Shown piece after piece: positions 1 through 37,709 of a stretch of 37,709 nt of DNA; the stretch's first letter is position 1, and every line of letters begins with the position of its first letter. Under the pieces are notes generated by a model. It was not told the origin of the DNA. It was given only the letters and a program-made list of their open reading frames with translations, and made no database searches. The position numbers and the translations under genes were made by a program. The stretch is taken from assembly GCA_025056735.1 (NCBI GenBank), contig JANWVR010000137.1:1-37709 (forward strand). Direction: 5' to 3'. Source of the stretch: Saprospiraceae bacterium. Lineage in GTDB: Bacteria > Bacteroidota > Bacteroidia > Chitinophagales > Saprospiraceae.

Positions 1-83
1 GGTTGGTGGTGCGGTGAGTGGAAGCGCGTTGCTTTCGGTTAGGCTGAAGAGCTTCCCGTATGGTGCAAAGAGCCTCAGGGTGC

Positions 84-91
84 TACCTTTG
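84..91 (+). promoter_or_regulatory. Bacteroidota-type -7 promoter box before plsC
   Basis: The octamer TACCTTTG matches the -7 consensus TAnnTTTG of the Bacteroidota primary sigma factor. It ends 8 bases before the ATG at 100, so transcription would begin almost at the start codon (a leaderless or near-leaderless mRNA) or the real start is a later codon. No clear -33 TTG element was found at the usual spacing. Bases 1-83 hold nothing else I can assign. Confidence 0.5.
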
Positions 92-99
92 CAGCCGAA

Positions 100-897
100 A
101 TGGTGGCTGTTTTGCGAAAGATTTGGGCGGTTTATGCCGTGATGCTTTTCTTATTGCTCATGTTGGTGTTGGGCGTGCCTGTGCTGCTGATGCACATGGC
201 CCTAACGCCAGGTGAGCGCGCTTTGCGCCGCAACGTGTACTTTTTGCACCACATTTTCACCCCTATCTATCTGGCGCTCATTGGCATACGCCTGCGAGTA
301 CAAGGGCGTGAATACCTTTCGCCCGAGCGCTCCTACGTCATTGTGAGCAACCACGTATCGGCGCTGGATTTCATCGTCAATGCCCGCGCATACCCAGGAG
401 TTTTTCAATTCTTAGCCAAACAAGAATTGCATCGCGTGCCCATTTTTGGCTGGGTTGTCAGGAAAATGTGCCTGTCGGTAGACCGGAGCGATGCCGCCAG
501 CCGGGCGCGCAGCCTGATGCTGCTGCAAGAGCGCTTGGCGCAGGGCTGGAGCATTTTCGTGTATCCCGAGGGCCGCCGCAACCGTACCGCCGAGCCGCTC
601 GGGCCATTCTACGACGGTGCTTTCCGTGTGGCTATTCAGACCCAGGCGCCCATCGCCGTTCAAACGCTAATCAACATGCGCGAAATTTGTGGAAAGGCCG
701 ACGGATTAGACCTGCGCCCAGGCGTCGTCCATATCGTCTGGAGCAAACCCATCGAAACAGCGGGTATGACTATGGATGACCTCCCCCGCCTGCGCGAACA
801 GGTGCGGCAAACGATACTGCATCACATTCAAAAACATACTGTCCACAAACACACTGTCCCTACCAGGACAAATTTGTTTTTTATTTTTCATTTATAA
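100..897 (+). CDS. plsC: 1-acyl-sn-glycerol-3-phosphate acyltransferase (PlsC family)
   Basis: Membrane acyltransferase that would transfer a fatty acyl chain to lysophosphatidic acid in phospholipid synthesis. The PlsC motifs are present: NHVSALD (the NHxxxxD catalytic block, about residue 84) and YPEGRRNR (substrate-binding EGxR block, about residue 154). An N-terminal hydrophobic segment lies at about residues 9-32. Length (265 aa) is normal for the family. The last 20 or so residues look non-conserved: they include a 15-base tandem duplication giving KHTVHKHTV, and the final FFIFHL is encoded by a T-rich heptad repeat that runs up to the next gene. The start is uncertain because a -7 promoter box lies directly upstream; GTG/ATG codons near residues 14-15 are alternatives. 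Family call is firm, acyl acceptor is inferred. Confidence 0.9.
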   Translation: MVAVLRKIWAVYAVMLFLLLMLVLGVPVLLMHMALTPGERALRRNVYFLHHIFTPIYLALIGIRLRVQGREYLSPERSYVIVSNHVSALDFIVNARAYPGVFQFLAKQELHRVPIFGWVVRKMCLSVDRSDAASRARSLMLLQERLAQGWSIFVYPEGRRNRTAEPLGPFYDGAFRVAIQTQAPIAVQTLINMREICGKADGLDLRPGVVHIVWSKPIETAGMTMDDLPRLREQVRQTILHHIQKHTVHKHTVPTRTNLFFIFHL

Positions 898-924
898 TTT
901 TTCACTTTTCATTTTTAATTTTTG
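883..924 (+). repeat. Heptad repeat (ATTTTTC-like) abutting the CBS start codon
   Basis: Six consecutive 7-base units (ATTTTTC, ATTTATA, ATTTTTC, ACTTTTC, ATTTTTA, ATTTTTG) run without interruption into the ATG at 925. The first two units also encode the last residues and stop codon of plsC. The same unit type, in the same orientation relative to the gene, precedes the start codon at 10918 on the other strand. Confidence 0.8.
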
Positions 925-2283
925 ATGAATTACAGACACAACATCTTGGAGACCATTGGAAATACGCCGTTGGTCAAACTCAATCGGGTGGTGGCCGATA
1001 TTCCCGCTTTGGTGTTGGCTAAAGTGGAGACATTTAATCCTGGTCATTCCATCAAAGACCGCATGGCGCTCAAAATGATTGACGACGCCGAAGCGCAGGG
1101 GCTACTCAAGCCGGGCGGTACCATCATTGAGTGTACCAGCGGCAACACGGGCATGGGTCTCGCTTTGGTGGCCTGCGTGCGCGGCTATCGGGCCATTTTT
1201 ACCACTACCGATAAGCAGAGCAAGGAGAAGATAGACATCCTCAAGGCCATGGGTGCGGAGGTCATTGTGTGCCCGACGAACGTGGAGCCCGACGACCCGC
1301 GCTCGTACTACTCCGTGGCGCGCCGGCTGAGCCAGGAAATTCCAAATTCATTTTGGTGCAACCAATACGACAACCTATCGAACCGCCAGGCACACTACGA
1401 GAGTACAGGGCCAGAAATTTGGGAGCAGACCGATGGACGGGTTACGCACATTGTGGTTGGCGTGGGTACTGGCGGCACGGTCTCGGGTGTGGCCCGATAC
1501 CTCAAGGAGCGCAACCCGAAGGTGCAGATTTGGGGCGCCGACACCTATGGATCGGTGTTTAAGAAGTACCATGAAACCGGCATTTTTGACCCTAAAGAGA
1601 TTTATCCTTACATCACCGAGGGTATTGGCGAAGACATCTTGCCTGCGAATGTGGATTTTTCACTGATAGATCTCTTTGAAAAAGTTACCGACAAGGACGC
1701 CGCCCTTTGGGCACGGCGGCTGGCACGCGAGGAGGGGTTGCTGCTGGGCTATTCGGCGGGTAGTGCGATTGGAGCGCTGTGGCAGTTGCGCCACCGGCTG
1801 ACGAAGGACGACGTGGTGGTAGTCATTTTCCACGACCACGGCAGCCGGTATGTAGGTAAAATTTACAACGACGAATGGATGCGCCAGCGCGGCTTTTTGG
1901 AAGACGAGCTCAAGGTGGCCGACATTATTGCCCATAAAAAAGACCGCCATTTTTACGCTGTGCAGAAGACGGACACCCTGCAGTCGGCCTTTCAGCAGAT
2001 GAAGATACACGACATTAGCCAGCTGCCGGTGCTGGAGGGCGAGGCCATCGTTGGTGTGATTACGGAGCGCCAGGTGCTGCGCCTGCTGTTGCAAAATCCG
2101 TTGGAGAACAGCCAGAAGGCCGTAGAGGAGTTCATGGAAGACCCGTTGCCGATAGTGTCGGACGACGTACCCATCAGCCAGTTGAGCCGCTATTTCAACA
2201 AGACCGTTCCCGCTGTGGTGGCCCGAGACCGCTCGGGCGGCGTGCATGTGATTACGCCCTACGATTTGATTCAGAGTCTGTAA
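925..2283 (+). CDS. Cystathionine beta-synthase (PLP domain plus CBS-domain pair)
   Basis: PLP enzyme of the cysteine synthase/cystathionine beta-synthase fold, which would condense serine with homocysteine (or make cysteine) in the cytoplasm. Visible motifs: NPGHSIKDR with the PLP-binding lysine (about residue 43), the SGNTG substrate loop (about residue 70), the phosphate-binding GTGGTVSG loop (about residue 180) and HDHGSRY near the end of the catalytic domain. Residues from about 340 to the end form two CBS repeats (LPVLEGEAIVGVITERQ marks the first), a normal bacterial and eukaryotic CBS layout without the haem domain. A TTG at 922 is possible, but ATG at 925 is the better start. purN follows after 6 bases. 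CBS versus CBS-domain cysteine synthase cannot be settled by eye. Confidence 0.9.
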   Translation: MNYRHNILETIGNTPLVKLNRVVADIPALVLAKVETFNPGHSIKDRMALKMIDDAEAQGLLKPGGTIIECTSGNTGMGLALVACVRGYRAIFTTTDKQSKEKIDILKAMGAEVIVCPTNVEPDDPRSYYSVARRLSQEIPNSFWCNQYDNLSNRQAHYESTGPEIWEQTDGRVTHIVVGVGTGGTVSGVARYLKERNPKVQIWGADTYGSVFKKYHETGIFDPKEIYPYITEGIGEDILPANVDFSLIDLFEKVTDKDAALWARRLAREEGLLLGYSAGSAIGALWQLRHRLTKDDVVVVIFHDHGSRYVGKIYNDEWMRQRGFLEDELKVADIIAHKKDRHFYAVQKTDTLQSAFQQMKIHDISQLPVLEGEAIVGVITERQVLRLLLQNPLENSQKAVEEFMEDPLPIVSDDVPISQLSRYFNKTVPAVVARDRSGGVHVITPYDLIQSL

Positions 2284-2289
2284 CTGCGC

Positions 2290-2880
2290 ATGACAAACCT
2301 TGCCGTTTTCGCTTCTGGTACGGGGAGCAACGCTCGCTGCATCACCGATTTTTTTGCCCAAAGCGATTGTGCGCGCGTGCGATTGGTGGTGTCGAACAAG
2401 CCCGATGCGCCCGTTTTGGCTATGGCGCGCGAGCGCGGTATTCCGGCGTTAGTGGTTGACCGCGCGTACTTTTACGAGAGCGAGCGGCTACTGTCAGTCT
2501 TGGCTGAGCATTCCATTGGTTTCATTGTGCTGGCGGGCTTTTTGTGGCTTGTTCCGACCTATTTAGTACGGGCGTACTGGCGGCGCATGGTCAACATTCA
2601 CCCGGCGCTGCTGCCCGCTTACGGCGGAAAAGGCATGTACGGCCTGCGCGTGCACGAGGCCGTCAAAGCGGCCGGCGAGCGCGAGACAGGGATCACCATT
2701 CACTACGTCAACGAACGCTACGACGAAGGCGACATTATTTTTCAAGCGCGCTGCTCTGTTTTGCCAGCCGATACGCCCACTGACATCGCCCGCCGCGTGC
2801 AGGCCCTGGAGCACGAACACTATCCGCGGGTTCTAGAGCGCCTGATTTGTTCTACCCCTGCCGATAACGCTGTCGCATGA
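2290..2880 (+). CDS. purN: Phosphoribosylglycinamide formyltransferase
   Basis: GAR transformylase of de novo purine synthesis, which moves a formyl group from 10-formyltetrahydrofolate to GAR. The family signature is clear: N-terminal ASGTGSN phosphate loop, VSNKPDAPVL, LAGFLWLVP, and the active-site stretch NIHPALLPAYGGKGMYG, in which N, H and a later D (in YDEGDIIF) are the catalytic residues known for PurN. Length of 196 aa is typical. It follows the CBS gene by 6 bases and overlaps the next gene by 4 bases (ATGA), so these genes are probably co-transcribed. Confidence 0.95.
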   Translation: MTNLAVFASGTGSNARCITDFFAQSDCARVRLVVSNKPDAPVLAMARERGIPALVVDRAYFYESERLLSVLAEHSIGFIVLAGFLWLVPTYLVRAYWRRMVNIHPALLPAYGGKGMYGLRVHEAVKAAGERETGITIHYVNERYDEGDIIFQARCSVLPADTPTDIARRVQALEHEHYPRVLERLICSTPADNAVA

Positions 2881-3749
2881 CGCTTCGCGATGCTCTGCAA
2901 CTCATCCGCTTCGAGCACTGGGTCAAAAACTTGTTCGTGTTTCTGCCCGCCTTCTTTGCCGCGCGGCTGACGGAGTGGGACGTTATGCAAAATACCCTAC
3001 TGGCCTTTGCCGCCTTTTCGGCGGTATCGTCGGGCGTGTATATCCTGAACGACTGGGTGGACGCTCCGCAAGACCGCAATCATCCAGATAAGCAAAATCG
3101 CCCCATGGCCCGCGGCGCTATTCGGCGGCGTGAGGCCTTCGTGTTGCTGGCCGTCGCGTTGGTTTCAGGCTTCGCACTGGCAACCTTCCTCAACGAGACC
3201 GTGCTGCTCATCTGCGCCCTATACGCGGGCATCAATGCGCTTTATACCTTCTGGCTCAAGCACATCGCCATCGTGGACATCAGCCTTATTGGCACGGGCT
3301 TCCTACTGCGCGTGCTGGCCGGTGGCGCCGCTACGGGCGTAGAGGTGTCGCACTGGCTCATCGTGATGACCTTCCTGCTGGCGCTCATCCTGGGCTTGGC
3401 CAAACGCCGCGGCGAATACGTCGTCGCCATGCGCGGGCACAGCTTCCGAAAGGCGTTGGAAGGCTACAACCTCCCTTTTCTAGACGCCGCCATGGTGGTG
3501 TGCTCGACGGTGGCCATCGTGGCCTACCTGATGTACTGTTTCTCGCCCGAAGTAACGGAGCGCATCGGAAGCGACCGGATTTACTACACAGCCTTTTTCG
3601 TCATCACGGGCATCCTGCGCTACCTGCAGCTGACGCTGGTCTTTGGCCGCACCGAGTCGCCTACGCGCGCCTTGCTGCACGATGCCTTTCTGCAATGGAT
3701 GCTACTGGGCTGGATTGGCGCTTTCGTATGGCTGCTGTATGTGCGTTAG
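2877..3749 (+). CDS. UbiA-family prenyltransferase, DPPR-synthase-like
   Basis: Integral membrane protein of the UbiA superfamily with roughly eight or nine hydrophobic segments. The motif NDWVDAPQDRNHPDKQNRPMARG (about residues 58-80) fits the NDxxDxxxDxxHPxKxxRPxAxG pattern of decaprenyl-phosphate phosphoribosyltransferase, the enzyme that makes the lipid precursor of D-arabinose donors in mycobacteria; the N-terminal HWVKNLFVFLP also fits that subgroup. Length of 290 aa agrees. The likely reaction is transfer of phosphoribose from PRPP to a polyprenyl phosphate; its use in this organism (for example arabino- or ribofuranose in surface glycans) is inference. Start codon overlaps the purN stop. 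The convergent neighbour ends 11 bases away. Confidence 0.8.
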   Translation: MTLRDALQLIRFEHWVKNLFVFLPAFFAARLTEWDVMQNTLLAFAAFSAVSSGVYILNDWVDAPQDRNHPDKQNRPMARGAIRRREAFVLLAVALVSGFALATFLNETVLLICALYAGINALYTFWLKHIAIVDISLIGTGFLLRVLAGGAATGVEVSHWLIVMTFLLALILGLAKRRGEYVVAMRGHSFRKALEGYNLPFLDAAMVVCSTVAIVAYLMYCFSPEVTERIGSDRIYYTAFFVITGILRYLQLTLVFGRTESPTRALLHDAFLQWMLLGWIGAFVWLLYVR

Positions 3750-3760
3750 GCCCCTCCGCT

Positions 3761-5008
3761 TTACTGTTCCTTCGGCCAGTTCCTGACTACGAGGACGCCC
3801 AATTGCTCGCCACTGACGAGGCCGGCTTCTACGAGGTCGCGCAGCTGGTGGCCGGCGTAGAAGCGCGCCATGCCCGCCTCGCGCGCGGCCTCGCGAAACG
3901 AGGCGTAGGAGCGTCCATTGGCATGGAAAGGAATGCGCTCGCCCATCCATTGCGATAGCACCGATGCTGCTGCGGCTGCGACCAGTCCTTGCTCGCGCGG
4001 GCAGGTTTCGGCAGCGCTCCCTATGGCTAAGGGCTGCCAGTCCGGGTCAAACACTTGATGAATGGCCGCCTGCGGGCTGTTGCGCGCGTATAGGCGGCTT
4101 TCGCGGGCGCACTGTCGGTAGGCATCGGCCATGGCAATACTCGTTGCCGTCAGAATGCGCAGCGTAGAGGCAAACGGCAGGCCCTGCTGTGCGCAGGCAG
4201 CGCTGGCGATGGTTATCCACTGAGCCGATAGCCATTGTGGCTGCGACCAGGCCTCGACCTGCCGTCGGTGCTCCTGCGAGGCATTCGTACCGCCGCGCTC
4301 GAACACTTCGCGCACAAACATGCGGTAGCGGCTGCCTTCGCGCAGGTCTTCCGGCGCAGGGTTTGCCCAGCCCAACGTCAGCGCGTCCTCGTCTTTGAGC
4401 AACAAAAGGCGCTGCTGCTGGCCGGCTTGTGCATACAGGGCCATCGTCCGCGCGAGGTCTTGAGCCGCTCTTCGCGAATGCGTAAGGTATTGAGGCGGCA
4501 ATCCGCGTTGCAGAAACAGGTCCTCGAGATTGTGCTGCTTTTGCGTCAGCAACGCCTGCTCGGGTATCAGCCCTTTGCCCGTCTCTAAGGCCGCCCACAG
4601 CGCAGCAAATGGATAAAACACAGAGTCGGCAGGCGCGAAGGTCAGCATGGCCGGCATGTCGCGAACGGCGCCTCGCAGCGAAGGCGTGCGAATGGAGTAG
4701 CGCGCCATGGTCTCGTAAGCCGCCATTAGGGCATAAGCATGGCTCTGCCCTACCGCTGAGGGCGACAAAGCGCTCGCCACCGCCGCTTCGGTCAGAGCCT
4801 GAAGCACCTGCGGCAACTGCTCTTCGGCCAGCTGCCGCAGCGGAACCCACTGCTCCATTTGCTGCTCCACGGCAGCGCGCGGCGGCTGCTCCTTTTCGCG
4901 ATAGCGGTCTTTCGATTTGCTCTTATTGGATTGTTGGGCAAAAACAGCGCTGAAGGCCAGCCAGATGGCAGCAATCAGCAGAAGAACTCTTTTCCCGGCG
5001 GAAGGCAT
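3761..5008 (-). CDS. Secreted vanadium-haloperoxidase/PAP2-fold protein with degenerate active site
   Basis: 415 aa with an N-terminal signal peptide (hydrophobic 8-23, cleavage near AFAQ). The body follows Bacteroidota vanadium-dependent haloperoxidase-like proteins: ALSPSAVGQSHAYALMAAYETMARY (80-104), the helix SIAMADAYRQC (290-300), FDPDWQPL (320-327) and a C-terminal ARFYAGHQLRDLVEAGLVSGEQLG (381-404). The catalytic elements are lost: the KxxxxxxRP block reads ESRLYARNSP, the PSGH motif is replaced by CPREQG (336-341), and the last histidine is displaced by one position (GHQ instead of GxH). I therefore expect a non-catalytic relative with an unknown role. Assignment rests on my reading of the fold pattern; a fast-diverging unrelated helical protein is the alternative. 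Confidence 0.6.
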   Translation of the reverse strand: MPSAGKRVLLLIAAIWLAFSAVFAQQSNKSKSKDRYREKEQPPRAAVEQQMEQWVPLRQLAEEQLPQVLQALTEAAVASALSPSAVGQSHAYALMAAYETMARYSIRTPSLRGAVRDMPAMLTFAPADSVFYPFAALWAALETGKGLIPEQALLTQKQHNLEDLFLQRGLPPQYLTHSRRAAQDLARTMALYAQAGQQQRLLLLKDEDALTLGWANPAPEDLREGSRYRMFVREVFERGGTNASQEHRRQVEAWSQPQWLSAQWITIASAACAQQGLPFASTLRILTATSIAMADAYRQCARESRLYARNSPQAAIHQVFDPDWQPLAIGSAAETCPREQGLVAAAAASVLSQWMGERIPFHANGRSYASFREAAREAGMARFYAGHQLRDLVEAGLVSGEQLGVLVVRNWPKEQ

Positions 5009-5167
5009 AGGTAACGCTTGTTTGGATGATACAATGCAGTGTTATTAACAAACCGGCCGTTGGCAATTGCTGGGCCGGCGATGCACAAGCGAACGACGAA
5101 CAAAGCCAACCTATTGCTACGAACGCCGAATGAGGCCTGCGCATTTACACCACTACAAGCCGGGACT

Positions 5168-6565
5168 TTAGGCCGTTTTATCGAAGCTCAGCCCCGCATT
5201 TATGGCGCCCTGCGCCCGGTCGCGAATGCGCGGGTCGGTAGCGGAGTCGGCAATGGTCTGGCAAATGAGGCGCTCGTCCAATTGGCGCAACTCCTCAGCG
5301 GTCTGGATGCCTCGAGCCTGGGCGAGCGTAGCCATCACCTCAGTGACTAAGCGCCCCATGGCGCCGGTACCTCGGTTGATGGCAATGGCGATGAGGGCGG
5401 TGAGCAACCCTTCAGAAGTGATGAGGTCGCCCAGGCGCGGCACCGTGAGAGTAATGCCGCCGACGTTGATCCGTAGGCGCGCATTGAGCGCAGGCTGCAC
5501 GTAGAGATCGTTGGCAGCGCGCAGTTGTTCAAGCACCAAATCGGGGTCGAAACCGGCCTGGATGAAAGCGCCGTAGAGCGGTATGTTGCGCTGGATGTAG
5601 AGCCAGGCGTCGTCGCCTGCAAGCGTTCGTCCGTTGTCGTCCAGCACGGTGGTGGTGGTTCCGTTGGTGTCAATGCCCACCTGCTGAAAGACCTGGGCAA
5701 AACGCGCTGGCGCAAAGCGTTTCATGTTGATAAGCAGCCGGTTGAGGCTACCTCCTGGTGCCGCAGCGCCTACAAACTGAATGCAGCCGTAGGAAAAGAT
5801 GCCGACGTCGTAGCTGTTGATGGCGTCGTACTTGCCCTCGTGGGTGGAGACAAACTCCAGCGCAGCAGCCTGCTGGCGCGTCAGACCCACTGAGGCGACG
5901 CGCTCAACGGGGAGGTCAATAGTGGACTGTCCTGGATAGAGGATGCCCTCTGGATAGCGCATGTGGACGGATTGCATGATGTTGTCGCGCATGCGGGCCA
6001 CAATGGTCGAGCCGTTGAGCAGCGGCACGGTCAACTCGAAGCGGCGAAAGCCTGCATCTGGAAGTACACGCAGCAGAAAGCGCTGGCGAGCGGCTAAGTA
6101 GTCGCCCGGCGGCGTAGGATTTACCGGTGGTGGTGCAGGCGACGGCGTCGGAGCCGGTGTAGGTGGTGGTGTAGGCGTAGGGGTCGGGGGTGTTTCCGAG
6201 CGCACAGGTATGCGCAGCGTTTGGCCGACGCGCAGGCTGGCGCTTTTGAGGTTGTTCTGGCGTTTGATGGCGTCCACTGTAACGTTAAAGCGGCGCGCAA
6301 TGCTCGACAGCGTATCGCCGCGCACTACGGTATAAGTAACGATGGTTGTACCTCCTCCAGAAGATGAAGCCGGTGGTGTGGGCGATGGGGCAGGTGGCGC
6401 CGGAGCCGGCGTAGGTGTAGAGCCCGTCGGAATGCGCAACACCTGCCCTGTGCGCAGGTGGTCGCTCGTCAGATTATTGGCCCGGCGAAGGTCGGCCACA
6501 GTTACGTTGAAGCGCCGGGCAATGCTAAAAAGCGTATCGCCTGCGGCTACAGTGTAGGTGGTCAT
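5168..6565 (-). CDS. Double-LysM protein with lysozyme-like C-terminal domain
   Basis: Two LysM peptidoglycan-binding domains (about residues 3-47 and 77-121, each with the YTVxxGDTLxSIARRFNVTV pattern and ending LRIP) are joined by Pro/Thr-rich linkers to a domain of about 310 residues. That domain contains EFVSTHEGKYDAINSYDVGIFSYGCIQF (237-264); an EG followed by a Y-G-IQF core is reminiscent of lysozyme-like or chitosanase-like hydrolases, with E243 as candidate catalytic acid. The start is taken at ATG 6565 because LysM begins immediately after it; the longer frame to 6631 adds only 22 unconvincing residues. There is no signal peptide from either start, odd for a wall-binding protein. Enzyme activity is not proven by motif alone. 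Confidence 0.7.
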   Translation of the reverse strand: MTTYTVAAGDTLFSIARRFNVTVADLRRANNLTSDHLRTGQVLRIPTGSTPTPAPAPPAPSPTPPASSSGGGTTIVTYTVVRGDTLSSIARRFNVTVDAIKRQNNLKSASLRVGQTLRIPVRSETPPTPTPTPPPTPAPTPSPAPPPVNPTPPGDYLAARQRFLLRVLPDAGFRRFELTVPLLNGSTIVARMRDNIMQSVHMRYPEGILYPGQSTIDLPVERVASVGLTRQQAAALEFVSTHEGKYDAINSYDVGIFSYGCIQFVGAAAPGGSLNRLLINMKRFAPARFAQVFQQVGIDTNGTTTTVLDDNGRTLAGDDAWLYIQRNIPLYGAFIQAGFDPDLVLEQLRAANDLYVQPALNARLRINVGGITLTVPRLGDLITSEGLLTALIAIAINRGTGAMGRLVTEVMATLAQARGIQTAEELRQLDERLICQTIADSATDPRIRDRAQGAINAGLSFDKTA

Positions 6566-6657
6566 GAATAGAAAACGCTTTTGATATGAAATGCAGACCG
6601 AACACCCTGCAAGGTCTGACATTTCAAGCACTCAAAACGCACGAAATGGCAACTACC

Positions 6658-7785
6658 TTATCGGAGCGTCTCATTGATTACTGCCTCTGCCAGCCCAAAC
6701 GACAGCGTCATGCCTGCGCCGCCTAAGCCGTTGACAATGGTTACACCGGGTTCAGGGTGTAGAACGAGTTCGGTGCTCCCATCTGTCATTTTAGGGTAAA
6801 TGCCGTGCCAGGTCTCGGCGAGATGCAGGCGCGGGATGTGGGCGAACTCGTTCAAGTAACTGAGTACTAATTCGTTGCCGTCCATGCGGTCGAACGGGTC
6901 TACGTCTAAGCCGTAGTCGTGCGTGTCGCCGATGGTCAGCTGACCGGCTGCGTTTTGGGAGACGAGCACGTGGACGCCGCGCTGGAGGTGTTGAGGGTAT
7001 TTCTCCTCGAAAAGGCGTCTCAATGCAGGCAAGGATGGCATGAGGGCAAAAGCGCCGTAATGGATGAGCGTCAGGCCAGCACACAGAGATGCGCCCATCT
7101 GCCATCCGTTGGGTTGGGGCAAGGTGCGCAACATCTGCACCTTACAGCGCGTAATGGGCGCGCGGGCAAAGTGCTCCGGGTACAGAAGTTCAAAATCCGC
7201 CCCGCTGCATACGTAGATGGAGTCCGCCTCCCAGCGCAGCCGACCAGCCCATACGTAGGGGTGCTCAATATACGTGACGGCTGTGCCGAAGTGAAACTGC
7301 ACGCCGTATCGCTCTTCCAGCCACTTGGGTAAGGCGGCAATGGCCTGGCGGGGGTCCACGATGAGTTCGTCAGCGCTCCACAGACCGCCCAGCAAGCCGT
7401 TAGGTCGCACAGCGGGCGATTTTTCCACCGCCTCTGCAGGCGTACATAAATGCGCCGAAGGGCGACCGTCTATCTGTATAAATTCCTCCAGAACAGCCAT
7501 TTCTTCTGGAAGGCGCGCCACCAACAGGGAGCCGGTTTCCCGATACCACAGGCCGGCCTCCGTCAGCACCTGCTTCCAGATGGCCCGGCTGCGCAGGGCG
7601 CGCTCGTATAGCGGGCCGGCCGGTTGGCCAATGGGCCATACCATGCCAAAATTCCGAATGGAAGCGCCCACAGCCCGGGGCGAGCGCTCGACCACCACTA
7701 CCCTACTGCCGCGCTCGGCCAAAGCCCGCGCCACGGCCAGCCCTACAATACCGGCGCCAACGACAAGTACTTGCGGTTTGGACAT
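6658..7785 (-). CDS. FAD-dependent amine oxidase linked to phosphonate catabolism (TIGR03364-like)
   Basis: 375-aa flavoprotein of the D-amino-acid-oxidase (DAO) superfamily. The N-terminal Rossmann motif VLVVGAGIVGLAVARALAERG (5-25) binds FAD, followed by a conserved RNFGMVWPIGQPAG segment, and the C-terminal GLGGAGMTLSFGLAE is the second FAD contact. This subgroup is, from memory, TIGR03364, which co-occurs with phosphonatase-like HAD enzymes and would oxidise an aminoalkylphosphonate to an aldehyde. The start is ATG 7785; the longer frame to 7995 adds 70 non-homologous residues and overlaps the upstream gene. It is the last gene of a four-gene minus-strand cluster, 77 bases after the carrier gene. 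Exact substrate is unknown. Confidence 0.8.
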   Translation of the reverse strand: MSKPQVLVVGAGIVGLAVARALAERGSRVVVVERSPRAVGASIRNFGMVWPIGQPAGPLYERALRSRAIWKQVLTEAGLWYRETGSLLVARLPEEMAVLEEFIQIDGRPSAHLCTPAEAVEKSPAVRPNGLLGGLWSADELIVDPRQAIAALPKWLEERYGVQFHFGTAVTYIEHPYVWAGRLRWEADSIYVCSGADFELLYPEHFARAPITRCKVQMLRTLPQPNGWQMGASLCAGLTLIHYGAFALMPSLPALRRLFEEKYPQHLQRGVHVLVSQNAAGQLTIGDTHDYGLDVDPFDRMDGNELVLSYLNEFAHIPRLHLAETWHGIYPKMTDGSTELVLHPEPGVTIVNGLGGAGMTLSFGLAEAVINETLR

Positions 7786-7799
7786 ATGTTGATTTTTTA

Positions 7800-7839
7800 C
7801 AACTGTGAAGACACAAAGAAAGCACCGAGACACAAAAAT
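7800..7839. repeat. Short degenerate CACAAAGA-type intergenic repeat
   Basis: The gap between the carrier and oxidase genes contains a run of similar short words (GAAGACACAAAG, AAAGCACCGAGACACAAAA). From memory it resembles a family of low-complexity intergenic repeats built from CACAAAG/CACGAAG units that is scattered in many environmental genomes. A weaker trace lies at 20033-20056. No coding potential. Confidence 0.4.
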
Positions 7840-7862
7840 GGGATGTGGAACCGGTGGGCCTA

Positions 7863-9140
7863 TCAATACCCTTCCAACGCTTGGGAGGCGTGCGCCTCTG
7901 CGTGCTGGCGCGCAAAAAACGCCCAGGCTGCGGCCATCAGGGCACTGCCCAAGATGGCTATGAGCAGAAGGCCATTCTGGAAAAAGGCATTCCACGACCA
8001 GCTGACCTGGGCCAGTTCCTTGAAAGACAGCACAGTAACGCTGCCCAGATAACCAAAAGCGTCGGCGATGTACATCACAAAGCCCACATTGCCCGCCACG
8101 CCAAAGGTAGCCAGCAGGCGGTCGAAGAGCAGGCCATTAAATGGAATATAGCTCAGGTAAAGCCCCAAACCCGTCGCGGCAAACCACCACAATGGCCCCA
8201 GCGAGCCAGCGCGGAAGGCCAATGTAGCCCCAGCAGCAAGGAGCAGCCCGCCGATGATGAACATATGGTTGAGCCACAATGCATTCCGATTATTCTTTAC
8301 CCAGATCAGCTGACTCATGAGTATCAGCACTAAGACAGCCACAGGTACCTCTGTCGTTGTGAAAATTGCAGCCTGCTGCCCATAGCCCAGCTCGCTCCAG
8401 ATCTCAGCGGCAAAGTTGTCGCGCACATCGCGGATGAGGGTGAGCAAGATGTACACAGCGACCATCAGGACGATCCCTGGGCCAAAGCGCTGCAAGAAGG
8501 CGCTACGCTCTGCAGCGCTCATGGGCTGGCGCTTCGTGCGTGCCTGCTGGTCGGCGGCATCGGGCGCGGGCGTGCGCTCCAACGCTTCGGCAGAAAGCAG
8601 CAGTGGAACAACAAACAAGGCGCCCGCCGCAAAAGGCATCCAATGCTCCGGAATGCGCCCTTCCAACAGCAGCCACTTGCCTACCGACTTGACAGCGCCC
8701 GACGAAAACACAAACGTAGAAGCCAGTACGGCGCCCAAAAACTCCGTACTCCGCCGGCCCTCTAAGTAGCTGAACACCACGCCAAAGACCAGTCCCAGCG
8801 GCATGCCGTTGAGGAAAAGAAAGAAAATATCGAAGGGTCTTGGCACAAGGGCAAAGCCGAGTAAGGCTATCCAGGCGGCGGCTATCAAGGCTAAAATCAG
8901 GCGCTTACGCCCAACGGGCGGCATGGCCGCAATAAAGCGGATGCCGTAAAACTTACTTAGAGCATAGCCGCACGTTTGTGCTACCACCAACCAGACCTTG
9001 TACGACAACCCCAGCCACGCCAGCCCCTCGAAGGTGGCCGCGGCATAAGGCTTGCGAAAGGCATACATGCACGAATAGACAGCAAAGGCAGCCAGGGCGG
9101 CCTGCCAGGTTGTGCGCTGCGTCAAGATGCCTCGACTCAT
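7863..9140 (-). CDS. DUF5690 / MFS-like membrane carrier
   Basis: 425-aa polytopic membrane protein with about 12 hydrophobic segments across the whole length and the opening AAFAVYSCMYAFRKPYAAATF, a pattern I recognise from the DUF5690 family, a branch of the major facilitator superfamily found in Bacteroidota. Its start overlaps the stop of the HAD gene by 4 bases (ATGA), so translation is coupled. Sitting between a phosphonatase-like hydrolase and an aminophosphonate-type oxidase, it is the natural candidate for uptake of the organophosphonate; this is inference from context, since no substrate is established for the family to my knowledge. Confidence 0.8.
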   Translation of the reverse strand: MSRGILTQRTTWQAALAAFAVYSCMYAFRKPYAAATFEGLAWLGLSYKVWLVVAQTCGYALSKFYGIRFIAAMPPVGRKRLILALIAAAWIALLGFALVPRPFDIFFLFLNGMPLGLVFGVVFSYLEGRRSTEFLGAVLASTFVFSSGAVKSVGKWLLLEGRIPEHWMPFAAGALFVVPLLLSAEALERTPAPDAADQQARTKRQPMSAAERSAFLQRFGPGIVLMVAVYILLTLIRDVRDNFAAEIWSELGYGQQAAIFTTTEVPVAVLVLILMSQLIWVKNNRNALWLNHMFIIGGLLLAAGATLAFRAGSLGPLWWFAATGLGLYLSYIPFNGLLFDRLLATFGVAGNVGFVMYIADAFGYLGSVTVLSFKELAQVSWSWNAFFQNGLLLIAILGSALMAAAWAFFARQHAEAHASQALEGY

Positions 9141-9805
9141 TCGTTCGGCAACAAATACGTCAATGCCTCGCGCAAATCGGCAACTAAGTGGTGAGGGCCG
9201 TACGGCGATAGTTCCTCTGCCTCGTAAGCGCCGTTGGTTACGGCAAGCACCAACCCTACGCCGGCATTTCTGCCCTCTTCGATGTCCACAGGCGTGTCGC
9301 CTACTTTGGCTACAGAGGCAGGGTCTTTGACGCCTGTTTTTTCCATTAAATACCGGATCATATGCGGATAAGGTCGGCCCTGTTCCACCATGTCGCTGGC
9401 TACCCAGGCGTCTAAGCGCTCTTCCCAGCCCAAGCGCCGAATGATGGTTTCAGCGATATTGCGGCTAAAACCCGTGTTTAGCGCTACCCGCACACCCGCC
9501 GCCCGCAGGCGCAACAGGGCTTCTTCGGCGTAGTCAGCGGGCTTCACGGCGGGATCGGTCGCATAAAAGCGGGTCATTTCCTCCAAGAAGCGCTGATGGA
9601 TAGGTTCCACAAGGGCCACATCGGCGCAGCGCCGTTCCAGCATTTGCCGGATGGCTAACGGCTTGGGATAGCCCATGACAGCGTTGGCCTCAGAGCGGTC
9701 TACCTCAAAGCCATAAACCTTCATGGCAGAGATAAGTGCCTGGTGCACAAAATCGCGGTCGTGCACCGTGGTGCCAGCCATATCGAAAACGACGAGTTGA
9801 TACAT
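9137..9805 (-). CDS. Phosphonatase-like HAD hydrolase (TIGR03351-like)
   Basis: 222-aa HAD-superfamily enzyme. The nucleophile motif is DMAGTT (D8), the DxAGT form typical of phosphonoacetaldehyde hydrolase rather than the usual DxDxT. In the cap region MGYPKPLAIRQML places a lysine (K48) where PhnX has the Schiff-base lysine, and the C-terminal GDTPVDIEEGRNAG supplies the acidic Mg site. All elements of the PhnX two-part mechanism are thus kept, so cleavage of a C-P bond in a 2-oxoalkylphosphonate is likely. Family members are known (from memory) to sit beside FAD oxidases instead of the PhnW transaminase, as here. Gene lies 9 bases after the secreted hydrolase and overlaps the carrier. Confidence 0.85.
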   Translation of the reverse strand: MYQLVVFDMAGTTVHDRDFVHQALISAMKVYGFEVDRSEANAVMGYPKPLAIRQMLERRCADVALVEPIHQRFLEEMTRFYATDPAVKPADYAEEALLRLRAAGVRVALNTGFSRNIAETIIRRLGWEERLDAWVASDMVEQGRPYPHMIRYLMEKTGVKDPASVAKVGDTPVDIEEGRNAGVGLVLAVTNGAYEAEELSPYGPHHLVADLREALTYLLPNE

Positions 9806-9814
9806 AGGTCCAGA

Positions 9815-10918
9815 TTATTTGCGTAAGAGTGGCCACAGGCTTTCGCCCACGAGGTGTTTGGGTTGGTAACGCACGCCGAGCCATTCGGCTAAGGTTTGTG
9901 CGTACTGCGTTTGATAGACTTGACCGGTCGTCTTTACCTCGCCTTTGGGCGGCACGCCTGGGCCGAGGATGGCAAACCACGTTTCATGCGAGTCCGGTAC
10001 GCGCTGGCCATGACTGGTCCAATCGGCCTTGACGGCGTCGCCACGCCCGTGGTCTACGGTGATGAATAAGCCCGTCCGATTGCGGTACTTGGGATGCGCC
10101 TGCACCCAGTTCCACAGGTCGCGGATCCACCGATCGGTCTGGCGCGCAGCGTCTAAGTAAAAACGATATCGGCCTGCATGCCCCCATTCGTCCGTTTCGC
10201 CGTAGCCAATGTACAGCACGCGCGGTTTCTTGTCCCGCAGGTATTCGAGGGCGGCGTAGTGGGTAAATACATCCAATTGTTCCGACACGCCAAAAGGCGA
10301 AAAAGCATCGCGCTTCATGCCGTTAAGCAGGCGCTCGCGCGGCGTAGGCCGGCGGCCGCCACAAGAGTCAGGGCCAGAGACGACCGGAAAGCCGGCCCGT
10401 TTTTCGTTGAGAATGCGGTCAAAGGCGTCCCAGGCGCAAAAGGCCGCTACTTTGCCCCGAAAGCCCGGCTGCTGGTGGATATACTCCAGCACATTGACGT
10501 GCGGGTTGGGCGGATAACTGTTGGTGTTGATGGCCGTATCCACATAACCGCAGAAAATCTCGCTATAGCCTGGATAAGAAAACCAATATGGATTGGCATT
10601 GTCCACCCGATTGCTATAACGGCGATTGCCATAAATCTGCCCTTCTTTAGCAATAACCGTCCACAGAAAAGGCATTAGCTTCCGACGGCGCTCCTGCAGG
10701 TCGTCGGCCCAATAGGTCTCCAAAATCTGTTTCTGCTCGCCGTGATGAAACGCCGGATCGGCGGCTATGGCGGTATCCACGCCATAAAACACTTCCTGCC
10801 AGCGCAGGCCATCTAAAGTGATGACAATCAGGTTTTCCACTTTGACAGGCGCCTGACTAAAGGCCATCGCGGCTGCCAGCGTAAAGAAGGCTAAGGGGGG
10901 AAGTAGGCGGTTTTTCAT
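9815..10918 (-). CDS. Secreted alkaline-phosphatase-superfamily hydrolase
   Basis: 367 aa with a signal peptide (hydrophobic 8-20, cleavage near AFSQ). The fold is that of the nucleotide pyrophosphatase/phosphodiesterase and phosphoglycerate mutase branch: metal ligand D36 in ITLDGLRW, YPGYSEIFCGY with S119 as candidate nucleophile, GETDEWGHAG supplying D243 and H247, and TVDHGRG supplying D289 and H290, with a later conserved H311. It should be a metal-dependent phospho- or phosphonomonoester/diesterase in the periplasm or outside. It is the first gene of the phosphonate cluster (9 bases before the HAD gene), which suggests that it frees an aminophosphonate from an ester such as a phosphonolipid; that is inference. 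A heptad repeat abuts its start codon. Confidence 0.8.
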   Translation of the reverse strand: MKNRLLPPLAFFTLAAAMAFSQAPVKVENLIVITLDGLRWQEVFYGVDTAIAADPAFHHGEQKQILETYWADDLQERRRKLMPFLWTVIAKEGQIYGNRRYSNRVDNANPYWFSYPGYSEIFCGYVDTAINTNSYPPNPHVNVLEYIHQQPGFRGKVAAFCAWDAFDRILNEKRAGFPVVSGPDSCGGRRPTPRERLLNGMKRDAFSPFGVSEQLDVFTHYAALEYLRDKKPRVLYIGYGETDEWGHAGRYRFYLDAARQTDRWIRDLWNWVQAHPKYRNRTGLFITVDHGRGDAVKADWTSHGQRVPDSHETWFAILGPGVPPKGEVKTTGQVYQTQYAQTLAEWLGVRYQPKHLVGESLWPLLRK

Positions 10919-10973
10919 GAAAGTGAAAAGTGAAGAGTGAAAAGTGAAAAATGAAAAATGAAAAATGGAAAAT
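10919..10973 (-). repeat. Heptad repeat abutting a start codon (second copy of the family)
   Basis: On the minus strand about eight 7-base units of the form ATTTTTC / ACTTTTC lead straight into the ATG at 10918 (the last unit is 6 bases). On the plus strand they read gaaaaat or gaaaagt. This is the same unit and orientation as at 883-924. The block separates the metallo-beta-lactamase-fold gene from the hydrolase gene. Confidence 0.85.
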
Positions 10974-10990
10974 GGCCGCAGGGGTAAATC

Positions 10991-12259
10991 TTACCGGGCC
11001 TCGTAGGGGCCGAAAACGGCTAAGGTTTCGCGTTTGCGGGAAAAGTCGTTGAGCACATAGACCCAATACCGCTTGCCACCGGGTTCTACGCGCACGACGA
11101 TGTGGCCGTGTTGACTGCGGAAAGCGTGTTCAACGATATCGGCCCCGATGGCGTTTCGGTTGGCCTCTACTATGTCGGTGGCAAAGAGGTCGCGTTCGCC
11201 TGGGTATAGGCGCTTCGAGTGAATGCGCGCCAGCACGTCGAGCACCGGGTGATCGGACGACCACACCTGGTTGATCCACACACGCGGGCGCAGGCAACGG
11301 ACGAAAAAGGCACTCAGGGCGTCGCGGTAGCCGTGGTGATTGAGCGTAGCCACATCCACCGGGCCGACCACCGGCCCAATATGCGCCTCCGGGCTGTTCA
11401 GATCGGTTTCGCCCCAGTCAGTCAGTCCCGGGATGTCGCCGCCGGTAAAGTAGTCAAATGGGCCATAGGTGATTTTCAGGCAGACGCTCAGCGGGTTTTC
11501 GCCCGGGTATTGGCCTGCCGGGTAAAGCGTCAAGTAGTCGCCATCGGCGTAGCCCGTCCAGATGCGTCCGCTGGCAGCGATGTTGCGAACATGGAAATTC
11601 GGATACGCTCCGGGTCGGTATCGCAGCACAATCTGATCGCGGGCGCCGGCTCGAATGCTGTCGTAGCGAAGGCCGTTTCTGGCGGCGTGATACCGGATAA
11701 AGGCCCAGTACTCGCGCAAGGTCTGCACGATATGATAGGTGTCGTCTTTATATTCTTCCGCAAAGGCCGGGCCGCGCAGGTCTATGGGAAAGAGCCAGCC
11801 GCGGTCGAGCAGGTTTCGGACGGGTATGTGCTCGCCAACTGTCGTGATACCCGTGAGGCAATAAGTATCTGTGCGCGAGGGCAGGCAGTCGGCATCCCAT
11901 TCGCCGAAGTGGTCGTCGTGAAAGTGCGTTACGACGGCGTAGTCCAATTGCCCTTTGTCGCCCTTCGGATGGAATTGGCGGATATAGTCCACGAGCCATT
12001 CCGCGGCAGTGCGCGTGGTATCCGGTCGGAGGGCGCTTTGCCTCGGCGAGTGCGTACGCGAGTGGAGTTCGGACGTTTCGCCCGCATCAATGACTAACGT
12101 AGTGCCGTCCGGCAGCACACAGAAGGCAGCGTTGCCACGGCCCGTGCTCACGTGGTGAATGTCCAACCAGCCTTCTTGCCAGGGAGAGAACGCAGGCTGC
12201 GCAGTGCTGATGTGGTGCACAAGACACAGACCTACAACCAATAGAATGTGGCGCGGCAT
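10991..12259 (-). CDS. Secreted metallo-beta-lactamase-fold hydrolase (ComEC C-domain-like)
   Basis: 422 aa starting MPRHILLVVGL with a signal peptide ending near ISTAQ. The MBL-fold zinc motif HFHDDHFGEWD (HxHxDH) is intact, with upstream LVIDAGE and downstream FTGGDIPG and TLNHHGYRDAL, the histidine-bearing block of ComEC-type MBL domains. The end (YWVYVLNDFSRKRETLAVFGPY) resembles that of exported Bacteroidota MBL proteins. The substrate is unknown; extracellular nucleic acid or phosphoester hydrolysis is plausible for the group. The start is set at 12259 rather than 12286 because a TATGTTTG -7 box covers 12280-12287. It may share a transcript with the phosphonate cluster, 72 bases downstream. 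Confidence 0.75.
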   Translation of the reverse strand: MPRHILLVVGLCLVHHISTAQPAFSPWQEGWLDIHHVSTGRGNAAFCVLPDGTTLVIDAGETSELHSRTHSPRQSALRPDTTRTAAEWLVDYIRQFHPKGDKGQLDYAVVTHFHDDHFGEWDADCLPSRTDTYCLTGITTVGEHIPVRNLLDRGWLFPIDLRGPAFAEEYKDDTYHIVQTLREYWAFIRYHAARNGLRYDSIRAGARDQIVLRYRPGAYPNFHVRNIAASGRIWTGYADGDYLTLYPAGQYPGENPLSVCLKITYGPFDYFTGGDIPGLTDWGETDLNSPEAHIGPVVGPVDVATLNHHGYRDALSAFFVRCLRPRVWINQVWSSDHPVLDVLARIHSKRLYPGERDLFATDIVEANRNAIGADIVEHAFRSQHGHIVVRVEPGGKRYWVYVLNDFSRKRETLAVFGPYEAR

Positions 12260-12279
12260 ACTCGTTTGGGCTTTAAAGG

Positions 12280-12287
12280 CAAACATA
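12280..12287 (-). promoter_or_regulatory. -7 promoter box for the MBL-fold gene
   Basis: The minus strand reads TATGTTTG, matching TAnnTTTG, 20 bases before the ATG at 12259. It overlaps the alternative start codon at 12286, which argues for the downstream start. No -33 element was found at consensus spacing. Confidence 0.45.
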
Positions 12288-12342
12288 GAAACGCAGAGGC
12301 CAATGCACCAATGAAGCCCATTTTAATAAACCATGAAAAAAT

Positions 12343-12382
12343 AAACAACAAAGCGGCATTTTATCAAAATGCAGCGTTGTTT
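12343..12382. promoter_or_regulatory. Inverted repeat in the divergent intergenic region
   Basis: The perfect arms GCATTTT and AAAATGC (12356-12362 and 12366-12372) are separated by ATC and flanked by outer arms AAACAAC (12343-12349) and GTTGTTT (12376-12382). It lies midway in the 294-base gap between the divergent MBL-fold and susC genes, so an operator for either is possible. It has no T-tract, so it is not a terminator. The rest of the gap (12383-12486) is AT-rich with no gene; AACCTTTG at 12473-12480 is a near match to a -7 box facing susC. Confidence 0.4.
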
Positions 12383-12486
12383 ACAGGTTTTTGGATAAAA
12401 CGAAATACTGGCTTAATCCAAAATTCACCAATACATAAAGCCAGCAGGCAAACACTCGTCAAAGGCTCGGCCAACCTTTGCATCGA

Positions 12487-12527
12487 ACAAAAAAAGACCG
12501 TGGCAAAGTGGGGCTTTGCGCACGGTC
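12487..12527 (-). terminator. Rho-independent terminator pointing away from susC (antisense orientation)
   Basis: Arms 12496-12508 (gaccgtggcaaag) and 12514-12527 (ctttgcgcacggtc) pair over 13 positions with one bulged base around a 5-base loop. On the minus strand the stem is followed directly by seven T residues (12489-12495 are A on the plus strand). There is no minus-strand gene upstream of it, so it would end an antisense transcript starting near the susC 5' end. On the plus strand the same bases would form a stem in the susC leader. Confidence 0.65.
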
Positions 12528-12553
12528 AGGCACTTAACTAAAAATGCTATCGT

Positions 12554-15500
12554 ATGATGTACAACCAACTTTCGTTCCGAAAGTTGAGCGCGCCGCTCGT
12601 TTTGTGCGCGTTCAGCTGGTTTTTCTCCCTCGCCGCCCTGAGCGGCCAGACGCCGGTAACGGGCATCGTTCGCGATGCGAACACGCAAGAGCCCATCATT
12701 GGCGCTAACATCCAGGAAAAGGGCACGCGCAACGGCACGGTCTCGGGCGCTGACGGCACGTTCCGCCTCAGCGTCAAAGATGCAAATGCCGTTCTGGTGG
12801 TGTCCTATGTCGGCTATTTGCCTCAAGAAGCCCCCGTGTCGGGCGGCCAGGTCGAGGTTCTGCTGCGCGACGACGCCGTGGGCCTGCGCCAGGTAACGGT
12901 AACCGCGCTCGGCATCGAGCGTGAGAAAAAGGCCTTGGGCTACGCCGTGCAAGAAGTTAAAGGCGATGATTTGACGCGAGCGCGCGAGACCAACGTCATC
13001 AGCTCCTTGGCCGGGCGCATGGCAGGCGTGCAGATCGTGGGCAACCCGTCGGGCATTGGCAGCAGCGCCCGCGTAACCATCCGCGGCGAGCGCTCGCTGA
13101 ACATCAACAACAACCAGCCGCTCTTCGTGGTGGACGGCGTGCCCATTTCCAACCAATTTTTTGGCAATACTGGCCGCAGCAATCAGGAAGTGGATTACGG
13201 CAACGGTGCAGGCTTCCTCAACCCTGACGATATCGAGTCCATCACTGTGCTGAAAGGCCCCAGCGCTGCGGCTCTGTATGGCGCGCGCGCCAACAACGGC
13301 GTTGTCGTCATTAAAACGAAAACGGGCCGCGGCAGCCGCGGCATCGGCGTGTCCGTTAACAGCACCACTTCCTTCGAGTCACCCTTGCGCCTGCCCGAGT
13401 ATCAAAATGTCTATGGCCAGGGCCTCAACGGCCAATTCGAGTTCAAAGACGGCAACGGCGGCGGCCTGCGCGACGGCGTGGACGAAAGCTGGGGCCCCAA
13501 AATGGAAGGCCAGCCCATTAAGCAATTCGACGGCCCCACCACCAACGGCTTTCGCGGCGGCGACGTGGGCAACCTCTTCAGCGTCATCGCTCCAGTGGAC
13601 CTCGCCCGCCAGCTCGCCGTTCGCGGCGAAATCCAGCCAACGCCCTTCATCGCTCGCCCCAACAACGTCCGCGACTTCTTCGAGACGGGCAACACCTTTA
13701 CCAACAACGTGGCGCTTACCGGCGGCAACGACTTGGGCAACTTCCGCCTCTCGTTCACCAATCTGAACCAGAAGGGCTATGTGCCTAACACCGACCTAAA
13801 GCGAAACATCATTGCTTTCTCCAGCAGCTACAACCTCACCTCCTGGATGACGGCCACCATCAACGCCAACTACCTGAACAGCAACAGCGGCAACCGCCCC
13901 AACCTCAGCTACGGTACCGAGAACATCATGTACCTGTTCAACTGCTGGCTCCCCAGAAGCGTGGACGTCGCCGCCATGCGCGACTACTGGCAGCGCGGCC
14001 GCGAAGGGCTCAACCAATTCAGCTTCAATTACAACTACCACGACAACCCGTATTTCAACCTCTTCGAGAATACCAACAGCCAGGACATCAACCGCCTGTA
14101 CGGAAACGCCTCGCTGAACTTCCGCCTCACGCCGGAACTGACCCTCATGCTCCGCTCGGGTACCGACGTCAGCGATGAGTTCCGCGCCCGTCGCCGCGCC
14201 TACTCCACCCAACGCTTCCCGTTGGGCAACTACCGCGAAGAAAAAATCCGCTTCAGCGAGCGCAACTCGGACTTCCTGCTCAGCTGGAACCGCCCACTCA
14301 ACGACCTGTTTGAGCTGGGGGTCTCCTTTGGCGGTAACCAAATGGTGCAAAAAGTAAACCAGACGGACGTATCAGCACCGCAATTAGCGGTCCCGGGCGT
14401 TTACTCACTCAACAACAGCCGCGTAGCGCTCCTATCCAACGCCTTCCGCTCCGAGCGCCGTATCAATAGCCTTTATGCCACAGCGCAGTTGGCCTTCAAC
14501 CGCTATCTGTATCTCGACGTCTCGGGCCGCAACGACTGGTCGAGTACGCTGCCCAAAGACAACAACAGCTATTTCTACTACTCGGCCAACGCCAGCGCTG
14601 TGTTCACCGACATGTTGGGTATAGACCCCAGCGGCGCGCTGTCGTTCGGCAAGGTGCGCCTTGGCTACGCCCAGGTAGGTAACGATACCGACCCGTATCA
14701 ACTGCAGGCTGTGTACTTCGCCCAGGTGCCTGTGCAGGGGCAACCTGCCTACGCCGAAGGCAGCCAGATTCCGAATTCAACACTGAAGCCTGAAATCTCC
14801 AAGTCCTTCGAGGCCGGCATTGATCTGCGCTTCTTCCGCAACCGCTTAGGCCTGGATGTTACTTACTACAACACGAATTCGGAAAACCAGATCCTGGGTG
14901 TGCCGCTCTCCGGCACAACCGGTTACAGCGCCCGCCTCATCAACGCCGGCCTGATCAACAACCAGGGCGTTGAGGTGATGTTGCGCCTCGTACCCTTGCG
15001 CACGCAGAGCGGTCTCGAGTGGAACACCGACATCAACTGGTCGCGCAACTACAGCGAAGTGAAGCGCCTGTACACCGACCCGGTCTCGGGCCAGGAGATC
15101 AAAAACTACGTCATGGCCAGCCGCTACATCACGGTAGAGGCGCGCGTTGGCGAGCAAATGGGCGACATGTACGGCATCGGCTATGTACGGGTGAGCAGCG
15201 ACCCAAACAGCCCCTACTACGATCCCACAGGGCAATACGTGGGCCGCATCGTCTACGGCACTAACGGCAAGCCTTTAGCCACTACCGAGCGCATCAAACT
15301 GGGCAATTACAACCCGGACTGGCTCATGGGCATCAACAACAGCCTCCGCTACAAGTTCCTGTATTTCAACTTCCTGTTCGACATCCGTAAAGGCGGTCAG
15401 GTCTATTCGCACACCCAAACCGTAGGCCGCGAGGGCGGTATGCTCATCGAAACCCTCGAAGGCCGCGCCGACGGCTACGACTTGAACAAGCCCGGTAACG

Positions 15501-15892
15501 GCGTCATTGGAAACGGTGTCGTGCCCATCCGCGACGGCAACGGCAAGATCACCGGTTACAAGGAAAACGACGTCAAACTCTCTGCTCGCGAGTGGCACAC
15601 CACCATCACCTTGGGCCGCCGCTTAGTGGAAGGCATGATCTACGACGCCTCCTTCGTTAAACTGCGCGAGGTGCAACTCGGCATCAACCTGCCGCGCAAA
15701 TGGACGCAAAAAGCTCGCATCCAGAACGCCAGCATCGCCCTTGTTGGCCGAAACCTCGCCCTCTGGACAAAGGTGCCGCACATCGATCCAGAGACGTCCT
15801 CGACTGCCGGCAGCACGGTCATCCCAGGCGTCGAGTCCGTCGCCATTCCAAGCGCCCGCAGCTGGGGCTTCAACCTTAACCTGAACTTCTAA
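12554..15892 (+). CDS. SusC/RagA-family TonB-dependent outer-membrane transporter
   Basis: 1112-aa outer-membrane beta-barrel importer. After a signal peptide (cleavage near LSGQ) comes a CarboxypepD_reg-like domain (about residues 35-110, including DANTQEPIIGANI and the VSYVGY end), then the TonB plug with LTRARETNVISSLAGRMAGVQI and the SusC-type LFVVDGVPISN, followed by a long barrel ending SWGFNLNLNF with terminal phenylalanine. It pairs with the SusD-like lipoprotein 90 bases downstream to import a glycan or peptide. No glycosidase or protease is in the unit, so the substrate cannot be guessed. Codons are strongly biased to NNC compared with neighbouring genes, suggesting high expression. 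ATG ATG at 12554/12557 gives two possible starts. Confidence 0.95.
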   Translation: MMYNQLSFRKLSAPLVLCAFSWFFSLAALSGQTPVTGIVRDANTQEPIIGANIQEKGTRNGTVSGADGTFRLSVKDANAVLVVSYVGYLPQEAPVSGGQVEVLLRDDAVGLRQVTVTALGIEREKKALGYAVQEVKGDDLTRARETNVISSLAGRMAGVQIVGNPSGIGSSARVTIRGERSLNINNNQPLFVVDGVPISNQFFGNTGRSNQEVDYGNGAGFLNPDDIESITVLKGPSAAALYGARANNGVVVIKTKTGRGSRGIGVSVNSTTSFESPLRLPEYQNVYGQGLNGQFEFKDGNGGGLRDGVDESWGPKMEGQPIKQFDGPTTNGFRGGDVGNLFSVIAPVDLARQLAVRGEIQPTPFIARPNNVRDFFETGNTFTNNVALTGGNDLGNFRLSFTNLNQKGYVPNTDLKRNIIAFSSSYNLTSWMTATINANYLNSNSGNRPNLSYGTENIMYLFNCWLPRSVDVAAMRDYWQRGREGLNQFSFNYNYHDNPYFNLFENTNSQDINRLYGNASLNFRLTPELTLMLRSGTDVSDEFRARRRAYSTQRFPLGNYREEKIRFSERNSDFLLSWNRPLNDLFELGVSFGGNQMVQKVNQTDVSAPQLAVPGVYSLNNSRVALLSNAFRSERRINSLYATAQLAFNRYLYLDVSGRNDWSSTLPKDNNSYFYYSANASAVFTDMLGIDPSGALSFGKVRLGYAQVGNDTDPYQLQAVYFAQVPVQGQPAYAEGSQIPNSTLKPEISKSFEAGIDLRFFRNRLGLDVTYYNTNSENQILGVPLSGTTGYSARLINAGLINNQGVEVMLRLVPLRTQSGLEWNTDINWSRNYSEVKRLYTDPVSGQEIKNYVMASRYITVEARVGEQMGDMYGIGYVRVSSDPNSPYYDPTGQYVGRIVYGTNGKPLATTERIKLGNYNPDWLMGINNSLRYKFLYFNFLFDIRKGGQVYSHTQTVGREGGMLIETLEGRADGYDLNKPGNGVIGNGVVPIRDGNGKITGYKENDVKLSAREWHTTITLGRRLVEGMIYDASFVKLREVQLGINLPRKWTQKARIQNASIALVGRNLALWTKVPHIDPETSSTAGSTVIPGVESVAIPSARSWGFNLNLNF

Positions 15893-15906
15893 AACCCACC
15901 TCGGTG

Positions 15907-15941
15907 CCTATGGCAGCGATGTCGTCCGCCGCTGCCATAGG
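15907..15941 (+). promoter_or_regulatory. Perfect 12-bp stem-loop between susC and susD
   Basis: Bases 15907-15918 (cctatggcagcg) pair completely with 15930-15941 (cgctgccatagg) around an 11-base loop. No T-tract follows, so it is not a classical terminator; an mRNA-stabilising or processing hairpin that lets susC and susD levels differ is the simplest reading. Confidence 0.6.
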
Positions 15942-15982
15942 GCTGGCGTGAACATCTTCTTCACACTCATTCTCTTGAAATT

Positions 15983-17449
15983 ATGAAAAAAATTTCAGCC
16001 ATCGCCATACTCATTGCCGCACTCTTCCTCTGGAGCGGCTGCACCAAAGACTTCGAGGAAGTCAACACCAACCCCAACGCGCCCACCTCGGTAACTTCTG
16101 GCCTGTTGCTGCCCGCCATCCAGCGCGACATGATCAGCACCCTGCTGGGCGAAACCTGGGGCATCGGCAACATCGTCATCCAACAGGTAGCAAAAAACCA
16201 GTTCGTGAACGAAGACCGCTACCTGTGGGGCGAATTGAACGCCATCTGGAACACCGGCTATTCCAAACTACGCGACGTCGAGAACATCCGCCGTTCGGCG
16301 GTCGCTAACGGCGAGAAAAACTACGAAGCCGTAGCCCTCATCTTGCGCGCCTGGATCTTCTCGCTCATCACCGACGCCTACGGCGACGTACCGTACTCCG
16401 AAGCCATTCAGGGCAAAGAGGGCGTGTACTATCCGAAATACGACCCACAGGAAACCATCTACAACGGCATTTTAGCCGACCTGAAGCGCGCCAGTGAAAT
16501 CATCGGAACCTCGGCAGAGTCCGTCAGCGGCGACATCATCTACAACGGCAACCTAAACAACTGGAAAAAGCTGGCCAACTCGCTGCGCGTCCGCTACTTG
16601 ATGCGCATCTCGCGCAAGCGCGACGTAGGCGCTGACCTGCGCAGCATCGTGGACAACCCCACGCAATACCCTATCTTCACGGGCAACGGCGACCACGGCG
16701 CTTATACCTTCCGCGCTACCAGCCCCGACCAGTTTCCGCTGCACACCACGCGTATCGGTTCGTTCAACGAATTCCGCGCCAGCAAAACGCTTGTGGATTA
16801 CCTGAAGGCCACCAACGACCCACGCATTAGCATCTTCTTCCGCCCAACGCCGGCCTCCATCGGCAAAGATACCGCTGTCATCCGCGGCATCCCCAACGGT
16901 ATGGACGACGTAACGGCCCAAACCTACTTCGGCGGTCAGCAAAACCACTCGCAGATATCCGAACTCTACTACGAGCAGGCCATCTCGCCCAAGGGCATTA
17001 GCATCGCCAAAGGCTTTATCATGTCCTACGCTGAACTGCAGTTCTGCTTAGCCGAAGCCGCTCAAAAAGGCCTCATCAGCGGCAATGCCGAAACCTTTTA
17101 CAGAAAAGGCATCGAGGCCTCTTACAACTTCTACGGCCTAACGCCAGCAGCAGACTTTTTCACCCAGCCAGCCATCGCCTTCACGGGCACCAACCAGGAA
17201 AAATTGGAGAAAATCGGCCAACAAAAGTGGGTCTCCCTCTTCTTCCAGGGCATGGAAGCCTGGTTTGACTGGCGCCGAACCGGCATCCCAAAGCTGGAGC
17301 CGGCTGTGAGCAACCAAAACAATGGTCTCATTCCAGTGCGCTTCATCTATCCGATCATCGAGCAAGCGCTCAACGCCGAAAACCGCGCCGCTGCTATCAG
17401 CCGCCAGGGCCCAGACAACATCAATACCAAAATGTGGTACCTCAAGTAA
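15983..17449 (+). CDS. SusD/RagB-family nutrient-binding lipoprotein (SusD-like 2)
   Basis: 488-aa surface lipoprotein that caps the partner SusC barrel and binds substrate. The signal peptide ends in the lipobox WSGC (Cys20), followed by the typical TKDFEEVNTNPN opening. The pattern (early NPN, MLRAWIFSLITDAYGDVPYSEA, NNWKKLANSLRVRYLMRIS, and the terminal Q..K..SLFFQGMEAWFDWRRTG block) fits the SusD-like 2 family (PF12771 from memory). Length is normal. NNC-rich codon use matches susC. A set of palindromic repeats and a terminator lie just downstream. Confidence 0.93.
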   Translation: MKKISAIAILIAALFLWSGCTKDFEEVNTNPNAPTSVTSGLLLPAIQRDMISTLLGETWGIGNIVIQQVAKNQFVNEDRYLWGELNAIWNTGYSKLRDVENIRRSAVANGEKNYEAVALILRAWIFSLITDAYGDVPYSEAIQGKEGVYYPKYDPQETIYNGILADLKRASEIIGTSAESVSGDIIYNGNLNNWKKLANSLRVRYLMRISRKRDVGADLRSIVDNPTQYPIFTGNGDHGAYTFRATSPDQFPLHTTRIGSFNEFRASKTLVDYLKATNDPRISIFFRPTPASIGKDTAVIRGIPNGMDDVTAQTYFGGQQNHSQISELYYEQAISPKGISIAKGFIMSYAELQFCLAEAAQKGLISGNAETFYRKGIEASYNFYGLTPAADFFTQPAIAFTGTNQEKLEKIGQQKWVSLFFQGMEAWFDWRRTGIPKLEPAVSNQNNGLIPVRFIYPIIEQALNAENRAAAISRQGPDNINTKMWYLK

Positions 17450-17464
17450 CTTACACCCGTACCC

Positions 17465-17534
17465 GCCAAACTCGTGTGGCCCAGTAGCGGCTAAACTTGT
17501 TTGGCCCCGTAACAGCCAAACTTGTTTGGCCGCC
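17465..17534 (+). repeat. Three 25-bp direct repeats, each a GCCAAAC-TT-GTTTGGC palindrome
   Basis: Units start at 17465, 17490 and 17515 with an exact 25-base period. Copy 3 contains the perfect dyad gccaaacttgtttggc (7-base arms, 2-base centre); copy 2 has one change in the left arm and copy 1 two changes in the right part. They begin 16 bases after the susD stop and end 25 bases before the terminator, so they belong to the 3' untranslated region of the susCD mRNA or form a protein-binding array. Confidence 0.8.
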
Positions 17535-17558
17535 TTCCCAACGAAAAACCCACCTCAC

Positions 17559-17595
17559 CTGCGCCGCCCCATCCGAGGCGGCGCAGTTTTCTTTT
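17559..17595 (+). terminator. Rho-independent terminator of the susCD unit
   Basis: The 10-bp stem ctgcgccgcc / ggcggcgcag (17559-17568 and 17577-17586) with an 8-base loop is followed by TTTTCTTTT. The remaining gap, 17596-17752, holds no gene; the only structure seen is the palindrome ggcgttttTaaaacgcc at 17700-17716. Confidence 0.85.
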
Positions 17596-17752
17596 GACAG
17601 GGTTGTCGGTCATTTAAACCAGACTACCGACAGCTCGCTCCACCCGATAAATCAGGCGGTTACAGGATGTTTGATACGCCCGCCAAAACGGAACGACACG
17701 GCGTTTTTAAAACGCCATTCTACCCGCCTGCGCAAGGTCAGTTAATCCGCGT

Positions 17753-19879
17753 TTACCGCAGCAACACCACCTCGCCGCGCAGGATTTCGCTGACGAGTTG
17801 GCCATCATCGCGCCTGTCGCGCAGCTCGAGCACCCACACGTAAACATCGGAGGGAGCCGGCGCGCCATTTTGAGTGCCATCCCACCCTTCTCCGCTCTGA
17901 AGGGACTCGAAGACTTTCTGCCCCCAGCGGTTGTAGATAACAAAGCGATAAGGATCGGCCGGGCAACGCAAACGAGGGAAGAAGCGGTCGTTTGTTCCGT
18001 CGCCGTCGGGCGTAAAAGCGTTGGCAACCAACGCGGGTTGGTAATCGGGCACCACCGAAACAGCGCCTTCTGCATTACAGCCTACCACCTGCACGCGCGT
18101 CTGGAAGCGACCGGATTGAGCATAGCAGACTTCTGGCGGCTCAACACCGGTAAAAGTATCCGGCTTACCGCCCTCAAAGCTCCAGCGGTACGTATAGCCG
18201 GGCAGCACCGTGTCTATGCGGAAGCGCACGCACTCGCCCGGGCAAACCATCGAGTCGGAAACACTGATCGTTGGCGCCGGCAAGTCGAACACGCGAACCC
18301 TGGCGATTGCACGCCGACAGCTATCGCTTTTGCTCCAGGCCGTCACCCAGTGCTCTCCTGGGCGATTGAAACAAAGCGACACGGGCTGGTCAGAGGTTAT
18401 GGGCGCCTGACCAACCACCTGCCAGGTGATCGCGCCGATGTTCGGGCCACCGGCTCGGGCAGTGAGACAGCCACCTGTACACACGACGGTGTCGCTCAGA
18501 GAAATGGCCAGGCTTTGCGTCTGGCAGAGCCACTGACGGTTGATGTTGGGTGTGGTAAAGGTGAGCGACAGGCTCTCTAACGGCCAGGCGTTGGCCTGCG
18601 GCGAGTAGGTTACCGAAGTGGCTTGAAAGGCGCTTGCATAATCGGTCAGTGAGAGCGTCCCTTCCTTTAAACAACACGAAGGCCGCTCAAAAAGCCACTC
18701 GTCGGAGCGCGTTACGACCGAGATGCGTCCCAGCGGACTCAAATTGAGGCGCTGACCGACGCTCCACAAGTAACCATCAGGAGCGAGCATTGTCTTGTAA
18801 TGCACATAGACAAGGTCGGGAACTTCGTAATTGCGCACCCACCTCACGCCAAGGTCAAGGTCATAGCGAACATATTGTTGAATTCGCTCCGAGATATCAA
18901 AACACAACAAATACTCATCGCCTCCTATTGGAATAATGTCCTGTGGCGCAGCGCCTGTGCCAGGGTTGTCGGGTCTGCGCCAGGCCGATACGACGTTGCC
19001 CTGGCCATTCAAACGCAGGAAAAAGGGTACAAACGATACCGGGCCAGGCAAGTAACTATAGCCCAGAATAAACGGTTCACCTCTCTGGCTGACCGCTAAA
19101 TCGCTCAGCACAGCCTTTCGGGCGCCATTATCTACCCGGTAACGCCTTCCCCATATCCAGTCGCCGTTGGCAGTGAATTTGAGTACGGAGAAATAGTCAG
19201 TGATGTCGTTGATGTTAAAATTGCGCACCGTGGCATACAAATGACCATCCGATGACAGCGCTAAGCGAGTGGCCTCGCTGACAATGCCTACCGCGCCGTC
19301 GCTATACGTCCTGTGCCAGAGCAAGTCACCCGAAAAACTTAGTTTAGCAATGCTAAGGGCATTGCCTGCGCGACCGCCCAAGTAGATCCCATCCGGCCGC
19401 ATCAAAGCGTAAGAGTAGAAAATCGGAGTGTCGTTCGTCCCTGGATAGCGTTGCCACACAATGGAGCCGTCATTGGCTGAAATCTCGGCAATCAGCGTGC
19501 GATTGCGCACCAGAAGGCCGCCTCCCGGCACCTTGATGTGAAACAACACCAGCGCATTGCCGTTGGGGAGCGGGTACAGGTACACCGTCTCCACCCACGA
19601 ACCCGACACCGGCGGGTTGGAAACCCGGTACAGACGCCGCCAGACCACATCGCCCTGCGAGTTCAATCCAATGAGCAGGTTGGCTTCGTTAAGGGAAAGC
19701 GCGCCATACGAACAAACAATGGCGCCGCCTCCAGCCAGCGGACACACCCATTCTAAGGCTGTATCGTCGGACGGACTGTGTATGCCCGCTCCTGTGTAGG
19801 TCGCCTGCCAGGTCTGAGCAACTGCACTCCAACCCATTAGAAGGCCAACCCAAAACGGCAAAAATGATTTTACAGACAT
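17753..19879 (-). CDS. Large exported protein with PKD-like and gliding-motility C-terminal (T9SS) domains
   Basis: 708 aa starting MSVKSFLPFWVGLLMGWSAVAQ, a signal peptide; this start is preferred to 19921, which adds 14 residues in front of it. The N-terminal half (to about residue 420) reads as a repetitive beta-propeller-like series (GDVVWRRLYRV, GSIVWQRYPG, GDLLWHRTYSDG, GDWIWGRRYRV). Next come Cys-rich Ig/PKD-like modules, then the C-terminal NAFTPDGDGTNDRFFP...IYNRWGQKVFES...GWDGTQNG...DVYVWVLELRD...GEVVLLR, which is the gliding-motility-associated (CHU_C, TIGR04131) domain used as a type IX sorting signal. The product should be secreted or surface-bound; ligand unknown. No -7 box was recognised upstream (19880-20056 holds no gene). 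Confidence 0.88.
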   Translation of the reverse strand: MSVKSFLPFWVGLLMGWSAVAQTWQATYTGAGIHSPSDDTALEWVCPLAGGGAIVCSYGALSLNEANLLIGLNSQGDVVWRRLYRVSNPPVSGSWVETVYLYPLPNGNALVLFHIKVPGGGLLVRNRTLIAEISANDGSIVWQRYPGTNDTPIFYSYALMRPDGIYLGGRAGNALSIAKLSFSGDLLWHRTYSDGAVGIVSEATRLALSSDGHLYATVRNFNINDITDYFSVLKFTANGDWIWGRRYRVDNGARKAVLSDLAVSQRGEPFILGYSYLPGPVSFVPFFLRLNGQGNVVSAWRRPDNPGTGAAPQDIIPIGGDEYLLCFDISERIQQYVRYDLDLGVRWVRNYEVPDLVYVHYKTMLAPDGYLWSVGQRLNLSPLGRISVVTRSDEWLFERPSCCLKEGTLSLTDYASAFQATSVTYSPQANAWPLESLSLTFTTPNINRQWLCQTQSLAISLSDTVVCTGGCLTARAGGPNIGAITWQVVGQAPITSDQPVSLCFNRPGEHWVTAWSKSDSCRRAIARVRVFDLPAPTISVSDSMVCPGECVRFRIDTVLPGYTYRWSFEGGKPDTFTGVEPPEVCYAQSGRFQTRVQVVGCNAEGAVSVVPDYQPALVANAFTPDGDGTNDRFFPRLRCPADPYRFVIYNRWGQKVFESLQSGEGWDGTQNGAPAPSDVYVWVLELRDRRDDGQLVSEILRGEVVLLR

Positions 19880-20056
19880 AGCAGCGTATTTTTTGATTTC
19901 ATTGGGAAACATCACCCCCATGGTGCGGTTTTGCCAGTTTTGGTCAAAAGCCCATTTTCCCTGTTGCTAAGGTCAGACAATCGCCTTTGAAATACGCACG
20001 AGTAGTCCGCGCACTGCGCAGACAACGTTCTTCAAAGAAACCACAGAGGACGCAAA

Positions 20057-21499
20057 TTACCGCTTTTTCTTTCGCTTAGCCTCTTCCTCAATGACGCGTT
20101 CCCAGGCCTCGATTTCGCGCAATTTTCGATGGTACTGAAAATGGCGCCACCACTTGCCGAGGAGTTTATGGAAAGCGATGAGCAGGAACAGCGCAGTGCT
20201 CAGGGCCAGAATGAGCGGCCAGCGATTGGGCTTATCTATTTGGATGGCGTCTATTTCGCGCAGGAGCAGGGTGCTGAAGTCGCCCGTGTAAACTTCTAAG
20301 GTGTGCGGGCCGTCCTTACAGACCGTGCAGGCCGCCTTGCTCAACGTAAGAGTAGTATCTGTCTGAGAAACTAAGTAACGCATGCGCGTAACGCGCTCCT
20401 GAAGCAAATAGACCATGAAGGGCGGCGTTCCGCCGACAAGGCGGAGCGTAAAGGCATCTTTGGTCTGGGCGGCCAGGACAACCTGCACCTTTTCAAACGG
20501 CTGCAGGAGGCGGGGGCGGTTAAAGGGGACACTTTTGCCAGCGTCGGACAATACGAAGGTGGTTGCTGTGTCGCTCAGCGCGCTCAGGGTAAGCTGGAAG
20601 CGACCTGGGGCGATATTTTTCAATTCCCATTGCCAGCGGTTAGCCTGAGCAGTATCAATGACGGGCCGTACGGCGTAGTCAAGCACGTAAGAGACTTTTT
20701 TGGCGCCTTGAGGTTGGGGCAGGCTGGCGCTAAGCGGCACAGCGCGCAGGGCGCTTTGGACGTTGGGCGATTGTGGATTAGTGGTTCGATACTGGTCTAA
20801 GAAGTCAATGAAGGCGCGAATCCGCTGAGCTGAGTCGGGTTCGCTGCTTGCTTTTGCATAAGCCTCGTTTTCCGCCTGTTGGGCGGGGGTGGATGTGGGC
20901 GTTTGTGGGGCCGTGGGGGCAGCCGCAGGTTTGGTTGTCGTGTCTGAAGCAGGTGTTGCGGGCGTTGCTGCTGTTGTTGGCGCAGGCGTTGCGCTGGAGG
21001 GTGTAAAGCCCAGCGTTGTTGGCGCGCCCGAAGCGAGCACTTCTACGGTACCCTCAGGTGTTCGGCGCCACACTTTGGGCGTCAGGGTAAGGGTGGCGTT
21101 GCCACCGCCGACGGACTGAAATCGCTGGAAATGCCGCAAGCCGCGCGCGCGCTTTTCACCCTCGGTGGGGGCCAGCGTACTGCCGCCGTGGCGATACTGG
21201 AAGCCGAGGAGCAGCTCCACTTCCGGCGGTGGCGCCTCGTCGGGAAAGCGGAACTGCACTTCGAGGTCGAAGGCATTTCCCTTAGAAAAGTCTAAAGTAT
21301 GTGCCGTCGCATTCGCATACGAGCTGCCGGCATGCTTGACATTCCAACTTGCCTCGACGCGGTAGCTTTTGCCGTCTATAGCAAAAACAAAGGTCTGCTG
21401 TGCTCGGAGCGGCAGAGCAATGAGCAGGCACAAGATGCTCCAGACAAGAGAGAGCCAGACTGCTTTATGTGTAACGAAAAGGGCGTGGATGCTTCTCAT
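20057..21499 (-). CDS. Unrecognised membrane-anchored protein with Pro/Thr/Ala-rich linker
   Basis: 480 aa. An N-terminal signal segment (about 13-33, ending LRAQ) precedes a beta-rich domain (about 34-165), a low-complexity Pro/Thr/Ala linker (about 167-215), a second beta-rich domain (about 250-410) containing TLSKAACTVCKDGPHTLEVYTG, one transmembrane helix (NRWPLILALSTALFLLIAF, about 424-442) and a basic cytoplasmic tail ending EEAKRKKKR. The layout is that of a periplasmic protein with a C-terminal anchor. I do not recognise the family. It follows the M1 peptidase gene by 39 bases and is probably on the metK transcript. Confidence 0.75.
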   Translation of the reverse strand: MRSIHALFVTHKAVWLSLVWSILCLLIALPLRAQQTFVFAIDGKSYRVEASWNVKHAGSSYANATAHTLDFSKGNAFDLEVQFRFPDEAPPPEVELLLGFQYRHGGSTLAPTEGEKRARGLRHFQRFQSVGGGNATLTLTPKVWRRTPEGTVEVLASGAPTTLGFTPSSATPAPTTAATPATPASDTTTKPAAAPTAPQTPTSTPAQQAENEAYAKASSEPDSAQRIRAFIDFLDQYRTTNPQSPNVQSALRAVPLSASLPQPQGAKKVSYVLDYAVRPVIDTAQANRWQWELKNIAPGRFQLTLSALSDTATTFVLSDAGKSVPFNRPRLLQPFEKVQVVLAAQTKDAFTLRLVGGTPPFMVYLLQERVTRMRYLVSQTDTTLTLSKAACTVCKDGPHTLEVYTGDFSTLLLREIDAIQIDKPNRWPLILALSTALFLLIAFHKLLGKWWRHFQYHRKLREIEAWERVIEEEAKRKKKR

Positions 21500-21538
21500 A
21501 CGTGCGAGGCGTTTCGTCGGCGAAGCAAATCCTGCGGA

Positions 21539-23392
21539 TTAGCGCGGCCAAACGTTGTTGCTGGCATCAGCGTCGGATATCTGCGGATGGCCCAACTGCA
21601 CCTGCCGAACAGCAAGGCGCTTTTTGAGCGGCACGACAAAAATACGGCGTCCGCCTTTCCATACGTCGGCAGTGTGCCAAAAGGTTTGTTGCGTACCGTC
21701 TGCGTAGGTAATCGTGCCGCTAACGGTTTGCGGCATCGTGCCTGTGTTTTCAATGACCACCCTCTTTTTCGTAACACCTGCCACCGACAAATCGGGATAA
21801 CCCCAATCAAAGAACCAGGGTTTCCAAAACCAATCTAAATTTTCGCCTGCAACAGCATTCCAGGTAAAAAAGAAGTCAAAAGGCTGCGGGTGTTTGCCCT
21901 TCCAGCGCTCAATGTATTCGGTCATGCAGCGATGAAAGCGCTCGTAGCCCAGCATCTGGTAGAGCGCAAAATAGGCAGCCTGGGGGCGGTTGTATGCTGC
22001 TACTCGATAAGCTGGATTGGCCAGATGCCGCGATGGTACCATGGGCGGCATGTCGGCGTCGGTGCCGGCAAAATCCGGATAATTGCGCAGTCGGCCCGTA
22101 GATTTTCCCTCCAAGGAGTCTGTAACGAGTACGTCCAGAAAGGCTGCCCAGCCCTCGTCCATCCAGGCGTAGTCTTGCTCGTTGATGCCCATCAGGAAAG
22201 GGAAGTACGTGTGGGCAGTTTCGTGCACGGTCAGGCCCACAGGGCTGCCAGGATGTGTGCTACCGTTGTTGCACATCATGGGAAACTCCATGCCGCCGCT
22301 GCCGTTGAAGACCGTCATCGTCGGGTATGGATATGGATAACCCGGCAACCAGCGCGACATGAGGTGCAAGGCATCGGCAGCCGCCCGACACACGCGCTTG
22401 AAGTCCGGCGAGGCAGGCTTGTAGGCAGCGCTCACAAAGGCCCGGCGCCCGGTATTGGGCTCCACTACGGTCGAAACAGCGTCCCACAAGTAGTAGCTGC
22501 TGGTGGCAAAGGCAAAATCGGGCACGTTCTCGGCCCTGAACTCGAAGGTGTGCGTATCCGAAGCGCGAAAAAAGGGCGCTTTACTGGCGTAGTCTTCCTT
22601 AGAAAAAATAGCCAGCACCGAGTCGGACGTCTGCGCGCGCTGGTAACGCCGGTAGAACTCGTCTTGCAAGACTTCCTGCGGGTTTTGCCAAACGCCAGTG
22701 GCCCAGACCATAACGTGGGCAGGCGTGGTAATGCGCACCCAATAGTCTGCAAAATCGTTGTACATTTCTTGCAGACCTGTGTAGGGTGCGTCAGCCCAGC
22801 CGCGCAGGTCGTCGTACACGGCTATTTGCGGGTACCAGTAGGGCACAAACCAGGTAGTGGAGTCATAAACGCCTTCACGCGGGGCGCCGGCAGCGGGCGG
22901 CATCTCAAAGCGCCAGGCGATGGATAGCTGCAAAGACTGGCCGGGCAGTTGCGCTTCCTCCAGAGGGACGTCTAAAAACGTCGCAAAGCGTCGCCAGCGG
23001 CTTTTTTCGATGGCTATGCCGTTGACGCGCAGTTCGGTTACTTCAACGCCCTCGTCCGTTACTGCCTTTGGGTTGAGGTCGAAGGCGCGCGGCGCGTTCT
23101 TGCGGTAGAGGTCGTGCGCCAGTTTGAGGCGGATGAACTTGAGCGTATCCGGGCTGCGATTGAAGTAGCGAATGTCGGCCTGGCCGCTCACGGTGCGTTC
23201 GGGCAGCAAAAGCGACGCTGATATGCGGTATTCGGCTCGGTTTTGCCAGTACTTTGGCCCTGGGCGGCCGTCCCAGGAGCGCGTTTGCTTCGCATAGGCA
23301 CGCTGGAGGTTGCGCGGCATGTAGAGCGCTTGCGCCGACGCCTTCACGGCTGTGGCGAGACACAGACAGAGCAGTAACGTGTTTTTCAGCAT
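21539..23392 (-). CDS. Secreted M1-family metallopeptidase
   Basis: 617 aa from ATG 23392, starting with a signal peptide (MLKNTLLLCLCLATAVKASAQ). The gluzincin zinc site is intact: HETAH (H390, E391, H394) with the third ligand E413 in MDEGWAAF, and the upstream GSGGMEFPMM corresponds to the GAMEN exopeptidase motif. The product is likely an exported aminopeptidase-like enzyme. The longer frame to 23434 would overlap metK; from 23392 the gap to the metK stop is 4 bases, so the two are probably co-transcribed. The domain after the catalytic part ends in a beta-sandwich-like stretch (PQTVSGTITYADGTQQTFW). Confidence 0.9.
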   Translation of the reverse strand: MLKNTLLLCLCLATAVKASAQALYMPRNLQRAYAKQTRSWDGRPGPKYWQNRAEYRISASLLLPERTVSGQADIRYFNRSPDTLKFIRLKLAHDLYRKNAPRAFDLNPKAVTDEGVEVTELRVNGIAIEKSRWRRFATFLDVPLEEAQLPGQSLQLSIAWRFEMPPAAGAPREGVYDSTTWFVPYWYPQIAVYDDLRGWADAPYTGLQEMYNDFADYWVRITTPAHVMVWATGVWQNPQEVLQDEFYRRYQRAQTSDSVLAIFSKEDYASKAPFFRASDTHTFEFRAENVPDFAFATSSYYLWDAVSTVVEPNTGRRAFVSAAYKPASPDFKRVCRAAADALHLMSRWLPGYPYPYPTMTVFNGSGGMEFPMMCNNGSTHPGSPVGLTVHETAHTYFPFLMGINEQDYAWMDEGWAAFLDVLVTDSLEGKSTGRLRNYPDFAGTDADMPPMVPSRHLANPAYRVAAYNRPQAAYFALYQMLGYERFHRCMTEYIERWKGKHPQPFDFFFTWNAVAGENLDWFWKPWFFDWGYPDLSVAGVTKKRVVIENTGTMPQTVSGTITYADGTQQTFWHTADVWKGGRRIFVVPLKKRLAVRQVQLGHPQISDADASNNVWPR

Positions 23393-23396
23393 GTTC

Positions 23397-24641
23397 TCAG
23401 AGACCGAAGGCGCGGCGGATGTCGTCCACGGCATCTAATTTTTCCCACGTGAAGGTTTCCACTTCACGCGGCGTTGCCTGGCCGTTTTCGCCGAAGAGCA
23501 CCGTCTTTTTTTGAGGGGTGCGCCCAAAATGGCCGTAGGCTGCTGTTTCAGAGAAGATTGGATTTTTCAATCCCAGACGTCTGACGATGGCTGCCGGGCG
23601 CAGGTCGAAGATTTCCAGGAGGCGGCGTGCAATTTTGCCATCGTTCAGGCCTCTGACACGGCAGGTGCCGTAGGTGTTAACATAAAGGCCCACGGGCTGC
23701 GCTACGCCAATGGCGTAGGCGACCTGGACAAGGGCTTGCTCGCACAGCCCTGCAGCCACGAGGTTCTTGGCGATGTAGCGCATAGCGTACGCTGCCGAGC
23801 GGTCCACCTTAGAAGGATCCTTGCCGCTAAAGGCACCGCCGCCGTGCGCGCCCTTGCCGCCGTAGGTGTCCACAATGATTTTGCGGCCCGTCAGGCCCGT
23901 ATCGCCGTGTGGCCCGCCAATGACGAACTTACCCGTTGGGTTGATGAAGTAACGAATATTCTGGGTAAAGAGCCGCTGCAGGCGCGCCGGCAAGCGCTTT
24001 TTGACGCGCGGGATAAGGATACGCTGCACATCGCGGGCAATACGCTCCTGATTGACGTTCTCATCGTGTTGCGTGCTCAGCACAATGGTGTCAATGCGGC
24101 GCGGAATATGCCGGTCGCTGTACTCTACCGTTACCTGGCTCTTGGCGTCGGGGCGCAGGTATTTCATTTGCTTGCCCTCATGGCGGATTTCAGAGAGGTT
24201 AAGCAGCAGCTGATGCGATAACTCTAAAGCCAGCGGCATGTAGTTGTCGGTTTCGTTAGTGGCATATCCAAACATCATGCCCTGGTCGCCGGCGCCCTGT
24301 TCGTCTTCGCTGCGACCAACGTCCACGCCCTGAGCGATGTCAGGGCTTTGTTCGTGTAGGGCGCTAATAATGCCGCAGCTCTGGGCCTCAAACTGGTACT
24401 CAGCGCGCGTATAGCCAATGCGCTGGATGGTGCGGCGCGCCACCTCTTGTACGTCCACATAAGCGCGCGAGCGCACCTCGCCAGCCACGACGACCAATCC
24501 CGTCGTCACTAATGTTTCGCAGGCGACTTTAGCGTCCGGATCAAGGCGTAAAAACTCGTCTAATATGGCGTCGCTAATCTGATCGGCGATTTTGTCGGGG
24601 TGTCCTTCCGACACCGACTCGGAGGTGAATAAGTAAGGCAT
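23397..24641 (-). CDS. metK: S-adenosylmethionine synthetase
   Basis: Makes SAM from methionine and ATP. Hallmarks are all present: [21 protein letters not shown] (N-terminal methionine/ATP-binding block), [12 protein letters not shown] (the family hexapeptide region), [19 protein letters not shown] and the P-loop-like [16 protein letters not shown]. Length of 414 aa is within the usual range. A -7 box TACCTTTG sits 69 bases upstream. The 158-base leader region was read for a SAM riboswitch; I see no convincing one. The gene leads an apparent operon with an M1 peptidase and a membrane protein. Confidence 0.97.
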
Positions 24642-24709
24642 GTGGGTGATGTGGTTGTAATTTTTAACGGAAAAAAATGGACAGGGTGCGCTGCTTTTCT
24701 AAAGCCGCG

Positions 24710-24717
24710 CAAAGGTA
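24710..24717 (-). promoter_or_regulatory. -7 promoter box for metK
   Basis: The minus strand reads TACCTTTG, an exact fit to TAnnTTTG, 68 bases before the metK ATG at 24641. It would give a leader of about 60 bases. A TTG lies upstream but at 14 bases spacing, shorter than the usual 19-21, so the -33 half is weak. Confidence 0.55.
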
Positions 24718-24799
24718 GGCATTCGCGCCCGCAAAAAAGGGCCTCGACCGAACATTGTTGGCGTTAAAAGGAATTTTCCGACGCAAAGCCGACAAATAC

Positions 24800-27121
24800 T
24801 TACTGATAATACGGCAACCAGCGGCATTCTTCAACAATGCGCTGGTACGAAGCCGTCTTCTCATAGCGCTTCAGGAGCTTGTAATACCCGCTGTAGGCTT
24901 CGGGCAGCTGCGGTATCCTGTTGCTACCGGGCCGATAGCGGCAGTCGGGGTGGCAAAACCACTGTTTCTGCTGGCATCGAGCGGCCATGAATGCTGCGCG
25001 AGCCGCTAATTCAGGGTTCCGCGCCTCGGCTAAAGCTCGCTCAAAGTAATAAAGCGCCAGGTCCACGTCGGTATGCTCCCGATTGCCGCTGGGGCTGCCG
25101 CGCAGCGGGAATACCGGCCCTTGCGCCAGCCGGTTCCAATTGTAGCCGCTGCGATAAAAATCCGTTGCCGCCCAAGCATGACCGAAATAAGACATGTTGT
25201 AGTAGGCCAGGCCCACTAAGTAGAGATACCAGGCCGCCACGGGTTCGTTCATGGCTAAAGCCGCCTTAGCGCGTTGGTCGTATTCGAGGATTTTTTCGGC
25301 GATTTCTATGCGGTTTAAAAGCAAAGTATCCGTTACCGGGCGGTGTATTTTTTCATCAAAAAATTCCTTGAATGGGCTGAATTGATCCAAATATAGCTGT
25401 TGCGTGGGAGGTATTTGTTGAAATACGGCTAAAGCAGCCTCGGGCTGTCCCTGTCCCAGCAAGTAGGCGCCCTTTATTTCGAGCAGGCGGGCCAGCATCT
25501 GCTCCATGCTGGTGTCGCCGGGCATGAGCCGGAACAGGAAGATACTGGTATCGCTTCGGGCGAGTCGGATGAGGTCGTCGAGCTCATCTAATTTAGGGTT
25601 ATACAGGATAGCATCAGGGCCGTAAGCGATGACGACGGCTTTGCCTGGGTGTCTTTGGGCAGCATAGCGATCGCCCAATAGGTCGCGCGTGAAGGGCTCA
25701 AAGGCTGGTATCTCCCGAAAAAGGGACTCGCCCCGCAGGTCGAAGTACGCCTCATCGGTTGCTTCGGTTTTGCCATCGAGTTGCAGCAGTTGACTCAGTA
25801 GCTTCCAAACCTCTATCTGGCGTTTTAGGGTTTCGTCGTACTTATTGTTGGTCAGGCGGTCTAAGGCGCGTTTGAACGTAGTATCTGCTGCCACGAGGTC
25901 GTTGGCTAATAGCTCCAAGTAGCCTGTCATGGCTAACCACAGCTGCGGTTTAGGCGTTTTGCCTTCTTGGGCGATGCGGCGAGCGGCGCGCTGCAGGTCA
26001 ATGAGGCGCTGGGCGGCGTTGTCGCGTGGTTCACGCAGGATGGGGCCGCCTCTTCTCTTTTGCGTGAGCGCTGTTTGCAGAAAGATGCGCTCCAGCTCTT
26101 GAGTCATGCCCACGAGCATGAGTTCTAAATGCGGGCTTTCTGGTTCTAAGCGGTAGATATTTTCCAGGTCTGCCACGGAAAACGGCCTGTTTTTAGCAGC
26201 CCTCAGGAGGCGCAGCGTAGCGCGCTCTGAGTCGTTCTGACACAGGCGCAGTGCGGCCTTCCAATCGTTTTCATCTTTCAGATAAAAACTCCGGAACGCC
26301 TGGATGCGCTTAGATGGGCAATGTCGAAAGATGATGGAATAGCGATAAGCGGCTTCGGCCGTTTTGCCTAAGCGTTGGAGGGCGCCGGCCAGGTGTCCCA
26401 GCGCCCAATAGTAAGCCGCGCTGGGCCGTCGGCGATCAATCTTGGGCAGCAAATAATTGTACAGTGCTACCGTTTGCTCCCACAAGCCGGCATAGTGGGC
26501 TAAGCGCACGACCTGGTAGGCGTAGCGCATCCGCAGAAAGTGAGAGGAGGTGTGCAGCAAGCGCTCTTTTCCCTCTTCGATGAGTTGCTGCATCAACTCG
26601 ACGTTGCGCTGCGAGCGCGTCCAACCGTCGTTGGGTGGCGCGACGAAGGGTTCGCACTGACGGGCAAACACTAAGTAATCTAAGGCCTCAATACAGCCGT
26701 TGTAGGCCAGTACTTCGGCGAAAGTGTTGCCGATGAAAGGGTATGGAAGCTGCTCCGGCACAGCGCGCGCAAAGGCCAGATCGCGCAATACCAACAGGTC
26801 ATTGGTGTTGGCCTGGTAGACCACCATGTCCACATCTTCGGGTTTGGCGATGTTGCAAAAGCGATCGCGCCATTCGGCGATATTTTCCTCGCGCTGGTGG
26901 TCTTGCTGGAAATAATAACGCTCGTAGTAGTCGTCCCAGCGGGTAAAGAAAGGCGCGTAGGCGGCATTTTTGTTGATGATTTCAGGCAGTAAGAAGGAGT
27001 ACCCCCAAAAAGGGCGGGCCAGTGGGTCGCAGGCGCCTGTGGGTGGCAGGGTGCTCTCCCGTCGGTGGGCCGGCAGCAACAGGAGGACGCAGGCAATCAC
27101 AGCAATAAGTGGCAGTCGCAT
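24800..27121 (-). CDS. Large exported helical-repeat (TPR-like) protein, function unknown
   Basis: 773 aa with a short N-terminal hydrophobic segment (MRLPLIAVIACVLLLLPAH), consistent with export. The rest is strongly helical with degenerate TPR-like units (for example YYWALGHLAGALQRLGKTAEAAYRYSIIFRHCP, ELLANDLVAADTTFKRAL, YLLGQGQPEAALAVFQQIPP, LALYYFERALAEARNPELAARAAFMAARCQ). The last 60 residues carry several Cys and His residues. No catalytic motif is seen. The start is 30 bases after the mtgA stop on the same strand, so it is probably co-expressed with peptidoglycan glycosyltransferase. I do not recognise a named family. Confidence 0.8.
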   Translation of the reverse strand: MRLPLIAVIACVLLLLPAHRRESTLPPTGACDPLARPFWGYSFLLPEIINKNAAYAPFFTRWDDYYERYYFQQDHQREENIAEWRDRFCNIAKPEDVDMVVYQANTNDLLVLRDLAFARAVPEQLPYPFIGNTFAEVLAYNGCIEALDYLVFARQCEPFVAPPNDGWTRSQRNVELMQQLIEEGKERLLHTSSHFLRMRYAYQVVRLAHYAGLWEQTVALYNYLLPKIDRRRPSAAYYWALGHLAGALQRLGKTAEAAYRYSIIFRHCPSKRIQAFRSFYLKDENDWKAALRLCQNDSERATLRLLRAAKNRPFSVADLENIYRLEPESPHLELMLVGMTQELERIFLQTALTQKRRGGPILREPRDNAAQRLIDLQRAARRIAQEGKTPKPQLWLAMTGYLELLANDLVAADTTFKRALDRLTNNKYDETLKRQIEVWKLLSQLLQLDGKTEATDEAYFDLRGESLFREIPAFEPFTRDLLGDRYAAQRHPGKAVVIAYGPDAILYNPKLDELDDLIRLARSDTSIFLFRLMPGDTSMEQMLARLLEIKGAYLLGQGQPEAALAVFQQIPPTQQLYLDQFSPFKEFFDEKIHRPVTDTLLLNRIEIAEKILEYDQRAKAALAMNEPVAAWYLYLVGLAYYNMSYFGHAWAATDFYRSGYNWNRLAQGPVFPLRGSPSGNREHTDVDLALYYFERALAEARNPELAARAAFMAARCQQKQWFCHPDCRYRPGSNRIPQLPEAYSGYYKLLKRYEKTASYQRIVEECRWLPYYQ

Positions 27122-27151
27122 ACAGAATAAATGCCAGAAGAAGCCTCCGTC

Positions 27152-27940
27152 TTATTGTTTGGGTCGAGGCGTGTTGGGTTCGTCGTAGTCAATGCGCCCG
27201 CCCCACATCTGCATCTGACTCAGGATCCATTGCTGTCGGTTGCGCACCAGCGAGGACGGACGCGCTGGATTGCGCTTAAGCGGATTAGGCAACACAGCGG
27301 CCAGCAGTGCCGCCTCTTCTCGCGTGAGCCGGTCGGCACTTTTCTTAAAGAAATGTTGCGAGGCCGCTTCTGCACCATAGATGCCGTCGCCAAACTCAAT
27401 AACATTCAAATAAACGGTCATGATGCGCTCCTTACTCCAGAGGGTTTCTATTAAAAATGTAAAATACACCTCCAGCCCTTTGCGCAGCCAGGAGCGCCCT
27501 GGCCACAAAAAGACGTTTTTGGCCGTCTGCTGGCTAATGGTGCTGGCCCCCCGAATGCGCCGGCTCTTCTGGTTGTGTTCAATGGCTTTGCCAATGGCCT
27601 GAAAGTCAAAGCCCCAGTGTTCTAAAAAGGCCTGGTCTTCGGCACACACAACAGCCAGCTGCAGCTTGGGTGACAGCGACCCAAACGAAACCCAGTCGTG
27701 CTTCCAGCGCACCGGACGCTGGCTGTCGGAGGCCTGTTCTATGGTGCGAATGACCATAAGCGGTGTAATCAGCACCGGCACAAACCGATACACGACGACC
27801 AAGCCCACCGTAATACCCAAAAACCAGAGCGCCAAGCGGAGTACCCATCCGCGTACATAAGCACCCCAGCGGATGACGCCCTCTTCGTTGCGAGGCAGGC
27901 GCTGGTACCAGCGCCTCAAAATGTTCGTAATTGCGCGCAA
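27152..27940 (-). CDS. mtgA: Monofunctional biosynthetic peptidoglycan transglycosylase
   Basis: Inner-membrane GT51 glycosyltransferase that polymerises lipid II into glycan strands. One transmembrane helix (RLALWFLGITVGLVVVYRFVPVLI) precedes the GT51 domain, which shows motif 1 CAEDQAFLEHWGFD with the catalytic glutamate, motif 2 RGASTISQQTAKNVFLWPGR, motif 3 RKGLEVYFTFLIE and motif 4 KERIMTVYLNVIEFG. There is no transpeptidase domain, hence MtgA. The frame stays open to a TTG at 28009, but that codon overlaps a -7 box (28007-28014), so the start must lie downstream; no ATG is available, and TTG 27940 is my choice, with TTG 27916 as an alternative. Confidence 0.9.
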   Translation of the reverse strand: MRAITNILRRWYQRLPRNEEGVIRWGAYVRGWVLRLALWFLGITVGLVVVYRFVPVLITPLMVIRTIEQASDSQRPVRWKHDWVSFGSLSPKLQLAVVCAEDQAFLEHWGFDFQAIGKAIEHNQKSRRIRGASTISQQTAKNVFLWPGRSWLRKGLEVYFTFLIETLWSKERIMTVYLNVIEFGDGIYGAEAASQHFFKKSADRLTREEAALLAAVLPNPLKRNPARPSSLVRNRQQWILSQMQMWGGRIDYDEPNTPRPKQ

Positions 27941-28006
27941 GGCCTTCCTTCGTGTTGATTTATGGCAAATGAAATGGTTGAGCGAGGCGACGCTGTCTCT
28001 CTCGCA

Positions 28007-28014
28007 CAAAGGTA
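28007..28014 (-). promoter_or_regulatory. -7 promoter box for mtgA
   Basis: The minus strand reads TACCTTTG, an exact consensus fit. It overlaps the furthest upstream possible start of the mtgA frame and so limits where translation can begin. Confidence 0.55.
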
Positions 28015-28061
28015 GGGCAAGGAAAAATTCCGCTCCGTCGGCAAATTAGGCGCCGGCTCCG

Positions 28062-31000
28062 TCAGGGTTTAAAGCGCTTTAGCGCCTTACGCACAACGCG
28101 CGCCGCCTGGCGGATGGCTCGTCGCTCGGGGCGCTCGAAGGGCAGGGTATTGCCGTATAGCCGAAAACCCGCCCAATAGTACGGATGGCCTTTGTGGCTT
28201 TCGCACTGGCTCAGAAAGTTCCGCTGCGCGGTTTGCAGCGCATGCGCCTTGCTGTCCGTGCGCCGTTTGCGCAAAAGGCCGTAAAAATCCTCCATGATTT
28301 TCTGAGCAGCAGCGTCCTCAATGGCCCAATCGGCGCCAATCACACAGCGCGCACCCGCATGAGAGAAGGCCCTTGCCAGGCTTAAGCCATACGGATGACG
28401 ATAGGAAGGCGAAGCCGTTTCACAAGCAGAAAGACCGACCAGGCTGGTTTTCAAAGGAAGGGTCAGCACATCGGATGCATATAGATGGGCCGTGCTATCT
28501 TCTGGAGCGCTTTTCCAATAAAACACGGCATTGCTGGCGGCCAGGCTGTGCCCAACGATGTGAATGATCTGGCTCTTGCGCAGGGTGTCGAGCAGTTGCT
28601 CCTTGCTGAGCGAGTGGCTCAATAGAGTGCAGCCAAGGAGGCGGCCAACGCTTTGCGCCTCTTCCCTACCCTTTTTCAAGCGCTCATCCTGTGGGGCTAA
28701 CACATACGCGCGATTCCACTTCAAGGTCTCTTTTTCAGAAGTTCGGCTGGAAAGCCAATGCTGAGCCGAGTAAGCGTAGTAAATGGCGTACCGATGCATC
28801 AAATAGTCGTAATCGCAAGCCCGATCGGCCCTTTTCGGCCTGGGTAAGGCTGTGAGTAATGCCTCGAATGGCGCCTGAGCAAGCACTCCATGGGGCACGA
28901 TGGCCATGCTCTCTATACGCCCTGCGAGGCGTTGTTCCGCAGGTTTGAAGATGCGCAAATACAGATCATGGGCTGGCTCATAAAATGCCCGCATGCGCTC
29001 CGTTCGAGCCACCACCGCAGCGCGCAGAGCTTCCACCCGCTCCGAAAGCGGAAAGTCCAAGGCTATCTCAACCACATCGAGAGGCGCCTTTGAGGTGATG
29101 ATAAAAACGTAAATAGCCTCCTGCCCAACGAAGTAGTTCAACAGCGCTTCTTTTTTAGAGAGCTTTGCCGCTATCTGATTGGCAGCAACAGGAGGGAGCG
29201 TGGCCATAAGCGCAGGCGATAGCCGAGACAGCGTATCCAGGATACTGTAGTAAGCCTCATTGGCGCGTATCAACAGGTTTACCTGGTTTAAAGCAATCTG
29301 AGAGGACGCTGGCGTTGCCTCATTCAACCAATACCTGTATTTAATAGCGCGCTCCAGACATGCGGCGTACAGGCGCTTCCTCGCAGCCATGGCGCTATTA
29401 GACGCCGGGTCGCTTGCAATAGCGGAAATGGGCGCCCAGATGAAATTCTGGCATCGCTGTGCCGCCTCAAAGGCTTCCTCTAACAGTCGCCCGTCGTAGC
29501 AGCAGATGTATTGCTCGTAAGCCACGGCAATGCCCGTTTCCGTCAAACGCTCTAAGCGCGGCTGCAGGGCCAACAGTTGCTCTATGGATCGCGCCGCCTG
29601 ACGCAGATGCAAAACCAGCCGATAGCCCTCCTGAACAGCGTTTTCGGCCTTGAATAGGGCGTCCTCTGTGCCAGAAGAGGAGCGATATGCCGAAAGCAAA
29701 TACCTGGCTTTAGCCTCAAAGGCTTCCAGCAACAGCAGCCGCCCGGCATATGTTTGGTGCGCAGGGGCCTGTAAAAGAGGGATTGCTAATTCTACACATT
29801 GAAGCGCTTTGGATAAAGCGCCTTTAAGGGCATGCACTTCACCCAGAACTAAATAGACCCTCAATACACTGGAGTGGCCCTGAGTAAATACGGCCTGATA
29901 CCGCCGAAGGGCCTCCAATCCGTATCGTTCAGCCGTATCAAGCCGACCTTTCTTTGCGTGAAGTCGAGCCAACTGTTCCAGCAATGCTGCTTCCTCCGGC
30001 AGGGCAATATCAATGCGCGCCAGGACATCGGTTTGTTTGCGCCACAGGGTTTCGGCATCATCCAATCGCCCACGCTCCTGCATCAGCTGCCCCTGTACAA
30101 GGACCACCCGTGCAGCAAGGCGCAGTGCATCGAGCGTCTGCTCCTCACTGTTGCGTTGCAATCGGCTTAAATACTGCTCAGCCAGGTTGAAGGCACGTTG
30201 CTGAAGGGCGATTTCAGCAGCCGTTATCCAGACTTCACGGCAAGGCGTTGGGGACCCATTCGAGTGCTGTTCGCATTCGAATTGCGCTTGCAGGATATTC
30301 GCAGTGGCCTCGCTGTAAACCTCCTCGCTCGCCTTCAGGCGCGCTTTAATAAGCAACGCAGACGTCCAATAGCACTGATGCGACTCTTGGTGCGCCAGCA
30401 TAAGCGCCTGCGCCCGACTCAGTAGCCCATAGGCCTCCTGAACGCTGGACATCTGCTCATAGGCCGCACTGGCGCGCACTAAAGCCCCTACCCAGCGCAG
30501 CGTGTCCGGCGCAGGGTGTCGCTGCTCGCACTGCACAAGCATCTCAGCGCTCACGCAGGCGCACGCGAAATCAGCCCTACGCTCGCATGCTGCTAACATA
30601 TCTTCCCATACCTGCACTAAATAAGGACGGTCAGATAACGCCGCCGTAGAAAGATGAGCTTGAGCGGACGTATAATAAAACAGCGCTTTTGCATCGTCGC
30701 CTTGAGCAAAACTGACTCTACCTATGCAAATTTCTGCGTCGGCGGCAGCCTGTGAGGCGGCGCCAAACTGCTCAACCGCCAACCGACGAAAAACATCAAA
30801 CGCCTCCGATGCTTCGGCAAAACGTTCGCGACGAAATTCCACCAACCCTATCATCGCATGGGCCAGTGCCATCCGCCAGCGGTACTCCTCTCCAAAATGC
30901 TGGCCAGATGAAAGCCGTTTTCGCGCGCAAGCCTCTGCCGCAGCCAGATCCTCCTCGCATATGGTTGGCCCCAGCAACCAGCGCACCACTTCGTCCGAGG

Positions 31001-31184
31001 AAGCAGGCCAGAGAGCGCCTGTGCAAACCTGCCTCTCATCAACAATCTTCTCACTCTCAGCGTCCCAGACGGGGGTTTCAAGTGGGCCCACCGAAAAATT
31101 GCTCTGCCCCTCTTGACCCAGCACAGCGCCCAAAAAAGTGCTGAAAGACACTATTAGCCAAATCGGCAAAAATCGTTTTCGCAT
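28062..31184 (-). CDS. Exported TPR-CHAT caspase-like protease
   Basis: 1040 aa. A signal peptide (MRKRFLPIWLIVSFSTFLGAVLGQ) is followed by a long array of TPR-like helical repeats (about residues 75-600; for example EQYLSRLQRNSEEQTLDAL, LARLHAKKGRLDTAERYGLEALRRYQ) and a C-terminal CHAT domain (about 720-1020). The CHAT dyad is intact: His879 in IIHIVGHS and Cys921 in GLSACETA, with the downstream SHAGARCVIGADWAIEDAAA and KGHPYYWAGFRLYG blocks. CHAT domains are clan CD cysteine peptidases usually switched on by a sensor partner. The gene is divergent from a sigma factor and a membrane TPR protein (130-base shared promoter region), suggesting a common pathway. The target is not known. Confidence 0.88.
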   Translation of the reverse strand: MRKRFLPIWLIVSFSTFLGAVLGQEGQSNFSVGPLETPVWDAESEKIVDERQVCTGALWPASSDEVVRWLLGPTICEEDLAAAEACARKRLSSGQHFGEEYRWRMALAHAMIGLVEFRRERFAEASEAFDVFRRLAVEQFGAASQAAADAEICIGRVSFAQGDDAKALFYYTSAQAHLSTAALSDRPYLVQVWEDMLAACERRADFACACVSAEMLVQCEQRHPAPDTLRWVGALVRASAAYEQMSSVQEAYGLLSRAQALMLAHQESHQCYWTSALLIKARLKASEEVYSEATANILQAQFECEQHSNGSPTPCREVWITAAEIALQQRAFNLAEQYLSRLQRNSEEQTLDALRLAARVVLVQGQLMQERGRLDDAETLWRKQTDVLARIDIALPEEAALLEQLARLHAKKGRLDTAERYGLEALRRYQAVFTQGHSSVLRVYLVLGEVHALKGALSKALQCVELAIPLLQAPAHQTYAGRLLLLEAFEAKARYLLSAYRSSSGTEDALFKAENAVQEGYRLVLHLRQAARSIEQLLALQPRLERLTETGIAVAYEQYICCYDGRLLEEAFEAAQRCQNFIWAPISAIASDPASNSAMAARKRLYAACLERAIKYRYWLNEATPASSQIALNQVNLLIRANEAYYSILDTLSRLSPALMATLPPVAANQIAAKLSKKEALLNYFVGQEAIYVFIITSKAPLDVVEIALDFPLSERVEALRAAVVARTERMRAFYEPAHDLYLRIFKPAEQRLAGRIESMAIVPHGVLAQAPFEALLTALPRPKRADRACDYDYLMHRYAIYYAYSAQHWLSSRTSEKETLKWNRAYVLAPQDERLKKGREEAQSVGRLLGCTLLSHSLSKEQLLDTLRKSQIIHIVGHSLAASNAVFYWKSAPEDSTAHLYASDVLTLPLKTSLVGLSACETASPSYRHPYGLSLARAFSHAGARCVIGADWAIEDAAAQKIMEDFYGLLRKRRTDSKAHALQTAQRNFLSQCESHKGHPYYWAGFRLYGNTLPFERPERRAIRQAARVVRKALKRFKP

Positions 31185-31314
31185 TTTTGTCTTTTCTTAG
31201 CCGTAAATTTTAAATGGCACGGGCAAACGATGAACATCTTCCGCCTTTTTAATCAAGATTTTTTGCATAGTTCGCCATTTTCCTCGTAACATTTACTTGA
31301 CTCCCTGTACTGAT

Positions 31315-31911
31315 ATGCTGTTTCTAAAAAAGTCTTACAGCGATGACCAGATCATTGCTCAAATCAAGTCGGGCGGCGCAACACGAGAGGCTGCGCTGCA
31401 GTATCTGTTTGCGGAGTCTGGTTGGCGCGCCTCCGCCTTCCGGCTTATCCGATCGCTGGGCGGTACGCAGCATGAAGCAGAGGACGCCATACAAGAAGCC
31501 TTTATTGTATTCGATAACCATATCCGCACCGATCGTTACCAGCAAACCGGAGGGCTTAAAAGCTACTTTCTCGGCATCTGCCGTGGGCGTTGGTATTCCA
31601 ACCGCCGCAGCGTACGCCGCTTAGTTTACAGCGAGGAGCCAATTCCAAAACAGCGAGCTGATCATGAAGAACCCGAAAAATGGACCATAGAAAAAGAGCA
31701 AAGAGAGCAATTAAAAGCCTTAGTAAACCAATTGGACGAGCGCTGTCGCGAAATCCTGCATTTGTATAAGCTAAATTACTCCATGGAAGAAATCGCACAG
31801 GCCTTTCAATTGGGCACCGAGAATAACGCCCGCCAACGCGTCTTCCAATGCCGGCAAAAATTGGCAAAACTCATTCAACATAACCCATTCTTTAACGAGA
31901 GCGAGCTTTGA
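31315..31911 (+). CDS. Sigma-70 family (ECF-like) RNA polymerase sigma factor
   Basis: 198 aa. Region 2 is visible in SAFRLIRSLGGTQHEAEDAIQEAFIVFDNHI...LKSYFLGICRGRWYSNRR, and region 4 in LVNQLDERCREILHLYKLNYSMEEIAQAFQLGTENNARQRVFQCRQKLAKLI, with its helix-turn-helix. There is no region 1 or 3, so it is of the ECF type. The start is ATG 31315; a TTG at 31297 is less likely. The stop is 2 bases from the next ATG, so the sigma factor and the membrane protein are co-translated, the usual order for a sigma/anti-sigma pair. No good -7 consensus was found upstream, which would fit transcription from its own promoter class. Confidence 0.88.
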   Translation: MLFLKKSYSDDQIIAQIKSGGATREAALQYLFAESGWRASAFRLIRSLGGTQHEAEDAIQEAFIVFDNHIRTDRYQQTGGLKSYFLGICRGRWYSNRRSVRRLVYSEEPIPKQRADHEEPEKWTIEKEQREQLKALVNQLDERCREILHLYKLNYSMEEIAQAFQLGTENNARQRVFQCRQKLAKLIQHNPFFNESEL

Positions 31912-31913
31912 CG

Positions 31914-32801
31914 ATGAACGAGTCTCCCACCTATAATCGCATTGAGCGGTACTTACTGGGCCAGATGTCGCCCGAAGAACGCGCTATTTTTGAAGCTGAA
32001 CTGGAACGCGATCCAGTACTGGCGGAGCAGTTCGCCCTTCAACAACGCGAGCACGAAGCCTTAGAGGTAATTGTAGAAGACCGTCTGCGCGCCCAACTGA
32101 AAGCATGGGCGGAGCAATTTCCTCTGCGTGCGCCTGCGCCCTGGTACCGGCGACCCGCCACCTGGATGGCTGCAGCCAGCCTCCTCCTGCTGTCGGGTAT
32201 CCTGTATTTCGCCTGGCTCCGGCCTCATACAACCTATGACGCCGTTGCTCAAGGAGACAGCCCTTTGGAGACCTACGAGCCAACGCCGCTACCTAAGGAT
32301 TCCTCTACGGAAGAAACGGCTATCCAGCAACCGCCCGCAAGTACCGACGCTCCTGATGTAGCGCTTCGATACATCGCCTTAGCGGAGCGCTATACCGAGC
32401 GCCCAAAATTCCAGCGAATAATTGTCCGAAGCGAGCAAGAACAGCTCTCCTACATGGACTCCGCCTACCTGATCCTGGAAAAAGGCCAATACGCCAGGGC
32501 CATTCAACGCTTGCGGAGAATTCCCAAAAGCGACGACCACTATACCACCGCCCGCCATCTCATCGGGGAGGCGTTCTTTGCCAAGGCCGAATACGCCAGG
32601 GCTATTCCTTACCTCCAGGAAGCGGCCGATACGCCGGATTATTTGCGCAAAAGCGAAGCCGAGTGGCAATTAGCACTGGCTTTTCTCCACCTTAAAAAAA
32701 TTAAGAACAGCCGCCGTGTCCTGCGCCAGATAGCTAATGACACCACTCACCCCCGCTACGCAAAGGCTGTGCAACTGCTCAGCGAGCTCGAGCGGCAGTA
32801 A
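31914..32801 (+). CDS. Membrane anti-sigma-like protein with extracytoplasmic TPR domain
   Basis: 295 aa. The N-terminal cytoplasmic part (RIERYLLGQMSPEERAIFEAELERDPVLAEQF, 9-40) has the pattern often seen at the start of membrane anti-sigma factors; there is no zinc (HxxxCxxC) motif. One transmembrane helix (TWMAAASLLLLSGILYFAWL, 83-102) leads to a Pro/Thr/Ser-rich linker (about 115-147) and a TPR-like domain (about 181-293, including AYLILEKGQYARAIQRLRRIP and AFFAKAEYARAIPYLQEA). Start is ATG 31914, not the TTG at 31908. Context (directly after a sigma factor, divergent from a TPR-CHAT protease) supports a sigma-sequestering role, but this is inferred. It converges with the lpxD-like gene, 4 bases apart. 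Confidence 0.75.
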   Translation: MNESPTYNRIERYLLGQMSPEERAIFEAELERDPVLAEQFALQQREHEALEVIVEDRLRAQLKAWAEQFPLRAPAPWYRRPATWMAAASLLLLSGILYFAWLRPHTTYDAVAQGDSPLETYEPTPLPKDSSTEETAIQQPPASTDAPDVALRYIALAERYTERPKFQRIIVRSEQEQLSYMDSAYLILEKGQYARAIQRLRRIPKSDDHYTTARHLIGEAFFAKAEYARAIPYLQEAADTPDYLRKSEAEWQLALAFLHLKKIKNSRRVLRQIANDTTHPRYAKAVQLLSELERQ

Positions 32802-32805
32802 TCAG

Positions 32806-33756
32806 CTAATCCTCTGCCGTAGCCGTTCGCTGGCCGCGCATCCAATTGGGCAGCGAACGCAGGGCTGCCAGCTCGCGATATCGGACGCGCACCTCCTCTG
32901 CTGGCGAGCCAAAATATGTCTTACCGCCCTCCAGCGACTTGGATACGCCCGAACCCGCCAGCACTATAGCGCCTTTCCCTATCCGAACGGCCTGTATAAC
33001 CCCTACCTGGCCATACAGCACCACGTTGTCCTCAATAATGGCCTCACCGCCAATACCTACCTGCGCCGCAAACAGGCAATTCTTACCCACTATCGTATCG
33101 TGCCCGATGTGAATCTGGCAATCCAACTTTGAGCCGGCGCCAATGAGGGTATCCGAGCTCACGCCCTTGTTGATGGTACACCCGGCGCCGATGTCCACGT
33201 GGTCTTCGATGACCACGCGCCCGCCCGAACGCCACTTCTGAAAAGAACCATCGGGATGTTTTTTAAAATAAAAAGCGTCGCTGCCAATAATGCAATTTGG
33301 CCCAATACACACGTGCTCGCCGATGAGCGTGTACTCGCCGATGTACGTATTCGCCTGAATGTAAGAGTGGGCGCCAATCACCACGTTGGCGGCGACCACT
33401 ACGCCCGGTTCCAGGATGGCTGTTGGATGTATCTGCGCCCGGTGGCTGATAGGCGTCGTGCACGGATCGAAAGGCCGATACTCTCGGATGAGCGCGTCGT
33501 AAGCCTCAAATGGGTTTTCCACCACGAGGATGGCCTTGCCCGGCGGGCAGGGCGCCGGCGCATTGAGCAAGAGGATCGAAGCGGCGCTGTCCAAGGTCTT
33601 CTGGAAATACTTAGGTGCATCCGAAAAGGCAATGTCGCCCGGCTCCACGCGGTGTATTTCGTTGATGCCGTGAGCGTACAGGCGGTCGTCGCCAATGATC
33701 TGGGCGCCAAAGCGTTCAGCCAGCTGGCGGACGGGGATAGGTTGTGGAAATTTCAT
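32806..33756 (-). CDS. lpxD: UDP-3-O-acylglucosamine N-acyltransferase (LpxD family)
   Basis: 316-aa cytoplasmic left-handed beta-helix acyltransferase of lipid A synthesis. The N-terminal uridine-binding-like domain (VRQLAERFGAQIIGD...INEIHRVEPGDIAFSDAPKY) is followed by hexapeptide repeats (HPTAILEPGVVVAANVVIGAHSYIQANTYIG onwards), with the catalytic-type histidine in CQIHIGHDTIVGKNCLFAAQVGIGG. The start is ATG 33756; the longer frame to 33807 runs through a -7 box. It could be a second LpxD-like paralogue acting on another sugar nucleotide; the order and length of domains fit LpxD. Confidence 0.85.
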   Translation of the reverse strand: MKFPQPIPVRQLAERFGAQIIGDDRLYAHGINEIHRVEPGDIAFSDAPKYFQKTLDSAASILLLNAPAPCPPGKAILVVENPFEAYDALIREYRPFDPCTTPISHRAQIHPTAILEPGVVVAANVVIGAHSYIQANTYIGEYTLIGEHVCIGPNCIIGSDAFYFKKHPDGSFQKWRSGGRVVIEDHVDIGAGCTINKGVSSDTLIGAGSKLDCQIHIGHDTIVGKNCLFAAQVGIGGEAIIEDNVVLYGQVGVIQAVRIGKGAIVLAGSGVSKSLEGGKTYFGSPAEEVRVRYRELAALRSLPNWMRGQRTATAED

Positions 33757-33787
33757 GAAAAAAAGTAAGCGATTGAGCAATTCGGGG

Positions 33788-33795
33788 CAAAGGTA
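33788..33795 (-). promoter_or_regulatory. -7 promoter box for the lpxD-like gene
   Basis: The minus strand reads TACCTTTG, 31 bases before ATG 33756, giving a leader of about 25 bases and ruling out the longer frame starting at 33807. Confidence 0.55.
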
Positions 33796-33863
33796 CAGGC
33801 AGGGCAAGACCCTCTCGCTGGCAAAGTTGCCACAACCGCGTAAAAAGGCTTCTTTGGGGCCCG

Positions 33864-35351
33864 CTATTGCACCTCTACAAAGCGGAATTCCCTTTCATAG
33901 ATGCCCGCTTCTTCCATTTGGCGGGTCAGTCGGCTGGCCTGACTTTCGGCTTCGCTTTTTCGAGCGCTTGCTTTGCCTGCCATAACAACATAGCCCTTCC
34001 CCATGCCGATGCACTCTTCAGGCACTACAACCGCTTCAATACCGGCCTTTTTCAGCACTTCGGCGCGTTTAATAGCCAGCTCTTTTTGGACGAGGATGTT
34101 GTCGGCCAGTATCCATCCGCGCAGGTTGCGGTAAGGGTGGCAGGGCTGCTGCACCGGGTCAGGTTCGTCTTCGATGCCGGAAAGGTTGATGGTCGGGATT
34201 TCTTCGCCACCGATGGGCGCCGGCGGCTTGGGCGGGGGCGGCGCGGTTGTTGGCGCTAAAGGCTGACGTTCGAGCCGGTCAGGATACTGTTTGGGAATGC
34301 CGCGTGAGTTAAGGCCCTCGCCCTCGTACAAGAAGCCGTATTGGTCTTCAGGATTTCCGCTGCTCAAGTCGGCGACCTCTTCCACGGTTACTTCGTGGTA
34401 GGTGAATACGCGGTAGGCCAGCATACCTATCAGGAGACATGACAGAAGAAAAACCCACTTTTGCACGCCCTGGCTGCCCATATAACGCCCCCAGGCAGCT
34501 TCTATCGCCTCACGCGAGTCTGATGCTGCCTGCCCGGCTGTTTTGCCCAATCGGCCCAATACTAAGTATTGGAATGGGCGCATAACCTTGTTCCTGGCGC
34601 GCGTCAGCACCCCTGGCATCTTTCCGGGGCGGTAGTTTGCCAATACGCCCACGTTGTGCGCCATGGCCTGGTACCAGCTGCGTTGGGTGATCCAATGCAC
34701 CATGCGCCGGTCTTTGCCGTAAAGCCCCAGCCTCGAGGGCGCCACTAAGGCACGGACCTTTCCATCGGCTGAAACTAAAGCCAGCCCGAAGCCGTGGTAA
34801 ATGCACTGGTTGCGCAACTCCTCCAAATACGGGTCATTGGGCGCAGGGAAGACATCGTCTGCCAGAGCAATCCACTGCTCATCGGCATGATACTGCTTGA
34901 ATTGCTCGATAGCGTAAATGTAGCGATACTTCCGCCAGCTGCGCATCGCAAATGACCAGATTAAGGCGCCTATAATACCCATTCCAAGCACAAAACCAGC
35001 ATTTCCCGTCCAATCCAAATGCAAAAGCCACTCAAAGCGGATGCCGTAAGCAATAGCATAAGCAACCGCTGCCGTTACGGAGCCAAAGGCTAAGCAGTCC
35101 CACAAAAAATACCATGTATTCAGCGCATACTTCACCTCGCCGGCCTTATCCATCGAAGTAGCCTCGAAGGCACAGAAAAACGGCCGGCCGTCGGACGTGG
35201 TGAAAGAGAATACACCGTCTGCTATAAGACCGCCAGCTGCTACGTTGTCCAGCTGCAGCGCTTCTGTACCTGGCTGGTAATCATAACGATGCAGATAGAA
35301 ATGCCTTAAAAATTTAGGAAAGAGGCGTTTGATGTCGTCTTCGGTGATCAT
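33864..35351 (-). CDS. Membrane protein with three predicted TM helices and a possible SPOR-like C-terminus
   Basis: 495 aa from ATG 35351. Order: an N-terminal soluble part (MITEDDIKRLFPKFLRHFYLHRYDY...), two close transmembrane helices (about residues 86-104 and 112-133), a soluble region containing FPAPNDPYLEELRNQCIYHGFGLALVSADGKVRALVAPSR, a third helix (about 317-335), a Pro-rich linker (TTAPPPPKPPAPIG) and a C-terminal part with KRAEVLKKAGIEAVVVPEECIGMGKGYVVMAGKASARKSEAESQASRL, which looks like the alternating pattern of a SPOR-type peptidoglycan-binding fold. I do not recognise the whole protein. The longer frame to 35435 passes through a -7 box and was rejected. Confidence 0.75.
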   Translation of the reverse strand: MITEDDIKRLFPKFLRHFYLHRYDYQPGTEALQLDNVAAGGLIADGVFSFTTSDGRPFFCAFEATSMDKAGEVKYALNTWYFLWDCLAFGSVTAAVAYAIAYGIRFEWLLHLDWTGNAGFVLGMGIIGALIWSFAMRSWRKYRYIYAIEQFKQYHADEQWIALADDVFPAPNDPYLEELRNQCIYHGFGLALVSADGKVRALVAPSRLGLYGKDRRMVHWITQRSWYQAMAHNVGVLANYRPGKMPGVLTRARNKVMRPFQYLVLGRLGKTAGQAASDSREAIEAAWGRYMGSQGVQKWVFLLSCLLIGMLAYRVFTYHEVTVEEVADLSSGNPEDQYGFLYEGEGLNSRGIPKQYPDRLERQPLAPTTAPPPPKPPAPIGGEEIPTINLSGIEDEPDPVQQPCHPYRNLRGWILADNILVQKELAIKRAEVLKKAGIEAVVVPEECIGMGKGYVVMAGKASARKSEAESQASRLTRQMEEAGIYEREFRFVEVQ

Positions 35352-35375
35352 GCTGTTGGCAGATGCTGAATGGAG

Positions 35376-35383
35376 CAAAGGTA
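35376..35383 (-). promoter_or_regulatory. -7 promoter box for the membrane protein at 33864-35351
   Basis: The minus strand reads TACCTTTG, 24 bases before ATG 35351. It overlaps the upstream extension of that reading frame, fixing the start downstream. Confidence 0.55.
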
Positions 35384-35481
35384 CAGGATTGTCGCTAAGG
35401 AAGCCCTCAACAGCCACCTTAAACCGGGAACACATTGTTTGGCCTTTTATCTAAATAAAAACAATCTGTCTTAAAAATAAT

Positions 35482-35489
35482 TACCTTTG
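35482..35489 (+). promoter_or_regulatory. -7 promoter box for rmuC
   Basis: TACCTTTG on the plus strand, 29 bases before ATG 35519. It is divergent from the box at 35376-35383, about 100 bases away; the AT-rich stretch between them carries the 7-base inverted pair ATTGTTT/AAACAAT (35434-35440, 35459-35465). Confidence 0.55.
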
Positions 35490-35518
35490 CTGCGTCGGGC
35501 CAGTAAAACTGCCCGTGG

Positions 35519-36841
35519 ATGGTCATGGACAATACCCTACTCCTCTTAGTCGGCGCAATTGTACTGGTGCTCGTCGTCTTGCTGCTTTTAAAGCGAGCGC
35601 CTGTGGGCGAAAATGTCTCCGCCGAAGTGTATCGCGACCTTCAGGCGCAAAACGAGGTGCTTCAAAAGGCGCTTCAGGCCAAGGAGCAAGAGCTTCGAGA
35701 TGCGGTTGCTCAAATAGCCGCCCAGGCACAAACGCTAGCACATCAGCGCGACCAGCTGGAGCGTCAAAAAGCCGAACAGGAGCAGCTCGCCAAGCAAATG
35801 CGCTTAGAGTTCGAGCAATTGGCCAATCGCCTGTTCGAAGAAAAATCGCAGCGCTTCACCGAGCAAAACGCCCAGCAGCTTCATCAAACTCTGGCGCCGC
35901 TGCGCGAGAAAATCCGCGAATTCGAGGCGAGCATCGAGCGCAAGTTTACCGACGAAACCCGCGATAAGGCCAGCCTGCGCAAAGAGATTGAGCAATTAGT
36001 TGCGCTCAACCAACAACTCAGCCAGGACGCGCGCAACCTGACTGCAGCCCTCAAGGGCCAAAGCAAAGTACAGGGCGACTGGGGCGAGCATCAGCTCGAG
36101 GTCCTGCTCGAGAATGCCGGCCTGTTGCGTGGCGAGCATTTCGTGGCCCAAGCCACCTTCCGCGACGACGACCGGCAAACTAAACGACCAGATTACATCG
36201 TGCGACTGCCTCAACAACGACATCTAATCATAGACGCTAAAGTCTCGCTAACAGCCTTTGAGCGTTACTGCAGCGAGGATGACCCTGAAGCTCGCGAGCG
36301 GCACTTGCGCGCTCACGTGGATAGCCTGCGCGGCCACGTACAACAGCTCGGCAGCAAAAATTACCACGCGCTCTATCAAATCCATACACCCGACTTTGTC
36401 CTGCTCTACGTGCCCTTAGACGGCGCCGTCTCCACCGCCATGCAGGTCTATCCTGACCTGCTCCGAGAAGGTCTAGAGCGCAACGTGGTCATCGTTACCA
36501 ACAGCACGCTGGCCGTCATCCTTCGCATCGTTACCCATATCTGGCGGCAAGAAAAGCAAAATCGCTCTGCTTTAGAAATCGCCCGGCAGAGTGGCCTGCT
36601 CTACGACCGGTTAGTTGCCTTCGTAGAAGACCTGCGCACGGTAGGAGACCGCCTAAATGGCGCCCAAAAAGCCTATGACGACGCTATGCGAAAACTCACC
36701 ACTGGCGCTCGCCCTGGCGATACAATCATCGGGCGCGCCGAACGCATCCGCGAAATGGGCGCTAAAGCAACACGACAGCTCCCGCCCGAACTTTTCGAGG
36801 GTATTGCAGAAGAGGCTGACGAAGGAGAGGAGTCTTCCTGA
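35519..36841 (+). CDS. rmuC: DNA recombination protein RmuC
   Basis: 440 aa. An N-terminal membrane helix (LLLLVGAIVLVLVVLLLL) is followed by a long Gln/Glu/Ala-rich coiled coil (about 35-180) and the RmuC domain with VQGDWGEHQLEVLLENAGLLRGEHF, RPDYIVRLPQQRHLIIDAKVSLTAFERY and TPDFVLLYVPLDGA, a PD-(D/E)XK nuclease-like core in which the D and E of DWGE and the DAK of IIDAK are recognisable. RmuC limits DNA rearrangement at inverted repeats in E. coli; here the role is taken from the family. ATG 35525 is an alternative start. It ends 7 bases from the convergent mscL gene. Confidence 0.93.
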   Translation: MVMDNTLLLLVGAIVLVLVVLLLLKRAPVGENVSAEVYRDLQAQNEVLQKALQAKEQELRDAVAQIAAQAQTLAHQRDQLERQKAEQEQLAKQMRLEFEQLANRLFEEKSQRFTEQNAQQLHQTLAPLREKIREFEASIERKFTDETRDKASLRKEIEQLVALNQQLSQDARNLTAALKGQSKVQGDWGEHQLEVLLENAGLLRGEHFVAQATFRDDDRQTKRPDYIVRLPQQRHLIIDAKVSLTAFERYCSEDDPEARERHLRAHVDSLRGHVQQLGSKNYHALYQIHTPDFVLLYVPLDGAVSTAMQVYPDLLREGLERNVVIVTNSTLAVILRIVTHIWRQEKQNRSALEIARQSGLLYDRLVAFVEDLRTVGDRLNGAQKAYDDAMRKLTTGARPGDTIIGRAERIREMGAKATRQLPPELFEGIAEEADEGEESS

Positions 36842-36848
36842 TGCCGGC

Positions 36849-37133
36849 CTATTTGACTTCTTCAGGCTTATGGCCAGCAGCCTTTATTACAAAAAACAGT
36901 GCCGTACCAACGAGGATGAAATTGATCACCGCGTTGATAAAGTTGCCGATCATAACATTCCCGATGACCACCTGAGAAAAGTCTGGGTTGCCCGTGATCA
37001 TGCCCAAAATGGGCGAGATGATATCGTCCACTAAGGAACTGATCACTTTGCCGAATGCGCCACCAATGATAACGGCTACGGCCAGCGCGACGACATCGCC
37101 GCGGAGCAGGAATGCTTTAAGTTCTTGTAACAT
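36849..37133 (-). CDS. mscL: Large-conductance mechanosensitive channel
   Basis: 94-aa MscL homologue: a short amphipathic N-terminus (MLQELKAFLLRGDVVALAVAVIIGGAFGKVISSLVDDIISPILG) forms the pore-lining first helix, a loop of about 20 residues follows, and the second helix is FINAVINFILVGTALFFVIKAAG. It is shorter than E. coli MscL (136 aa) mainly because the C-terminal cytoplasmic helical bundle is missing and the loop is short; it still has both membrane helices. Start is ATG 37133; the frame to 37175 adds 14 residues overlapping the promoter box. Confidence 0.93.
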   Translation of the reverse strand: MLQELKAFLLRGDVVALAVAVIIGGAFGKVISSLVDDIISPILGMITGNPDFSQVVIGNVMIGNFINAVINFILVGTALFFVIKAAGHKPEEVK

Positions 37134-37172
37134 GAGCTTTTCGCATTGATGTGAACAAATGCAATCGTGCGG

Positions 37173-37180
37173 CAAAATTA
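37173..37180 (-). promoter_or_regulatory. -7 promoter box for mscL
   Basis: The minus strand reads TAATTTTG, a match to TAnnTTTG, 39 bases before ATG 37133. Confidence 0.5.
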
Positions 37181-37205
37181 TGCAATAATACTGTGAAGGG
37201 CCTGC

Positions 37206-37709
37206 CTATTCCACCCAGAACAACTCCGCAGCGATGTAATCGGCCAGTAGCTTCCCTGCGCGCGTCAGTCGGTAGTGCCCATCGAGCGACTCCACCTGGC
37301 CAGCAGCAACGAAGCGCCGAGCATGCCGTTCAAAATGCTCAGCGAAGGGGCGCCCGAACCTTGCAGCAATGTCGGCTAATCGGCATCCCCACAGGGTGCG
37401 CAGGCGGGTCAGAACGTATTCGTTGTAGCGTTGCGCCAGCGTAAGCACCTCGCGCTCGGCCGGGATATGGCCTTCGTTTATGGCCTTGATGTACAGGGCG
37501 TTATTGGCGATGTTCCACTGCCGGCTAGCGCCGTCGAACGAATGCGCCGAAGGGCCGATACCCAGATAAGGTTGCCCAAACCAGTAACTGCTGTTGTGTC
37601 GAGCATAGCGGTCGGGCAGCGCAAAATTGGAAATCTCGTAGTGCTCATAGCCGTGCCGTTCGGCTTCGTCCATCAGGCGCTCAAACTGGCGCGCGGCGCG
37701 CTCTTCGTC
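37206..37709 (-). CDS. hemW: HemW-like radical SAM coproporphyrinogen oxidase homologue, C-terminal part
   Basis: Partial: the frame is open to the window edge, so only the last 167 residues are present. The HemW C-terminal signature is clear: GYEHYEISNFALPDRYARHNSSYWFGQPYLGIGPSAHSFDG, followed by YNEYVLTRLRTLWG and the winged-helix-like end DGHYRLTRAGKLLADYIAAELF. HemW is a haem chaperone often misannotated as oxygen-independent coproporphyrinogen III oxidase. The radical SAM cysteine motif lies outside the window and cannot be checked. Confidence 0.9.
   Translation of the reverse strand, partial: DEERAARQFERLMDEAERHGYEHYEISNFALPDRYARHNSSYWFGQPYLGIGPSAHSFDGASRQWNIANNALYIKAINEGHIPAEREVLTLAQRYNEYVLTRLRTLWGCRLADIAARFGRPFAEHFERHARRFVAAGQVESLDGHYRLTRAGKLLADYIAAELFWVE

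Follow-up and report, generated by a model that had tools for sequence, protein, structure and literature searches.

A conserved arginine in anti-sigma-like membrane proteins linked to TPR-CHAT proteases suggests a proteolytic sigma switch in Saprospiraceae

Three genes at the locus

The window analysed here is a Saprospiraceae contig of 37,709 nt, on which a TPR-CHAT gene on the minus strand lies divergent from a plus-strand pair encoding an ECF sigma factor and a membrane anti-sigma-like protein. A preliminary description had drawn this three-gene layout from the letters of the sequence, and we confirmed its ORF coordinates, strands and domains, including the 2 bases between the sigma stop codon and the ATG of the membrane protein at 31914.

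The TPR-CHAT protein (28062..31184, minus strand; 1040 aa) is probably exported; its N-terminus, judged by eye and by hydropathy, resembles a signal peptide. Its CHAT protease domain (residues 736-1012; 28149..28979, minus strand) matches PF12770 with 141.6 bits against a gathering score of 24 (E 4.5e-41), TPRs lie upstream of this domain, and the AF2 model has a mean pLDDT of 86.9 and a pTM of 0.85. The dyad of His879 (codon 28548..28550, minus strand) and Cys921 (28422..28424, minus strand), already noted as intact in the preliminary description, is invariant in 45 aligned relatives, and each of the two residues is present in 99/100 CHAT ORFs. Both are kept in 73/73 of the sigma-linked CHATs tested, and such retention argues for catalysis and suggests a protease with a predicted catalytic His-Cys dyad. 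A hydrophobic N-terminus in 57/72 sigma-linked CHATs and a C-terminal TM helix with a basic tail in 20/73 fit a placement of CHAT outside the cytoplasm, the C-terminal TMs being no commoner here than in the remaining CHATs (11/27).

The sigma ORF (31297-31911, plus strand) opens with TTG 31297 and matches TIGR02937 (sigma70-ECF) with 67.3 bits against a cut-off of 42.9 (E 1.2e-18). Because a predicted autoregulatory promoter, GTAAC-N14-CTGTACT (31286..31311, plus strand), is found in the same place in three species and overlaps this TTG, the likely start is ATG 31315, which gives a gene of 31315..31911. Orthologues of the sigma factor share 79% identity in genome G002 and 67% in G011, and those of the TPR-CHAT protein 54% and 43%, respectively.

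The third protein (31914..32801, plus strand; 295 aa) was modelled by AF2 with a mean pLDDT of 85.3 and a pTM of 0.57 as an N-terminal three-helix domain, a TM helix, a disordered linker and TPRs, in line with the single TM, anti-sigma-like N-terminus and TPRs first seen in it. The helices at residues 5-14, 20-32 and 34-68 form a probable cytoplasmic anti-sigma domain (residues 5-68; 31926..32117, plus strand), which matches NF052375 at 30.5 bits, below the cut-off of 100 (E 3.4e-7), and whose family profile finds 3hug_B, which we take to be an anti-sigma factor, as its best PDB match (E 0.0016). A zinc-ligand anti-sigma domain was considered and rejected as no Cys is conserved in a 25-sequence N-terminal alignment; zf-HC2 is matched by 8/67 family members. 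The TM helix (residues 83-101; 32160..32216, plus strand) is flanked by an excess of K/R on its N-terminal side in 57/67 family members, and by this count alone the N-terminus is predicted to lie inside and the TPRs outside. The TPR domain itself (residues 180-294; 32451..32795, plus strand) was recognised by domain search, AF2 and Foldseek, the best Foldseek match being the YbgF TPR structure 2xev (E 2.0e-3). With its gene directly after that of the sigma factor, one TM helix and an N-terminus that falls inside by K/R count, the protein has the layout of a transmembrane anti-sigma factor.

Recurrence in related genomes

A lack of conservation of the three genes together in related genomes had been named beforehand as one of three grounds for refuting the preliminary reading, but the trio recurs. 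Across nine genomes of the same genus, an ECF sigma lies in the fetched flank of 52/77 CHAT matches against 8.9 expected by chance, an expectation derived from TIGR02937 counts and 8 kb flanks, with fetched flanks that vary in actual length and a sigma profile that was seeded near CHATs. Beyond the genus, a sample of 21 CHAT ORFs from the wider family, order and class, at loci hand-picked among the phylum matches listed, has an ECF sigma in the flank in 15/21 cases. Gene order varies between divergent, convergent and same-strand anti-sigma-CHAT arrangements (gaps of -6, 5 and 7 bases), and the CHAT-sigma linkage therefore reflects more than a shared divergent promoter. From 73 sigma matches we obtained 67 anti-sigmas, after setting aside one sigma with no following ORF, four whose following ORF did not look like an anti-sigma, and one duplicate. 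CHAT proteins number up to 26 per genome, and at least 120/247 genomes of the phylum have a match at 1e-15.

The linkage is not universal. For 25/77 CHATs there is no sigma in the fetched flank, although three of these lie <200 bases from a contig end and the flank on one side is only 465 bases long in one case and 1.7-3.6 kb in another four. In a further case (G009:C4) a sigma/anti-sigma pair is located at a distance of 6.8 kb, beyond the fetched flank. Conversely, 17/63 anti-sigmas of the same type have no CHAT within 10 kb, and the 46/63 with a CHAT nearby are a biased count because the anti-sigma profile was built from CHAT-linked members. Neither protein, then, needs the other everywhere.

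At three loci (L003, L068 and L071) large, probably exported proteins are encoded between sigma and CHAT, which would fit a protease aimed at another extracytoplasmic protein encoded nearby, such as the PKD protein of L003, with the sigma pair belonging to the same stress module. We consider this decidedly unlikely, as among the loci listed these neighbours vary while the anti-sigma recurs, and it is the anti-sigma that carries the Arg signature described below.

Promoter, candidate cleavage site and proposed switch

The pattern GTAAC-N14-CTGTAYT has exactly two matches per genome in three genomes, one before the sigma gene and one before a cysteate-synthase-like gene, whose match to the cysteate-synthase model reaches 460 bits, below the cut-off of 600. 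Sulfonolipid synthesis is thus a possible output of the sigma factor, which by driving this gene would likely secure sulfonolipid supply for the outer membrane. Among sigmas, a clear promoter emerged only from this orthologue group; when two-box patterns were simply enumerated in 71 upstream regions and compared with 740 background regions, no clear promoter common to the paralogue sigmas stood out.

Does the sigma factor also transcribe CHAT? If it did, CHAT might be a secreted protease or stress effector downstream of a sigma that is freed in some other way, with the anti-sigma TPRs as sensor. Sigma regulons usually show divergent or co-directional gene order, and the same-strand anti-sigma-CHAT neighbours (12/67) would be co-induced if sigma drives its own operon. 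However, in the three orthologous loci, one per species, the promoter precedes the sigma and cysteate-synthase-like genes, whereas no sigma-type promoter was found in the 250 bases before CHAT, where the best match has 4 mismatches; CHAT was therefore rejected as a target of this promoter. As this reading also leaves unexplained both the Arg column and the presence of a CHAT domain inside DdvA (see below), we regard it as unlikely, and CHAT is probably the input of the switch rather than a target of sigma.

The Arg column lies just before the TPRs, at Arg172 in the window (32427..32429, plus strand). Arg occupies it in 63/71 alignable CHAT-linked anti-sigmas but in only 1/13 alignable CHAT-free ones, the latter being a small set that contains orthologue groups. 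The CHAT-linked count comprises 49/57 alignable members from the genus and 14/14 alignable held-out members from outside it. Gap rows make up 11/82 CHAT-linked (10 + 1 in these two groups) and 5/18 CHAT-free sequences, and when they are scored as non-Arg the counts become 63/82 and 1/18. The CHAT-free set includes L218, the pair 6.8 kb from G009:C4, which may be mislabelled, and two weaker matches (L226 and L227) that were added; the candidate G007:C2:843768 was left out. Where CHAT-linked anti-sigmas lack Arg at the site they have M (5) or K, E or G (1 each). A regular expression for the site motif, chosen after inspecting the 67 anti-sigmas, matches 41/67 of this first set, a modest excess over shuffled sequences (mean 24.8, maximum 35). 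Among 15 anti-sigmas that were not used to choose it, the expression matches 10/15 against a shuffled mean of 2.49, a count reached in 0/500 shuffles, and in the CHAT-free set it matches 6/18 (shuffled mean 5.5). Covariation of the site with the acidic CHAT residue D957 is confounded by descent, and one pairing in that set (L127, two anti-sigmas with one CHAT) is probably wrong.

The Arg signature of CHAT-linked anti-sigmas is new here, and it suggests that the protease cuts the membrane protein and thereby turns genes on. Linker residues 115-147 had earlier been put forward as the cleavage zone; a better candidate is R172 at the linker-TPR boundary, as the putative P1 residue. CHAT could, on the other hand, be a sensor that does not cut, whose TPRs bind those of the anti-sigma and alter its conformation so that a different site-1 protease cuts. 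TPRs are indeed present in both outer domains, and the periplasmic CHAT of DdvA has an incomplete active site. In addition to the 17/63 anti-sigmas without a nearby CHAT, a basic residue stands at the site in 7/13 of the CHAT-free members tested (K in 6, R in 1), and another protease may therefore serve these. The unbroken retention of His and Cys in sigma-linked CHATs nevertheless argues for catalysis, and we think a non-cutting CHAT quite unlikely.

We therefore favour, at somewhat better than even confidence, a proteolytic sigma switch assembled from separate parts, in which CHAT cuts the anti-sigma and the sigma factor is released; cleavage and sigma binding are what we infer from the features above. 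In such a switch the membrane protein would hold the ECF sigma through its cytoplasmic helices, while the exported TPR-CHAT protease would sense an envelope signal. The short extracytoplasmic TPR domain of the anti-sigma may dock with CHAT or offer it a loop, and active CHAT would then separate the TPRs from the linker by cutting after the conserved Arg (R172). Degradation of the anti-sigma would be completed by an intramembrane protease of the RseP type, for which the genome has a match above cut-off, and by cytoplasmic proteases. Once free, the sigma would transcribe the operon that encodes it and, within this orthologue group, also the cysteate-synthase-like gene.

CHAT proteases have so far come mostly from CRISPR-linked and cell-death settings, and to our knowledge the site-1 enzyme of most Bacteroidota anti-sigmas has yet to be identified. 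If true, the switch would make CHAT proteases routine site-1 enzymes in envelope signalling. It would also make predictions at the level of a single residue and a single promoter, with the sigma factor as a candidate regulator of sulfonolipid synthesis.

Relation to known systems

A literature search that covered few subscription papers gave, among the matches listed, no report of a CHAT-membrane anti-sigma pairing in Bacteroidota. A single-sequence PDB search with our CHAT returned nothing up to E 0.1, but a CHAT profile found as its best match (E 6.2e-11) DdvA of Myxococcus xanthus, a protein with a CHAT domain whose entries (PDB 8rot, 8rw5, 8rlz) bear the title of a transmembrane anti-sigma factor. 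According to PMC12288465 (available text), the DdvS of this DdvA-DdvS system controls a defence island. The trio may thus be a two-protein version of DdvA. In DdvA the CHAT domain lies within the anti-sigma chain, whereas in our trio an intact dyad sits in a CHAT protein of its own, and the outer part of the anti-sigma is limited to short TPRs. The window, with its separate genes, does not hold a DdvA-type single chain, and a fusion of the anti-sigma domain to CHAT was rejected for the loci analysed, as at E 1e-3 the profile of the anti-sigma N-terminus matches 0/154 CHAT ORFs. None of the 15 window proteins scanned with PADLOC matched a defence gene.

By structure the order of matches differs, as Foldseek with the AF2 model of CHAT placed eukaryotic separase on top, Csx29 at ranks 8 and 9 and DdvA at rank 16. 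Separase, which acts on a different substrate and in a different compartment, cleaves after EXXR with Arg at P1, and its D2151 has been read as the contact of this Arg (PMC9729208, available text). CHAT D957 was rejected as the equivalent of D2151, since the two lie 4 residues apart on the alignment from the CHAT profile search of the PDB (manual count).

Two further groups share parts of this arrangement. CHAT-domain proteins occur in the genetic context of ECF54, for which proteolytic control has been proposed; unlike in our trio, these sigmas are described as lacking an anti-sigma and the proposed substrate is the sigma itself (PMC8999054, available text). The Dma anti-sigmas of Bacteroides combine an anti-sigma domain, a TM helix, a disordered tether and an extracytoplasmic domain with a cognate ECF (PMC13088901), a layout shared by our anti-sigma, but their outer domain is a beta-barrel rather than TPR; neither CHAT nor tetratricopeptide appears as a word in the available text of that paper.

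In the Csx29-Csx30-CASP-sigma system of type III-E CRISPR, a TPR-CHAT protease is linked to the inhibitor of an ECF-like sigma, and cutting of Csx30 relieves sigma inhibition in the authors' model (PMC10028731, available text). Csx29 and our CHAT are alike in being TPR-CHAT proteins tied to a partner that inhibits a sigma or, in our trio, would do so. However, Csx29 is RNA-guided by Cas7-11, and our anti-sigma, unlike the Csx30 system, has a TM helix. Membership of Csx29 was rejected (19.4 and 23 bits for our CHAT against a model cut-off of 300), and there is no CRISPR array beside the trio, with only two-copy repeats in 20000-37709. The preliminary analogy to Csx29 holds in part, with Csx29 above DdvA by Foldseek but DdvA ahead by sequence profile. 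Its core, a CRISPR-independent extracytoplasmic CHAT acting on the outer part of an anti-sigma, is supported by the linkage, the dyad, the predicted topology and the Arg site; its candidate cleavage zone and, by sequence profile, its closest solved match have been revised.

A wider reading, to which we give a little less than even confidence, is that exported separase-like TPR-CHATs throughout the class form paralogous units, each cutting the outer part of its cognate anti-sigma after the conserved Arg. Such units would be DdvA split into two proteins and the counterpart, outside the cytoplasm, of Csx29-Csx30. Cysteate synthase and thus outer-membrane sulfonolipids would be under the control of one unit, and genomes with up to 26 CHATs would hold many insulated channels with matched site and pocket. 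If true, DdvA and Csx29-Csx30 would be linked as two versions of one idea.

Linkage of CHAT and ECF sigma genes

The window (contig C7; genome size 3.74 Mb) carries a TPR-CHAT ORF at 28062-31184 on the minus strand, an ECF sigma ORF at 31297-31911 (probable start 31315) and a membrane protein gene at 31914-32801, which confirms the three genes of the preliminary description, where an exported TPR-CHAT protease was proposed to cut the membrane anti-sigma and free the sigma factor. This genome has two PF12770 matches, in the window and on contig C66 (locus L003), both near an ECF sigma gene followed by a one-TM TPR-like protein. The same trio was found in the same surroundings in two further genomes, G002 and G011, flanked by an lpxD-like gene and, at the opposite end, by mtgA-like, 773/777-aa and presumably metK-like genes (the lpxD and mtgA names are matches of the window's own genes). 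In the window, mtgA (peptidoglycan transglycosylase; 27152-28009) and the 773-aa protein gene (24800-27121) follow CHAT on its strand, and the order CHAT, mtgA, 773-aa protein is conserved in G002 and G011; the 773-aa protein had no match in Pfam (E 0.1) or NCBIfam (E 0.001).

For nine same-genus genomes we took the 77 listed PF12770 matches together with several kb per side where the contig allowed. Of these, 52 had an ECF sigma gene in the fetched flanks vs a chance expectation of 8.9 with 8 kb flanks, as calculated from per-genome sigma70-ECF counts (22-53), and the co-occurrence anticipated for these genes was upheld. Three of the 25 CHATs without one lie at a contig end, and another has its pair 6.8 kb off, beyond the flank. 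As sigma and anti-sigma genes accompanied 15 of 21 CHAT ORFs in 20 hand-picked loci of the family, order and class outside the genus, vs 1 of 23 (20 loci) in the rest of the phylum, the CHAT-sigma link appears to be characteristic of the class.

The arrangement varies across 67 anti-sigmas. CHAT is a convergent neighbour in 21 cases; in 12 it neighbours the anti-sigma gene in the same orientation, in another 12 it stands next to sigma and diverges from it, as in the window, and the remaining 22 show other layouts. At locus L087 (G021:C26:45500-65000), from a genome with 26 CHAT matches, three consecutive CHAT genes stand behind a single sigma/anti-sigma pair. Pairs of the same type at L212, L214, L216 and L222-L224 have no CHAT within the fetched stretch; at L222 and L223 an exported protein is found nearby, which we take to be PorP/SprF-like, a hint that anti-sigmas of this kind also receive other inputs.

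The two putative extracytoplasmic partners and a candidate cleavage site

The AF2 model of the CHAT protein is good (mean pLDDT 86.9, pTM 0.85). Its top Foldseek matches are separases; Craspase/Csx29 chains rank 8 and 9, DdvA chains 16 and 21. A profile search restricted to the CHAT part retrieved DdvA first (E 6.2e-11) and then Craspase chains (from 6.6e-7). Among CHAT ORFs of sigma-containing loci, the His879/Cys921 dyad is intact in 73/73, the N-terminus is hydrophobic in 57/72, and a C-terminal TM with basic tail occurs in 20/73; 11 of 27 other CHATs have a C-terminal TM. The N-terminal TPR part of the window's CHAT (residues 54-330) is rich in Cys, and three of these residues, C54, C86 and C153, do not vary in the two orthologues; a redox role is possible.

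The membrane protein was modelled (mean pLDDT 85.3, pTM 0.57) with helices at 5-14, 20-32 and 34-68, a TM helix at 83-101, a low-confidence linker, a helix at 149-160 and TPR helices at 180-294. Its TPR part is similar to that of YbgF (best E 2.0e-3; no match reached E 0.001). Since K/R are commoner before the TM than after it in 57 of 67 family members, the TPRs should face out. The best PDB match of the family's N-terminal profile is 3hug_B (E 0.0016), presumably an anti-sigma/sigma complex, and the DdvA N-terminus is also weakly matched (8rlz, E 0.55); zf-HC2 is matched by 8/67 members and TPR_19 by 34/67. Two 25-base copies within the gene (32481-32505 and 32583-32607; 84% identical) possibly reflect a recent TPR duplication.

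Many CHAT-linked anti-sigmas share an aromatic-P-x-Arg-small motif between linker and TPRs. An alignment of post-TM parts took in 67 proteins of the genus, 15 held-out CHAT-linked ones from other genera and 18 anti-sigmas with no CHAT inside 10 kb. Among alignable rows, a single column was Arg in 49/57, 14/14 and 1/13, respectively (Fisher 1.3e-8, a value that ignores common descent). Six CHAT-free rows have K, and a basic residue as such is therefore less specific than Arg. The window's residue in this column and candidate cleavage site, R172 (32427-32429), is predicted to be extracytoplasmic, as is CHAT. Arg at P1 has precedent within the fold family, since separase cuts after EXXR (PMC9729208). 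CHAT D957 is Asp in 46/49 Arg-type pairs and 8/18 other pairs; for several non-basic sites the CHAT partner has S, G, Q or T at this position, whereas for others it retains D. We regard the pairing of D957 with Arg-type sites as suggestive only.

Predicted sigma promoter and putative second target

GTAAC-N15-TGTACT lies upstream of sigma in three species. Searching their genomes gave 7 matches vs 4 for the pattern read backwards: the three sigma sites, a site before one and the same gene in both G000 (the window's genome) and G002, and one more each in G002 and G011. The G011 orthologue of this putative second target gene has a site with one change. Refined to GTAAC-N14-CTGTAYT, the pattern was matched without mismatch at just two places per genome in all three, before sigma and before the putative second target, a result that is partly circular because the refinement used these very sites; with one mismatch allowed, it was no commoner than the control. 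The boxes are 11-12/12 identical vs 2-9/14 for the spacers, and in four genomes where no sigma match exceeds 34% the gene orthologous to the putative target has at least 3 mismatches upstream. In each of the three orthologous loci (31286-31317 in the window), the -10 box of the predicted sigma promoter precedes the ATG by just a few bases, and hence the sigma mRNA may be leaderless.

The putative second target encodes a PLP enzyme whose best match is cysteate synthase (460 bits, below the cut-off of 600), ahead of cystathionine beta-synthase (377). Cysteate synthase catalyses the first step toward capnine-type sulfonolipids (PMC11211663). A sigma-type promoter was looked for before CHAT and is absent there, which argues that CHAT acts upstream of sigma.

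A proposed switch and known CHAT-sigma systems

Beyond the gene architecture, we infer as the most likely mechanism one in which sigma would be bound at the membrane until an envelope signal switches on the exported TPR-CHAT, which would then cut the anti-sigma after R172. RseP-type proteolysis (the window's genome has one RseP above cut-off), followed by cytoplasmic proteases, would complete sigma release, and the freed sigma would boost cysteate synthesis as well as expression of its own operon. That CHAT and anti-sigma functions belong together is most strongly hinted at, as independent evidence, by DdvA, reportedly a transmembrane anti-sigma whose chain also includes a CHAT domain. CHAT in sigma control is known from DdvA and from Csx29-Csx30-CASP-sigma (PMC10028731) and has been noted for ECF54 (PMC8999054). 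Because our literature search found no report of a two-protein extracytoplasmic CHAT/anti-sigma form in Bacteroidota, we regard this form as a new variation on known CHAT-sigma control.
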